From assembly GCA_003116975.1 (NCBI GenBank), contig BGKB01000048.1:279001-343000 (forward strand): a stretch of DNA of 64,000 bases, in the 5' to 3' direction. The position numbers and the translations under genes were made by a program. Shown piece after piece: positions 1 to 64,000 of this stretch; position 1 is the stretch's first letter; each line of letters begins with the position of its first letter. The notes under the pieces were generated by a model. It made no database searches and was not told where the DNA came from. It saw nothing but the letters and a program-made list of their open reading frames with translations. The stretch comes from Aurantiochytrium sp. KH105 (lineage: Eukaryota > Sar > Bigyra > Thraustochytrida > Thraustochytriidae).

Positions 1-44
1 AGACGGTTTAAAGGGGAAATAGGCTGACGGGCTGGCTGGCTGGC

Positions 45-1622
45 TTACAGACGCGCGCGGGAAAGGTTGCCAAACTCCTTGGCAGCGGTGGCCATGGACA
101 GACGCAGACCGGCATCGATCAAAACGTCCTCGCTGCCGCCAAGGATGCTGGCGAACTTGTACGTGCGCATGAAACGCTCCACGTACTTGCCCATACCGCT
201 CTGGGTGATGCCGCGACCACCAAAGATCTGCACGGCCATGTCAGCCACATCATGCGCCACGCGCGTGCACTCGTACTTGAGCAGGCAGACCTGGCCCGCA
301 AGCTTGGAGGACATCTCGTGGTAAGGCATGTTGCACATGCGGTACGTGATGTTCTCAGTCCAAGCCGAGACGGCCTCGACGCGCGAGATCATTTCGCCAA
401 TCTGCTTGCGGACGACGGGCTGCGAAAGAAGAGGCTTGCCAAACGCCTTGCGCTGCTGCGTCCAGCGCAGGCACTCGTCAATCATGCCGCGCGACCCGGC
501 GTTGATGTAGGCGCAGATCATCCAGCGCTCGTGAACAAAGTTGTACATGGAAAGCAAGAAGCCCATGTTCTCGCCGCCAATGAGGTTCTCGGCCGGGACC
601 TTGACGTTCTCAAAGGTAATGTAGGCCGTACCTGCAGAGGGAGAGTACGAAGTCTTGATCTTCTTGGTCTCGACGCCCTCGCCGCGCTCGATGAGCATGA
701 ACGAGAGGCCACCATGGCCCTCGCCGCCGGTGCGGACGAGGGTGGTAAAGTAGTGCGAATCGTGGCCGTTCGTGATCCACTTCTTGGTGCCGTTGACAAT
801 GTAGTGCGTGCCGTCGGCGGAGAGCTCAGCGCGGGTCTTGACGTGCGCCACATCGGAGCCAGCAAAGGCCTCAGTGATGGCGAGGCAAATGCGCTTCTCG
901 CCCGAAAGGACCTCCTTGGCGACCTTGTCCTTCATCCAGTCCGGGCCGAACTGAAGGACGGGCGGGAGGCCGATGGCCATGCCGGACCCGATGCCATCAA
1001 CGAAGCCAGGGCACGCGAGGCGGCCGACCTCCTCGTGGAGGATCATCTCGTAAAAGTAATCGAACTTCTCCTTGGGGAGACCGAAGAGCTCCTTGGGTGC
1101 GTATTTCATGGCGGCGCCGGGGCCCATGCGGCCTGCCAGGAGGCCGACATCACCCATGAGCTGGAAGAGCTCCTGCGTGGGCGCCTTGCCGCTCAACTCG
1201 CCCTCCTCGGCGGCGTCGCGAACGTTGTCGTGGAGCCACTGGCGGACATTGCGGCGGAAGTCGACGTGGGACTCGGTCCAGTACGGCGAATCAAAGCCCT
1301 GGAAGCCGGTGTTTTCGGCAAAGGGCAGGATGCTGAGCTCGCTGCGCTCGAGAGGCTTGGTGTCGGCCGACTCCTCGCCCGTGCCCTCGAGGCGGCCCAC
1401 GAGGAGCTTGGGGGCGTACTTGGCGAGGACCTCGTGCCTGTGGAGGCCGTAAAAGGTCTCGGTCACGTCCTGGCCGGCGTACTCGTAGAGGATCTCCTCT
1501 CCGCCCGGGTGGAGCATGGCGAACTTGCTGACGTCATAGACATTGCCGTCGATGACCAGCCACGCGTTTTCCTTGGTGCTGTGCTGCGCGAGCTCCTTCG
1601 TGCTCACGGTCTTGACGCCCAT
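45..1622 (-). CDS. Cytochrome b5-acyl-CoA dehydrogenase fusion, probably peroxisomal
   Basis: The 525-aa protein starts at an ATG. Residues about 5-80 are a cytochrome b5 haem domain, with axial His38 in an HPGG motif and the second His in GLHRHE (His61 or His63). The rest is a full acyl-CoA dehydrogenase, with the flavin-binding ITEAFAGSD segment and the QRKAFGKPL signature. Glu365, in HERW, lies where long-chain and isovaleryl-CoA dehydrogenases keep their catalytic base. The MCAD-type site near the C-terminus is Gly (LGGSED). The C-terminus SRARL ends in ARL, a PTS1 variant used by mammalian GSTK1. Cytochrome b5-fused dehydrogenases are known from fungi, where peroxisomal beta-oxidation is described. 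Peroxisomal acyl-CoA oxidation is therefore inferred, with the haem domain as a possible electron acceptor. The gene is divergent from the PP2C gene. Confidence 0.93.
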   Translation of the reverse strand: MGVKTVSTKELAQHSTKENAWLVIDGNVYDVSKFAMLHPGGEEILYEYAGQDVTETFYGLHRHEVLAKYAPKLLVGRLEGTGEESADTKPLERSELSILPFAENTGFQGFDSPYWTESHVDFRRNVRQWLHDNVRDAAEEGELSGKAPTQELFQLMGDVGLLAGRMGPGAAMKYAPKELFGLPKEKFDYFYEMILHEEVGRLACPGFVDGIGSGMAIGLPPVLQFGPDWMKDKVAKEVLSGEKRICLAITEAFAGSDVAHVKTRAELSADGTHYIVNGTKKWITNGHDSHYFTTLVRTGGEGHGGLSFMLIERGEGVETKKIKTSYSPSAGTAYITFENVKVPAENLIGGENMGFLLSMYNFVHERWMICAYINAGSRGMIDECLRWTQQRKAFGKPLLSQPVVRKQIGEMISRVEAVSAWTENITYRMCNMPYHEMSSKLAGQVCLLKYECTRVAHDVADMAVQIFGGRGITQSGMGKYVERFMRTYKFASILGGSEDVLIDAGLRLSMATAAKEFGNLSRARL

Positions 1623-2392
1623 CCTGCCTCGCTCGCTCGCCTCTTCGCTTGCTTGCTTGCTTGCTTGCCTTGTGCTTCACCGCCGAACTGCTTGCTTGGT
1701 GCTCTCGCTCACTCAAGCTTGTAATGTAGTCTCCGCGGGGTGCGTTACGGTTCTGTCGAGTCTCGACCTTGCCCTCGCCGCGCTCAGCCGCCGCCGCTTG
1801 TAGTATACCACTAATGCTCTACTACTACATACCGTACTTTTTTCTGGCCTCCCTCACAGTCAGGCTCCTTCCGGGAGCTCGCACTCCCTCGACTCGTAGC
1901 GCGCTGCTACCGCCGGCGCTACATCCACCTCGAGTCCTTCTCGCGCGTCCACCGCGGCCGGGGCCTGCGCGGTGGACCAGGATGCTCGCTCGCAGCCCGG
2001 ACTAAATGGAGCAGCCAGCGCAGAGACGCAGGCATGTCGCGGCATCGCCTTCGAGGTACGCGCTTCGTTCGTGACTCATAAGCCAGGCCTTGGCCGCCCG
2101 CTCGCTCGGGCTCGGGCGCGGGACTTACTTGGAGTGCGTCGCTGCAAGCAGTGCTTGTTTGCAAGGCAGTGCTTACAAACAAACCCTTGTTGCACGTGGG
2201 TCATTTATTACGCGTGCAATGCGCCAGCAGTGAAATGCAATCCGCCTTGCTTGTGAACGACCAACGAAGGCAGAGCAAGGTGAAATGAAATGGAATGGAA
2301 TGGAATGCAGCTTACGCAAGCCGCCTCGCCCAGCTAAACGTCGAAATGAAATACTAGTGGAAAGGCGGTGCACACAACACGCACGCACTGCC

Positions 2393-2425
2393 TGCAGTGC
2401 AGTGCAGTGCAGTGCAGTGCAGTGC
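2393..2425. repeat. TGCAG pentanucleotide microsatellite
   Basis: About six and a half perfect tandem copies of TGCAG lie in the intergenic region. A GGAAT pentamer run sits 90 bp upstream. Both are noncoding. Confidence 0.9.
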
Positions 2426-3037
2426 GGACTCGAAGCATTGCAGCGCGAGGGCTCTGCATTTCAACGCGCGCCGCCTCGCATTGCACGGCGTTCTTTGCTG
2501 TATGTACACCTGGATGCCAGCAGCGCCAAAGCTTGCGTTGCGTTGCGTGGCGATGCGCAGCAGTAGTAGTAGTTGTAGTAGGCCTATTACAGCTTGGAGG
2601 CGGCAGGCTGGGACCACCGCAATTTACCCACCCGAAGCAGCTCCGTGGGACGCGGCCAGCCACACCGAACAGCTAGCAAAACTCGCCGAAGCGAGGCTTG
2701 GGATCGCAGCCAGGCCTCAAGTTGCAGTCGCAGTCGAAGCCAGCCTTCGTCAGAGGGAGTATAGATGAGATCGTGCGGAGTCGAAAGAATCGAAGCAGCA
2801 GTGGCAGCAGCAGCTGCAGCTTGCAGCGCCCGCGGAGACGATCGAGGTCCCGCCGCAAGTGCGCTATTGCAAGGACCGCTACTTACGCCCGCGCGATGCT
2901 CCACTTGCGCGCATACCATGGTTCACTTGCGCGCCGCAGCGCCGCCCGCTCCATTTCATGACGCGCGTAAGTCTCTTTCACCCGCCGTCCTGCACAAGAC
3001 CCGGCACCATACTCCCCCACAGCCAGCCCCCCCCAAA

Positions 3038-3045
3038 TATAAAAG
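3038..3045 (+). promoter_or_regulatory. Possible TATA box for the PP2C gene
   Basis: TATAAAAG is the only good TATA-like match in this GC-rich intergenic stretch. It lies about 570 bp before the predicted 5' UTR intron of the PP2C gene. Its function is inferred from sequence only. Confidence 0.3.
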
Positions 3046-3611
3046 GGACGATACGAAACGGGGTTCCGTAGCAGCGAAGCCGGGGTGCGCCTCACGCGCA
3101 GCAACGTGCACGATAACACGGCGTTCCCGGCGCACACCATCGCGCTCGAGCGCGCACGCGAAAGACCGGGAACGCGGGGGCCGATGTGGCGAGCTGCCTG
3201 GCAGAAACGCTCGAGCGCAGCGGCATCGTGCACCGGCCCGGCGCAGAATTGCAACCCGGGAGGAAAGCAAGCGTCCGCGAGCGAGCGAGCGAGTCTGCTT
3301 CGGGGCGGGGCTGCGCGCGGAGAGAGCGCAGCGACGGCGCGAGCGAGCGAGTCTGCGATTATAGTAAGATTGCGAGCGATCAGGCACGCGAGCCGGGCAG
3401 GCAAGCAGCCCGCCAGCAGCAGCAGCAGCGAGCCAACCAGCAGCCCGTGGGTGCCAGAGCCAGGCAGCCACTTCAGGCCACCCCGCCCAGGCATCTGCGC
3501 ACCACCTTCGTTGAGGTGGAGTGGCGACGTGGCGTTGCACGCCAGGCGAGCTTTTGCGCATCCGCGCGCGGCCGGCGGCAACACACCCGCAACAGCACGC
3601 ACGAGCAGCAC

Positions 3612-3705
3612 GTAAGAGCGAGCAACACCAGCAACAAGAACAACAACAATAATCGGAAGCAGAGAGGTAGGGGAGAGAATGCCTTCTGATCTTCTCTCTT
3701 TGCAG
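3612..3705 (+). other. Predicted intron just upstream of the PP2C start
   Basis: A GTAAGA donor at 3612 pairs with a pyrimidine-rich TTCTCTCTTTGCAG acceptor ending at 3705, giving a 94-bp intron. The ATG at 3679 falls inside it, so that ATG is probably not the start. Splicing would keep an upstream frame (from an ATG at 3186) open. That upstream translation is repeat-like, so I treat it as 5' UTR. Confidence 0.55.
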
Positions 3706-3708
3706 GCG

Positions 3709-3952
3709 ATGCGGCCGATGCAGCAGACCGTGACTGCTGCAGAGCACAACGTCAAGTGTATGCCGCTGGCGCAGCCGTTCCTTCGGAAGCATGCGCGTAG
3801 TTTCCAAGGCATCGACCGCGTTACCGAACGCAAGCAAGGAGAAGAAGAAAGCGATAGCGAAGACTCGGACGAGTCCTCAATCGGCTCGGTTGAGGACCTT
3901 TCGCTGGACGATGATGCGCTTGCCGCCTCGCTTCAAGTCTGCGACGTCGCCA

Positions 3953-3990
<38 letters not shown>

Positions 3991-4986
3991 ACATCCCCTC
4001 GAACCCGCCCGCGTAGATCTTTACTTGCACGCCCAAGCTTTGAGGCTATCCATGTCCATGGACAAGGTCCTGCGGCGACAGGCTTTGCTGCTGCGAAAGG
4101 ATCTCGGTCCACGATGGAGGACCGCGTCGCCATCGAGGCGGATACTCGAGCAGTTCTTGCGGGCATTTTCGACGGCCACGGTGGGTCCATGATGAGCCAT
4201 TGGCTCGCAACAACGTTTTGCGCGCATCTCCACGAAAGCCTCGCTGCCGAAGCTTCCAACGAAACCCTCGTGCCGGTGCTGCTCAAAGAGGCATTCCTCA
4301 ATGCAGACCTCGAGCTTCTCGCCCAGGTCCGCGAAATCAAACAGGCGGCCGGCAAATCGTTACAGGCGCAAGCCGATCAATCACTTCGCCGTTGCAAATC
4401 GCAAGGAGCTGCAAAGGAAGACGCAGGATCGACTGCCACTGTGGCTGCTCTCTTCCCTGAGACGCGCCAGCTTGTTGTGGCCTGGGTCGGCGACTCCCGG
4501 GCTGTTCTCTGCAGAAATGGTCGTGCTGTGCCACTCACTCGCGATCATCGCCCCGCGGTTGATGCCGACGAGCGTCAACGCGTTCTCAATATGGGCGGTG
4601 TCCTCAGTGGGTCCGGGCGACTCTTTCACGATCTCAATCTCTCGCGCGCCATGGGAAGCTTCAAGCACAAGGGTCATGACCTCCATGCGACATTGCCGCC
4701 GTTCTCCGAAACCAAGGAGACTGACAATGATCGCCGTCTACAAGCCCAAAATGTGCTTTCGAGCGTCCCGGAAATTTGCGACGTGCGACTTATCGCAGAG
4801 GATCACTTTGTCATCATCGCTTCTGATGGCGTCTGGGATGTAGTGGAGAACGAGATCGCCGTCGAGATCTGCCGGGTGGCGCTGCACTCTGGCGCGACTG
4901 CCAACGAGGCAGCCGAAACGCTCGTACACCATGCCATCCGCGCTGGCTCGGCTGACAATCTTAGCGTCGCACTCATGTGTCTTTAA
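3709..4986 (+). CDS. PP2C-family (PPM) Ser/Thr protein phosphatase
   Basis: This is a metal-dependent phosphatase of about 425 aa, counted from the first ATG after the predicted acceptor. An in-frame ATG lies at 3679, inside the predicted intron. All PP2C landmarks appear in order: SRSTMED (motif 1), FDGHGG (metal-binding Asp-Gly), VGDSRAVL with TRDHRP, SRAMGS, IASDGVWD and a final ADNLSVAL. The metal-ligand aspartates are intact, so activity is expected. The N-terminal ~110 residues are acidic, Ser-rich and likely disordered, including a run of Asp encoded almost purely by GAC (about 3955-3990). No membrane segment or targeting peptide is visible. The substrate cannot be inferred. It converges with the GST kappa gene about 210 bp downstream. 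Confidence 0.92.
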
Positions 4987-5195
4987 GTCAGCCATCCGTC
5001 GTGGTGCATGCGTACCTCGCGTCTGCCTTCAGGCCTGTCACATACATTCATTCACCCGTTGATTCACACCTGTAAAATCGTTTTGTGTAAGTACTATACT
5101 AGCTGTGAAGGAGTTTTTCTTTTTCATTTCTTCTGTTCTTTTCGCATACATCTGGTGTGCACGCGTATGTTGGACGTCTTCTCGCTCTGAAACAA

Positions 5196-5915
5196 TTAGA
5201 GCTTGCTGCTGGCATCTGGATGCCGGGTCGGCTGCGGACCGTACCAAGTCTTGTCGCAAATGTGCGCGATCTGCTCGAAGCGATCCGAGCCAAAAATGGT
5301 AAACGTGTTGTCAAAAGGAGGCTTTCCGCCCGTGATACGCATGAACGGGGCCCCGTATGCACCGGCCTCGACAGCATCCATGGTGTTCTTTTGCAAGGCC
5401 TCCTTGACGGCTTTGCTCGAACGGGCGTCGAGGAGCTGACTCACGACATCGTTCGAGAGACCCGCCTTTTCACAGCGCCACCGCAAGAAGTCGTCATCAA
5501 TCTTCAGGTCGTTCTTCTCATCACGAGCCGACTTGTCAAGGTGCACGCCCTCCGTAAAGGAATCAATCAGAGCATACATGTCGATCTGGGCACCATCCTT
5601 TTGCAGATTCTCTGCGGCCACGAGGACGCGCTGGCACTGAAGAACGGTACGTGCTACCTCCGTGAAGAAGTTATTGGGCGTGGGAAGCATTGGGACGTCA
5701 TAAAGTGCCACATTACGAGCCATATCCTCGTTCTGCATCTTGGCGCGAGGGGGGAGCATCGCCGGCGGCTTGTTCCCGGTGGCCTGCATCACTCCTCCGA
5801 GAAAAATCGGCCGCGCAATAAGCTCAATATTCCACAGCTTTTGATATCTCCGCACCACATTCCACGCAAGGGCCGAATACGGCGAAATGACGTCGAAAAA
5901 GTACTCGATTCGCAT
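5196..5915 (-). CDS. GSTK1: Glutathione S-transferase kappa-class, peroxisomal (PTS1)
   Basis: The 239-aa protein has the DsbA-like thioredoxin fold of kappa GSTs. The N-terminus carries FFDVISPYS, which includes the SPYS catalytic serine. It is followed by the family's GNKPP block, and GSDR lies near the C-terminus. Length matches animal GSTK1 (about 226 aa) and bacterial 2-hydroxychromene-2-carboxylate isomerases. The KPP block and overall pattern favour GSTK. The last residues are SSKL, a canonical peroxisomal targeting signal, so it should be imported into peroxisomes. Likely roles are glutathione conjugation or peroxide handling beside beta-oxidation. The ATG at 5915 begins directly with the first beta strand, which supports this start. 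Confidence 0.93.
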   Translation of the reverse strand: MRIEYFFDVISPYSALAWNVVRRYQKLWNIELIARPIFLGGVMQATGNKPPAMLPPRAKMQNEDMARNVALYDVPMLPTPNNFFTEVARTVLQCQRVLVAAENLQKDGAQIDMYALIDSFTEGVHLDKSARDEKNDLKIDDDFLRWRCEKAGLSNDVVSQLLDARSSKAVKEALQKNTMDAVEAGAYGAPFMRITGGKPPFDNTFTIFGSDRFEQIAHICDKTWYGPQPTRHPDASSKL

Positions 5916-6996
5916 TTTGCCCTCTTCTTTCTTGCGAGACCTTGCTGGCGGAACCTTGCTGGGTACGCTAGTACTGGCGCTGACGGATGGGACCGCGGTC
6001 CTCTTGCGGCGTCTGCGCTCGCGCGGTGCTCGCGTTGCTCGCGGTGCTTGCTCTGCTCGCTCGTGCTCGCGCGCCTTTTGCTGTTTGAGGTCTGCCCGAG
6101 GCCGCCGTATCTTGCACCAAAGCTGGACTAGATGCCGACGAAACCTGGGTTTACTACCTAACAGAAAGTGGCACGGTCCGACTCGGCGCGACCTGCTTGA
6201 ACGCCCGTGCGAGCGTACTAGTGGCAGCTATGCACGATGGGCTTCCTGTGAGGCTTTTTCTGCTCCCCGTCCCGCTCTCGCACGGCGGCGGCGGCGGTGG
6301 TGCATTTTCATCGGCAGTCCAGCCAGCACAGCCTGCAAAAGGAAAAAGATCGAAGAACCCGGAGCACACCGGGGTCCCCGTACATAGTGTGTACCGGCTT
6401 GAGGTCCCCAGACGATTTCGCGAGCTGCCCCCCTAGGAGGCAAAACCGCCCAGACAGAACGGACTGCTAGTGTAGCTCATGGAGATACCCTAGGCAAGAG
6501 CATTCAAACTCGAGAAGGGAGGCACGCGCGGAGTCTTGGATTCTCTTGCGAGGCCCTTTTGGTCTCGAGCAGAGCACCATTGCCCACTTGCGACGCGCCC
6601 GAACCTCTTCCGCGCGCCCTCTCTAGCGCGCGCCGTCGCCGCCGCTCGCGGCTTCCTTAACGCTCGTGCGCCCGCTCCCTCGCTCGCTCGTTCGCTCGCG
6701 CGTACCCGCGGCGAAGCCCTCGAGGAGTCGAGCTCGGCAGCCACGGTTACGACCGCCAGCCCGGACCCCTTCTCCTTCTCCTTCGAGCTCACCCTTCGTG
6801 GTCTCGCCTTGCCCGTGCTTGCAGGCTTCTCGGACCTGCGAGGCGAGCAAGAGCGCCGTAAAGCGCCCCCCTGCGCAGACTTGCGAACAAGAAGTCGCGA
6901 AAGCGTGCCGCGCAGGGCCTGACTGGCCGCGCCGCGCTCAGACAGACGGTTAGCACCCGAAAACAGAAAACGGTGAACAGCGTCTAGCATAGCACA
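5916..6996. other. Divergent promoter region, GST kappa / CDK
   Basis: This 1.08-kb stretch between divergent genes holds no supportable ORF. It is GC-rich, with CGCTCG-type runs (about 6000-6070 and 6670-6710) and a GGC run near 6285-6300. A CCTAGG box lies near 6433, and a second CCTAGG at about 6488. It presumably contains both promoters. Confidence 0.5.
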
Positions 6997-7899
6997 ATGG
7001 CGTCCATTAAGCAAAAGTACGTCATGGTGGAAAAGCCTGCGGGCGAAGGCACATACGGCGTGGTGTACAAGGCCAAGCATCGCTCGAGCGGCGAGCTCGT
7101 AGCGCTCAAGAAAATTCGCCTCGAGGTGGAGGACGAGGGCGTGCCCAGCACCGCTCTCCGCGAGATCAGCCTCCTGAAGGAACTCGAGCACCCAAACATT
7201 GTGCGTCTCCGCGATGTAGAGCACCAGCAGTCGCCCGCGCGTCTCTACCTCGTCTTTGAGTGGCTTGACCAGGATCTCCGCAAGTACATGGACAACATGG
7301 ACGGCCCCATGAGCCCAGATCTTGTGCGCTCCTACATGTCACAAATGCTGCTTGGTCTCGAGTATTGCCACGCTTCTGGCATCTTCCATCGTGACCTCAA
7401 GCCTCAGAACCTCCTCATTGACCAGCAGGGCGTCCTCAAGGTAGCCGACTTTGGTCTTGCCCGCGCCTTCTCCTTGCCCTTTCGCACCTACACGCACGAG
7501 GTGGTCACGCTGTGGTACCGCGCGCCTGAGATTCTCCTCGGCCAGCGTCGCTACGCGCTGCCCGTCGACATGTGGTCTGTCGGTACCATCTTTGCCGAAA
7601 TGGTCAACCGTCGGCCCCTTTGGCCTGGTGAGTGCGAGATCGACGAGATCTTTCGCATCTTCCGTCAGCTCGGCACCCCGACCGAAGAAACCTGGCCCGG
7701 CGTCCACTCGCTTCCGGACTTCAATACCGAGTTTCCGCACTGGAGGCCACAACCGCTCGAAAAGGCTGTGCCTGGACTCGACGCAGAAGGCCTCGACCTT
7801 CTTCGTCAGTGCCTGCTCTACGACACTGCTAAACGCATTTCCGCTCGCGCCGCCCTTCGCCACCCGTATTTTGAGGAGCTGAGCATGGAGCTGTACTAA
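6997..7899 (+). CDS. CDK1: Cyclin-dependent kinase, CDK1/CDK2-like (PSTALRE)
   Basis: This compact 300-aa kinase has little beyond the catalytic domain, as CDK1/2 do. The glycine loop GEGTYG carries Thr19 and Tyr20, equivalent to the inhibitory Thr14/Tyr15 of CDK1. The cyclin-binding helix is PSTALRE (residues 50-56), one residue different from [15 protein letters not shown] (catalytic Asp133), DFG (Asp151) and the activating Thr166 in YTHEVV are all present. It should bind cyclins and drive the cell cycle, controlled by Wee1/Cdc25-type phosphorylation and a CDK-activating kinase. Whether it is the CDK1 orthologue or a paralogue needs a tree. The ATG at 6997 is the natural start. Confidence 0.93.
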
Positions 7900-8223
7900 G
7901 ACAAACAACTTTTGCCGGGTTTTCGTGATTGCATCAGGGACATAAATACGCAACGCAGCGCAGCACGCGTGCGTCCTCTTCGACTTGACTGTGAACCCTT
8001 GAACGCACCTCATCCCTTCAAAGACTTTTGTCTCTTCATGGCAGACCTTTGTTCATCTCTCGTCTCTTGTCTCTTGCACGTTCTTCTTCTCGCTTCTCCG
8101 CCCGTCTCGACGCTTTGCTTGTTTTCTTTCTTGCTGCATTTCCTGTGCGTGCATGCATGATCGCAACGAAACCCAAATCGCCCAAATCCCTATTTCTACT
8201 TTTTCCACAGGATTGCTGGCATC
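7900..8223. other. Intergenic, CDK 3' UTR to SPRYD7-like 5' UTR
   Basis: There are 324 bp between two co-oriented genes. The second half is pyrimidine-rich on the + strand (TTCTTCT and CTCTTG tracts). No ORF is supportable. Confidence 0.45.
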
Positions 8224-9349
8224 ATGGGCCAGCTCCTCGATTGCTGGTACGTGGGATTGAAGACGACAGCCAGGACCGAGGCGACGAAAGTGAAGGAGCA
8301 TCAGGCGCCGCGAGCCGACCGCGTTCGTCAGTTCGCTGAGTTTCGGGCGTGCGCGCGCGCGCGCGTCTCTGAGAAAGTCGCGAGCCACGCTTCAATGGTC
8401 AAGGTCTGCCTTTGCCATGGACAAAAGAGAGAAAGATAGCCCAAAAGCCTGCGGCGAGCGCGCTTGCCAGCGCAAGAGGCTGGCCGGCTGGCTGGCGTGC
8501 AATGCGTAGCTATGTGCAACATACTTTCCGAGCATCCAGAGTATTAAATTGTGCTTCCTCTCTGTTTCTCCATCCTTTCGATGACGACTGACAAAGAATG
8601 AGTGCACGCACAGCGAGTCCAAGCACGACCAAGTCTCGACGGTCGACCAGGCCTTCTTTGGTACGTTTGCAAAAAATTTAATCAAAGACGCTTGTCTCAA
8701 AAGCAAATATGCACTCTTCAATCAACTAACTAGACCGCAGACGAAAAGGCCAAGGCCGCAAATGTTGTGATCGACAAGCATGGGACGCTTATTAAAGGTG
8801 CTGGATCATGCATCGCCAATGCAGCTCTTCATCAAGATCAGTGCTATTTTGAAGTAAAACTCGCCGTCTTTGCTGGCGAAGAGGCCTCATTTTCCATTGG
8901 CGTGGCACACAGAACCCCAGAGGCTTTGCAAGGCTCTCTCGGAGATGCTTCGCACAGCTGGGCTTTCAAAAGTACAACAAGTACAGAGACGTTCTCGCAA
9001 GGTGATGTTCTAGGCTGCTGCTTTGACCAGAGCTCGGGAAGACCAGTTCTTTCGCTGACCAGGAATGGCGAATCACTTCCGCCGGGTACGGAGGTCAGAG
9101 GGTTTCGTGGTGTGGTGCATCCAGCTGTTGGTACGTTGACGCATGGGATCTTTTTCTTCCCAGGAATATTGTCCTCTCAATCGCTGACTTTTACGGATGA
9201 TCTCGCAATGAATGATGTGCTACTTACGATGCGTAGAAGTTGCTGGCGGCTGTGAACTTGAAGTTAATTTTTCCATTGATGAGGATGGATTCGAACACAA
9301 ACCACCATCAGGATTCTCGGGCCTCATCCCTTCGCGATCGCTTGTATAA
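8224..9349 (+). CDS. SPRYD7: SPRYD7-like SPRY-domain protein, four exons, N-terminal lipidation motif
   Basis: I rebuilt this gene from exons 8224-8246, 8614-8660, 8741-9130 and 9237-9349. It has 573 coding bases and gives 190 aa. All three introns (367, 80 and 106 bp) start with GTACGT and end in AG, and the phases agree. The product starts MGQLLDCC, a glycine-2 myristoylation context followed by two cysteines. It continues into one SPRY domain and ends shortly after a PPSGF segment. Order and motifs match animal SPRYD7: an early Cys pair, CYFEVKL against SYFEFKI, GDVLG against GDVVG, RGVVHPAV against RGTVYPVV, and PPSGF against PPPGF. The unspliced frame gives a wrong C-terminus. A membrane-tethered adaptor is inferred; molecular function is not established for the family. 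Confidence 0.85.
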
Positions 9350-9732
9350 GAAAAATACACGCTGTTTACGCCAAGCGTCAAAGGCCAAGCATCATTTTCG
9401 CGTTTCCACGATAGCTCCAACTAATTTTCAGTAGTCAGTGATTGCAAAATCTGCATGTCCGACAGATCAAGAAAGGCCCTCAGGCTCAAGAAGTTTTACG
9501 TGAATAAATACCTAATTTCCCATCGCGAAAGACTTGTTTTCTCAACTCGCTCTCCATTTTCTTCTCTCTTCTTCGCCGCAGCGTCAGCTTACCTTCGCCA
9601 TTTTGGCCCATCCCATCTCATTTTGGCCGTTACGTCAAGCCCGACGCTAGTCGATGTAGTTTTAAGCCCCATTCACATCAATTCGCAAGACAACTTGGAC
9701 ATGAATGCTGCTTCTCCAGCTTGAGGTGAACC
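9350..9732. other. Intergenic, SPRYD7-like 3' end to orphan gene
   Basis: There are 383 bp between co-oriented genes. The stretch is more AT-rich than its surroundings and holds a CT-rich tract near 9540-9590. No coding frame is supportable. Confidence 0.45.
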
Positions 9733-12608
9733 ATGTCCGCGCAGGAACAGCTCTTACGGGTCAAGGCGCAACTCCTGCGCGAGCGCATGCGTCTTGAGCG
9801 AGATCGTGCATTTGAAACGCAAGGTGACGCCCGTTGCGAGAAGAGTGTTTTGGCACGACACGGACTTGCCATCGAGCCTAAATTCCCTCCCGCATCAGAC
9901 AAATCCTCCTTCTCCTCCGCTTCCTCTCGCTCAAACCAACATGATTCTCTTTCCTCGCACTCATCCTCGCGTCGACGCCATAATAGGGCTGGCTTGCCCC
10001 AAGAAGATGCATTGGACGAGCTCGACTCCGCGTTGAATGACGAAGACGAGTCTAGCAAAGCGTCAAGCATCAGCAGCTACATGTCAGACAAAAAAAGAAG
10101 GAGAAAGTACAGACGTTCTCGAACGCCAGACGCCAGGCAGCGATCACACAGAACTCGACACAGATCGAGACACCCACATGAAAGCTTGACGTCGCCCATT
10201 CAAGAGAACCCAATGATTGCCAGGGTTCGCTCTCAAATGCGCACGCAGCAAGCCGCAATGCTAGAGGTTCTCAGCGGTCTTGACAATCAGCTACAGGCGC
10301 AGCTCGATCTGAAAGACAGGCAAGAGTTCGAACACCGACTCGAGCAGCGCATCACCACACAAAACAAATTAATGCTGGCTGCCATCGAGCAACGACTTGC
10401 CCCAGTGCTTGCCTCTCACATGCACTTGCCCACACAGGAGCGAATGATTGCAGCGACGAGCCCCACAACGAACCTTTCGGAGCAAGACCAGCAGCATCGC
10501 TCAGGCCATTTCGCCTCGATCATGCATCAGAGCTCCAAAATGTCCAATAGCATGTCCGCCAAAACGGAGCATGGTCTCAGCAGAGCGTCAGAAGAGATGA
10601 GGACTGACATCACAAGTCCGAATCATACTTTGAAGGACAACAAAACGCAGCAACATGCTACGGAGAAAGAGAAAGAGGAACCTGCAAATATCTGGGAAGA
10701 GCTTCTTCAAGACGATACAGATTTGCTGCACATGAGCGACGACGAAGGTGACAAGGAAGAGACAGAAAAGCAAGAAAAGGACAAAGCCACTGCTGCTGCA
10801 GAGGAGAAAAAACGCAAGGCTCTCAAGGCGGCCGTTTTTGGAAGCGGGAGACCCATGTATCGTTGGCGGAAAGAAGGCATCGACACACCACCTGCGGACC
10901 AGGTTCTCAAGGGCAAAGCACTTTTTCGCAGCATCGTATGTCTCTTCATCGCCCTCGCCCGCATGAAGCGACATGCAATAGCACGACGCATGGCGCTGGC
11001 AGAGGATGACCGCAAGGAAATGGAAAAGGGTATCTTGTGGTTTGCAGACACGACTCGTTCCTGGATGGCTCAAGTGCTTGCCCTCCCGCTCGCTGACATT
11101 GTTGGAAAGCGAGATCTAAATCTCGACCCTAGCAATACAAGAGGCGCGCTTGGACAGAAACTCGGCAACGGATTCTGGCGTGCAAAACCGAAACGAAACG
11201 CGCCCGCTCCAATTACAGCAGAGACTATCATGAGCGATGTTGAACTCGCTACTCTACGACTCAAAGTTCGCGTCCGGGGCATCTTTGAGGCCTTACTTAA
11301 TTCCCTCGAGCACGAAAAGCCACCGCTGCCACGACCGGTCGTTGGGTTTTTGAGCAGACTTACGCTCGATGGCATGGTTTTCCCGCATAATTACCTGTTC
11401 GCCATGGAAGAGGAGGCCCTGGACCTTGGCTATGCGGGTTGCACGCGATGGATGATCAAACCTAGCACAAGTGGTTCTAGCGAGGCGGCACTCTCATCCA
11501 AGAATGCGTCTGACCAAGCGTCAGAGGAGTATATCCCAGCACCAGCAAAAGCCATGCAATATGACACATCACGCTCCAAGCTCATGCTCTGCACCTTTCT
11601 CTTTGTGCGGTGTCTTGTACCTGTTCTCTGCAGGCCATGGGAGTTGGGAGCCACAGCCAAGGCAGACAAGCGATCGCAAGCGAATCTTCTTGCTGTGGCC
11701 ACAATGGTCTACATCTTGACGCGCTCGTGCGTCGGTGGCCCTGAACAAGGCCAACCTGCCGAGCAGTACGTTCGGGAATCTGTGGACGGTGGAGCGCCGT
11801 CAGCAAAACTGGGCCGACGTGATAGTCTTCGACTCATTCGCCGTGCATCCAATGTATCCGAAATTGCTTCTGTGATTGCGAACGAGACGTCAAAAGCAAA
11901 GCCGCGAACACGATGGTTCTCGCGCGCAAAACCGTCCAAGAGCGCTGTCGCTCCTGAAGAAGACGATAAGAAGAACGCCGCGGACCTAGACGCCCAAGAA
12001 ACCAGGCCTAGTACTGAGATTGACCACGAACACACAAGCACGCTCAAAATAAGCAGTCAAATGGATGATGATGAGGGCGAAACAGAAGATAATGAGGCTG
12101 ACGACGACCCATCGCAGACTGTGCGCTACCAAGGACTTGAGCATTATCTTCCCGACCTCTTTCAGGATAAGCAGCTCATTGAACTTTTGCAAAATGAAAA
12201 ATTCATGGCAGAGCTCAAGCTTGTTTTCCAGAAATGTCTTTTGCGGCTTTTGCAAAGAGCTTTTCAGAATGCAGACGCGAATCAGCTTCCCGAAGCAGCC
12301 CTCGACCAGATCGAGGCCGAAATTGCCGAACTCATCACGCAAGAAGATACCATCGGCGTACGATCTGTCCTTCGCCGAAGGAATGATGAGCTTCTTGCAA
12401 GACAACAACGTCGCGTCGAAAAGGCTGTCATGGAGGAGAAACTTGCTTCGAGTGCTCAGGCCGCCGCAGAGGCAGAGAATGTTGATGCTCATACATCGGA
12501 GCAGGTCAACGATACCAAAGAGCGTCAAGGCAGCGTGGACGATGACAGAGAGGACTCGGAGCGCGGATCTGCGAGCGAGGATGAAGATGATGAAGAGAAT
12601 GACGACGA

Positions 12609-12641
<33 letters not shown>

Positions 12642-12879
12642 TGAGGAGGAGGAGGAGGAGGAGGAGGAGGAGGACGATTATGAGGACGAGCACGACAACG
12701 ATGATTACGACCAAGAGGATGACGATGACGAGCTTCAAGATGGTAAAGAAGATGACGATGAAGACGAAGAAGAGCGAGAGTTCAGCAGAATGAATCGTGA
12801 AAGTTTCGATGCATATAACGATGGCAGAGTGAGCGACGATGCCTACGAGGAAACAAGAAACAGCTCGAAAGACTATTGA
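9733..12879 (+). CDS. Large orphan protein with Ser/Arg-rich N-terminus and highly acidic C-terminus
   Basis: The protein is 1048 aa with no intron and no family I recognise. The first ~150 residues are a basic/acidic helix followed by Ser- and Arg-rich sequence with RRHRSR-like patches. Residues about 170-230 look helical and Gln-rich. Lys/Glu-rich sequence follows (about 290-370). A probably globular, helical part spans about 370-660, with GRPMYRWRKEG, ILWFADTTRSW and FLSRLTLDGMVFPHNY. A second helical block lies at 810-930. The tail (about 955-1012) is an almost unbroken Asp/Glu run encoded by GAC/GAT then GAG. No signal peptide or membrane segment is visible. A nuclear or cytoskeletal scaffold is possible but unsupported. 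It converges with the karyopherin gene, 167 bp away. Confidence 0.8.
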
Positions 12880-13046
12880 GCATTGTCGATCGTCTGCGAA
12901 TGCAAGCCACCACCACTGCATGCCGGATAATCTTAATCAGCACAAAGCAGAGTTTTTCAGAAAAGTAGGTGTATGTATGTGTGAAGAGATTGAAAGGACA
13001 GCCATGTGACTCTTTCTCGTGTGAAAATTGGATAAAAAGTAATCAA

Positions 13047-16000
13047 TTATGCAATCTCAATCACCTCAGGAGGCGCACGAAGGCTTGACATGAGCTGCCT
13101 GAAACAATCCGAAGAAGTTTGCTTGCGGCAAAGACGCGCGAATTCAAGAAAGGCGTCCTTGGCGCGAGTGCCGACGCCCTGTGCCATAAAAGGAATCGTG
13201 GTCACAAGAGCCTCCTTGTCCGCGTCTGAGAGACGCGAGAGAGCAGAAGGGTTCTGCACAAAGACATCGTAGACGGCGCTCTGCACGAGCTGGGGATAAC
13301 GGACGGTAAGGTCTGCCATGCCCTGGGCTAGGCGAGAGAGCGGAGTCGGAGGGCAAGTTGCCGCGAGTGCGAGGATGATCTCTTTTACGAGATCCCTTCC
13401 ATTGCGCCCAAGAGCATTATCAAATATGGGTCTGTATTGTGCCACCGAACGGGCCTTTGCAGCTGCGTTTGCGTTTCCGACTGCAGCCGCCGCAGCAGCC
13501 GCCGATCCCCCTAGGCGGCTCATGAGCGATGTCAAAAAGACTGCCACCGAACGCAGTGTCTCGAGCTCATCACTCGAAACGCAGCGAGCGAGGATCTGCA
13601 AAAAGGTGTCGAGGGTCGAGTCCCCTTCGTGGGACATGATGCCATTGGCCGAGGCCCCCGTGGCCGTACCAGTGCTGGCGGCGAAAATGGCCCCAGGGCA
13701 GAAGATGAGAAAGGTGAGCGAGGTATTGAAAAAGGTCGATACCACGGTCGGATCACTGGTCACGTGGCCTTCTTGAATACAAACGACCATGCTTTCCGTA
13801 AGACGAGCAAAAAGATTCTTGAAGCCAGCTTCGGCGCCTGGCTGCGATGAAAATACCTCGACCGCCTTGCCCAGACACGACACGCAGCTCGGTGACCACG
13901 TGATGCGGAATTGCGTGACGGCCGAGGTGAGCAGCGTGTCGAGATGCTGCAAAAGAACAGCCTTGGCAGAGAGAAAAGAGGCCGAAATGAGAGAATACAA
14001 GGCATCGACAACTTCGGTGTCTCGCTGCAACGCTGCATTAGCAGTAATGTTTTCTAGAAGCGGAAGGATCTCGGAGAGAATGGCGGAGACAGGATGGTCG
14101 AGCGGGGACTTTAGGGACTTGACATTGATGTCCACATAGTTGGCGGCGCAACACAGCACGGATAGCTCCTGAGCTACAACGTTGGCATCCGAGGCATTCA
14201 CAGCTTTGAAAAGACGCTGAAGACCTGGATTGAGAAGAACCGCTAGGGTTTCGCGCCCAGCGTCCAGCTTCATGCAAGAGGCAATGCGCGTGATGCCCTC
14301 GATGGCCTTCATTCTCGCCTGCAAAGGAAAAATAACCGATTTCGTGGCTGCAAAGCTACCTTCCCCATGACTAGCAGGGTCCGTCGGGAATTTCTGATAG
14401 GCATTCTCGATACCTGTCGCAAGCGTCTTCACGGCGTCGGCGTGCAGTGCGAGTTCAAGTCGACTGGCAATGCACACGCGTTGAAATGCCTCGGCGCCCG
14501 TCCTACTGACCGGGTCCGAGAATGGCAATGCAAAGATGACGCACTCGAGATTGCGCTCGATAGTTCCAAGATCCATTCGCGCCAAGAAGGAGGCAAAGCT
14601 CCCGATCACTTGGACGCCGGCGCCGAGCGTGGCGCCATTTGCGCCGAAGAGGCCGAGCGACGCCAGTTCCTGTAGCATGGTCTCCACAAAGGAGCGAAGC
14701 GTCGCGCTCCGCGGATCCTGCTTGGAGGCCTGCTCGTTGATGACGCGTGAAGCAGAACTCAGCGCAAAAAGAGCAGCTTCAAAGGCCTTCCAGTCCTGCG
14801 TACCCCGCAACACGGAGAGCATGCATTCCACGTACCGAGGGCCAAGCACGTACATGATAACGATGAAGAGCTCCTTGACGCCATCTCCGCTGTTGCGAAA
14901 ACTCTGAACATCGTCAGGAATATCCTCTTCATAGCCGGAGCTTGCGTCTTCGGGTATTTGAGACTGTCGGAGAAGCACTTCGAGGAGCTGCAGATAGCAT
15001 GGCTCACGCAGGCTCTCGTGGCGCTGCGATAAGCTGTAGTCTTGCACGAGATGCCAAAATTCGAGAGTGAGAATCGCAACGTTCCTCGAGGGGTGCGCCG
15101 TGAACATCATGACAATATCCACAAGCGCAAGGAGCGAAGGCGTGGCGCCGACCACGACGCGGTCAATTTGGGCCTCGGCCACGGCGACAACAAGCTTGCA
15201 CAAACTAAGAGCCACCTCTTCTTGCGTTGCCGGATCTTGTTCTATTGAAAGATGCGACTGGCCAGAAGATGATGCATTCGCTTCGCAGGTGGCCGCAATG
15301 CGTCCACGGGCTGCGAGAATGCCCTCGACAAGCTCGTCAAAGCTGGCCAGCGTCGCAGGCGATTCCTCTTGGCCCGTGATTACTTCGGGCGAGTCCTTTT
15401 TAACGCATGCTACGAGTGCCTGCGAGGCCATTTCGAGGACATTGAGCTCCTGGCACGACACAAGGGACACGAGCATGGGCCGAAGTAAATTACACTGTGC
15501 AAGTGTTGGGACATCCACGCCAGTGGAAGCCCACGCGTGGAGCACCTCGAGAGCGCGCGCGTGAATGTGGGATTTGTCGCTCTTCATCATGAGCTGCGTG
15601 ACGGCTTCGACCACCTGCGCGAGAACGCCGCGCATGCGTTGAGCGATGCCCTGCGGGTCCGTGTCTGAAAGCGAAGCTGTGCTAGGTGGATCCTCGGCTT
15701 CTTTTTCCTCGGGAAGGACAATAAGAAGCTCGGTGGCGACGAAGAGCGCTCGCTCGGCACCAGCAGCGGAGGCGTTGCCGGCTTGCTGCTGCTGATCCAG
15801 GCCGGCGCTGAGCAATGTCCACGCCTCGTTCATGTACATATCTAGCACACTTGGGGTTTGTACTGTCATTCGCGCGAGCGCAAGACAAAGACGACGCAGA
15901 CACCTGTTACTCAGTCGCTGCGAGTCGTCGCGGACGAATTCGCGCACAAGCTGCAGAACGCGCCCATGGACGTCTTGCTTGACGGCGTCAGGTTGATCGT

Positions 16001-16214
16001 ACCAGTCTTTCTGAACTTTTGTGTAGATCATGTTTGCTGCAAAGAATTGCGTTTGCTGCGCCTGCGAGGCCACGAGGTCCAACCAGGTGGCCCAAGACTC
16101 GGGCTTTGCAGAAAAGTTTTGTAGCCAGGCAAGCGCTTCGCGGCGGGCATTTTCTGCGGCGCCGTTCTGGTACACGACGTGTATGACATTCTGGACTTCT
16201 TCTGCCGTCGCCAT
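13047..16214 (-). CDS. Transportin-3/importin-13-like karyopherin beta
   Basis: This 1055-aa protein is made of helical HEAT-type repeats, close in length to TNPO3 (923) and IPO13 (963). The N-terminus has the importin-beta N-terminal pattern: helices with ARREALAWLQNF, then FFAANMIYTKVQKDW, corresponding to FAAQTM-K in TNPO3. An exportin-1-like segment follows (LSNRCLRRLCLALARM). The rest is a HEAT solenoid without catalytic motifs. Members import SR proteins, or in the case of IPO13 shuttle cargo both ways, under Ran-GTP control at the nuclear pore. Which of the two subfamilies it belongs to cannot be settled by eye. The ATG at 16214 opens directly into the first helix. An Ala run lies near residue 910. 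Confidence 0.85.
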   Translation of the reverse strand: MATAEEVQNVIHVVYQNGAAENARREALAWLQNFSAKPESWATWLDLVASQAQQTQFFAANMIYTKVQKDWYDQPDAVKQDVHGRVLQLVREFVRDDSQRLSNRCLRRLCLALARMTVQTPSVLDMYMNEAWTLLSAGLDQQQQAGNASAAGAERALFVATELLIVLPEEKEAEDPPSTASLSDTDPQGIAQRMRGVLAQVVEAVTQLMMKSDKSHIHARALEVLHAWASTGVDVPTLAQCNLLRPMLVSLVSCQELNVLEMASQALVACVKKDSPEVITGQEESPATLASFDELVEGILAARGRIAATCEANASSSGQSHLSIEQDPATQEEVALSLCKLVVAVAEAQIDRVVVGATPSLLALVDIVMMFTAHPSRNVAILTLEFWHLVQDYSLSQRHESLREPCYLQLLEVLLRQSQIPEDASSGYEEDIPDDVQSFRNSGDGVKELFIVIMYVLGPRYVECMLSVLRGTQDWKAFEAALFALSSASRVINEQASKQDPRSATLRSFVETMLQELASLGLFGANGATLGAGVQVIGSFASFLARMDLGTIERNLECVIFALPFSDPVSRTGAEAFQRVCIASRLELALHADAVKTLATGIENAYQKFPTDPASHGEGSFAATKSVIFPLQARMKAIEGITRIASCMKLDAGRETLAVLLNPGLQRLFKAVNASDANVVAQELSVLCCAANYVDINVKSLKSPLDHPVSAILSEILPLLENITANAALQRDTEVVDALYSLISASFLSAKAVLLQHLDTLLTSAVTQFRITWSPSCVSCLGKAVEVFSSQPGAEAGFKNLFARLTESMVVCIQEGHVTSDPTVVSTFFNTSLTFLIFCPGAIFAASTGTATGASANGIMSHEGDSTLDTFLQILARCVSSDELETLRSVAVFLTSLMSRLGGSAAAAAAAVGNANAAAKARSVAQYRPIFDNALGRNGRDLVKEIILALAATCPPTPLSRLAQGMADLTVRYPQLVQSAVYDVFVQNPSALSRLSDADKEALVTTIPFMAQGVGTRAKDAFLEFARLCRKQTSSDCFRQLMSSLRAPPEVIEIA

Positions 16215-17136
16215 TGGCGCCTCGTTTCGTCCGGGCCCTCCTCTCTCCTTGTCCAGCTCGTTTAGCTCACGCTCTACGCAGGCACGGGAGCTCTACGAAA
16301 ACGAATGAAGAAGGAGACGATGTCTCCCCAAGGTCGTTGGGGCCAAGTCCTCAGCTTGCGCAGCGGCGGAGAGAGTGCGCGAGGGAGGTTGGCAGATACT
16401 GAGGCCCGGGGCTTAGCCGCGAGCTCAGAATCACTCCCTCGCGCGCGCGTGTCGTCGCTCCGCCACGTCGCGCGCCAGAGCCAGGGCACTCGCGCAGAGG
16501 CTCGCCTCGCTTCGCTCACGGTCAATCAAAATGGGCTCTGCGAGCCGCCGCTCTTGCGACGTGGTTCCTCAAGTGGGGTATAGCCGCCGCGTCAAGAGAG
16601 TTATTCGTTTGCTTGACTTGTCTGTCGTTGTTGATGGACATCCGCTACTGACCTACATGTTAGTAGCAGCCTAGCAGAAGCTCGAGCTCGGGTGGGGCCA
16701 CGGCGAAGGGCACGGTGATGCGACGTGGAATGCGTTGACAACCCGGGTGGGGGATGTTGAGATCAAGTTGGATATCAGAGGAGCTGTATACGATGATACC
16801 AAGAGACGACGAGTCGAAACGAAAAGAGGAAGGAAGTGCCGACATACGACAAGTGGAGATGAAAACACAATCGAGACACACTGTAAAAAGGGAGAAGTGT
16901 TTTTGTCTCGATTTGTTTCGAGGATCATACGACACTTTTCTTTTCTTCTTACACGGCCCGGGGCTTCGAGGCATATAAGCTTTCGCAAAACATTTCAAGC
17001 TCGACTTGTGATTGCAAAATCAAAATCTTTGCTGTAGTTGTTGTTATCGTTATTGTTGTTGTTGTTGTTGTCGTTATTGTGGGAGAACTGTGTGCATCAC
17101 AAGGCTTTCTTTCAATGATGGCGTGATACAGTGCAA
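16215..17136. other. Intergenic, exchanger 3' end to karyopherin promoter
   Basis: These 922 bp hold the karyopherin promoter and the exchanger 3' UTR. An imperfect GTT trinucleotide run lies at 17033-17078. No coding frame is convincing. Confidence 0.5.
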
Positions 17137-19362
17137 CTAGAGCATTTCGAGAATGAGGCTCTCGGTCACGAAGGCGGCGTAGAGTGCCATCATGGCAATG
17201 CCGAGCTTTTTGGTCATGACCCAGTTGCACCAATGAATGATAGAAACGACGGCTGCGACCATGATGAATAGGGTGAGAACCATGATGGTGATTCCATCTG
17301 AACTGATGAGAACTTTCTCGCCCGGGTTGACAATTGCTGTGTAAATGAACCAGGGCACGGGGAGACCAATAAGAATGTCGAAGATGTTCGAACCCACCGA
17401 ACTGGAGACAGCCATGTCTCCCAAACCTCGCTTTGCGACGGCGATACTTGACATGAGATCCGGGACACTCGTACCGGCGGCAAGCAAGGTGAGACCCATG
17501 ATAGGCTGTGGAATACATGCAAACTCACCAAAGATGGTTGCCATCCAGACCATGACGTAGGAAAGTAGTGCGATCCAAACGATACACATGAGAAAGGTGA
17601 GCATGTAGAAACGCTTAAAGATCGGTCGCCGACAGTCCGGAATGGTCAAAAACATACCCAGGCTCAAGGGAAAGGCCAGCGCCCACAGGAAGAGATCGAA
17701 AGGTCCGCCATCTGGGAGCTCAAAGGGGTTGCTCGGTTCATCGTCGTCGTCATCGTCATCGTCATCGTCATCGTATATATTGTGCGAATTGTTATTGTCC
17801 GCAGATGACCGCGTCGCCTTGACTGTTGTTTCTTGACGCTGGCGTTGCGCGGCTTCGGCTTCAGCAATGAGACCCTCGAGTTTGGGGTCCTCGGAAAGCG
17901 AGGAGCCGCGCAGCGAGAGGCGCACAGGCGCAACTGCGGTGGTCGACCGTGTCGGGCAGGGAAGCGCATACTGTGCAGCTTCTTCGGCGGTCATGTTCTC
18001 CACAACCTCGAGCATTTTCCAGTCCTCAGCGGTTGTTTGCGTGGCAACGTGAATCTTTTCGACAAAGGAAGCCATGTAGAGCCGGAAAACGCGGGCGACG
18101 CGGAGAAAGCGAAAGGCGCGCAGGGCGCGAAGGCCGCCAGAAAAGCTCGAGGAGGAAAGGATCATTTCGATGAGAATAAGCACGACGAGAGTGCCGTCGA
18201 ATGCATTAACTGGATTGTGCCAGTAGCCAAAGAAGGAGAGGGCGGCAATTTTGAGCGCCATCTCTGCAATGAAAACAGCAGAGCACCAGGAGTTGATCGC
18301 TTGGGTTGCGTTTGATTCACCATTGGCAACCTCGACAAAGATGACGACGATGTTGGCGATGATGACCATGTAGATGAAGTAGTTGAAGTAGTCGTGCTCG
18401 AGAAAATTCTCGAGACGGAGACGCCACCCGTAGCGCGGGGCTTTGGCGGCCTCCATGCGCGCTGTGACCCACTCTTCCAGGGCCTCATTAAAATACATGA
18501 CGGTAATGTACAAGCAGTACATGATGAGAAGCGCAACGGAGTCAGTGACGGCGATTTCCTGGTCAATGATGCACGTGACGAGCACCACGATCGAGATACA
18601 GTAGAAGACGCAGTCCCGCGTAAGCGGCCACCAACTCAGAGCGAGGTTGTTGGTAACGAAGGCGCAAGCGGCAATGACAAAGAGTACATTAAAGGTCGCG
18701 GAACCGACAATGGTGCCGAAGCCGATATCACTCTTGGCCACAAAGACGCCAATGATACTTGAAAAGAGCTCTGGGGCTGAACCGCCAGCAGCCATAAAAG
18801 TCGCTCCGGCCACATCCTCTTTGAGTTTGAGGTCCTCGCAGAGAGCGGAAAGGGAAGACTCAAAGTACTCGTCGCAGACGATGGCCAGTCCCATAAACAT
18901 GTAAAAGATGAGGAAAATGTGCACAAGGATGCCGCCCGAGTCCTTTTGCGTTTCGTCGAAAAAGTCGGGCGGAAACTCACCACTGCTTGAAGAGTCTGTG
19001 TCTCTGCACGAAGTCGAGTCACCGCTCGTTTCAAGATGTCTGCGGAGCGCGGTGGAGGTCTCGCTCCCAAGAATTTGTTCGATGGCGAGCATGACGCTTC
19101 CCGCGGGGAGGAGGGCAAAAATTGCGACGAGCGTGAAGAAAATGACTTGCATGCGCAGCAAATGCTTGCGCGAGAACCGGTGATGTCTGTGCCTTCTTGG
19201 CTTGGCCATGGTCCAAGACCGGTGTGGGCTGCCGCGTCGTTGTCGACGCGCAAGCACCATTTCGCGGGGGCTTGGTCTTTTCGCTGGTTTGCTGAGCATA
19301 AGACGCGCCTCTTGGTTTGCTGCGCGCTTGTGTGCCTCTACGTGAGAAGGAGAAGCAGGCAT
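17137..19362 (-). CDS. K+-dependent Na+/Ca2+ exchanger (NCKX/SLC24) with inserted voltage-sensor domain
   Basis: The product is about 741 aa from the ATG at 19362 (A at -3). The frame opens further upstream only through non-ATG codons. After a basic N-terminus and one hydrophobic segment comes the NCKX core. It has DFF, LAIVCDEYF and the alpha-1 repeat (GATFMAAGGSAPELF, GTIVGSATFN), and later the alpha-2 repeat (GLTLLAAGTSVPDLM, GDMAVSS, VGSNIFDIL). The ion-binding acids in SAPE, SVPD and NIFD are present; the last Asp is the residue linked to K+ dependence. The interrepeat loop contains a complete S1-S4 voltage sensor (18070-18399), and then an Asp run before alpha-2. The expected function is electrogenic Ca2+ extrusion at a membrane, gated or tuned by voltage. 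The gene is a single exon. Confidence 0.92.
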   Translation of the reverse strand: MPASPSHVEAHKRAANQEARLMLSKPAKRPSPREMVLARRQRRGSPHRSWTMAKPRRHRHHRFSRKHLLRMQVIFFTLVAIFALLPAGSVMLAIEQILGSETSTALRRHLETSGDSTSCRDTDSSSSGEFPPDFFDETQKDSGGILVHIFLIFYMFMGLAIVCDEYFESSLSALCEDLKLKEDVAGATFMAAGGSAPELFSSIIGVFVAKSDIGFGTIVGSATFNVLFVIAACAFVTNNLALSWWPLTRDCVFYCISIVVLVTCIIDQEIAVTDSVALLIMYCLYITVMYFNEALEEWVTARMEAAKAPRYGWRLRLENFLEHDYFNYFIYMVIIANIVVIFVEVANGESNATQAINSWCSAVFIAEMALKIAALSFFGYWHNPVNAFDGTLVVLILIEMILSSSSFSGGLRALRAFRFLRVARVFRLYMASFVEKIHVATQTTAEDWKMLEVVENMTAEEAAQYALPCPTRSTTAVAPVRLSLRGSSLSEDPKLEGLIAEAEAAQRQRQETTVKATRSSADNNNSHNIYDDDDDDDDDDDEPSNPFELPDGGPFDLFLWALAFPLSLGMFLTIPDCRRPIFKRFYMLTFLMCIVWIALLSYVMVWMATIFGEFACIPQPIMGLTLLAAGTSVPDLMSSIAVAKRGLGDMAVSSSVGSNIFDILIGLPVPWFIYTAIVNPGEKVLISSDGITIMVLTLFIMVAAVVSIIHWCNWVMTKKLGIAMMALYAAFVTESLILEML
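18070..18399 (-). other. Voltage-sensor domain (S1-S4) inside the exchanger
   Basis: This covers residues about 322-431 of the exchanger. S1 ends in an acidic patch (VIFVEVA). S2 has FIAEMALK, the Glu/Lys pattern of the charge-transfer centre. S3 has NAFDGTLVV with the conserved Asp. S4 runs GGLRALRAFRFLRVARVFR, with Arg at every third position six times (codons about 18129 down to 18082). The pattern is that of voltage-gated cation channels and of the SLC9C1 exchanger sensor. No pore helix or selectivity filter follows. Confidence 0.9.
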
Positions 19363-20620
19363 TTTGGTGAAGTTCGTATAAGTTATGTTCCAGTAGTAGC
19401 CACCCGCGTACGCACGTGTCTTGCCCTGCTCGGGCGCCGGTCGCCGCCACCCCCACCGCCGCTGCCGCTGCCGCCGCCGCCGGCTTCGCGCCACTCCGTG
19501 CGCGCCGCTGCCTTACGGCAGAGCAAAACCTGTCGTACGTTTTTTGCAAGAGGTTCCCTGGGTTTTTCAATTCCTGCTACAGATCAAACAACAGCTGCGC
19601 GGACTCGCGTCAGTCACCCAGCGAAACAGGCAGGCAGGCAGGCAGGCAAGAAAGCAGGCAGTGGCTTGTTCTTGGCTCGTCAGCACGCCACAGCAGCTGC
19701 AACAGACAAGAACAACAACACCAACAAATGCAACTAACCCGAGCGAGGCTTCTTGTGACCTACTTTCCTGTACCCGTGGCTGCGGCCCAATCGGGTGCGC
19801 AATGCATTGCAGATCGAGTCTCAACGGGCATATGCCGTTCTCATCGTGCTTCTTCTTCTTCTTCACTATGGCTGCTCGCTGCCCCTCCCGTGAGTAGGGT
19901 GGGTGGATGGGTGACCGACTGGCCATTATCGTAAGCGGCACACACAACAAGCCAACGAACGAGCTGCTACTAGCTGACAGGTAGGTCACCTCAGCACGAG
20001 TCGCGACTCAAGTTGCCCGGACCTGCCAGTCTTTTGGTTCGCAAAGCCGTTGAGCGACTTGGTTGAACTTTTACCCGGCGCGCGCACCGCGCACGGAGGC
20101 CGCTCCTAGTTTCCCCTTTTTCCCGAGTGTGTCCGCCTTGCGCTCGTGTATCCCCGTCTCGTAGGGCTTCCAGTCTTGCATTCTTCCGGGTGAGGACAGA
20201 GCGCATGCGTCAGTGGTTCTTTGGAGGTTGGGTTCCAGCCTGCTGCTAACCTAGTAGTAGACCTCTCTGTCATAGTGACGTCGACCATTCTCGGCACTGG
20301 CATTGATTGATCATTTGCCCGATCGATTGTGAGATTGGCCATGGTGGGTGTCGCGTCTACGAGCCGCCACCAGCACCGAGAGATCAGTTAGTTAGTCCAG
20401 CAGCTTCACTGTCAGATCAGGGAGGCAGACAGGCGCAGCTGGAGGATCCTCTTCCCTTTGTCCCTGTCCCTTCCTCCCATTCTGCCCCTTCCCTCCCGCC
20501 TGTCCTCCTTCCCTCCCTCCCCTCCATTGCGCACAGCGAGCGTGGTGTCGTGTCGCTGCGACGAGGCGAGTTGTGCATCCATGGACGCACTGCTTGCGCG
20601 GAAAAGCAAGGATGCTGCGC

Positions 20621-20645
20621 GCATTGCATTGCATTGCATTGCATT
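20621..20645. repeat. GCATT pentanucleotide repeat
   Basis: Five perfect GCATT copies are followed by degenerate GCATT/GCCTT copies up to about 20670. Confidence 0.9.
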
Positions 20646-21132
20646 TCCCTGCCCTGCCTTGCATTGCACCGCCGGCCCCGCACTTCATTACATCTGCATT
20701 TCATCGCTCAGTGCTCTCCGCTGCACTGCACTGTACTGCGCTCTGCACAGCCCGTGCAGCACGCGCTCGCTGCGTGTAGGCGGCGGACGAGGGAGAATGG
20801 GAGGGAGGGAGGGAGGGCGCGGCCGCGAGCGCCGTCGCGTCGCGCATCATGCACGCATGCATGCTGCGCCGATAGGGATTTGAATTTTCTCTCGGGACAG
20901 GCACGCTGGCTGGGCTCGCGACCGCCGGGCGGTGCACAGCACAGCGGCCTTGCAGGTGGGCGGGCGAGGCTCGAGTGCAGGGCGTCCTCTTCTTCTCCGC
21001 CGCCGCAACTCCGGAATCCTCTCCGCTGTTGATCGATCGATCGATCAATCAAGCAATCGACGCGGCAGTTCATGCGACAAACGTTCTGGCTGTCTGCGCA
21101 CGGCGAGCGGCCACGACGATCGATCGATTGCA

Positions 21133-21161
21133 CGAACGAACGAACGAACGAACGAACGAAC
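21133..21161. repeat. GAAC tetranucleotide repeat
   Basis: About seven perfect GAAC/ACGA units lie in the noncoding region. Confidence 0.9.
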
Positions 21162-21218
21162 TCGCGGCCGTCGTTGCCGCTGCGCGACCACCCGGTTCCT
21201 GCGCAGGGTGCGAGTCGA

Positions 21219-21250
<32 letters not shown>
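21219..21250. repeat. GTCT tetranucleotide repeat
   Basis: About eight perfect GTCT units are followed by imperfect GTCT/GTGT copies to about 21320. Confidence 0.9.
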
Positions 21251-21254
<4 letters not shown>

Positions 21255-21876
21255 GTCTTTGTGTGCGTCTGTTTGTCTGTCTGTGTGCCAGGCTGACTGC
21301 GTGTGTCTGTTTGTCAGTCCTTACTTGCCTCGCATTCATTCATTCATTGCGCCTTTGCTGCTCTCTCTCTCTGCGCTGCAGTGCTTGCACATCCGCATCT
21401 CCCTCCCTCTCTGCGTTTGAATTCGAATTTGCATTTGCACTCGCATTCGCTGCCGCATTCGCATTCGCATTCGCTTCTCTCCACCCGGCTCGCGAGCTGC
21501 GCGGCGACGCGCGAGCGAGCGTGCGTGCGTGCGTGCGTGCGGCGGGCCGGCGCGAGCGAGCGGGCGGGCGCGGACGGGGCGACGCGCGGCAGCGCGCGGC
21601 GCGCGGGCGTCGAGGTCCTCCTGCAATTCGATTTCATCCCGGCGCTCGGCATCGCATCCCATCCTTTCATCCATCCATCCCCGCCTCCATCCCGCCTCCA
21701 CCCTCCGCGCAGCCGCCGCCGCGGCAGCGAGGCAGGCTTCGCGCCCGCGCCCGCGCCCGCTGCGGCCGCCCGCGCCTCGCGCGCGCCGCACCCTGCCCGC
21801 GGCGACCGGGCCCCCCGCGCCGCGCAGAACCGGCGCGAGGCGAGGGCGAGCAGGCGAGAGAAGGAGGAGGCGCGTC

Positions 21877-23577
21877 ATGCACGCAGAGGCGAGGCGCGCC
21901 GCGAGGGCCTCCGAGGACGAGGTCAAGGAGGCCGGCATGGCCGACGCCGACGGCGCCGCCGCGCGCGGGCTCGCCGCCTACGGCTGCAAGGAGGGCGACC
22001 GCGACGCGCGCGCACCTGCGGCGGCCAAGGCCCCCAGGACCGCGATCAAGACAGACGCCGAAGACAGCGAAGCAGCAGCAGCAGCGACCTCGGCCTCGAC
22101 CGCAACGTCGACGTTGACGTCGACCTCGACCTCGACCTCGACCGCGGCTTCGCAGGGCGAGGAGCTGGACGTGGCGCAAGAGCGCATGGAGCGTCTGACC
22201 CTCGATCAGCAGCAGCAGCAGCAGCAGCAGCAGCGGGAGTCTCGGACGGCGCGCGAGGAGTCGGGAGACGCCAGAAATGAGGAACATGAGGAAGCGATAG
22301 GAGGTGACATTGAGGAGCAGGAAGAAGAAGAAGAAGAAGTTGATGGGGACCAGGAAGTGGAAGGCCTAGGCTCGCAGCAACAGCAGCAGCGGCATCATCA
22401 GGCTAACCAGCAAGAGAGACACGGTCATGCCGCGCGGAACCGAGGGCCACGTGCCAACGGCGGGCGCGGCGTGAATAACAACAACAACAACAACAACAAC
22501 AACGCAAGGCATAAGAACCACGGAGGATCGAAACATGGCGCGAGCGACAAGCGGCCGAAAGCAGGATACACGTGCAAGATCTGTGGAAAACCCGGAGGCG
22601 AGCCCGACTCTCACTGGTTCCAATTGTGCCCTCACCTCGCGAACGGAACACCCTCTGCCGGATGGCCCGGCGGGAGCGCACACCGCAATCGCCAGAGCAA
22701 CGCCCCGAACCACAATCGACGCTCCATTGCCAGCAGGAATAACAATCATGAAAGCAACAGCAACATCAGCAACAGCAATAGCTTCAATGACAACCGGGAA
22801 TTTTCCTCTCCTGCAGGGCACGTGGGCAGCTTTGAAGAACGGAAATTCCGCTCTGGACAGTCAAATGGCGGCGCTGCGCATGGGATCCAGCGACGGAACG
22901 GGGGCTTTCAACCTCCAACAGAGGGCTATGTCTGCAAGGTTTGCGGAAAACCTGGAGGTGAACGTGACTCCCATTGGTTTCAGCAATGTCCTTTTCCTAA
23001 TACGTCAAACGCCATGATCTTTGGCGGCGGTAGCGGTGTCGGCATTGGGGCCAGCGGTGCAAACTCCGCGTCGGGCATGTACCCCGGCGTGGGCTACAGT
23101 CCTCCCATGGGCGCTCAAGCTGCTGACTTCCCCATGTCCATGGTTCAACTCAATCCCATGGGCGCCTTTAGCGGCCACATGTACCAAGGTGCCCCGCTTT
23201 ATTACATGAACCAGCCAAATATGCCCACGCCCGCACAAGGTACAGCTCCGTCGCATCAGGGCTCGTCTGCAGAAGGAGGTGATTCTCCCTCGCAAACGCC
23301 AGTCTCTGCGGCACATGGCTATCCGCAGCCCTTCATGTATGCTCCGGGAGCCTTCATGATGCCTGCGATGCAAAACTCAATGATGGCGGGCTACACATAT
23401 CAGCAGCAGCAAATGCAGCAGTCCCTGCAACAGCCGGTGCAAGATGCGCAGAATCAGGAGGCGGTCGCCAAAACACCAACGCCTGCAGACGGCAGCGACT
23501 TGACGACTGTGCCAAGCTTGCTGCAGCCGCCCGCTGGTCACGATGAGAATGGTCATCATAAGAAAATCCCACACTAG
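21877..23577 (+). CDS. Double zinc-knuckle (CCHC-like) low-complexity protein
   Basis: The protein is about 566 aa from the first in-frame ATG at 21877; upstream frame is repeat-derived and lacks an ATG. It has two nearly identical modules, at residues about 230-255 and 350-375, each beginning CKxCGKPGGExDSHWFQ. Spacing is C-x2-C-x9-H-x4-C, an elongated version of the CCHC knuckle. Around them are low-complexity tracts: poly-Gln, poly-Glu, ten consecutive Asn, and a Met/Pro/Gly/Gln-rich C-terminal half. The layout suggests an RNA-binding or condensate-forming protein, since zinc knuckles usually bind single-stranded nucleic acid. That is inference. No enzymatic or membrane motif is present. 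The gene converges with PEX10. Confidence 0.8.
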   Translation: MHAEARRAARASEDEVKEAGMADADGAAARGLAAYGCKEGDRDARAPAAAKAPRTAIKTDAEDSEAAAAATSASTATSTLTSTSTSTSTAASQGEELDVAQERMERLTLDQQQQQQQQQRESRTAREESGDARNEEHEEAIGGDIEEQEEEEEEVDGDQEVEGLGSQQQQQRHHQANQQERHGHAARNRGPRANGGRGVNNNNNNNNNNARHKNHGGSKHGASDKRPKAGYTCKICGKPGGEPDSHWFQLCPHLANGTPSAGWPGGSAHRNRQSNAPNHNRRSIASRNNNHESNSNISNSNSFNDNREFSSPAGHVGSFEERKFRSGQSNGGAAHGIQRRNGGFQPPTEGYVCKVCGKPGGERDSHWFQQCPFPNTSNAMIFGGGSGVGIGASGANSASGMYPGVGYSPPMGAQAADFPMSMVQLNPMGAFSGHMYQGAPLYYMNQPNMPTPAQGTAPSHQGSSAEGGDSPSQTPVSAAHGYPQPFMYAPGAFMMPAMQNSMMAGYTYQQQQMQQSLQQPVQDAQNQEAVAKTPTPADGSDLTTVPSLLQPPAGHDENGHHKKIPH

Positions 23578-23952
23578 TCATGGGTCAACTCGTTATGTGC
23601 AATCGATTCAAGACAAGTTCCTCGCGTGCGAGAGGTGTAGGGAACGCTATTTCGCAGCCTAGCGCTCGAATACTAACGCGAACGACCTCACTGGGTACAA
23701 GAAAAGAGAAATCTTTGGAACAACCTAAAAATGGAATGCCTCGAGTACATCTTTGAAAAGAAACGAGAGAACAGGAGAGAAAGAACTAACGAGAGAAAAG
23801 AGAAAGGAAAAAGAATAAAATCGAGGCTGTCCATGCCCGCGATTGGAGACCATCCATGTTTCTCTGGAGTGGAAAACGCAAAAGATGCCGTTAGAAAACA
23901 AGTTGGTGAAAAAAGTAAAAAAAAAAAAGTAAAAAAAGTCATGACTTTCGAA
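23578..23952. other. Convergent 3' region, zinc-knuckle / PEX10
   Basis: These 375 bp lie between converging stop codons. They are A-rich on the + strand (GAGAAA runs and a poly-A tract near 23915-23938). They are probably overlapping 3' UTRs with polyadenylation signals; no coding frame is supported. Confidence 0.45.
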
Positions 23953-25359
23953 TCACAAGGTGAAATACACGCACATTATATCAGAAGGCTCGCAGGCCTG
24001 TCTGCACAAAGGACACTCGCTTTTGACAGCAATCGCCTCAGAAATGTGCTCGTAGCAATACATATGCCCGCACGGAGGGCATGCGCCATTTTCCACAGGG
24101 CTCAGGCAAATGCCACACTTGATATGCTCCATTCCCCGCTCGTGGTTCTTGTCGCGAAGCACAACGAGATCGAGATCCTCGAGGTCCTGGGATGCTGCGT
24201 CCGCAGTCGGCAGCGAGGGCACAATTTCATCGGCGTCAAGAACACTGGACTCCTCATCAGCATCGTCGTCATCATACTTTTCATCATCATTGTCGAAGTC
24301 ATCGTCGTCCTCGTCATTGTCACTACCACTACTTTGATCGTTGCTCGTAATTCCTCGCTTGCCATCAGACGTGGCCCCGAGATCCTTTGCCCGCTGAGAC
24401 CTGCCCTTTCTACTTTTCTTGGAGGATCGCAGCTTTTTCCCGTTTTTAGTCGCCAGAAAACCCCAAGCGAAGAGAACACTTCGGATGGCACCTCGGATTG
24501 CTGGGGCAGCGCCGATGGCGAGCTGTGCGAGAAGGAACCAGCCGAGCACACGATACGAAGGGCGGTCCGACTTTGGCGCACGCGTAAAGATATGCTGATA
24601 CCCTGCAAGCCGCTTTGACCATTCGTAATAGGTCCCGCGAAGATAGAAAACTGCCAAGTGCACCTTGGAGAAAATCTCAGACCAGCCCAGAACCCAGAGC
24701 AAGCTTTCCCTGTGCTCTGTCCAAAAGTCCACGAGCTTTTTCTTCAGGGTCACGAGCGGAGATTCCGCAGGCGCATCGACATTAATTTGCGTCCCCGATC
24801 TCGATGCGGAAGAAGATTGGCTCTGTTGCGTCTGTTGGCGCGCGCGCTCAAGCATGCGACGACGCATCTCGGCTGCGCGTTCGGCAGCTGTGAGCGGTTT
24901 CTGAAAGAGAACGGCGAGCGATTTCCACCCACCGCTCTCGATGCGTTTCACCAAATAGGGTGCAATGACACCGAAGATCAGCAACGCTAATTTGTGCAGT
25001 TTGCCCGGCGCTGCCCAGGCTGCCCTGCGGCCGCCGCCTTGTTTCTGCACCACAACCGGAAGTACATCGCAATACTCCTCGCCGAGCGTCTGTCTTCCGC
25101 GCCCCGTGGTGAGCGCAAAGTACGCAAGTTCTGCCAGCAGCTTCACCTCCGGCATGACGGCCACCGACTGGTACGGCTGTAGAATTACGTCGAAGCCGCC
25201 CAGGAACTTCTCGCGCACCTTTTGTCTATAGTACGCGTCCTTTTGCGCCGCGAGCACCATGTCCGGCTGGCCCGCGCGCTCAAAGGTCGGCGGCCACGGC
25301 GCCTCCGGCAACAGCTGCTGCTGCTGCTGCAGCTGCTGCTGCTGCATGGGACTCGCCAT
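23953..25359 (-). CDS. PEX10: PEX10 peroxisome biogenesis RING E3 ligase
   Basis: The 468-aa protein opens with a Gln run and then the Pex2/Pex12-type N-terminal membrane domain. Its VLAAQKDAYY and LTTGRGRQTLGEEY match AAQKDEYY and LGEEY of animal PEX10. Residues about 416-458 form the C-terminal RING (CGIC, CPPCGHMYC, CPLC). The sixth zinc ligand is His (CYEH), where animal PEX10 has Cys. An acidic Asp-rich insertion of about 60 residues sits between the membrane domain and the RING. PEX10 works with PEX2 and PEX12 to ubiquitinate the PTS1 receptor PEX5 for recycling from the peroxisomal membrane. Its start is 348 bp from the divergent ECHDC3 start. Confidence 0.93.
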   Translation of the reverse strand: MASPMQQQQLQQQQQLLPEAPWPPTFERAGQPDMVLAAQKDAYYRQKVREKFLGGFDVILQPYQSVAVMPEVKLLAELAYFALTTGRGRQTLGEEYCDVLPVVVQKQGGGRRAAWAAPGKLHKLALLIFGVIAPYLVKRIESGGWKSLAVLFQKPLTAAERAAEMRRRMLERARQQTQQSQSSSASRSGTQINVDAPAESPLVTLKKKLVDFWTEHRESLLWVLGWSEIFSKVHLAVFYLRGTYYEWSKRLAGYQHIFTRAPKSDRPSYRVLGWFLLAQLAIGAAPAIRGAIRSVLFAWGFLATKNGKKLRSSKKSRKGRSQRAKDLGATSDGKRGITSNDQSSGSDNDEDDDDFDNDDEKYDDDDADEESSVLDADEIVPSLPTADAASQDLEDLDLVVLRDKNHERGMEHIKCGICLSPVENGACPPCGHMYCYEHISEAIAVKSECPLCRQACEPSDIMCVYFTL

Positions 25360-25707
25360 CTTTCCGCCTGCTCAAGCCCGGGCCCGAGCCCGAGTCCGAG
25401 TCCGAGTTCGAGCCAAGGCGCGGAGTGTCCTGGCCCTCTTCCGGCTCGCCGACCGAGCCGCGTCGCGCTGCTAGTTTGCCTCGAAGGGGTCTTGCCTTGG
25501 CTCGCCGCACCTCAGCTTGCTCGCTGGCGGTGCTTGCTCCGTCCATGGGAGGCCGCCAGATCCCAAACCCATCCCTCTCACTCGTCTTGACTCGCCCAGC
25601 GCAGCGCCGCGACGAAGCCTGACCCGGCTGCGCCTCTCCGGCCGAGACCTCGCGGAGCGGAGCCCGGCGTCGGAGCGGCGCCTGCGGAGGCCGCCGAGGG
25701 CGGGAGG
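25360..25707. other. Bidirectional promoter region, PEX10 / ECHDC3
   Basis: These 348 bp separate two divergent ATGs, so both promoters must be compact or shared. The region is GC-rich with CCCGAG/TCCGAG tandem units at about 25378-25410. No TATA box or ORF is evident. Confidence 0.5.
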
Positions 25708-26682
25708 ATGCTGACGACGGTGGCCTCGGCGAGAGGCATGGCTTGCCGAGGCATGGCTTGCCGAGGCATCATGATGGCTTGCGGAGGCGTGGCGGCCAGC
25801 CGCGGCGGGCTGCTGACCCGCGTGGCCGCGCGGGGTCTGACGACGGCGGGGGGCTCGCGCGAGAACGGCCCGGCGCTGCTCTCGGACCGCAGAGACGCCG
25901 TGGCGGTGCTGACGCTGAACAGGCCCAAGCAGCGCAACGCGCTCTCGTTCGACCTGCTGCGACGCCTCGAGGCGGAGTTGACGGCAGTGCAGGACGACGA
26001 GAGCGTGCGCTGCGTGCTGATCCAGGCCAATGGGCCGGCCTTTTGCGCAGGCCATGACCTACGCGAGATGACCAGCGAGGGCTTTAACACGCCCGAGAAG
26101 CACCGCGAACTCTTTACGCTCTGCAGCCGTGTCATGCAGCTCGTGGAGGAGATTCCCCAACCTGTGGTGGCGGCCACGCATGGTATTGCCACGGCCGCAG
26201 GATGCCAGCTCGCTGCTGCGGCCGACGTCACCGTGGCGACCGCCTCGTGCCGCTTTGCGACGCCTGGCGTCTCGATTGGTCTCTTTTGCAGCACGCCCGC
26301 GGTTCCGCTTGTGCGCGCCATTGGCCGCAAAAACGCCATGGACATGCTCCTCACTGGCCGTCTGGTACCCGCGAACGAAGCACGGCTCATGGGGCTCGTC
26401 TCTCGCACTATTGAGCCACCGCAGCAGCATAAGGGAATCGTTGAAGACGCCACTCAGCATCTGCAAGCCGAGGCTTTTGAAATCGCGCGACAGATTGCTG
26501 GCCGCTCGGGCCGCGCCTTGCGCATTGGCAAGAAAACGCTGCGGGCCCAAATGGATCTTGATCTCAAGGACGCCTACGAAGTCGCCAACGAGGCCATGAT
26601 CGAGAACATGAAGACCGAGGATGCCGGTGAGGGGATTCGTGCCTTTTTGGAAAAGCGCGATCCCGTCTGGAAACATAAATAG
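25708..26682 (+). CDS. ECHDC3: Enoyl-CoA hydratase/isomerase-family protein, ECHDC3-like
   Basis: The protein is 324 aa. The first ~45 residues are Arg/Ala/Met-rich with no acid, a plausible mitochondrial presequence. They contain a MACRG direct repeat from a 15-bp minisatellite. The crotonase fold follows: LNRPKQRNALS, the oxyanion-hole CAGHDL, and GIATAAGCQL. FATPGVSIGLFCSTP is near-identical in pattern to ECHDC3. Both glutamates that hydrate enoyl-CoA in classical hydratases are replaced: Gln in AAGCQL and Gly in TPGVSIG. This is also the family state. It probably binds acyl-CoA but is not a standard hydratase. The gene is divergent from PEX10. Confidence 0.88.
   Translation: MLTTVASARGMACRGMACRGIMMACGGVAASRGGLLTRVAARGLTTAGGSRENGPALLSDRRDAVAVLTLNRPKQRNALSFDLLRRLEAELTAVQDDESVRCVLIQANGPAFCAGHDLREMTSEGFNTPEKHRELFTLCSRVMQLVEEIPQPVVAATHGIATAAGCQLAAAADVTVATASCRFATPGVSIGLFCSTPAVPLVRAIGRKNAMDMLLTGRLVPANEARLMGLVSRTIEPPQQHKGIVEDATQHLQAEAFEIARQIAGRSGRALRIGKKTLRAQMDLDLKDAYEVANEAMIENMKTEDAGEGIRAFLEKRDPVWKHK
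25738..25788 (+). repeat. 15-bp minisatellite inside the ECHDC3 presequence
   Basis: Two perfect copies of a 15-mer beginning ATGGCTTGCC (25738-25752 and 25753-25767) are followed, after 6 bp, by a one-mismatch copy (25774-25788). Each keeps frame and encodes MACRG or MACGG. Confidence 0.9.
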
Positions 26683-27216
26683 ATGGGCCTTTCCTCACCT
26701 CAATTTTCCCGTCCAAAGATATCGAAGTCATTTCTCCGCTAGCGCGGGGTTGTTTTTTTCGAGGTCCTTGTACCGCTAGCTCTGATAGTTTTCTCTTTTA
26801 CATTATCGCCGGTGCATAACAGTGTCTAAATGTCAATCTCAATCACTTTGCGCAAGCACACCAAGGTTTCGCGTAAATTTGGTGGCTAAAAAACACACGC
26901 CTACACACAAAAACAAAAAAAAACACGAAACCGAGATAGTTGGGTCAAAGTGAAGGGGATCTTTCGGCGGGAAGATCAAGGTCTGTCTGCGACTTTTCAA
27001 AGACAAAAGGAGAGGCAATCAAGACTCATGAATACTTGTGTCTTGAATGACGCCCAGCCAGCAGGACCAGCAGTAGCAGCAGTACCAGGAGCAAATAGCA
27101 TAGAGATCATGTGCGCGTGCAAAAGCAGAACGTGTTCCCCCACGGATGCCGCGCCCGCGCCTCTCTTTTCTCAGACAAGATTTGGCAAAAAAAGAAAAAG
27201 GAAAAATGTATCAGAG
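26683..27216. other. Convergent 3' region, ECHDC3 / RCC1-repeat gene
   Basis: These 534 bp between converging stops form an AT-rich 3' UTR zone, with a poly-A stretch at about 26912-26930. The sequence CCGCTAGCGCGG followed by a T run near 26730-26760 can fold as a small hairpin; I assign it no function. Confidence 0.45.
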
Positions 27217-28503
27217 CTACTTGGCGACAGCCAAAGTGTAGTTGGGTCCGCATGCGATCTGCGTGACATCCCGAGCGACGAGACCCTCGACCAGCGTAGG
27301 CTGCGCGTAGCGCGAATTGTCACCATGACCAAGCGCGCCAGTGCGTCCCTTGCCCCAGGTGAAGACCTGGCCAATGTCCGTGAGCACGGCGTTAAAGTTA
27401 GCACCACAGCCGGCCTGGACGACATGGTGTTGCTGCAACGCCGTCATCTTGTGCGGCTCGACCCAGAGTCGCATACCCCAGTGGAAGACCTCGCCCTTGC
27501 TGTTGACAGCCATAGCGTGCGAGCCGCCAGCCGCAATGGAGACAATCGTTTCGTTTGCCAAGAGGTCGATCTGGCGGGGCATCTCCTCCATGGCGTATAC
27601 ATCCATGGACATGCTTCCACCAAGGCCAAGCTGGGCCTGGTCGTTCTTGCCCCAGCCATAGACCTTTCCATCGTCCGAAAGAGCAAGCGAAAACGAATTA
27701 CCCGTTGCGATGCTCACAATCTTGATGCCAACCTCGAGAAAGTATTCCACGGGATAGGGCTCGAGCTGATCGGTGGTACCACCATTTCCGAGACGGCCAT
27801 TTTCACCACTGCCCCAGGTCCAGACCTCGCCGTCGACGCCGAGAGCGACCATGTGCTTGCTACCAGAGGCGAGCTGGGCAATCTTTACCTCATCAGAGTC
27901 ACCAAAGAGCACCTGCTTGGGCCGGCTTGCAGCGTCGCTCGAACCAAGGCCCAGTGCAGAGGCACTGCCCATCGAGCCGCCAGCGCCCCAGGTGAACACA
28001 GCGCCCTTGTCGCTCAGCACGCCAGTGTGGTTGGCGCCGCACGATACCTGCTTGGCACGAACGCCTTCGAGTCCCTCGCTGACCCAGTGCGGAAAAAGGC
28101 AGTGCTTGCCGTCGCCTCCTGCGTGACCCAAGAGCGGGGTCGAGGCGCCCATGGAAAAGAGACCGAGCACGCCGCCCTCGGCCTCGGCCTTGCCCCATGT
28201 GAGAACACGGCCGTCCTTTGTCGTGGCTGCTGCGTGCGAGGGCCCGCACGCCACCGACTCGACGTCCTGGCCCTCGAGGGCCTCGACGAGTCGCGGAGCG
28301 CTCTCGCGGTACGTGTTCATCATCCCGGACTTTTCAATCGACGGCTGCGCGAGCTGGCCATCATCTCCGGTTCCCCACGAGTACACGCTCGTGGCCATGC
28401 CTCGCTGCGCCGCTGCCGACGCCGTCGCGAGCGTCTGCCTGGCTCCGCGCGCGCGCCGCCGCAGGGCCGCGGCCGCCGTCGTCCCGCGTGCCGTCATGAT
28501 CAT
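27217..28503 (-). CDS. RCC1-repeat beta-propeller protein, possibly mitochondrial (RCC1L-like)
   Basis: The 428-aa protein contains about seven RCC1 repeats, visible as recurring YSWGTGDDGQL, VFTWGAG, VWTWGSGENGRLG, VYGWGKNDQAQLG and VFTWGKGRTGALGHG. Most repeats are followed by IACGxxHxxAL-type strands. Together they form one seven-bladed propeller filling the protein. The first ~35 residues are rich in Arg, Ala and Thr without acidic residues, a likely mitochondrial presequence. This points to an RCC1L-type mitochondrial factor rather than chromatin RCC1, but orthology is not certain. The stop lies in a 3' zone shared with ECHDC3. Confidence 0.88.
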   Translation of the reverse strand: MIMTARGTTAAAALRRRARGARQTLATASAAAQRGMATSVYSWGTGDDGQLAQPSIEKSGMMNTYRESAPRLVEALEGQDVESVACGPSHAAATTKDGRVLTWGKAEAEGGVLGLFSMGASTPLLGHAGGDGKHCLFPHWVSEGLEGVRAKQVSCGANHTGVLSDKGAVFTWGAGGSMGSASALGLGSSDAASRPKQVLFGDSDEVKIAQLASGSKHMVALGVDGEVWTWGSGENGRLGNGGTTDQLEPYPVEYFLEVGIKIVSIATGNSFSLALSDDGKVYGWGKNDQAQLGLGGSMSMDVYAMEEMPRQIDLLANETIVSIAAGGSHAMAVNSKGEVFHWGMRLWVEPHKMTALQQHHVVQAGCGANFNAVLTDIGQVFTWGKGRTGALGHGDNSRYAQPTLVEGLVARDVTQIACGPNYTLAVAK

Positions 28504-29200
28504 CTTTTCCCACGTTTCACTCCGCCGCTCTGCCTTGAGCTGCTGCTGCTCTCCTTGCTTCTCCTTGCTCTTTTCGCTCTTCTCGCCGCGCAGGTCCGTC
28601 TGCGCGACTCCGCGTCGTCCAGCCCTGCGCTCCTCGCTCGCGCCGCTCAGCTCTGCTGATCTTCTTTCTGTTTCTGCTTTCGCTTCAACAAGTCAATGGC
28701 GATGGCGGGGCCAAATCCAATTAGGCCTAGGTCGGCCTAGCTCTAACTATGATGGCAATGGAAAGGAAAGGAAAGGAAAGGCAAGAAAAGGACTTGGAAA
28801 GACAGACAAGACAAGACATAAAAAGGCAAGGCAAGGCAAGGCAAGACAAGGCGCAACGGACGACACAGAAACAGTTTCTGTTTCAAGCCTGACGCGCCTG
28901 CAGCGTCCTCAACTAACAGTAAGTTTGTTTCTTTTTCTTGTGCGACAAACTTGTTTGCTTCCTTTGCTTCAAACCTGAACGACACTGGGGCACTGATTTT
29001 CTTGACAGAAACTCTTTGTTTCTGCAACAGTGATATGCGGCTTTGGCCCCAAGTTCCCCCGGTGGGATCATCATGAGATGAATGCACACAAGTCTGAGTC
29101 GTCATGATCTTCACGTTGAGTGAGCGGAATGGGTCCGAAGAGCGAATCCCGTCGCGCAGCTCGTTGGACTCGACTTCGAGACGAAAACTTCAGTCATCTT
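28504..29200. other. Intergenic, RCC1-gene promoter and glycosyltransferase 3' end
   Basis: This 697-bp stretch holds a TAGGCCTA palindrome (28722-28729) about 220 bp upstream of the RCC1-gene ATG. It also has a GGAAA pentamer run (about 28757-28781) and a GGCAA pentamer run (about 28825-28850). No coding frame is supported. Confidence 0.5.
28757..28850. repeat. GGAAA and GGCAA pentanucleotide repeats
   Basis: Two related pentamer runs (GGAAA, then GGCAA/GACAA) are separated by degenerate A/G-rich copies. Confidence 0.85.
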
Positions 29201-30701
29201 TCAGCCTCGAGTTGGAACGGATGTCTTGGCAACCTGGTCGACTGGTGGGGGGTCAAGAGCTAGCGCAAAGCTGGGCAAATTAATCTCACGCCCCGAGGCA
29301 TCGCAGAAGTGAGGTACACGGTTCTGAGTGCGCTTGAAAATCCTAATGAGCGGTTCGCCCATCATTTCTTGGCGAAGGTCTGGCAAAAGTCGTTGACCAT
29401 CCGTACGATTTTGTCGAAAGCCCTCCTCCCCGAGTTCCTTCACGTACTCGTATGCAAGAATCGAAACCACAGCTTGGTCTCCACGGCTGATTTATTGTGT
29501 ACATAGATGAATGCGGTGAGCGAGCGCAATGAGCAACGAGCAATGCGTTAGTGGATCGCGTTCTCCAAGTTCCCGGCTGTTTCCGGCTCTCGCCAAGTAT
29601 GTATGGCTCAAGATATCCTCTTCCCCTTTCCTTCTCAACATTCAATCCCTTGGACGCCTCCCTTGCCTCATCCCATCTCATTACTTGTGTGCTGTTTTTA
29701 TACCAAACGTACTGACAATGACCCTCGAAGTCCTGATGACACTTTCCAAAACCAGTAAATCCTGAAGCACCTTCGGGCGCCATACACTCTTTGACGAGAG
29801 CGCAATTGGCCAGATCCTCGAGGATGTCCATGACGCGGGGGTTCCCGGTGTACCAAATCTGAAACGATGCAGCATTTGATTTGATACCCCGATAGTCCAT
29901 GATATCAGAAGAGACTCGTCCACGCGTGAGCTGGGAAAGCATCTTGAACGTCATGGGATGGGTAACTTTGGGAAGCGTTTCGTTGTGAGCGTCGAGCTGA
30001 AACTGGAGAACAAGACCGTTCTTTCTTGCCACGTCGTCCCACACGCGGATGGGCCCGAATGCTTTTCCAAATCTCACAGACGCATCGCACCAGAACATGA
30101 CTTGACATGGACCGATTTCTTTTGCAACTCGACGCATGACGATTGGCTTCCAAAGACTGTTTGTGAGTCCCAAAATGCGTTTGTTCACAGCACTCGAGTA
30201 CTCACGATCTTTAAAACCCAGCCAAGCGTAGTCGAACTTTTCAACTGTGACCACCATATTGCAGGGAGCCTTCAGATATGTGTCAATAATTGTCTGCGGA
30301 AGGTCGTTTTTGAGGACGAAAATATGCAGGTGTAGCTTGTCTGTTCGCGGTGGGCCAGGGTTGGCGCGTGAGGCCCACATGCGCTGGAGAGAGTCGATCA
30401 TGTCAAGTATCTCCTTGGCATGATTTTTGGAGCAAGCTGTGACAACGTGTATGCCTTGGTGGGGATCGTACTCGCATGCAGGGTGATGATCGTCATTATC
30501 GTCATATTGGCCGACGTTTAGAGGGTGCAGAAGAGGCCGACTTTCTGGCAACGCACTCTTTGCGAAAAGCAAGGAAGAAAACCTATCGCTGGGCGCAGAG
30601 GCGCTGCTCCAGAGTTGCAGCACAAGAAGGCCGCCCGAAAGAGCACCAAAGATAAAGGTCACGAGGACGACGGTGCATGTCTCAAGCGTGACTCTTGCCA
30701 T
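29201..30701 (-). CDS. Type II membrane glycosyltransferase-like protein, two exons
   Basis: I join exon 30701-29713 to exon 29486-29201 across a 226-bp intron (29487-29712, donor GTACGT, acceptor AATCAG). This gives 424 aa. Residues about 8-30 are an uncleaved signal-anchor, placing the rest in the Golgi/ER lumen. The lumenal part has HVVTACSKNH near its start and FWCDASVRF in the middle, resembling the DxD-like site of nucleotide-sugar transferases (DUF1647-type). The second exon restores the RGDQAVVSILAYEY block typical of such enzymes, and the splice phase completes a codon exactly. Without splicing the frame reads 123 unrelated residues. Donor sugar and acceptor are unknown; family placement is tentative. 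Confidence 0.75.
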
Positions 30702-31190
30702 CTTGCAGCTCTTCGCTCAGGGGTCCCTCGAGCTGCGTTGCGCGCCTACGCGCAGGCGAGGGTATTGCGCGCGCCTAGACAGATTCAAAGAAATTGTCCC
30801 CAAACGCGAACCTCTTCGCTGGCCCGTTTCGCGCGCTCTAACTGGCGACGGCCGCTCGTGCCGGTGCTGTACGACAGCTCTGCGCGGAACCAAAGTCCAC
30901 TCGCGTTGCTTTCTTGCGCAGGACGTGCGTCTCCCGTGTCCGCGCCCACCCCAGAAGTCTCACTCTCTTCATGTGCACACCGCGGTAGTACGCCTGAAAA
31001 GTATAGCAGGCCTCGGCAGGCCTAGTAGTTTCGCGTGGATCGGTTTTTTTTATTCTTACTAAACTCGACTAAACTACAAAAAATAGGATCTAGTCATTTC
31101 ACGAAGCTCAAGAGCAAGATGCAAGGCTGAAAAGCCTATTCATGGTCGACTTCATACATGTAAATGTTTGGAATTTGAGTCAACTTGCAC
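30702..31190. other. Intergenic upstream of the glycosyltransferase-like gene
   Basis: This presumably holds the promoter of the gene starting at 30701. An AGGCCTCGGCAGGCCTAG segment lies at about 31008-31024. No ORF is supportable. Confidence 0.4.
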
Positions 31191-31899
31191 AGATTTTGCT
31201 CGAAACCACGACCTTGCTTTTGCGCCAATCGCCTCTCTTGAGCCTAATATTCCCTCTCGTGCATAGCTTGTCCATTAAGATGTCTTTGAGCGAACGAGTG
31301 TCAGAAAGAACGGCCTCCATGCACGAGGGAACAAGTTTTGAAGCATCATAATGGTTTGATAGTTCGCGCCGGTGCGCTCGAGACAGTCTACCGCCGCGTT
31401 GAGTATCCGGAGGTGAGAAGTTATTGATGTCTTTGTGGCGCGCGTGGGAGAGTGGGAGAAGGGGTGAGCATCATCAGCGTGACCACCTCGCGAAAAAGGC
31501 GGCGTTGTTCAAGCACCAAGCACCTCATATTGGGAGAATTTGGAGGTGAAAGCTCGCCAGGCGAAAAGTCCGCTGCGTCTGTTCGTTCTGTCGTCAATAA
31601 CTTCTCTTTGAGGCGTGGAGCGAAAGACTATAAATGCATTCATCCTGGGCTTGGGTGAGGATAACTTCGGTTCCATTCCACGCATCATTAGAGACGCCGA
31701 TGCGTAGCAAAGTGATTTCGAGGTCCTGACGCAGAGTGTGCCAATCCTTTACGTAGAGAGGAATCGTGTTGGCCTTGGTGCAAATGCCTTCAACTCGTGC
31801 ATCAAGAGAATTGTTGTCCGCCTTGTACTTGGGCAGAGCAGCGTCCACGGGTGGCACGTCGCGGACGTTGGATTTCACAGTCAGCTCATCTTCTGACAT
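31190..31899 (-). CDS. Small unresolved gene, probably multi-exon, unknown function
   Basis: A 101-codon frame starts at an ATG at 31899 in good context (ACAATG) and reads MSEDELTVKSNVRD, ending at 31594. Its first ~78 residues (including YVKDWHTLRQDLEITLLRIG) look like genuine helical protein. Downstream on the same strand are two coding-like stretches in other frames. One contains RCLVLEQRRLFREVV (about 31465-31540); the other contains LNAAVDCLERTGANYQ (about 31340-31430). A further frame ends near 31191. The gene may be spliced across them, but I could not settle the junctions. A 13-bp inverted repeat (31415-31427 and 31594-31606) lies within it. I do not recognise the product. Confidence 0.4.
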
Positions 31900-33949
31900 T
31901 GTGCTTTACAAGTTGTTGCTTCACACGCCAAGCTTTTCAACCCCAAAAAATGGATTTTTTGCGGAAAACGACCGGCGGGGGTGGAGAGTCGCGTGGTCGT
32001 AGCACGCGCGAGCGAAATGGACAAGGCAGGCGTGCGAGAGAAGGCGGACACGAGCGGACCTGCAATGCCGAGCTTAGCACGGGCACGGCGTGCGACGGAT
32101 AGACGTAGACTGAGCGTATAGTGCTCTGATGAACGCTGAGCAAGGCCGAACTCCGGTGCCCGGGTCGCTCACGGGAAAGCCACACCCCGCTTACCCCTGG
32201 ATAACCTGTTATCTGGAGGGGGGCACTGTGTGCGATCATTGTTGTTTGGTGAGAGTAGTTGAGGGATTGCTATTCGCGTCCCATGCCAGATCGGCGTTGT
32301 GCTCAAACCCTAGCCCTATGTTCGGACAGAATATTCAGATACTCAAGTTGATGTGCATGTATGCAGAGCACGCATCCTCTGTCTTTGTCCTTGCTCAGCT
32401 CGGCATGTACACAAAGCATTCTCTTCTTAGAAGATCGGTGGCACTATACTGTGGCAATGCGCTTGTGTATCTAATTTCTCTTGGTTTTCCTCACAGTCAC
32501 ACAGACCCTGGGAAGTGACAGCCGATCACTTGGTTCAAGTTGTCAATCATCACCCCAGGTGTAGGTTGTGCTCGTGACGAATGTGAAACGAATCGAAGCA
32601 TGAGTCCATCTTGCATGAGATTGGTGGTTGGTGTCCTTGTGCTCTCGCCATCTTCCAGGTTTGGAGGGGGAAAGGGAAGAAATTATGACCAAAATTAAAA
32701 GGCTCAATGCGACCCCTATCACAATCGCGTAGCGTAGACCACTTCTGTGGGCTCATGGCCCTGCCTTCTTTGTACTTTGTTTTAGGGAAAATAGAAAAAA
32801 AGGGAAATAAAATAAAAAGGGGAGTTGCGAGCAATCGTGAGTCTCCGGGACATAATTTTGGTTTTACATGGCGAGGCAAAGACTGGCTGCCCTCGGGCGA
32901 ACAGACCACAGTACGAAGCCTTTTGAGGTGCCAGAGAACCGCACGCGATCTAGGCCCAAGCTAAGCTTGGGCAAAATCCGCCTATACTATAGCAAACGCC
33001 AGCGGCGAGATCTGGAAACCTTCGAGTTCTCCGTGGAAAGACCATCGACACTCCATTGGTCCACACTGCTGTGCTGTGGACCCAACACTTGTGTCCAATC
33101 GAGATCTCCAACTTTCAGTGGCGACAGGTGTTCTCCGTCTCGCAGTTCCTAAATGCGGACATACCAGCATTTAGCTCGTGCCAAAAAGTCAGTACAGCAG
33201 AACTCCGACGAGGCACGAGCAAGACTGTAGGGGCCGTCTCGCGCCGCGCCGCGCCGCGCCGCACCGCGCCACGCCGCACCGCGCGCCGCCGCGCCTTGCT
33301 CACGGCACCAGCGTTCCGCGCGCGCGAGCCAAGGCGCGCAGCATCTTCTCCCGCGCCGCAGGCTGTCTCTCTCTCCGGAGGGAGTCCTCGCGGAAGAAAC
33401 CCTCCTCCTTCATCGTCGCCATCCCGGCGCTCTCCGCTGCGGCAGGCCGCTCGCGCGCAAGCTCCCGCGCGGCCGCGCCCGCGATCGCGCCCTCGAGCGG
33501 CGCCGCGCCCTCCCCCGCCGCGGCTCGCCCTGCGCGGCGCCGGCACGGAGCGCGCGGAGAACTCGAAGGCCGCGACCGGCTTGACCTCGCACGCGCGATA
33601 CCGTACGGCGGCGGGCGATACCGTACACGCTGTGGGCAAGGCGTGCTCGCTTGCCTGGGAGACGTTACGCGGCGTTGGCGCCGAGAAGCTCGCCCGCTGC
33701 AGCTAGCTGGCTGGCTGGCTGGCTGCGTTGCGAAAAAGGTCGCCGTCGTCGGCTTGACGAGGCTCGGCCCGGCTTGGCCTGGGCCAAAGTGAGTTTGTCT
33801 GGCTGCGCGAGCAGTGCGCTGCAGGCGAGGAGGTCGCGGTGGCAGCTCGAGGTCGGCGTGGCTGAGAGCGCACACGCCGTGGACGTCAGAAAAGAAAAAA
33901 CATCGGGAAGAAGGGAAAAGCAAAGGAGCAGAGCAGGAACAGCGCAAGG
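31900..33949. other. 2-kb intergenic region before the PX-BAR-SH3 gene
   Basis: No supportable gene was found. The segment 32200-32900 is less GC-rich than the surroundings. A 19-bp palindrome lies at 32954-32972, a GCGCC pentamer run at 33241-33285, and a GGCT run at about 33707-33724. The last kilobase is GC-rich and probably 5' UTR/promoter of the sorting-nexin-like gene. Confidence 0.5.
33241..33285. repeat. GCGCC pentanucleotide-type repeat
   Basis: Four perfect GCGCC copies pass into degenerate GCACC/ACGCC/GCGCC copies. Confidence 0.8.
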
Positions 33950-36250
33950 ATGCGAGGACTCAACTTGCGGAGCTCGCTGCCGAGGGCGAGCCTGCGCAGA
34001 GAGAGCTTGAGCCCGACAGCGAACGGCAGCAGCAGCAACAACTACAACCTGCCGTCTCCGTCTTCACCGAGGGGGCAGACGTCGGGACCCGTCCACTCGG
34101 ACGAGTTTGAGGGCGCGACGGCCGTGGGCGAATTTCTCAACGATGACGAGTCCGCGCGCGGCCTCGAAAGTCCTGCGCCCTCGAGCGAGCTGCAGCACTG
34201 GCTCGAGTACGTGGCGCACAACACTGGCGATACCTTGACCATCGCCAAAGAGGTCGAGAAAAAGCGCAAATTCCTGATCAAAGTTGAGCGCTATTACACC
34301 ATTCGCACGTACAAAAACGGCGGCGGACCCGCGGGCGAAACCGAAGGCGCATCGCGACACGAGCTTGAGCCGGGTACAGGAGAGGTCGAGGAAGCCAAGG
34401 GAGACGACGATGAGCCAACTTCTGGCGTCCAAGGAGCCTCTTCGATGGGAAGGCACATTGATGCCAAACGCAAGCTCAAGGAATTCCGTATCTTTCAAAA
34501 TGCCTTGCGCGACAGGTTTGCAGGCGCCATGGTGCCGCGCCTGCCCAAGGGCGGGAGCACCCCCGACGACAAAATGGTCGAAGCGCTCGAGCGCTTTCTC
34601 CGCGAGGTCGCGCGGAACCCCATGTTTCGCCGAGACGCTGCTTTCGAGACCTTTTGTTCCCCGGAGATTACCAAGTTCACTGACAGTACGACGCAGGGAC
34701 TCCCCGATCAGTGCGAAGGACTCGACCAGTGGGAGGAAATGCTCAAGAGCGTCCCGCTGCCTCCTAATGTCCACGACTTTCTCAAAGAGGCTGCCAAAGA
34801 GGTGGCCGCCATGCAGGCAGTCTACGCAGGTCTGCGTGAGAATGTCATCAAGATGCAGGCCATCATTCAGCGTCAAGCACGCGATCAGCGCGAGCTGTCC
34901 AAGGTCTGGGAGCGTTGGATGCGCAAGGAGACCAGCTTCCGCCACCTCTTTGGACGCGCCTCCGATCCCACAGACACCTGGGGCTTTCACAACGAAATGA
35001 TTAATATGCCTGCGGTGGTCGGGACCATGCAGACGCTTTCCGAGGGTCGCGCGCACGCGCTGGACCAAGAGGCCGTGGAAATCCTTCACGTCCTTCAGAC
35101 GAAGATGGCCTTTGAGGTCCAGATCCTCGACGAGCTGTCGCACCTTGTTGCCGAAGTGAAGGCCTCTTTGCACAAGCATCGTGCTTCAATGCGCGAGTAC
35201 GGTAATTTGCGTGCCAAGATTCAGTCCGCAGACCAGCAGCTCGTCGTGAGCACTGCGCCACCCGTGCAGAACCTCGACAGCCCCGATATCCCGGATGGCT
35301 TCTCGGACATTCCCATGGTGCCGCCCTCGCCCGCGCCGAACAAGAAGCAGACGCGTCTGCAAGGCAAGGCCAAGACGCTTCAGGAGACGATTCGTGTACG
35401 CCAGGGGGATGTCAAAAAGCTCGTGCGAGGCCTTCGCTTCGAAATGGACAGATTCCGGTTTGAGCGCACGATGCGCACAGCTGATATGTCGCGCACCCTG
35501 GCCCAGATCCAGCACAATCATCTCGAGGATGTCGTTCGCAAGTGCACGCGCACCCTCACCAGTCTCCCCGAGCGACAGCCGGCCGTGGCGCCGCTCGCCT
35601 GCATGATCGAGTACGCCGAGCGTGAGCGTCTGGCCGCCGAGGCGGCACGTGCCGCTGCAGAGAGCATCTCGAGCGCCATGGGAGTCAACGTGCCAGAGCT
35701 GCAGCCACCTCCCACGCAGCGCCAAAGCCTGCGCGTTGTCTTTGACTTTGCCGCCGAGGAAGAGGGCGAAATCAATTTGCGTGAGGGTGACATTGTTACG
35801 GTTGTTCGCCGCGTCACCGACGATGATGGTTGGTGCGAGGTTCGCACGCACGATGGAGCTGTTGGACTGGCCCCTCTATCATACATGGAGCCCGAGGAAC
35901 CGACCTCGGGTGCCGCACTTGGACAGCTCTCACCCGTCATTGATGACGGGTTTTCTAGCCCGTTGGCGAGCCCGGTCGCGGCCACCGGTGCGCATGACAC
36001 CGAGGTCGAAATGGGCGTTCCGGCAACGCCTCCAGGTATGGGTGATCACATGACGGCCAAGCATTACGACTCAACGAGCGAATATGCGGCACCGCAAGAG
36101 CAGCCAAGCGCCCCACCAGAGCCTGCTCCGGAAACAAGGGAAGAGAATTCGGTCGAGCCCAAGGCAGACTCGCAGAACCAGTTCGAGCCCAAACCGGTGG
36201 CTTTGCTTGAGCAAATCCGCAGTGTATCGAGCAGATCCGGACTCATGTAA
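33950..36250 (+). CDS. PX-BAR-SH3 sorting-nexin-like membrane-remodelling protein
   Basis: The protein is 766 aa. Residues about 80-243 form a PX-like phosphoinositide-binding domain: IKVERYYTIRTYKN, then an ~45-residue Gly/Glu-rich insertion, then EFRIFQNALRD, VPRLPKGG and a FLREVARNP helix. Residues about 250-550 are long amphipathic helices consistent with a BAR dimerisation domain. Residues about 593-648 are an SH3 domain (VFDFAAEEEGEINLREGDIV, DDGWCEVR, GLAPLSYME). The tail is Pro/Glu-rich and disordered. PX and BAR with an SH3 recall SNX9/18/33, but there the SH3 is N-terminal. A role in endocytosis or endosomal tubulation is inferred. The ATG at 33950 is the first in frame. Confidence 0.8.
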   Translation: MRGLNLRSSLPRASLRRESLSPTANGSSSNNYNLPSPSSPRGQTSGPVHSDEFEGATAVGEFLNDDESARGLESPAPSSELQHWLEYVAHNTGDTLTIAKEVEKKRKFLIKVERYYTIRTYKNGGGPAGETEGASRHELEPGTGEVEEAKGDDDEPTSGVQGASSMGRHIDAKRKLKEFRIFQNALRDRFAGAMVPRLPKGGSTPDDKMVEALERFLREVARNPMFRRDAAFETFCSPEITKFTDSTTQGLPDQCEGLDQWEEMLKSVPLPPNVHDFLKEAAKEVAAMQAVYAGLRENVIKMQAIIQRQARDQRELSKVWERWMRKETSFRHLFGRASDPTDTWGFHNEMINMPAVVGTMQTLSEGRAHALDQEAVEILHVLQTKMAFEVQILDELSHLVAEVKASLHKHRASMREYGNLRAKIQSADQQLVVSTAPPVQNLDSPDIPDGFSDIPMVPPSPAPNKKQTRLQGKAKTLQETIRVRQGDVKKLVRGLRFEMDRFRFERTMRTADMSRTLAQIQHNHLEDVVRKCTRTLTSLPERQPAVAPLACMIEYAERERLAAEAARAAAESISSAMGVNVPELQPPPTQRQSLRVVFDFAAEEEGEINLREGDIVTVVRRVTDDDGWCEVRTHDGAVGLAPLSYMEPEEPTSGAALGQLSPVIDDGFSSPLASPVAATGAHDTEVEMGVPATPPGMGDHMTAKHYDSTSEYAAPQEQPSAPPEPAPETREENSVEPKADSQNQFEPKPVALLEQIRSVSSRSGLM

Positions 36251-36556
36251 GGCGCTCTGCGTTTCTGCAGAGATTCATTCATTGATCATTTCGTCACTCA
36301 CCTTTACAAAATCATCATCAGACTCCTTTTGTCTAAAGTATTCAACGCTTTTTCGTCTCTTCTACTACAAGTTGGCAAATTAAGAAAACCGGAGACCGGA
36401 ACGGGTAGGCCTATCCAAAAAGAAGTTCGAGATCATTGCCAAGGCCACAGAACACTTTTCAAAAACAGCGCACATTTTCCTTTGCGATGCTGCGAATGAT
36501 GCATTCAAATGATAATGTCGCCGTGATACGTGGTATACAGCACGCTATCTTGATGC
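36251..36556. other. Convergent 3' region, sorting-nexin-like / MoaD
   Basis: These 306 bp between converging stops are AT-richer than the flanks and contain TAGGCCTA (36406-36413). They are presumed 3' UTRs. Confidence 0.45.
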
Positions 36557-36868
36557 TCATCCGCCACTAATGGGCGGGATGATTGCAACCTCATCACCGT
36601 CTGCCAGGACTTGGGAGTCATCGACGTACTCCTCGTTCACTGCCCAGGCGCAGACGCCCGTGAGCTCCTTCAAGCCTTCGTACTTGTGGACGAGTTTCTC
36701 CTCGAGATCCTTGGTCGTCGCGCCTTCTTCGAGACGCCACGTCTCGAGCGCCCGGCCGCTCACTTCTCGTGACCGCGCAAAGTACAGCACCTTGACGGTC
36801 ACGGTGCGCTTGCCGCCCCGCGCGGGGCCGCCTCCTGCCGCCGCGCCGCCGTCGGCTGCGTCACCCAT
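36557..36868 (-). CDS. MOCS2A: Molybdopterin synthase sulfur-carrier subunit (MoaD/MOCS2A)
   Basis: This 103-aa protein has the beta-grasp ubiquitin fold of MoaD/ThiS. It includes VKVLYFARSREVSG at the start, an acidic ADGDEVAIIPP near the end, and the C-terminal SGG. The terminal Gly-Gly becomes a thiocarboxylate that donates sulfur to precursor Z in molybdenum cofactor synthesis. The partner large subunit (MoaE/MOCS2B) is not in this window. The first ~18 residues are a Gly/Ala extension of no clear function. Unlike mammals, where MOCS2A and MOCS2B overlap on one transcript, the small subunit stands alone here. Confidence 0.95.
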   Translation of the reverse strand: MGDAADGGAAAGGGPARGGKRTVTVKVLYFARSREVSGRALETWRLEEGATTKDLEEKLVHKYEGLKELTGVCAWAVNEEYVDDSQVLADGDEVAIIPPISGG

Positions 36869-37158
36869 TGTTTTTGTTCTGCATGTCCTGTCAGAGCAAA
36901 CTCGTAGTAGCCTCGACGATCAGTCCAGGAAAGGGGGGAAGGGAGTCTGAATGCGCTGGACGAAGCGTAATTGCTCGCCAAAGGAGAACATCTTGAACCA
37001 GTCTGAGCCGAGCTTGCGCGCACTCGAGCTACCCGGTTTGCTTGCTGCCTATACTCCGCGGAATAGAAAGGCGGAGAAAGGCATCAATTTATCAAGTTTA
37101 TACACAAGATGCCAGCCTGAGGTGTTTTTCAAAATTTTATTTTGCACCTATTCTCATT
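36869..37158. other. Intergenic, CFAP70 3' end to MoaD promoter
   Basis: These 290 bp between co-oriented genes hold no ORF or repeat of note. Confidence 0.4.
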
Positions 37159-40100
37159 TTAGACGGTCCCTTGCACAACAAGCTTTGCCATGAGTTCTCT
37201 CAAGGAAACGATCTCGACATCGTCTACATCTTCGTTGGTTGCAAGAGCGTCAACGAGGGTCGACGCCTCCTCAAACTTGTTTTGCAAGAGAAGCACGCGA
37301 GCAAATTCGGGAATTTGCGGGGCTCCGAGGTCCGCACGAGCACGAAAGGCTGTCGCTGCCCGCTCGAGGTCACCGTTCTCAAAAAATTGCTTGCCGAGAT
37401 CAGCCCAAAGATCCATGTCGGAAAGCCCTGCAGCATGGACAAATGCTCTCTGTGCAAGCTCTTTCATACCCGCATGCAGACATGAAAGGGAAAGGAGCGC
37501 CCAGATGCGAGGCGCAGCACGATCCATCAAGTTCGCTTCCGAGAGCACGTCAATGGCGTCTGTGAAAGCTCGACCCATGATGCATGCCTCGCCAGCCCCA
37601 GCCCACGAGTCTGGCGACGGCCAGCGAGCGCACGCGAAAAGGAAAACCCGCTTCGCCGCCCCTGCGGCTCGCTCAGCCAGATACATTTTGCCGAGCTGCA
37701 AGACGGACTCTCGCACAATTGCTTCGTCCAGGTCAATTCTCCACATGTCTGTCAACTCCTCGGCCTCTTCGGATTCATTCTCCGGATCAAACGCATCCTG
37801 TAGCCTGGTGAACGCTTGCTCGAGCGCCAACTTACGCAACGTCGAGGCTTGCTTTACGTCTGCAGACGTCGAGGAGCCTTCTGTGTCTTCTTCGGCGCCT
37901 TTTAGAAGCCGCCCTAGAAGCAGAAACCCAGAAGCTGGCACGTCGTGCACCTCAATTGCGCTCTCGATTTCTTGCACGTCTCCCCGCAGCCAGCCCTCCA
38001 AAAGTCGATCGGCGAACAGCGTTTCCGTTTCTTCCAAAGGCGTTAAAGTTGTTTGCATCGCAGCGAGCCCTTCCTTGAATGCGCCCAAAAGACGTGCAGA
38101 AACTCGCTCGAGACGCCAGCTCAGACAGGAAGCGCACGCTTGAAGGCACAGCGCAGCCCGTGATTTTACGTCGTCGTCATTGTCGGTCTCCGCAGGCCAG
38201 CCAAGACTCGCTGCAACAAAAGAAGGAGGCGGCTGCGAGTCGGCTCGTCGCTCCGTCATGAGCTGCAAGAGACCGTGGGCCGTCACGATGTCGCGCATTG
38301 CACGCACAGAAGCACCTGTAGGCAGTCCCGCCTCCACGGCGCGCACGAGAAATGTTTCAGCCTGCGCATCGCTTCCACTGTCCATGAGCACAGCGCCGTA
38401 GGCCACCAAGCTCGAGACGTGTCCGTCGTCAATGGCGAGAGCGCTTCGAAGACACTCTGCGGCAACGGCGCGGCGCTCTTCGCCATTGCGAAGGCAGAAA
38501 TCTGCATACTCGAACCATACGATGGGATCCACGGGGAGATCCTGCTCCCCGTCCATTAAAGCCGTTTTCTCTGCATCGCCTACACGCTCTTGAAAGACTT
38601 CCTCGGCCTCGGCCAAGAGGCCGGCAGACTCGAGATCGTACGCTCGGGCCAGCAAATTCGTAAGTCGCTCCTGCAGTTCCGCGAGACGCCGCGCGGGTGT
38701 TGGCTTTGCTTTGAGGGATGTTTGGCCTCGCTTCGCAGCCTCAACCTTGTCGTTGAATGTCTGATTTAGAAGCGCCAAAGCACGCTCAAACACAGCACAG
38801 TAGAGAACATCCCCATCCAAGCCTGCAAATTCGCCCAGGCGCTCCGATGTAACGAATTTGCTCAAGGCTTCCTTGAGTGCCAGACGCATGCGTTGGTAAT
38901 GCCCGTTGACGTTGAGGTTATGCAGCAGATGCGCTCGCTCGCGTTCTTCTTCGCTCTTGGTTTCGCCGTAGACGGACGTCACGCGATCGACAATCTCCGC
39001 TGCGGCCTCGTCGAGCATCTCCAGGGCGCTTGGCCGACGCATACGTCGCGCGGGTCTCCCCTCGACAAGATCGCGGACATTTGCAAGTCGGGGCTTTGGG
39101 ACGGGGGGTGCTGGCACAAGAGCCCTTGCCAACGTCATCTGTACGGTCAGACTGCACTTGGCGCCGACACTTTCTTCTTCGACTTGTTTGCGCTCCCCCT
39201 CATCGGTTGTCTCTTCCTCGCTCAGAACAGGAACATTTTTGATGTCGAGGTCTGCGGTCATGATGGCCCTTGCCTCTCCAGGTTGCAAAAATGGTGCTGA
39301 GGACGCCAGGCCTGCGGCAACGAGCTCCAGACGCGCGTCCTCGGCAGGTGGGGCGTCAACGACAACCGAAAGCATTGCGCGCCCCGCTTCGCGAAGCTCT
39401 TGAACGTCAAGCGGCGATAGAAATACATATTGCTGCTGCCCCAGCCCTTGCCCCTCCTCCTCTTCTGCTGTGAGTCGAACCTGCCAGACAGCCGGCTCGG
39501 ATGGAGCCTCGGTACTCGCCTCGGGTGACTCGGCTGTTTCTGCCGCATCGACAACGTCTTCGACGCTAGTTGACGCTTCGAGCACGAGCTTTCCATTGCA
39601 GAGAAGTGCAGAGTTTCCGAGCTTGAGGGCGACCCCGGTCGTCTCTCCCTCCCGGAATCGGGCAGACCACTCCTCTGGAAGATCGCGTAAAGAGACCTTA
39701 TCACACGCAAGCACGGCTCCGTTTGTCCAGTAGTCGTAGAGTTTACCAAGAGCTTCGATGCGGATGCTCAAGACCAGGCTGTTCAGCATAGTGCTGTCCT
39801 TGGACTCATCCGCATCAGACTCGGCAGATTCGCACAGACGAAGATCAACTTGTAGAGGCTCTTGGACGTTACTCATGAGTGGAATGAGACCAATGGATGA
39901 TTTGCCCACAAGTTCATCCTCTTCAGCATTGCCATATTCCCCACGGTAGGCTTCGACGACAATCTCGTATGCTTCGTTTGAACCGCTGCGTGCTGCAGTC
40001 AAGGCAGAATTGACAAAGTCGGCGCTCAAAGGTACGCCGCGAACAGCAGCATCAAATCCAAGATCGCCACTGGTACACTCGACCACCTCTGTGCAACCAG

Positions 40101-40323
40101 CGGAGACAATGGCATTTGGAGCGAGTTCTCCCTCGGACTCGATGGCTGCGAGTCTCCACCTAAACCAAAGTCCTTGCTCGTCGTTTTCTGGACTCACACG
40201 AAAGCTTGGAAAGCTGAGTTTGAGATCTCCCCGCTCGACAGGCGGCGCATCTGCAACGGGCTTGCTGTCAGCTTCTTTGACCTCGTCGTTCTTGGCCTTG
40301 TCGAGCTTTGCCTTTTTCGCCAT
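37159..40323 (-). CDS. CFAP70: CFAP70 axonemal TPR protein
   Basis: The 1054-aa protein matches human CFAP70 in length (about 1120 aa) and order. Beta-rich, C2-like N-terminal sequence (about 30-190) is followed by a charged middle. The CFAP70 linker pattern comes next (ARALVPAPPVPKPRL; LLHNLNVNGHYQRMRLALKEAL; ALALLNQTFND). C-terminal TPR repeats run from about 550 to 1050. TPR blocks such as LRSALAIDDGHVSSLVAYGAVL and DAIDVLSEANLMDRAAP align with human counterparts. CFAP70 sits at the base of the outer dynein arm region and is needed for normal ciliary beating. It implies the organism builds motile flagella. It is intron-free here. The ATG at 40323 is followed by a Lys-rich start. Confidence 0.88.
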   Translation of the reverse strand: MAKKAKLDKAKNDEVKEADSKPVADAPPVERGDLKLSFPSFRVSPENDEQGLWFRWRLAAIESEGELAPNAIVSAGCTEVVECTSGDLGFDAAVRGVPLSADFVNSALTAARSGSNEAYEIVVEAYRGEYGNAEEDELVGKSSIGLIPLMSNVQEPLQVDLRLCESAESDADESKDSTMLNSLVLSIRIEALGKLYDYWTNGAVLACDKVSLRDLPEEWSARFREGETTGVALKLGNSALLCNGKLVLEASTSVEDVVDAAETAESPEASTEAPSEPAVWQVRLTAEEEEGQGLGQQQYVFLSPLDVQELREAGRAMLSVVVDAPPAEDARLELVAAGLASSAPFLQPGEARAIMTADLDIKNVPVLSEEETTDEGERKQVEEESVGAKCSLTVQMTLARALVPAPPVPKPRLANVRDLVEGRPARRMRRPSALEMLDEAAAEIVDRVTSVYGETKSEEERERAHLLHNLNVNGHYQRMRLALKEALSKFVTSERLGEFAGLDGDVLYCAVFERALALLNQTFNDKVEAAKRGQTSLKAKPTPARRLAELQERLTNLLARAYDLESAGLLAEAEEVFQERVGDAEKTALMDGEQDLPVDPIVWFEYADFCLRNGEERRAVAAECLRSALAIDDGHVSSLVAYGAVLMDSGSDAQAETFLVRAVEAGLPTGASVRAMRDIVTAHGLLQLMTERRADSQPPPSFVAASLGWPAETDNDDDVKSRAALCLQACASCLSWRLERVSARLLGAFKEGLAAMQTTLTPLEETETLFADRLLEGWLRGDVQEIESAIEVHDVPASGFLLLGRLLKGAEEDTEGSSTSADVKQASTLRKLALEQAFTRLQDAFDPENESEEAEELTDMWRIDLDEAIVRESVLQLGKMYLAERAAGAAKRVFLFACARWPSPDSWAGAGEACIMGRAFTDAIDVLSEANLMDRAAPRIWALLSLSCLHAGMKELAQRAFVHAAGLSDMDLWADLGKQFFENGDLERAATAFRARADLGAPQIPEFARVLLLQNKFEEASTLVDALATNEDVDDVEIVSLRELMAKLVVQGTV

Positions 40324-40998
40324 CCTTGCGAGAGACCCTTCGGACAGGGTTAGCTCAGGCGTTGCCTTGGGCGTTCAAGGTCCGTCGACCAAGTGGCTTT
40401 GGCGCTGCGCTCTTCGATTAGAGCTTTCGTTCTCGTCTTTTTCTTCAGTTGCTTCCCTGGCTCAAGCAAGCGCAGGTGAAGAAGGGACTGCGCAGACCGT
40501 CGAGAGCCACGCCGCGCCGTGCCGTGTCGTGTCGTCGAGGTGAAAAAAGACGAAGACCGTTGAATAAAGGGTCTATAAAGCGAATCAGTTTAGGCCTGTT
40601 TTTTTGTCTAATTTCAAGTTCCGAGACATTGTGACGGTTGTTGCCGTGGCCTATGTCCTTCCACTTCATGGGACGTATACATACAGCTATCGAGAGCTGA
40701 GAAATTGATAAACCTCGCTCGCTAACGTAGGAATGTACTGCCAAAATTTTTACAAGAGAACGAATGCGGCGATATTGCGAAATGATCTCCTTCCAAGAAA
40801 AAGGAAATAAAAATGAACTGAAATATGTGCTTGTCAGTGAATCTGAGCTCCAGCGTATAGCCTACTGCACGATGCTTATAATTCGAGGAGTGGAGCTTTG
40901 GAATCGAGAGAACAGCATGCAGCTCATTAATCTTGTGCTAGTATTTTCTACATTATGAATTTTATCTTATTCTCCTCCAGGTTGCCAGCCTGAGGCGA
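40324..40998. other. Intergenic, LtrA-1 3' end to CFAP70 promoter
   Basis: These 675 bp hold no ORF. TAGGCCTG lies at 40591-40598, about 270 bp upstream of the CFAP70 ATG, and TATAAA at 40573. The left part is AT-rich, consistent with the 3' UTR of the LtrA gene. Confidence 0.45.
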
Positions 40999-42390
40999 TT
41001 AGCCTGCAGTTTGTGCTTCATGCGAGGAGTCGTACCGCGAAGGACTCACGCCAGCAGGAAGAGGTGCCGAAAGTAGTGGTTCTTCCGAGGAAGGCATATT
41101 TTGTAGCGTCGAATGATGACCCAAATGTTCAAGATAGTGCATAAGCGAAGACTCAAAGACCGCATAGCCCAAGGTACAGGCCAAGGCTTGCCAGAGCGCA
41201 ACAAAGGGATTGATACCCGCGGGCTGCACACAAAGCGTGAGCCCAGCAACAACAGGCGGAAGCACAGCGGCAGCGGCGTGGCCAGCCCACCAAATGTACT
41301 TCACGCGACGCACCTCGGCCGAGTCACCCGGCGCGGGCTGGCGACGCCACCAATGCAAAAGACGCAGCACAAAAGTTCCGGCCATGCAGGCAGCAAGTGA
41401 GCTCATAAACAGCAAAAAATACCCCGAGCTAAGTGTAGTCTGCTCTCCGTCCGTGATCACGTCTGTAGAGAGCTTTACGGCCACGCTGAGCGTCAAGAAC
41501 GCCAGACCGAGGGCCCAATGGGTCGTCATATATCCCACGCCAGCAAAGGGGGACCTGCGCAGCGCGTTAAACTTGCGCGGTGGGACAATCGCAAAGTATA
41601 CGAGAGCATTTCCAAAATTCACCGCAATTGATAGCGTCATGGCCGCATAATATAGCGTACTCTTGTCCTCAACGTTGTGGTGCGAGGTCACTGCCGAAAG
41701 GACACTTTCGCCGAGCACAAGCATGATGAGGCTTGCGAGGCGGTTCTGCAGATGATCAATGTTCACCGGGAGACCCTTGTCGGCCAAAAAGTGCGCCCAT
41801 GTCTGTATGTACGGAAAAAGGAGCTCATATCCTGCGGTGCCAGCCAAAAGGCCTTGCAAAAGTCCATCCGATGCTCCCACGGCAATGCCGCAGACGAGGA
41901 GAATGACCGAGGGCAAAGTCTGCACGATGTCAACTTGCGCCTGCCGACGCGCCCGCGGCACCAACCAGTACACGATGACCAGCATGCATACGAGACTCGT
42001 GCGTTGGATGATGGAACCAATTGCAAAGCCCCAGCGCAAGTCGCTCGAACCTGTGTTGACCACCATCCCAGAGGTTCCAATCAGGTGCGTGAACATAAGC
42101 ACCGAGTGCACGAGCGAGGTATCAATGAATCTCGCCGTGAACAAGGTGTACTGCAGCCATGCAGTGTAGAACAGCGTGAACTGCGTTCCAAAGTCAACCA
42201 CGCTCTGTGCGAGGTCATAACTCGAGTCTTTCTGAAGGCTTTTCTTGAACCCATCGGCCCCGTTCGTGAAGGCGCTCACAAAGACGAGGTCCAAAAAGGT
42301 CTCCCACCACTCCTCCGCACGGCCCTCATACTCCTCGCCCCACTCCGCCGCAATACGGGGCTTGCTCCAGACGCGCCACACGTCCACCAT
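40999..42390 (-). CDS. LtrA-family multispanning membrane protein 1
   Basis: This 463-aa protein belongs to the low-temperature-requirement-A (LtrA) family. The diagnostic N-terminus is AEWGEEYEGRAEEWWETFLDLVFVSAFTN, where bacterial LtrA has WWELFFDLVFV. About ten hydrophobic helices follow. MLVLGESVLSAV with DHLQNRL upstream is the second LtrA signature. LtrA was named from Listeria growth at low temperature; its biochemical role is unknown. It lies 0.9 kb downstream of a paralogue in the same orientation, evidently a tandem duplication. Membrane location is not resolved: there is no cleavable signal peptide. Distribution suggests ancient transfer or wide eukaryote presence in protists. Confidence 0.9.
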   Translation of the reverse strand: MVDVWRVWSKPRIAAEWGEEYEGRAEEWWETFLDLVFVSAFTNGADGFKKSLQKDSSYDLAQSVVDFGTQFTLFYTAWLQYTLFTARFIDTSLVHSVLMFTHLIGTSGMVVNTGSSDLRWGFAIGSIIQRTSLVCMLVIVYWLVPRARRQAQVDIVQTLPSVILLVCGIAVGASDGLLQGLLAGTAGYELLFPYIQTWAHFLADKGLPVNIDHLQNRLASLIMLVLGESVLSAVTSHHNVEDKSTLYYAAMTLSIAVNFGNALVYFAIVPPRKFNALRRSPFAGVGYMTTHWALGLAFLTLSVAVKLSTDVITDGEQTTLSSGYFLLFMSSLAACMAGTFVLRLLHWWRRQPAPGDSAEVRRVKYIWWAGHAAAAVLPPVVAGLTLCVQPAGINPFVALWQALACTLGYAVFESSLMHYLEHLGHHSTLQNMPSSEEPLLSAPLPAGVSPSRYDSSHEAQTAG

Positions 42391-43309
42391 GCTCTCCGCC
42401 TCTTTACGCCCCTCCCCTGCTTGTAGCTAGCTCCCTCGCGAGGGCGGCTGGGACGATTCCGTGCGCACGTGCCAGACCCTCCGCCAGCTCGGTGCCACCG
42501 CTGCGGTGCGCCCGCCGATTTGCGTTTGGCTGGAGAGCGCGCGGCTCGGCGAGCGGGCTCGCGTCCGTCTGCCAGCCCGGTGAGGCCGAGCGGAGCCGCG
42601 AGCGGCGGGCGGGCGGGCGCGGGCGGTCGAGCAAGGTATGGATAGCAAAGTAATAAGGCGAGCAAGGGCCGCTCGCGCGGCCACACGAACTGAGGCTCTC
42701 CGTGGAGGCGGGCAGCTCACGACGCTGACGGCAACTGCGAGACGAGTGCGAGGCAAGCAATTACACGCTGCTGCTGCTGCTGCCACTGCATTTGATCTTG
42801 CACTTGCACATGCAGAGCAGACAGATGTATGGCGTACGCCCGGATCGGTGATGAAGGCCGCGCTCTCATCGTCAATCTCGGCGCAGACAGACCGTGTCGA
42901 GAAGCTCTTGCGAGACCTTGACGAGACGAGTGTGCCCGGTGCTGGAAGCTTGAAGCTGGACTTTTGAAGCTCGCGACGCTTCCTGGCTGCAGTGGTTGGT
43001 TGCGTGATTCTTTGCCTGGTTGGTTGCAGTTGGTTGATTGGTTGGTTGGATGGATTGTTGCAGTGGCCGGTGGCTGCGGAATGGAGAAGACTGCATCCTG
43101 TGGTGCTCGTCGCTGACGGTGGTGTGCGGTTGCCGATGAGGAGCAAGAACTCATCGCGTCAGAAACGACGATAAGATCGTACTGACAACGCTACGACGCT
43201 CCGCTCGGAAGTGTTGTGGCGGCAGCAGCTGCAGGTGCAGATGCAGCTGTAGATACAGATGTCAGTCGTGGTGAACACGAGCGCTATGACGTTACTACTC
43301 ACATTATCA
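42391..43309. other. Intergenic between the two LtrA paralogues
   Basis: These 919 bp hold the LtrA-1 promoter and LtrA-2 3' UTR. They are GC-rich near 42550-42640, with a CTG run at about 42763-42785 and TTGGTTGG-type repeats at about 42990-43060. No gene is supportable. Confidence 0.45.
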
Positions 43310-44719
43310 TCATACAGATGACAAGGAGTCGAGCAACGGCGTGCTCTCGTGAGATCTTGGGACGCGTGTCATGATCGCAGCGTCTGCGGCGTGAGAGCCC
43401 GAAGATTCTTGTGGCGGCGTTGCATTGAGTATGCCAAAGCCCTGAGCCCTGAGCCAATGCACAATGCAGGTCTCAAAGAGAACGAAGCCAAGGATGCAGG
43501 CGACGGCTTGGCCCAAAGCCGCGAGAGCGCCGACGCCTTCCGGGTGCTGGCCAAGCGTCACAGCCGCGACGATCCAGGGCAAAGGCATGGAGAGGGCGAG
43601 ACCGGACCACCACACATATTTTGCGCGACGAATGTGCAGAGGGTCCGAGGGCGCAGGGTGTCGGCCCCAGTAATGAAGCATGCGCATGACCATCATGGCC
43701 CCCATGGCCACGCCTAGTGAGACGAAGAGCAGCCAATGTGCACGCGGTGCAAGCGCGCTCTCGGTCGGGTTGCAGAGAACCGCCATGATGAGCTTGACGC
43801 CGACGCCCATACCCAGGAGCGCCAAGCCCAAAGCCCAATGCGCAAAAACAAGACCAATCCCAGCGTAAGCAGAACGGCGCAGCGCGTTGAGCAAGCGCGG
43901 CGGCACGATTGCATAATATACAAGGGCGATGGAGAAGGTCATGGCCAAGGAGAGAGCCATTCCCGTGTCAAAGCCTGGCGGCTTTTTCTCAATCTGATGC
44001 TCCGTGATGACCGATGAAACGACGCTTTCTCCGAGCACGAGCATGACGAAACATCCGAGTCGATCCTGAAAGTGGTCAATGTTGATGGGCACGCCTTTGC
44101 GCGAGAGTAGATTGAAGATGTGGGCCTCGAGTGGGAAACTAAGCTCAAAAAGCGCCAGAAGCGCCACGAAAACGCGCAAGACGGTTTGCGAAGCGCCGCA
44201 AAGAAGGCAAAGTCCAAGCACAATTACACTCGGCACAAGATGCACGATGTCGACCATCGCCTGACGCCTGCCGCGAGGAAGAAGAATGTAAATTGACAAG
44301 GACAGGCACATGAGAGCCATGCGCTGGAAGATTGCGGCGCTCACAAAGTCTTGCGTGGATGCCAGCGATCCTGCGTTGGCGACCATTTTGGAGGTGGCCA
44401 AAAGGTAGAAAAAGAGCAAGACAGAGTGCGTGAGCGATGTGTCAATGAAGCGCGTCTCGAAAACAGTGTAGTCGAGCCAGCCTGTGAAGAAGAGCGTAAA
44501 TTGCGAGGCAAAGTCGACAGCAGCCTCGAAGCCTGTCGCCCCGTGTCCGCGCGGCCCTGCTTCGAGGGCGTCCTTGAGTCCGTCTGCGACGTTGGTCACA
44601 GCCGCGACGTACACGAGGTCAACGAAGAGTTCCCACCATTGCGCGGACCTTTCCTCGTACTCCTCGTCCCACTCTGCCGCCACGACCGGTCTGGCCCACA
44701 GTCTGCGCATCTCCGCCAT
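43310..44719 (-). CDS. LtrA-family multispanning membrane protein 2
   Basis: The protein is 469 aa from the ATG at 44719. Frame further upstream has no ATG start, and this choice aligns its first residues (MAEMRRLWARPV) with LtrA-1 (MVDVWRVWSKPR). It has the LtrA hallmarks: AEWDEEYEERSAQWWELFVDLVYVAAVTN at the start, and DHFQDRLGCFVMLVLGESVVSSV mid-protein. About ten membrane helices match LtrA-1 in spacing. C-terminal helices and the tryptophan-glycine segment VWWSGLALSM (VWWAGHA-type in the paralogue) are shared. The function of LtrA proteins is unknown. It is divergent from the ankyrin gene across 277 bp that contain a tandem repeat. Confidence 0.9.
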   Translation of the reverse strand: MAEMRRLWARPVVAAEWDEEYEERSAQWWELFVDLVYVAAVTNVADGLKDALEAGPRGHGATGFEAAVDFASQFTLFFTGWLDYTVFETRFIDTSLTHSVLLFFYLLATSKMVANAGSLASTQDFVSAAIFQRMALMCLSLSIYILLPRGRRQAMVDIVHLVPSVIVLGLCLLCGASQTVLRVFVALLALFELSFPLEAHIFNLLSRKGVPINIDHFQDRLGCFVMLVLGESVVSSVITEHQIEKKPPGFDTGMALSLAMTFSIALVYYAIVPPRLLNALRRSAYAGIGLVFAHWALGLALLGMGVGVKLIMAVLCNPTESALAPRAHWLLFVSLGVAMGAMMVMRMLHYWGRHPAPSDPLHIRRAKYVWWSGLALSMPLPWIVAAVTLGQHPEGVGALAALGQAVACILGFVLFETCIVHWLRAQGFGILNATPPQESSGSHAADAAIMTRVPRSHESTPLLDSLSSV

Positions 44720-44840
44720 CTCCCCGGCCGCAGTAGCCTCGCCTGCGTCGCCTCGCCTTGCGTTTCTGCTGCAGAATCTTATTACTGCCACCCGTCGCGG
44801 ACACCTACCTCTCAGCTGAGATTTCGAGGACGATGATTTG

Positions 44841-44885
44841 CGCAACGCAATTTATCGCAACGCAATTTATCGCAACGCAATTTAT
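44841..44885. repeat. Three perfect 15-bp tandem repeats in a divergent promoter
   Basis: Three exact copies of CGCAACGCAATTTAT lie back to back, between the LtrA-2 ATG (44719) and the ankyrin-gene ATG (44997). Each contains CAACGCAAT. The position suits a multimerised regulatory site or a minisatellite; function is inference. Confidence 0.85.
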
Positions 44886-44996
44886 GGTCAGCCTGTGATG
44901 TGATGGGCAAAGTTACTTTCTACGTAGAACGAGGACTCGCAAACAAATCGCCATTTCAGCCAGCCAGCCAGCTCCAGCTGCAGCTTCGCGCGCGCG

Positions 44997-46868
44997 ATGG
45001 GCGCCAGCGAGAGCGTGCTGGCGCCAGCGCTGGCGGAGGCGGCTTACGCGGAAGCGTGCCGGAGCGACGACGCCGAGCGCGCGCGGGAGCTCCTCGCGGC
45101 GCGCAGGCCGGGCTGCGGTGATCGCAAGTCGCTCTCGGGGCCGAGTGCCTTCGAGGGGCTCGTCGCGGCGTGCTCGCGCGGCAACGTCGAGACCGTGCGG
45201 GCACTGCTCGCGGCGTCAAGATACAACGTAGGAGACGAGGGAGAAGATCATGTCCTCGATCTAGCTCTGCACGTCACTGCCAAGACTCGAGGCGACTCTG
45301 CAGGAAAGTCGCACAGAGCCGAGGAGCCGGCCGAAAGTGAGGTAGACCCAAGGAGATTGGCTTTGGACGGTAGCGGCATCAGCGGCGGTGGCGACAGCGA
45401 CGGCGGCGGTGGCAGCGGTGAAGCAGCAATAGCAGTAGCAGCAGCAAGAGGCCGTAGCAAGCTGCTTCAGGCCCTGCATAGCTCTCTGTCCTCCATCAAC
45501 CAGGTGAGCTGGCTTGACCCGCGCAATGCTCACTCGCTAGCGCTGCGAAAGGCTTGTCGCATGGGCCGCATTGAAATTGTTCGCATTTTGCTCGACGACG
45601 GCCGCGTTGACATCACCGCTTCAAACCAGTATTGCATTCGTGTCGCTTGCCAAAAAGGAAATCTCGAGCTTGTGTGTCTTTTGCTCGAACATCCAGACGT
45701 CGACCCCACGGTGCTCAACGATGATGCCTTTCGTACCGCTGCCGCGTACGGCCATCTCGCAATCTGCCAGGCGCTACTCGCGTGGCAACGGCCCTCAACT
45801 TCCCATTCAGCGTTACTTTTAAACACCGTCGATCCGGCTTCGCAAAACAATTACGCCATTCGGCTCGCGGCCTACAATGGACATTGGTCAATATGCAAAT
45901 TACTCCTCGGGTGCGAAACATGCGACCCGGCGGTGGAAGACAGCCTCCCGCTTCGCCTTGCAATCAAGGGTGGGCACCCTCAAATTGTCCAGGGCCTATT
46001 GCAAGATCCACGCGTGAGGCCATCATCAGACCTCCTCGAAGAAGCCGCTGCACGGGGCGAGGCAGAGTGCGTGCGCTTGCTCCTTGCCGACGGACGCGCA
46101 GATCCAACGAGCCACAACTACCGCGCGTTGTGCGAAGCTTACGCGTATAATCACGTTGAGACTGTGATCCTTTTGCTCAACGATGAGCGAGTCAACCCCC
46201 ACGAAAACTGCAGCGGCGATATTCTTGACCGCATGTTTCGGTATGCATGCGAAAACGGGCGGACGTGGCTCGTTTGTTTGCTTCTTCATCACCCGCGCCT
46301 TGGTGACAAAGTGAGGTTGCACGCTTCGGCAGACATGCCATTGCGTTTGGCCGTGAGCTTTCAGAGAACCGAGGTCGTCAAAATGTTGCTTAGAGCAGGC
46401 GCTGACCCGTCAGCCCAGCATCAGAATGCCATATACTTGGCGAGCGCCAGAGGCAATCTCGAGATCATCAATCTCATCCTCTTGCACCCTCTTGTTGACG
46501 CTTCACACCTGGACAATCGAGCTCTTCGCAGCGCACGCAGCGACGCTGTTTTTGCCACAATTTTGCGCAGCAAGCGTGTCCAAATCTCGCTCCGGCCAGA
46601 TGCTGTTCTCATTGATCCCCGTATTGCTGCCGCGTACGAGCTTCTCCTTTCCAACACCGTGCAGGCCTGCAGACGTTGTTTGGGTATCATTTCTGCTTCG
46701 CGTCGCGACTCCCATCCGTGGAGTGTCTTGTCCAAGGACTCTTTATTACGCGTGCTCGCTATGGCCTTTGGCCACGATGTCACCTCCTCGGTATGGTCGC
46801 ATGGTCACGCCTTCCGGGTCGCAGAAAACCTGTTGACCGGCCTCGTCACGGGCCCGCTCATGGACTGA
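44997..46868 (+). CDS. Ankyrin-repeat protein with N-myristoylation motif
   Basis: The protein is 623 aa and starts MGASES, a strong glycine-2 myristoylation context with Ser at position 6. Residues about 45-520 are degenerate ankyrin repeats. Units such as NNYAIRLAAYNGHWSICKLLL, SLPLRLAIKGGHPQIVQGLL and NAIYLASARGNLEIINLIL recur every ~33 residues. A Gly/Ser/Asp-rich insertion (about 115-145) separates the first repeats from the rest. The last ~100 residues contain no repeats and no recognised domain. It is probably a membrane-tethered protein-interaction scaffold. Partner and pathway are unknown. The gene is divergent from LtrA-2. Confidence 0.82.
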   Translation: MGASESVLAPALAEAAYAEACRSDDAERARELLAARRPGCGDRKSLSGPSAFEGLVAACSRGNVETVRALLAASRYNVGDEGEDHVLDLALHVTAKTRGDSAGKSHRAEEPAESEVDPRRLALDGSGISGGGDSDGGGGSGEAAIAVAAARGRSKLLQALHSSLSSINQVSWLDPRNAHSLALRKACRMGRIEIVRILLDDGRVDITASNQYCIRVACQKGNLELVCLLLEHPDVDPTVLNDDAFRTAAAYGHLAICQALLAWQRPSTSHSALLLNTVDPASQNNYAIRLAAYNGHWSICKLLLGCETCDPAVEDSLPLRLAIKGGHPQIVQGLLQDPRVRPSSDLLEEAAARGEAECVRLLLADGRADPTSHNYRALCEAYAYNHVETVILLLNDERVNPHENCSGDILDRMFRYACENGRTWLVCLLLHHPRLGDKVRLHASADMPLRLAVSFQRTEVVKMLLRAGADPSAQHQNAIYLASARGNLEIINLILLHPLVDASHLDNRALRSARSDAVFATILRSKRVQISLRPDAVLIDPRIAAAYELLLSNTVQACRRCLGIISASRRDSHPWSVLSKDSLLRVLAMAFGHDVTSSVWSHGHAFRVAENLLTGLVTGPLMD

Positions 46869-47342
46869 CACGTGAGATCCCTTCTCATCTACGACATGTA
46901 AATTGAATAACAACCTGTCCAAATCTTTCTGATTTCCTTCCCGTCATCGAGTCCATCCATACACGCAAGCCTTGTGCACGCACGCACACCATGAAAGTAA
47001 GCAAGCTCTCAGGCAGGAGGAGGCCAGCTGGGACGTGCTCGAGCCCCTCGCCCTCGCCAGCGGCGGCCCTAGCAACCTAACCGTCACCGGTCATAGTAAT
47101 CACTGTCAATCCATCAGTGGCAACCTAACGACCAAAACTGCTTCGACGCTCGCGCAGACGACCAGAGCAGACCAGAGCAGTCCAGAGCAGAGCCGAGACC
47201 GCGCGCGTCTCGGGCGACGGCCGCGGAGACCGCGCGCAGCAGCAGCAGCGCCAGCAGCGCCAGCACCAGCACCAGCACCAGCACCAGCACCAGCAGCACC
47301 AGCACCAGCAGCACCAGCAGCAAGCCTCTCGGGCGCGCGAAC
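46869..47342. other. Intergenic, MCM2 promoter and 5' UTR
   Basis: These 474 bp lie between the ankyrin and MCM2 genes. The 3' part (about 47237-47325) is an imperfect AGCACC/AGCGCC repeat directly before the MCM2 ATG. No other gene is seen. Confidence 0.5.
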
Positions 47343-50300
47343 ATGGCGCAGGGCGAGGGCGTAACGCGGCGGCGCGCCGAGAGCGACGACGAGGAGACGG
47401 GCGGCGCGCGCCGCGACCAAGGACAAGACGGCGACCAAGACACAGTAGGTTGAGCTACAAAGGTACTGACTGCGCTGGCGCGGAGAGAAGAAGGACGAAA
47501 GACGAAATTGACATGATGTGCGCGCGCAACTGGGACACGCATCGCAGAACGAAGTGAGGGCGCCAGGATCTGCAAATGCTCGTAGACCACGCAAAAGGCT
47601 GAGACGGCAGAGGAAAAACAGCGAGAGCAGCGACGACGACAGCGGCAACGAAATGGAAAATGAGAATGAAAACGTCAAGAACCGCCACCGCGAGAGCGGC
47701 GGAGAGAGCGATGAAGATGACGATGATGAAGAGGACCGGCGGCAGACTGCGCGGCGTCAAAATCGCAACAACAGGGCCAACGATCTGGACGAAGAGGTCC
47801 TGAACGTGGCCATCGATGCTGGCGCTGCAGTGAAGCGCATGTTCGGAACGCAAGACGACGACGCTCCGGCGCCACGCTCGAGGCGGCCAGCCGCCGCTGT
47901 CCAAGACGACTCCGACGACGAAGAAGACGGCGATCCAGACGCCATGGCTGCTCGCGCCGCCGCCGAGGAAGAGGATGACGAAGGCGAGGATCTCGAGGAC
48001 ACCGCTGAGCGCGACTACCGCGCCATCGCAGAGCTCGATAATTATGATATGACCATGCTCGACGGCAACGAGTACCGGAACATGAGTGCTGCCCAGCGCA
48101 AGCGCGCAGAGCAAGAGCTGGCCGAGCGGGATCGCGAGGAACAAGGCCGGCAGGTCCGCTTGCCGGGAATGCTGCAGGATGACTCTGACTCTGAAGAAGA
48201 CGAGGACGATGCCGAGCGCCGTCGCGCGCGGGCGCGCCGAGAGGCGTATGAGTACGCTGCCGCTGACGGGGAGGAAAATCCCGAAGACGCCGACGAGGAG
48301 CCCGCCGACACAGCCCCTGTTGACTTGCAAAACTTTATCGTGCCGCTTACAGAATTCGTGGAAAACGAGGCTGTGCAGAACGAAGTAAAGCGTCGCTTTG
48401 AGGACTTTCTTCGCACCTTTGTCGAGAGCGACAACTCGCGGCCCGTGTATGAGGAACGAATCAGCGACATGTGCATGCGCAACACTCAATCGCTTCTCGT
48501 CTCATACATGCACCTGAGCAAGTCGAAGCCGACGCTGGCCATTTGGCTCGCAGATCATCCTGCGGGCGTGCTACCTCTCCTCAACGATGTCGCAAACAAA
48601 GTTGTCTTTGAGCAATTTCCCAATTACGGCGAAATTCAAGAGGAAGTCTACGTTCGTATTGTCGACTTACCACTGGCCGATGCCTTGCGCGACTTGCGGA
48701 CCATTCACTTGAACGCGCTCGTGCGCGTATCGGGAATTGTAACGCGCCGGAGCCAAGTGAAACCCATGCTAAGCAAGGTCTTTTACAGCTGCCCGACGTG
48801 CCATAGTCGTGTTGGCCCGATTCACTTGCAGCCAGGTGACGCTCCGCCTCGCATGACCTGCGAGGAGTGCGAACCGGGCGAGAACGAAAAACCGACCCTT
48901 CTCGAGCTCGATGATGAGGCCTCCGTCTACCATAATTACCAGCACATTCTACTGCAAGAGTCTCCTGGAACCGTCCCTCCCGGTCGAGTGCCACGCTACA
49001 AGACTGTCAACCTGTACGCAGACCTCGTTGACTCTGCGAGACCTGGCGAGGAGATTGAAGTCACCGGCATTTACAAGCACGAGGTCTCCAACAGATACTT
49101 GAATGCTCAGCAGGGGTTCCCGGTCTTTGCTACCGTCTTGGAGGCGAACCACATTCGTAAAACTGAGGACCTTGCGAGCTCGGTGCTCATCACTGACGAG
49201 GACAGGGCGCGCTTTCAGCGACTGTCACGGGACCCTCAAATCATCGACCGCGTCATTACCTCCATCGCACCATCCATCTACGGCCACAAAGAGGTCAAGA
49301 CAGCCCTTGCTCTTGCAATGTTCGGCGGCCGCGAGCTCAATGTCAAAAACAAGCATCGTATCCGTGGCGATATCAATGTGCTCCTCATGGGCGATCCTGG
49401 TACGGCAAAGTCGCAGTGTCTCAAATACGTAGAGAAAACCGCACCGCGTGCTGTTTACACAACCGGCAAGGGCGCCTCTGCCGTAGGTCTGACTGCCGCT
49501 GTGCAAAAGGATCCCATTTCCAAGGAGTGGGTCCTCGAAGGAGGCGCCCTCGTCCTTGCGGACCGCGGTGTTTGTCTCATCGATGAGTTCGACAAGATGA
49601 ACGACCAGGATCGGACCTCGATCCACGAGGCCATGGAACAGCAAAGCATCTCCATTTCCAAGGCTGGCATCGTCACAACGCTTCAGGCGCGCTGCTCGGT
49701 TGTTGCTGCCGCAAACCCGATCGGAGGCCGCTATGACCCGCAAAAGAGCTTTAGCGAGCAGGTGGCTCTTACGGATCCAATCATTCAGCGCTTTGACATT
49801 CTCTGCGTGTTGCAGGATCGCATCGACCCCCTTGCCGACGAACGCCTTGCCAAGTTTGTCGTCGGTTCACATGTCAAGTCTCATCCCGAAGGATGCCTTT
49901 CGCCGGAAGAAGCCCGCCAACTTCAGCAGCGTCGCCTCGACGCGGAGGATCCACATGCGGGCGGCGCTGGTGGCGACAGTGATCAAGCGGCTCTCGAAAC
50001 CGAGGACGACCCGCTTGCGGGCCGCAATGTCAATACCTTTTCCAGCTGGTGCGAAGGCGCGGCGAACGGAGAGGTCATCGATCAAGAGCTCTTGCGCAAG
50101 TACATTCTCTACGCGCGCTCTCTCAAACCCCAGCTCGAGCGAATTGACGTCAACAAGATTGAGAATCTTTATGCGGAGCTTCGAGCCGAATCCATGAACA
50201 GTGGAGGTATTCCCATTGCCGTGCGTCATATGGAGTCCATTCTACGCATCGCCGAGTCCTTTGCGCGGATGCAACTGCGCGAGTATGTGCGCGATGATGA

Positions 50301-50676
50301 TCTCGACCGCGCGATTCAGGTCATGCTCGACAGTTTCATTGGCGCTCAAAAGTTTTCCGTCATGCGTCAACTCCGTCGGTCCTTCCAGCGATACATCACG
50401 TGCAACAAAGATCACAACGAGCTCCTCATCTACCTTTTGGAGGAGATGTTCCGCACACAGCAGCATTTTATGACGCCTGATCAGGTTTCTGCACAGGTCC
50501 AGGTCAGTGAGTTCGAGCGCAGGGCCCGTGAGCTTGGCGTGCACGACTTGACGCACTTTTACAAGAGCGATGAGTTTGCGCAGCGCGAGTTTAACCTCCG
50601 CTTCGTAGAGAATCCTGCACGGCCAGACAAACAAACTCGTGTCATTGTCAAGGATCTCATCCAGTCAGCCGTCTGA
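47343..50676 (+). CDS. MCM2: MCM2 replicative helicase subunit, two exons
   Basis: I join exon 47343-47444 to exon 47548-50676 across a 103-bp intron (donor GTAGGT, acceptor TCGCAG, phase 0), giving 1076 aa. The long frame alone has no ATG start, whereas exon 1 begins MAQGEGVTRRRAESDD, a normal acidic MCM2 N-terminus. Next come a basic NLS-like stretch (RRPRKRLRRQRK) and several acidic tracts. A zinc finger follows (CPTC...CEEC, about 448-471). The AAA+ core has Walker A GDPGTAKSQ (about 648), LIDEFDKM and the arginine finger in QRFDIL (about 780). Segments such as DQDRTSIHEAMEQQSISISKAG are identical to animal MCM2. It acts in the MCM2-7 ring at replication origins. Confidence 0.93.
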
Positions 50677-50978
50677 ATTTTTTGAGTGTAGCAACGTGTC
50701 AACATATAAATGATCTTCGCGCCGCAGCGGTGTCATGATTGAAATAGTGTTTGCTCGTAATGAATGAAACCAAAAGCTTGCAGCTTACCTTGGCTCTTGT
50801 CATGTTTTCCTTCTTGCAGGCGAGCTAACCAACAACTTGTGTGCCAAGAGTAATTTTTTTGAGTTGCTTCTCTGCAAAAAATATCGCCGCCGCCTCCTCT
50901 TTGCGCGCATTTGTAACAATCAAAATTTAATTTTTGCTTTCCTTCAATCTACAGTCCCCTATGCGATCTTAACGCCCG
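50677..50978. other. Convergent 3' region, MCM2 / giant ORF
   Basis: These 302 AT-rich bp lie between converging stops. No gene is seen. Confidence 0.45.
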
Positions 50979-53900
50979 TTAATCCACAACTTCAATCTCA
51001 ATCTGAGCAGTAGTTTCCAAAGGCCCACCCTCTCCTCGATCGCCATGGTCTCGCAAAATAAGCGTAATTGTGCCGTATCTTGCAGCTTCGATGGAGGCAT
51101 CGAGCTCAAGCCGCAGCGTGCTGAGCACCGAGCTTAGCGCATCTTTTTCAGCTTCAAGGACATAGTCGCGCTCACCCTTGGAAACAATGGCAACGTTGTC
51201 GAGTGGTTCAATTCGAAGCTTGCCAATGTCGCTCGCGATAGCAACTTCGAGAATTGCGGTTGGAACCTCGATCTCGTCACTTACAGTCACGTCGATGTGC
51301 AAGGGAACCACCTTTGGCCCGCTACGGGACACGCGCACGCTTGTGCGCGAGAGTGTCAAAACAGGGACGCTGTTGACAGGCGTGACGAGCACGTCAAAGC
51401 TTTCGACGGTAGATGCCCCGCTAGAATCCACCAGCGTTGCAATGATGAAGCCCGCCCCGTTCGTGCCATCGATTGCCTCAAAGTAAACGCTTTGTAAGAG
51501 TACGTTCAGCTCCTCAAGCGTCCCGGAAACGCCCGCGGCGGCCTCTGTCCCGTCCTGAAAGACGATCCTGCCAAGCTCCGTTTCGATTTTCAAGGAGAAG
51601 AGCTCGTCGCTGCCGGCGTCGACGTCGACGAGGAAGAATGGTTGCTTCCGGGACACTTGGCGGGCCCCTGTGCGCTGATAAAGAGTATCGTACGGCGGTC
51701 GCGCACCAAAGAACAATGCTCCTCGCAGATTCACAAAGCCAGTGTCTGTGAAGCGCAAGTCCGCTGCAGTCGTTTCAAAGGCGCGCTGTGGTACAGCGCT
51801 CGATGAGGCGCTATTGAGCACCCAGAGCGCGTCCATTGCGTTGAAAACGAGCAAGTCCACGCCCCGCAACGCAGGATCGAGGGCTCCCGAAGGCGAAAAG
51901 ACGTGCAAGTGCGTGGGCATCGAGCCTTGGCTGCCAGGCAAAAGATCTGCAACCATGGTGGCGCCAAGAGGAGAAGATCCAGAGCCCACGGCAAAAGTCG
52001 TTCCATCCGGTCTTGTGGCTGTAAAAGATTCGTCAGTCCCTCCCACGCGCCAAAGCTCGCGACCGTGCGCGCCATCGACAGCCGTAAAGTACAATTGCTG
52101 GTTGTAGACGACAAGATCCTGTGGGTCGCAACCGAGCTCGCTGCGATCGCTGCGAATGTCCGTAATGTACCCTGTACCAAGTTCCGAACCATCAGACACC
52201 CAGATCTGGCGTCCATGAACTCCATCGCCAGCTGCAAAGGCGACAAAGTTGTCCACGAGATGAATGAGGTCTGTAGGCTCGCTCCCGACCTGATCACCTG
52301 TGCGTATGTCCAGCACCATATACGTTCCCGTGCCCGCGCTCCCCGTTCTCACCACAGACGGTCGAGCTCCAGTAAAAGCTGGGTCTCCATCCGAGACCCA
52401 GAGCTCTATGCCGTGCCATTCATCCTCGGCCGTGAAAAATAACGTCGATCCGACAACGGTTAGAAGTTGAGGGTCCGAAGACCCGGTTCCTGCCCACAGG
52501 TCCTGGACCATGCGCGTACCTTGTGGCGTGCCGTCAGAACGCCACAACTCCCGACCATAGAGCTCCGTCCAGGCCGCAAAGAAGATGTCTCCGTCAAAAG
52601 AGACGAGATCGCTTGGATGCGAGCCGTCACCGCCAGGAAGGACGTCGACCACCCGTTTCGTTCCTTCTGCGGTTCCGTCTGTCGCCCAAAGCTCGCGGCC
52701 TGCGTCCTTGAAGCATCCTAACGATCGTGAGCATGGTGTGCCGTCAGCTGCATCGGCCATGCAAATTGTCCCCGCGAAAACGGTTTCATCGAGCACACCG
52801 CCCGCAAGAACCTCCGGCGCAAGCTGGCCAGGGGATCCGGCCTCCTGTCTCGCGTCGAGGAAGACAGATGTCTCGTACGAATCCGCGAGCATGAATCGAT
52901 GACGCGTGGCGCCTTCCCATTGGTCAAAACTCCAACCGCAGAGAGATGCGTAGTAGCTGTGCATCTGACCGCTGCGCGCCTCTGCACGCGCGGTCGCCGG
53001 ACCGACGACAGCTGCTAATTCTGCCGTTGATGCCCAGTGATAGCCAGAAGGGCAATCGTAGCTCCCAAAACGATCAAAGGTGGTTTCCTTCGAGACAGCA
53101 AGCCAAATGCCTGGCACCGCTTCGAAAAAACCACCGCAGGTGTCCGTCTCCAGCATCCATGTCCAGTCTTTGCCGTCAGCAGCAAAGTAGACGAGACCAT
53201 CATCGTGCAGATGAAGATTGTCAATGTTTGCGCTTTGCGCGCCGGGCCGAATGTCTTTGATCAGCATTGTGGAGGCAAAATCTGCATCTGCGCGTCCATC
53301 CGAGCGCCACAGTTCTCTTCCATGAGTGCCATCCTCTGCGCTAAAGATGAATGTATCGGCGTCCAGAGCCGTCAGAGACTCAGGCTCGCTTGCATTGCTT
53401 GCAAGACTGTACCGCCAGGAAGGCTCATCGTCTGTTACGCGACCCGGGCGAACCACGAGTGAACGCCAAATGCCTGCGACGGGTTGTTCCAAACGCTCCT
53501 CGACGATTTCGCTCTCTGCGTCAGCGTTCAAGAGCCGTGACGGGCCGGACAGGTGAAGACGACCGCCCTCCGCCACTGTAAAGACACTATTGGCCCCAGT
53601 ACGTGTCATTGAACGAATTTCTGGGGCATCGTTCACTGCAGAGACGAGGACACTCCCCGCCATGCTTGCGGATGCGCCATCCTGATCTTCGATGACCACG
53701 TCGATTGTGTCGAGGCCAAACCAGTTCAACGGTGGGCTGTAAGAAATAAGGTCCTCCTCAAAGAGAACGTTAACGTCTCCAACAGGTCCGTAGAGGGTGA
53801 GACTCGAGTCGTCGCGGTCGACTGCGACAAAGAGCTTGCGGGAAGTCACATCCAGGTCAGAAATGTCAGGCTTGCCGTGCTCTGCCCGCAAGGTCACTTG

Positions 53901-56900
53901 TACGGCGTCTCCGTCAACGTCGTCGACAATGATACCGTCGAGATTGACTTGTGCGTCCTCTTCACAAACCCAATGACCGCTGTGCGCGTCAGACCGGAGA
54001 CCAACGCTCGGCGCGTCGTTTGTAGCACGAACTGTAATGTGAATCACCACCGAGGAGTACCGATCGTCCTCGACGTCGATGCCCCGGCTGCCGGTGGCCT
54101 CGGCAACGCGTAAAGAGAGGATTCCAAGGAAATCGTCCCCCAAGCGAACCTGGTCGGTCGACAGGTCTTCCAGATTTGCACTGATCATTGTAATATCTTC
54201 AACGCCTGACCAGTTCTCCTCCGGGACGTAAATGATGTGCCTGATAGCCTCCCGAACGGTACTCACACTCGCTGTAAAGGCGAGTACCTCGACCTGTCCT
54301 TTTGCCGCCGCGCCAACGCCTTGCGTCAGGTTTTCCAGATACTTTACCTCCACGAAATCATCTGGATCCAGCGACATGGTTCCATGACGTGCAATGCCGA
54401 TAAAGGCGACCTCCACCTTGTCTCCATCCGCATGCACAAGACTCAGCTCTCGATGGGGACCGGCCAGGAACAGCGGTTGATCTTCGCTCGTCGTCAGCAT
54501 GGCTGGGCCACTGTATGCTTGCGTGAGTTCGCCTGTGAACTGGGGTACGTCCTGCACCGGCAGAATGTGAAGTGGAATCATCTGCTCGTCACGAAGCGAG
54601 GCGACACCCATTACACCGCTGTCCATCTCGGTCGAGTCTTCTGCCACAATGCGAAGGTAATCCAGGCCATACCAATGCAGGTCTGGCCGATACACGATTG
54701 AATCTAGAATCAGGTTGCACTCGTTCGGGGACCCAAAGAACTCCACGAGTCTTCCATCACTTCCCGTGACAAAATTTGCGGCGCCGCGAGGTGACACGTG
54801 GAGACGGCCATTTGAGACGGTAAGCTCCACACGAAGTCTGCGCGAAGTCAAAGCAACGTCCAGATCGCTGTCCTGCACACGAATACCCGTGATGCGCACG
54901 TCCCCGTCTTCTAAGGCTTCGATGGGCGCTACGTCAATGATCGCCCCGCAAATGTCAAAGAGTGATACATCCTCCACACGTCGCGGCCAGGACCTGCGCG
55001 TGCTCTCTTGACAGGTTGTCTCGTTAGCATAGACTGCGCCGGGAACCTCAATTCGCGGGGGGTCTGTCCACGGAATGATGTTGACGATCGGTAGAACGCT
55101 CTCCTTCGTACGCGGCCCGCCGCTACCCACGCTACCAAGGTCGTCCGCGATGAAATGAATAGCCTCTGCTTCAGCCTCGTCATCCAACGCGTGCGCATGC
55201 GATGCCGGATAGAACAAAAGCGATGAGAGTGCTTGATTTACAAGGGACAGCGTGGAGTTTAGGACGACTGACCGCGACTTTGCCTCGTTAAGCACAGATA
55301 CCATACCGTGAACTGGCTCGATACGAACGAGGAACGGATCCGCGGCATCTACATCCACGTCGAGCACACGCACTGTTGACAGCGCAAGAGCGCCGTCCTC
55401 GTCGACACGCAAGGTGGCTGGATCTGGAAGCTGCCACACGGGAGCATCGTTGACCGCCTCGACCACAATTGTCAACGTCACCATATCGGTGCTACCGGCG
55501 GCATCCTGCACAGATATGATCACCACATCGATTCCCGACCAGTCACGTGTTGGCGTGTAGACGACGCCAGCATCTTGCGCTTCGCCCAATGCTTTGTTCA
55601 CTCGTCCAAGCTGGCCACTCACCCATAGTGTTGAGGACTCGGCTGAAACTTCAATACTCAACTCGGCGGCCGTGTGAGCCAAGCGCAGCGAGCCATATTG
55701 GCATGAAAAGGTCAGATGGATCACCTCAAAGTCCCCGTCAGCGTCTATAACAGTCATTGTTGGTATCATTAGAGGATGATCCTCTGCGGTTGTCAGAGTC
55801 GGTGTAGCTGTCGTCACGTAACGACCAGCGCCATCGTACTCGACCGTGGCGCCTGGAACAGACAAGAATGGCTCGTCGTTGACAGCTTCCACGTATACAG
55901 AGGCTGAGTTATAGACTATGTCTCCGCGTACGCTCCGCAACGTAAAGGTAATCTCGTCTGGTTGCTGCGTCTGTGTCGATGAGTAATCCGCGTTCGGTGT
56001 GTAAATTGCCTCTGCGAGAGCTCCGTTGACAGCAGCGACGGTACCTTCGAGAAAAAGACCCTGATCCGGAAGTGAGCTCATCGAAACGTTTGCGAAAACT
56101 ACTGGCACCTGGACAACTCCGTGGCTCGCGTAGGCTTCGAGTTGCACACTTTCATGCTCTGGGTAGTTATCGTAGCGAATAAGTAGACCAGGAAGCGCAA
56201 GACTGTCGTCCTCTCTGCAGTACCATGCATGCCTGTTCACAGGAAGTTCGAGTTCGGGGGCATCGTCGTTGGCGACGACAAGAAGCGGCACAGTGACACT
56301 GTCGCTCCCAATTCTGCCATCATCCCCACTATGGCCACCATCCGTCGCGATAATGTGAACAGATGCATGTCCACCGTTTCCAAACATGTTCTCGCTCGTA
56401 AACAAAAGCTGCTGGAACGCGTGGTTGACAGCGCTTACAGAACCTGTCCAGGACATCGAGCTTGCGTTCATTTGCTGAAAGTCTTGCAAAGCCACTTCTG
56501 CTGCCAATGAAAGCGTTCCGTTCGTCGCTAATAGTTCGATATGAATTGCTTTTGTACCAGCATCGACATCACGAATAGAGAGACCCGCAATTCGCTCTGT
56601 CGAGCCCTCGCGAACAGAGTAATCGTTCACCGAAAGCAGACGACCGCTCACTTGGTCTGCAGTCAAATGATTCTCGTCGAGCACCTGCCCTGGGACATGT
56701 AGAACTGGGCCATCATTCACAGCAGCAACATGGACGAGTTGCGTTGCAACCCGTGCTCTTCCTTCCAAATCGTTATCTTTCAGGACTTCAACTCGAACAG
56801 AGCCAAAGTCTCGACCTGCCTCTGAGTTCCAATTCTGATCAGGAAGGAAGACCAGGCTTTCCAGATATTCTTCAAGCAAGGAGGAATCAGCGAGTTGGAC

Positions 56901-59900
56901 GCTATAATTCTCCACGGCGTTTTGGCGCCCGGTGCCGCGCACACCGACGACACCGTGCTTGCTTTCAATGTGAACGTGTGCTCCCGTTATTCGTGATACG
57001 TTCTCTCCCACGAAATGCAGCGAAGCTTCAGGTTCGAGACCTTCTAATAGAGCACTGTCGACAATCAGGCTTGATGCAAAAGCTTGCGCCGCAGCTGTCA
57101 TGCGAATAGTCCAAACGTAGCCATCTTCCAACGATGGACCTTCCCGCTCAACAATTTCGACAAAGGACCCACCTACTGGCACAGGTGCGGCGTGCGGCCC
57201 GTGAAGTGTCGCATTTCGTACCAATGCAAGGTCCGCGAGCTCTTCAAAGACACTTTGTACCTCTTTTGCGCTTGCGTTGTACGACAGTACTTTGTCGTTA
57301 ATGCGGAATGAGCCTCCCAACCGATTGGATTCCTGCACAGGCCGCGCGGGAGTCCGATTGATGATGACATCGCATGCGACGCGAGCATTCGTTGCGCCAA
57401 AAAAATTCTCCTCGGAAATGAAGAGCATGGGCAAGTCCCATGGTGCCTTTGAAAAGGTGATCGTCCAAATGTTCCCGCCAACGGTGTTGGCCGCGCACCC
57501 CGAAGCGATGCATTCCCCTGATTCTTGACAAGAAACGTGCGATGAGCATGGAGTGCCATCAGAGAGGCACTCGCCTCTTCTGAACAAACATGATCCAGTG
57601 CCTCCATCACAGTCCGCGTCCGAAGAGCAGCGGTGAACGGTGCCACCCTGGCAGTGGCCAACGCAAAGATCGCAATGTGCACTTTTTGAGCAGAGCAAGG
57701 AGCTTGAATCGTACGCAGCAAGAACGGTTTTGCATTCGTAGGAGCATACTTCATCCGTCTGAGAAACGGAGACTGTGATTGGCTCAGTAAGAATTGATCC
57801 GTTCTGAGCTTGAGCGAGCAATGCGTTGATTTTCGCCTCGACCGACTCGCCTCGACCCGTGCCTGTAGCGTGCGTTGTACGCTCGCTCGTAATCGATGGC
57901 ACTGCGTTCGCGGCAATGCGCTCTGACTCTGCAACTGTGCCACCCCACGGAGTCAAGTCAATCGAAACCTTAAAGTGCCCGATGAGCACGCCTCCGTCTG
58001 CAGTCGTGCGAATGGCCTGCTGCATGTCGACGTGTCGGGCGAGTGTCCGCAACTCCAACGTAATGTTCTCGTCACGAAGCTCACCTAGCGGGACCCGATC
58101 AACATCGGTGACATGGAAAATCCCCTCGAGCGGGAGCGGCTGATCTTCGAGGATGCGGAGCGGCTCCGTTGGGCTTTGAGAGACGATTTGTAGTGGGTCG
58201 TCTGTTTCGGTGATGCTGATTTGTACTGTCAGGCTCGCCAGACGTTGCGTCGCAGCGCTCGTCACCGTCAGGATACCCATATCTTCGCCCGTGTAATGCG
58301 TGCGTGCCGCACGATACAAGACGTACGGGAAAATCTGTTGATTGAGACCCTCGCGAGTGGAGCGTACGCGCAGCATTTTGCCGTCCTCACTGACAGCAAC
58401 TTCGTCCTGACCATCCCATTCGTCGCGTAACGCCAGAGTCAATTTACCTCTCTGCACTTCGAGCGTGGCCTCCACCATCTCGCGGAAAGGTTCTTCGGAG
58501 ACGAGCCGGACCTCAGAAAGCAAGCTGACACTTTCTGACTCGGAGACGCTTATATCGCGATGCAGAGTGCCATTGACAAAGAGCAAGGGTTGATCGAGAG
58601 GCCGAACGTTCAGAAAGACTGTCCTTGAAATAGCTGGGACCTCTGCCAAGGACGAGTTGTGTCCGAGACCTTGCGTGAGATCGGCCGAAATATCCAGCTT
58701 CAGCTCAGCGACTCCCAAGGTAGCGCTACGGTACTGGAGATGGGCCAGAGCGCTGCGCACTTCTGTAAGGGTGCCCTTGAAGACGAGCGAAGATTCTAGT
58801 TGAGACCAAGCAGGACGCTCATTTGCCTCTGCAATACTTCTGTGGAGAAGTCGATATTCCGGAAGAATCCAAACAAAGCCTGCCGAGACTTGCACCGACA
58901 ACCGAAGCGGGATGTCCTCATCGCCAAAAACGATCGCCTCAATTTGCCCAGGTTTTGATCCAAAGACAAAGACGTCCAGGTCTTCGCGCAGGGAACGAAC
59001 TGACGACGCAAGTTGCAGTCGCACTTCAGGGGTTCTGGGCGCCACGTCGACGAAGACACTCTCATGCAAACCCACTTCGTCATCTGACGTCAGAGCTGTG
59101 GCTTCAAAGTTGATGAGTGCACGCCCGTACCAGCCGCGATGCCCGCTAAGACGAAGGCCTTTCACGGACTGCTGCAAGACGTCATTGAGCTCTGGCACAG
59201 TGCCCTGAAACCGAATCTTGTTCCGGGCCATGTGCTCGACCCAGCTTACACCCGTTGTTTCAACGTCTAACTGCAATTCGGGCTCGCTCTTCACACGCGA
59301 CGTCGGGAACTTGAGCGCCGAATCCACGTGCACGCCTTGGCCCTCGAGCAAGGATCCGTTCACGCCAACGGGGAACGGAAGACCACTTGCAGCACGGCCA
59401 AGATCAATGAGATAAAGAACGAGGCCAGCTTCAAGGTCCGGGCCCGATGCGAAAGACAATATCTGAGGAAGAGTGATGTCAGTGTCAGCCGCGTGCGTAA
59501 AGGTGATGCCATCGAGTGCGAGACTACCGCTCACTTGGTTTGCTGCCACTTCTGGGACTGGGGACGCCTTTCGAGCCTGCAAAAGTCCAATGTATAGATC
59601 AGGGGTGTCCACAGCGACGAGATGGTGTTCCTCAATCTCAAGCAGTGGGAGGGCGCTCGGAGCATTGTGGAACTCGATAAACCATGTAAAGGCACCGTCC
59701 GCGTTTGCTACGCAATTCGATGCGTCACACACGCCCGAAGACAAGCAGTCATCATTTGTTGCGCATGGATTACCAGAGGACAAGCATTCCCCGGTTTTTC
59801 CAGTTGCAGGAAGCAGACACGATCCGAGACAGTGCGAATCTTGAAAGCATCGTTTGTCTTGAGCCTCTGAACAGAGTCCCACACAAACGTCACAGGCAGA

Positions 59901-62900
59901 GTCGAAAGTGCACAGGGGACCGGCCGGATACTCTTCGGAAAATACGTTGCAATCGTGCTCGCAAATCTGGTCGCTTCGACTCACGGAAACGTACATAGCG
60001 GTAGAATCAAAGGATTCGAAGTGAGCTTCCAGTCCTTGCGAGGCCGTCTGAAGCATTGCGTTCACAACGGACTCAATGCTGTCGCCAGGGCGAGACCCAC
60101 GCGCGCTGTGCACGCGCTCCTCCGCGATCGTAGCCACCGCTGCGTGATCCACCACATTAGACACAACGCGACTGCCCCCGAGACTACGGAGGTCGAGCGC
60201 GAGTCTAAAGCTACCTTCCACAGGGCCCATGACCGCGGTGCTACGCAAAGCAAGAACCATGTTCTGATGGCGCGCGCTTGTAATCACTCTCTGCACCGCG
60301 GCAACGCCTTGACCTTTGGTAATTTCCGAGATTTCTACACGGACCTCAGGCACCGTGCTGTTAAGCACGAGCGCTTTGAGCAAGGGAATATCCCCAGCAG
60401 GACGAACAAAAGTTACGGTCCATGCGTTGAAAACTTCTGCGTCCTCACTGGCAAGGAGCGCTTGCTCGTCAACATGCACGAGATGGACAGTTGGCAGTGC
60501 TTCCAAGGCGCGCTGGATGAAGACAGCGGGCGTGTCGAACGAAAGTGAAGTCGAGACCCTTGAGCCCAGCTGCAGAGTAAAGTCGCCTTCGAGCTCCAAT
60601 TCATCGACACCTCCAGTCCTTGAGATGGTCACATCGATCGCGTCCGATGGATCGATTTCGCTCTCCAAAACAAGCGCAGGCCCAGGCGAAGTTCGGAAGA
60701 AGGTAACGGCCCACTCTAATCCATAGGCTCCGAGCTTCGTTCTCGACACCTCGACCTGGCCCACCGTGCCGAGCGCGGCCAGCATAGACTCCAGTGATGC
60801 CCCAAGGCTCGATCCAAGTTCTTTTGAAGCTGAATCAAGGGCTGCGCGATCAATGTCCCCTGTTGTCTCGCCATCGTAGGAGAGCTTAAAAGTCGCGGGA
60901 GCGGCGGCTTCATTTTGGGTCGCTGCCAAGCGAACGAGATGGACATCGGAGAACACGGGTCTTCGAACGACAATCTGTTGAACTTCTGGTTGCGCGCCTG
61001 CGGGATCGGCGGTGACGGTGAGCTGCGCAAACTCCGGAGCTCGCAGATCGTCCTCGAGGGCCACAACGCCAGCGAGACTGACGCTCGAGCTTGGCACCAG
61101 GGTCGGCGCGAAAGTCAGAACATCAGCCTGCAGTCGGCGGAGAGAAATGCCTGTACCGACTCCCGCCACTGTCACCGAAATCGTGGACACAGAACGATGC
61201 TCATGTTTGTCCTGAACACTTGCCTCTAGATTGAGCGTCCCGGTGAAACGGCTTGGCGCGGTGTAGAGGACTCTCTTGAGCTCCAGATTAAGCTCGGAGA
61301 GAAGACCTCGCAAGATTACGTCGCCGCTGTCAGAGCGAGTGATTCGAATATTTCGCTCTTCTGCAGGGCTTCCCGCATAAATTGTACCCGTCGGAACGCG
61401 AAGCGTTACCTCGTAAGCATCTTGCGAGGATGATGTTACATCTGCATCATGAATGTAAAAACCTCCAAGAACCAGGGTCTCGCCTTCCATTACCTGCAGA
61501 GTGTGGTTCGCGGGAATATGCCGAATTCGCGGACCATCGTGAACCGCTTCGAATTCTATGCGCAACTCCACACGATCCTCATCGGTACTCGCAAGTCGTG
61601 AGACAGAGCACTGCAGCGATGCATTACCGAACGTGTCGGCTTCCGGCGCAATGACCAGAGCACGGAGAGCAGCATTTACATCCGAAGCGCAGCCGACAAA
61701 GTCAGCGCTTTCACCGAGCTCCGCACGAACCCCCGGAACGCTCTTGGGCATGGTGAATTGAGTCGAAAGTCCATTTATCGTGCTCAATTGAACATGAACG
61801 AGCCACGCTTCATTGTTGCATCCATGTAGCTGCGAGGCCGTATCAACAACTTGAAGTCCGGAAGCAACGCCAAAGTCCAATTTGCGATCTTCAAAGCCCT
61901 GAATCGCCAACGAGACCTGGTCTGACCACGTAGGTGTACTTTCCGGCCCTTCGCAAAGGATCTCGAGCTTGAGTGCCCGAACAGAAACCCCATTTACATG
62001 AATGCGAATGTGGTCTCGACCACACCATGACGATTGGGGCGGCTCATAGAACAGCGGCGCATGGGTTGCAAGAGCTTGGATCACTTGAGGCTGTGAACCT
62101 TGAATGAGGACTCCTCCGTCCATCGTTTCAGTCGCCATCACACCGTGGATCTCGCTCTGATTCTTCCAAAGTAGTCGAGCACTGTCCCGCGCTGCAGCAA
62201 AAGTTACGGACATGAGCGCTGACGTTGGTTCACCGCGATCTCGGGTAAGTGCGAAATGACCAAATGCCGCAGAGAGATCGATCAATCCTGAGGACAACGA
62301 GGCTGATGTCAGAGCAGCCGCGTTGTTCTCGACACCAAGGGCTGAAAATGCCCACACTGGTTCCACAGTGACGATCTCCACGGAGATAGCAAATAGTGAC
62401 TCGTCTTTGCCATTGACATAAGCTGAAATTGTGTCTGAGTCGGTGCCTGCGGTGTATTTTATCTTCGAAACGCAGTGAGCCAATTGAATAGGGTGTCCAG
62501 CCGGAAGGGAGAGAAGTATACGGTTGCTTCTAAGGCCTTGAATGTTCACAGCCGCGCTGCAAAGACCTTCAATCGAAAAGCGACCGCTCCCGCAAGAAAT
62601 CACGAGTTCAAGATCTTCTGTATCTGTGGCGCCGGAGGCTACCCGCACGTCAACCATGTCGGTCATCATCATCGACGCCTTGGCCTCTAAGTGTTCTTTG
62701 CCTTGCGAACTGAAGATGTGCGCTTCAAAGACGCTAGTAACCTTATTTTTCTCCTCGGGAAAGACAAAGACCTTGCGCGCTTCCAACTTTGTCGTTCCGC
62801 ATGCTTTGGCAACAACACTGACATAGACCTCAGCAAAGGCGAATGCACGATCAGCGCCAAATTCATGAGGCCGGTTCGACAAAACTTGCGTTTCCTGTAG

Positions 62901-64000
62901 CACGCGGTCAACGTCTTCAACGAGCCCGCGTACGATGAACCAGTCCGTTGCAAGACGCTGTACGTCAATACTTGGATCATTGCGCGAAGGCGGCTCGAGC
63001 ACACCAGAGCCTGCCACAATTTGTACCGTCAATGAGATAGCTGCAGTAGAAGCCCGACCCGCAACCCGGTCGCGAAGGAAGAAATCCAAGGGCACGGGCC
63101 CGACCACCTGAGCACGAGTAAGCGGCGCGTGCGCCTCGAGCATGATGTCCCTGAGAATACATGATGCCGAGCTTTCGGAAAGTAGAATCTGGAGACTGGA
63201 TCGACGCTGCGTTGAAAATCCTTGGCGAGACAAGGTAGCCTCGACTGTGACGACTTCGTTGCCGCTTCTTTGTACTGGCGCGCGAGCTCGCAAAGCGTCG
63301 CGGTCGTGCCCAACTGCGTTCAAAACATGGCGTAGTCGCCCAGAAATGTGTACCTTCTGACCTTCCTCTTCTACTTGACAATGCACAAAAAGGCAAGCAT
63401 CTCGAACAAGCTCGAGTTGGCCAACAGGAGCGATCGATATTTCCAACATCACAAGTTCTGCATCAGCGATGACCACGTCCTGAGTGTCTTCATCGGCTTG
63501 GTCCGAGAGCCAAATAGGTCGCGCGTCTCGGAGCCTGAGCGCGTGTGAGGTGATGTTCTGAAAGAGCTCAATCTCGGGGAGGATGAGCTCCTCGGGAATC
63601 GAGATGAGAAGGGGAACATCCACGTGAGGTAAAAGTTCGCTCGTTTTCTCGAGATCGTGAGCGTAGCTCGTTGCCACAAGATCCACGGAGATGACGTCGT
63701 TCTTTTGGTCAGTGGAAAGAAGCTGCGCATGCCATCGAAGTGCATCAGCGGGAGGCAGCGACGCATACCACACGAGGGAAAGTACGTTTTGCAGGTTGAT
63801 TGAATCGCTTTCCACCTGAATTACCAGTCTTTGATCGGCGCGAAAGACTACATGCGCGGTCTCTAGCTCATCGAGCAGAGTTTCACTGCGGATCGAGCCA
63901 TACTGAGTTGTAATTGTCAGGAGCGCACTCGACCCTGGCGAGGCATTAGAGAAATCGCCGCCTTCAAGTGAAATGAGGTCCGAGAGACGCACTTGCTTGT
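50979..64000 (-). CDS. Giant cadherin-like/ELW-repeat extracellular protein, N-terminus outside the window
   Basis: One uninterrupted frame of over 4337 codons is open to the right edge, so the start is missing. Most of it is a tandem array of ~100-residue beta-sandwich repeats. These have the pattern of cadherin-like or CSPG-type domains: an acidic D-x-D loop, a LxxLxYxP strand, and linkers such as NDAP, NDGP or NDEP. About ten linkers are seen between 61.5 and 51.4 kb. Two cysteine-rich modules (near 59.72-59.97 and 57.50-57.75 kb) and an ELW repeat block (about 51.78-53.33 kb) interrupt the array. No membrane helix is found near the C-terminus, which ends IEVVD. It is probably secreted or surface-anchored, acting in adhesion or cell covering. 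Such repeats are also common in giant bacterial adhesins. Confidence 0.85.
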   Translation of the reverse strand, partial: KQVRLSDLISLEGGDFSNASPGSSALLTITTQYGSIRSETLLDELETAHVVFRADQRLVIQVESDSINLQNVLSLVWYASLPPADALRWHAQLLSTDQKNDVISVDLVATSYAHDLEKTSELLPHVDVPLLISIPEELILPEIELFQNITSHALRLRDARPIWLSDQADEDTQDVVIADAELVMLEISIAPVGQLELVRDACLFVHCQVEEEGQKVHISGRLRHVLNAVGHDRDALRARAPVQRSGNEVVTVEATLSRQGFSTQRRSSLQILLSESSASCILRDIMLEAHAPLTRAQVVGPVPLDFFLRDRVAGRASTAAISLTVQIVAGSGVLEPPSRNDPSIDVQRLATDWFIVRGLVEDVDRVLQETQVLSNRPHEFGADRAFAFAEVYVSVVAKACGTTKLEARKVFVFPEEKNKVTSVFEAHIFSSQGKEHLEAKASMMMTDMVDVRVASGATDTEDLELVISCGSGRFSIEGLCSAAVNIQGLRSNRILLSLPAGHPIQLAHCVSKIKYTAGTDSDTISAYVNGKDESLFAISVEIVTVEPVWAFSALGVENNAAALTSASLSSGLIDLSAAFGHFALTRDRGEPTSALMSVTFAAARDSARLLWKNQSEIHGVMATETMDGGVLIQGSQPQVIQALATHAPLFYEPPQSSWCGRDHIRIHVNGVSVRALKLEILCEGPESTPTWSDQVSLAIQGFEDRKLDFGVASGLQVVDTASQLHGCNNEAWLVHVQLSTINGLSTQFTMPKSVPGVRAELGESADFVGCASDVNAALRALVIAPEADTFGNASLQCSVSRLASTDEDRVELRIEFEAVHDGPRIRHIPANHTLQVMEGETLVLGGFYIHDADVTSSSQDAYEVTLRVPTGTIYAGSPAEERNIRITRSDSGDVILRGLLSELNLELKRVLYTAPSRFTGTLNLEASVQDKHEHRSVSTISVTVAGVGTGISLRRLQADVLTFAPTLVPSSSVSLAGVVALEDDLRAPEFAQLTVTADPAGAQPEVQQIVVRRPVFSDVHLVRLAATQNEAAAPATFKLSYDGETTGDIDRAALDSASKELGSSLGASLESMLAALGTVGQVEVSRTKLGAYGLEWAVTFFRTSPGPALVLESEIDPSDAIDVTISRTGGVDELELEGDFTLQLGSRVSTSLSFDTPAVFIQRALEALPTVHLVHVDEQALLASEDAEVFNAWTVTFVRPAGDIPLLKALVLNSTVPEVRVEISEITKGQGVAAVQRVITSARHQNMVLALRSTAVMGPVEGSFRLALDLRSLGGSRVVSNVVDHAAVATIAEERVHSARGSRPGDSIESVVNAMLQTASQGLEAHFESFDSTAMYVSVSRSDQICEHDCNVFSEEYPAGPLCTFDSACDVCVGLCSEAQDKRCFQDSHCLGSCLLPATGKTGECLSSGNPCATNDDCLSSGVCDASNCVANADGAFTWFIEFHNAPSALPLLEIEEHHLVAVDTPDLYIGLLQARKASPVPEVAANQVSGSLALDGITFTHAADTDITLPQILSFASGPDLEAGLVLYLIDLGRAASGLPFPVGVNGSLLEGQGVHVDSALKFPTSRVKSEPELQLDVETTGVSWVEHMARNKIRFQGTVPELNDVLQQSVKGLRLSGHRGWYGRALINFEATALTSDDEVGLHESVFVDVAPRTPEVRLQLASSVRSLREDLDVFVFGSKPGQIEAIVFGDEDIPLRLSVQVSAGFVWILPEYRLLHRSIAEANERPAWSQLESSLVFKGTLTEVRSALAHLQYRSATLGVAELKLDISADLTQGLGHNSSLAEVPAISRTVFLNVRPLDQPLLFVNGTLHRDISVSESESVSLLSEVRLVSEEPFREMVEATLEVQRGKLTLALRDEWDGQDEVAVSEDGKMLRVRSTREGLNQQIFPYVLYRAARTHYTGEDMGILTVTSAATQRLASLTVQISITETDDPLQIVSQSPTEPLRILEDQPLPLEGIFHVTDVDRVPLGELRDENITLELRTLARHVDMQQAIRTTADGGVLIGHFKVSIDLTPWGGTVAESERIAANAVPSITSERTTHATGTGRGESVEAKINALLAQAQNGSILTEPITVSVSQTDEVCSYECKTVLAAYDSSSLLCSKSAHCDLCVGHCQGGTVHRCSSDADCDGGTGSCLFRRGECLSDGTPCSSHVSCQESGECIASGCAANTVGGNIWTITFSKAPWDLPMLFISEENFFGATNARVACDVIINRTPARPVQESNRLGGSFRINDKVLSYNASAKEVQSVFEELADLALVRNATLHGPHAAPVPVGGSFVEIVEREGPSLEDGYVWTIRMTAAAQAFASSLIVDSALLEGLEPEASLHFVGENVSRITGAHVHIESKHGVVGVRGTGRQNAVENYSVQLADSSLLEEYLESLVFLPDQNWNSEAGRDFGSVRVEVLKDNDLEGRARVATQLVHVAAVNDGPVLHVPGQVLDENHLTADQVSGRLLSVNDYSVREGSTERIAGLSIRDVDAGTKAIHIELLATNGTLSLAAEVALQDFQQMNASSMSWTGSVSAVNHAFQQLLFTSENMFGNGGHASVHIIATDGGHSGDDGRIGSDSVTVPLLVVANDDAPELELPVNRHAWYCREDDSLALPGLLIRYDNYPEHESVQLEAYASHGVVQVPVVFANVSMSSLPDQGLFLEGTVAAVNGALAEAIYTPNADYSSTQTQQPDEITFTLRSVRGDIVYNSASVYVEAVNDEPFLSVPGATVEYDGAGRYVTTATPTLTTAEDHPLMIPTMTVIDADGDFEVIHLTFSCQYGSLRLAHTAAELSIEVSAESSTLWVSGQLGRVNKALGEAQDAGVVYTPTRDWSGIDVVIISVQDAAGSTDMVTLTIVVEAVNDAPVWQLPDPATLRVDEDGALALSTVRVLDVDVDAADPFLVRIEPVHGMVSVLNEAKSRSVVLNSTLSLVNQALSSLLFYPASHAHALDDEAEAEAIHFIADDLGSVGSGGPRTKESVLPIVNIIPWTDPPRIEVPGAVYANETTCQESTRRSWPRRVEDVSLFDICGAIIDVAPIEALEDGDVRITGIRVQDSDLDVALTSRRLRVELTVSNGRLHVSPRGAANFVTGSDGRLVEFFGSPNECNLILDSIVYRPDLHWYGLDYLRIVAEDSTEMDSGVMGVASLRDEQMIPLHILPVQDVPQFTGELTQAYSGPAMLTTSEDQPLFLAGPHRELSLVHADGDKVEVAFIGIARHGTMSLDPDDFVEVKYLENLTQGVGAAAKGQVEVLAFTASVSTVREAIRHIIYVPEENWSGVEDITMISANLEDLSTDQVRLGDDFLGILSLRVAEATGSRGIDVEDDRYSSVVIHITVRATNDAPSVGLRSDAHSGHWVCEEDAQVNLDGIIVDDVDGDAVQVTLRAEHGKPDISDLDVTSRKLFVAVDRDDSSLTLYGPVGDVNVLFEEDLISYSPPLNWFGLDTIDVVIEDQDGASASMAGSVLVSAVNDAPEIRSMTRTGANSVFTVAEGGRLHLSGPSRLLNADAESEIVEERLEQPVAGIWRSLVVRPGRVTDDEPSWRYSLASNASEPESLTALDADTFIFSAEDGTHGRELWRSDGRADADFASTMLIKDIRPGAQSANIDNLHLHDDGLVYFAADGKDWTWMLETDTCGGFFEAVPGIWLAVSKETTFDRFGSYDCPSGYHWASTAELAAVVGPATARAEARSGQMHSYYASLCGWSFDQWEGATRHRFMLADSYETSVFLDARQEAGSPGQLAPEVLAGGVLDETVFAGTICMADAADGTPCSRSLGCFKDAGRELWATDGTAEGTKRVVDVLPGGDGSHPSDLVSFDGDIFFAAWTELYGRELWRSDGTPQGTRMVQDLWAGTGSSDPQLLTVVGSTLFFTAEDEWHGIELWVSDGDPAFTGARPSVVRTGSAGTGTYMVLDIRTGDQVGSEPTDLIHLVDNFVAFAAGDGVHGRQIWVSDGSELGTGYITDIRSDRSELGCDPQDLVVYNQQLYFTAVDGAHGRELWRVGGTDESFTATRPDGTTFAVGSGSSPLGATMVADLLPGSQGSMPTHLHVFSPSGALDPALRGVDLLVFNAMDALWVLNSASSSAVPQRAFETTAADLRFTDTGFVNLRGALFFGARPPYDTLYQRTGARQVSRKQPFFLVDVDAGSDELFSLKIETELGRIVFQDGTEAAAGVSGTLEELNVLLQSVYFEAIDGTNGAGFIIATLVDSSGASTVESFDVLVTPVNSVPVLTLSRTSVRVSRSGPKVVPLHIDVTVSDEIEVPTAILEVAIASDIGKLRIEPLDNVAIVSKGERDYVLEAEKDALSSVLSTLRLELDASIEAARYGTITLILRDHGDRGEGGPLETTAQIEIEVVD
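51780..53330 (-). repeat. ELW (ELWxxDGTxxGT) repeat block inside the giant protein
   Basis: About seven ~55-residue units recur, marked by GRELWRSDG, GRELWATDGT, GRELWRSDGT, GIELWVSDG, GRQIWVSDGS and GRELWRVGGT. Each is followed by VxDxxPG and a LFFTA strand. The spacing suggests one beta-propeller. A ~150-residue cysteine-containing segment (about 52715-53175) is inserted between the first and second units. Confidence 0.85.
57500..57750 (-). other. Cysteine-rich module B of the giant protein
   Basis: It has the same cysteine order as module A (CSYEC, CDLCVGHC, CSSDADC, CSSHVSC) and the same closing pattern (IWTITFSKAPWDLPML). The preceding ~90 residues also align, including ESxExKINALL-type helices, so a unit of at least 180 residues was duplicated. 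Confidence 0.8.
59720..59970 (-). other. Cysteine-rich module A of the giant protein
   Basis: This module has about 18 cysteines (CEHDC, CDVCVGLC, CFQDSHC, CATNDDC). It is preceded by a beta-rich segment and closed by TWFIEFHNAPSALPLL. It is paralogous to module B. Confidence 0.8.

Follow-up and report, generated by a model that had tools for sequence, protein, structure and literature searches.

The window analyzed here, a stretch of 64,000 nucleotides, contains on its minus strand an uninterrupted open reading frame (ORF) of 741 amino acids that runs from ATG to stop at positions 17137 to 19362, with the ATG in the context ACCAAAATG. The encoded protein carries a voltage sensor (VSD) between the two halves of a cation exchanger of the CaCA superfamily. 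Its features, in window coordinates, are as follows.

17137..19362, minus strand: whole ORF, 741 amino acids, intron not required (ORF translation; second allele of equal layout)
19063..19167, minus strand: TM0, N-terminal hydrophobic segment, residues 66-100, putatively signal- or anchor-like (hydropathy)
18472..18942, minus strand: first exchanger half with alpha-1 repeat, residues 141-297, GGSAPELF, E198 (Pfam PF01699, NCBIfam TIGR00927, alignment)
18055..18402, minus strand: VSD, S1-S4, residues 321-436 (Pfam PF00520 at 324-429; phmmer to Cav3.2 domain II)
18325..18393, minus strand: S1, about residues 324-346, N337, E344 (hydropathy, Cav3 alignment)
18229..18291, minus strand: S2, about residues 358-378, charge-transfer center F364/E367/K371 (Cav3 alignment, residue check)
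18151..18216, minus strand: S3, about residues 383-404, N386, D389 (Cav3 alignment, residue check)
18070..18138, minus strand: S4, about residues 409-431, six arginines from R412 to R427 at every third place (Cav3 alignment, residue check)
17728..18054, minus strand: post-sensor loop, residues 437-545, 11 consecutive Asp, presumably on the cytosolic side (sequence)
17140..17727, minus strand: second exchanger half with alpha-2 repeat, residues 546-741, GTSVPD with D635, GSNIFD with D662 (Pfam PF01699 at 586-733, alignments)

By hydropathy, about 28 residues lie between the end of TM5 and the start of the VSD, and about 120 residues, mostly polar in sequence, between the end of S4 and the next hydrophobic segment. 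The protein matches four Pfam families at E values up to 1, and the Na_H_Exchanger, cNMP_binding (CNBD) and phosphatase families are absent from these four. The two matches other than Na_Ca_ex and Ion_trans (E values of 0.036 and 0.071) fall below their own cut-offs, and both are located on the loop that follows the VSD. Elsewhere in the window, an ORF at 45-1622 (minus strand) encodes an acyl-CoA dehydrogenase fused to a cytochrome b5 domain, a 4337-residue ORF at 50979-63992 (minus strand) has modest matches to bacterial Ig-like (53.2 bits) and cadherin-like (35.6 bits) repeats, an ORF at 40999-42390 (minus strand) belongs to the LtrA family (bacterial low temperature requirement A; 91.3 bits) on this eukaryotic contig, and a 1048-residue ORF at 9733-12879 (plus strand) has no Pfam match at an E value of 1e-5.

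Membership in the CaCA superfamily follows from the two stretches of Na_Ca_ex (PF01699), which score 174.8 bits against a cut-off of 24.9. The best NCBIfam model is that of the K+-dependent Na+/Ca2+ exchangers, TIGR00927, at 396.4 bits with its best stretch at residues 119-303; the curated cut-off of this 1209-position model, 710.1 bits, was reached by none of the 10 proteins scanned, including the one described here, and the highest score among them was 462.3 bits (L014, see below). TIGR00367 gave 295.0 bits, above its cut-off of 179.65, the NCX1 model TIGR00845 70.4 bits, and the calcium/proton exchanger superfamily model TIGR00846 24.3 bits. The ion-site acids E198 and D635 are both present in the alignments, and D662 of GSNIFD occupies a column in which NCX1 carries Asn. 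Asp575 of NCKX2 reportedly confers K+ dependence (work by Kang in 2005), and D662 is its putative equivalent, with an identical spacing of 27 residues. Among solved structures, those nearest to the exchanger part by sequence are NCLX and then NCX1. The first-pass annotation had described an NCKX-type exchanger, and the model scores together with D662 bear this out. The exchanger part is NCKX-like and not NCX1-like; we refer to it as NCKX-type, and K+-dependent transport (4 Na+ exchanged for 1 Ca2+ and 1 K+) is predicted.

The segment between the exchanger halves matches Ion_trans (PF00520) at residues 324-429 with 68.6 bits (cut-off, 25; E value, 6.2e-19), so that the profile search proposed in the first-pass annotation recovers S1-S4 in the segment where they had been claimed, flanked on both sides by Na_Ca_ex. 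The match spans positions 2-109 of the 241 in the profile, which correspond to S1-S4 without S5-P-S6, in agreement with the claim that a pore is absent. The individual residues are also as first described: S2 reads VFIAEMALK (F364, E367, K371), S3 contains NAFD (N386, D389), and S4 presents R412, R415, R418, R421, R424 and R427. When the protein was shuffled 20,000 times, six R/K residues at every third place never arose. Our results confirm that one ORF encodes both an exchanger and a complete voltage sensor. The canonical voltage-sensor residues are intact, and movement of the S4 charges is predicted.

In phmmer searches of solved structures, the VSD was closest to domain II of the T-type Ca2+ channel Cav3.2, followed by sodium channels. 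The E value against 9ayg was 7.8e-29 for the whole chain and 1.5e-11 for the second-domain stretch alone, with about 35% identity over 115 residues; "domain II" here denotes the second of the four matches along that chain. Within the genome, the top-scoring VSDs are located in ORFs of about 1800-2280 residues with four Ion_trans matches each and are 25-35% identical to this one. In a tree of 21 rows, the VSD groups loosely with four-domain channels, at their domains II and IV (support, 57/88). We do not take this position as proof, as 13 of the 18 inner branches have weak support and the branch leading to the VSD is long. A recent foreign origin of the VSD was considered and set aside; GC3 is 0.70 in the VSD and 0.60-0.68 elsewhere in the gene, which is no clear sign of such an origin.

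Several other loci with Ion_trans matches were noted. A 478-residue ORF (L037:1442-2878:-, C109) has a VSD-only match at residues 345-443, near its C-terminal end, and may be Hv1-like. A 321-residue ORF (L036, C38) has an S1-S4-type match, and directly downstream on the same strand is an ORF that opens with a K+-filter-like TVGYGD stretch; the two may perhaps be parts of a single channel gene that is interrupted by an intron or a frame change. At L034:725-3310:- and L035:1695-4343:+, partial Ion_trans matches are joined with cyclic-nucleotide-binding domains.

The gene families examined in the 76-Mb assembly are mostly paired, as in an uncollapsed diploid, and the gene described here has a second allele on contig C242 (L013:3843-6065:+) that encodes 740 amino acids, 98% identical and of the same layout, one Asp shorter in the Asp run of the post-sensor loop. 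The two contigs align collinearly across the gene and its flanks, with 83-96% identity in the 9.4 kb that we compared. Between the alleles there are 54 synonymous and 17 nonsynonymous changes (dN/dS, 0.09; the Asp codon found in one copy only is omitted from these counts). The VSD has four synonymous changes and one nonsynonymous change, I401V in S3 (ratio, 0.074), and the linker and VSD together have five and one; dS is 0.051 in the VSD versus 0.112 in the whole gene. The least constrained part is the N-terminal 140 residues, with a ratio of 0.26. Binomial tests against the site fractions gave a p value of 1e-20 for the whole gene; the corresponding values were 0.012 for the VSD alone and 0.003 when the linker was included. 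Purifying selection between the alleles is thus observed, and the result for the VSD, based on five differences, is in the same direction as that for the rest of the gene.

The genome contains 50 matches to PF01699 and 13 CaCA allelic gene pairs, grouped by eye, of which one is CAX-type and one NCX1-type. In a Pfam scan that covered both alleles of the present gene and a single allele from every one of the 12 other pairs, a VSD was found in one of the 13 pairs, and 9 of the 12 others had Na_Ca_ex only. By position, an Ion_trans match lay within 6 kb of 4 of the 50 PF01699 matches, namely the repeats in this gene and in its allele. Three of the other exchangers carry additional domains: an NCKX-type protein (L014:675-2984:+, C23) has EF-hands between its two halves, an NCX1-type protein (L018:1165-3966:-, C140; 681.9 bits, just above the curated NCX1 cut-off of 679.85) has Calx-beta domains in that position, and a more distant exchanger (L027:785-2689:-, C11) has EF-hands before its only recognized repeat. 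With EF-hands in the first, Calx-beta domains in the second and a VSD in the protein described here, the CaCA loop seems to host sensor domains, the one in this gene being a voltage sensor.

We also scanned 87 prokaryotic or viral-contig relatives, comprising the best 80 of at least 551 bacterial and archaeal loci and 7 loci from IMG/VR; a second IMG/VR scan gave three loci on contigs already among those seven, outside the set of 87, and three other IMG/VR scans yielded no locus. An ORF of 264-412 residues matching both exchanger halves was present at 86 of the loci, and none of these 86 had a VSD match. A search for SLC9C1 in the genome, in which the 20 Na_H_Exchanger matches were compared with 150 of the 151 Ion_trans matches, gave no pair within 6 kb.

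No NCKX/SLC24 member is known to have a VSD in its loop, as the first-pass annotation had also stated, and open PMC full text yielded no NCKX or NCX protein with a VSD among the matches listed. The architecture may be present, unremarked, in subscription papers, preprints or sequence-database annotations. No VSD in the NCKX/SLC24 loop is described in the passages considered from PMC9820825. SLC9C1 was presented in 2023 as the only known VSD-regulated transporter, with a coupling of VSD and transporter apparently unique to it (PMC10620092). The proteins named as having VSDs in the passages considered from two reviews are voltage-gated channels, phosphatases, proton channels and the sperm Na+/H+ exchanger (PMC13095418, 2024; PMC10651576, 2023). 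An account of the Phytophthora zoospore proteome reports VSD-cyclases, and the word "exchanger" is absent from its main text (PMC12223298).

The presence of an intact sensor inside a complete exchanger leads us to propose, with a probability of about 0.6, that this protein is an NCKX-type Ca2+ exchanger whose transport cycle is under the control of its built-in voltage sensor; the gating, its direction and the membrane concerned are predictions from sequence. The four VSD helices are located in the loop between two five-helix halves, and, because their number is even, both ends of the VSD should be on the same side and the second half should keep its topology. The membrane potential would move S4 through the center formed by F364, E367 and D389, and this movement could reach the exchanger via the short TM5-S1 tether of about 28 residues, via helix packing or via the post-S4 segment, thereby locking or releasing the exchange cycle. 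A channel-like S4-S5 lever is unlikely, because about 120 mostly polar residues separate S4 from the next hydrophobic segment. An S4-S5 linker is likewise missing from SLC9C1, where an intracellular helix connected to S4 holds the transporter back until the membrane hyperpolarizes (PMC10620092). Release by hyperpolarization would protect against reverse-mode Ca2+ entry, and release by depolarization, the other option, would let the cell recover faster from a Ca2+ spike. Four-domain channels and IFT46 are encoded elsewhere in this genome. The presence of IFT46 makes a cilium likely in this organism, and electrical signaling and a cilium are consequently both plausible settings for the exchanger; the role in flagellar or wounding signals suggested at first pass is conjectural.

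We consider it unlikely that the VSD is silent with respect to voltage and has a role in structure, targeting or partner binding (e.g., to a channel or the cilium) in an exchanger that works like other NCKX proteins. Such a role would be consistent with the long, mostly polar stretch that joins the VSD to the second half, with the targeting signals held by the NCKX loop in animals (PMC9820825), and with the existence of VSDs that do not gate, such as those of CNG channels, which have a VSD although they are not voltage-gated (PMC6052114). However, all six S4 arginines and the charge-transfer center are kept, with I401V as the single replacement between the alleles, and a silent module would need neither. 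Location in an intracellular membrane (of a vacuole, acidocalcisome or similar), where the VSD would read the potential of the organelle, appears quite improbable. NCKX5 is intracellular in animals (PMC9820825), and the plasma membrane could rely on the remaining 12 CaCA gene pairs, but we noticed no feature in the sequence itself that points to an organelle, and the signal- or anchor-like TM0 fits either location. It is very doubtful that the VSD itself conducts, in the manner of Hv1 or as a gating-pore leak, and so couples a leak of protons or cations to Ca2+ exchange: isolated VSDs, including that of sNHE, can conduct, but gating-pore currents are associated with the loss of S4 charges (PMC10651576), whereas the arginine ladder here is gapless and the nearest relatives in solved structures are Cav/Nav VSDs. 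An artifact, in which the halves were joined by misassembly (a concern raised at first pass) or splicing removes the VSD stretch from the mature transcript, is scarcely credible, because the layout, the VSD junctions and collinear flanks recur in two alleles located on different contigs, with a reading frame open throughout both, GTRAGK donor-like sites in the ORF only at about nucleotides 382 and 1834 (the VSD starts at about nucleotide 960) and coding selection in linker plus VSD.

If the proposed voltage control of the exchanger is correct, transporters acquired voltage gating on more than one occasion, the second case being in an unrelated fold. We think this probable: an NCKX-type exchanger would have taken a Cav-like VSD into its regulatory loop, a second and independent origin of a voltage-gated secondary transporter. 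In this protist, Ca2+ extrusion, and not only Ca2+ entry, would be under direct electrical control, and Ca2+ removal would be tied to the electrical state of a cell that also encodes four-domain channels. The protein would be a comparator for how S4, in the absence of an S4-S5 linker, controls an alternating-access machine. It would also suggest that the CaCA loop can generally accommodate sensor domains (EF-hand, Calx-beta, VSD).

Among known systems, NCKX/SLC24 proteins share with this protein the two alpha repeats with GGSAPE and GTSVPD, the acids E198, D635 and D662, and TIGR00927 as best NCBIfam model, and differ from it in that its loop holds S1-S4. NCX1 and L018, with Calx-beta domains, and L014, with EF-hands, are alike in having a sensor domain inserted between the halves, but these should sense cytosolic Ca2+, whereas the exchanger described here should sense membrane voltage. 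Domain II of Cav3 is the closest solved VSD by sequence, but in our protein S4 is followed neither by an S4-S5 linker nor by a pore, and the S5-P-S6 that follows S4 in voltage-gated ion channels is absent. VSP/TPTE and Hv1 likewise have a VSD without a separate pore domain; unlike VSP/TPTE, this protein lacks a PTEN-like phosphatase, and unlike in Hv1, the VSD is not alone, as two exchanger halves are encoded in the same ORF.

SLC9C1 (sNHE) resembles the protein in combining a secondary transporter and a complete Cav/Nav-like S1-S4 in one chain without a channel pore, and its S4, with six or seven charged residues (PMC10620092, PMC6052114), is comparable in charge count to the six arginines found here. 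SLC9C1 has the NHE fold, with a CNBD and a VSD that follows the transport domain, whereas the present protein has an NCKX-type CaCA fold with the VSD between its halves and neither an NHE domain nor a CNBD. The joining of exchanger and voltage sensor in this protein is a combination independent of SLC9C1.
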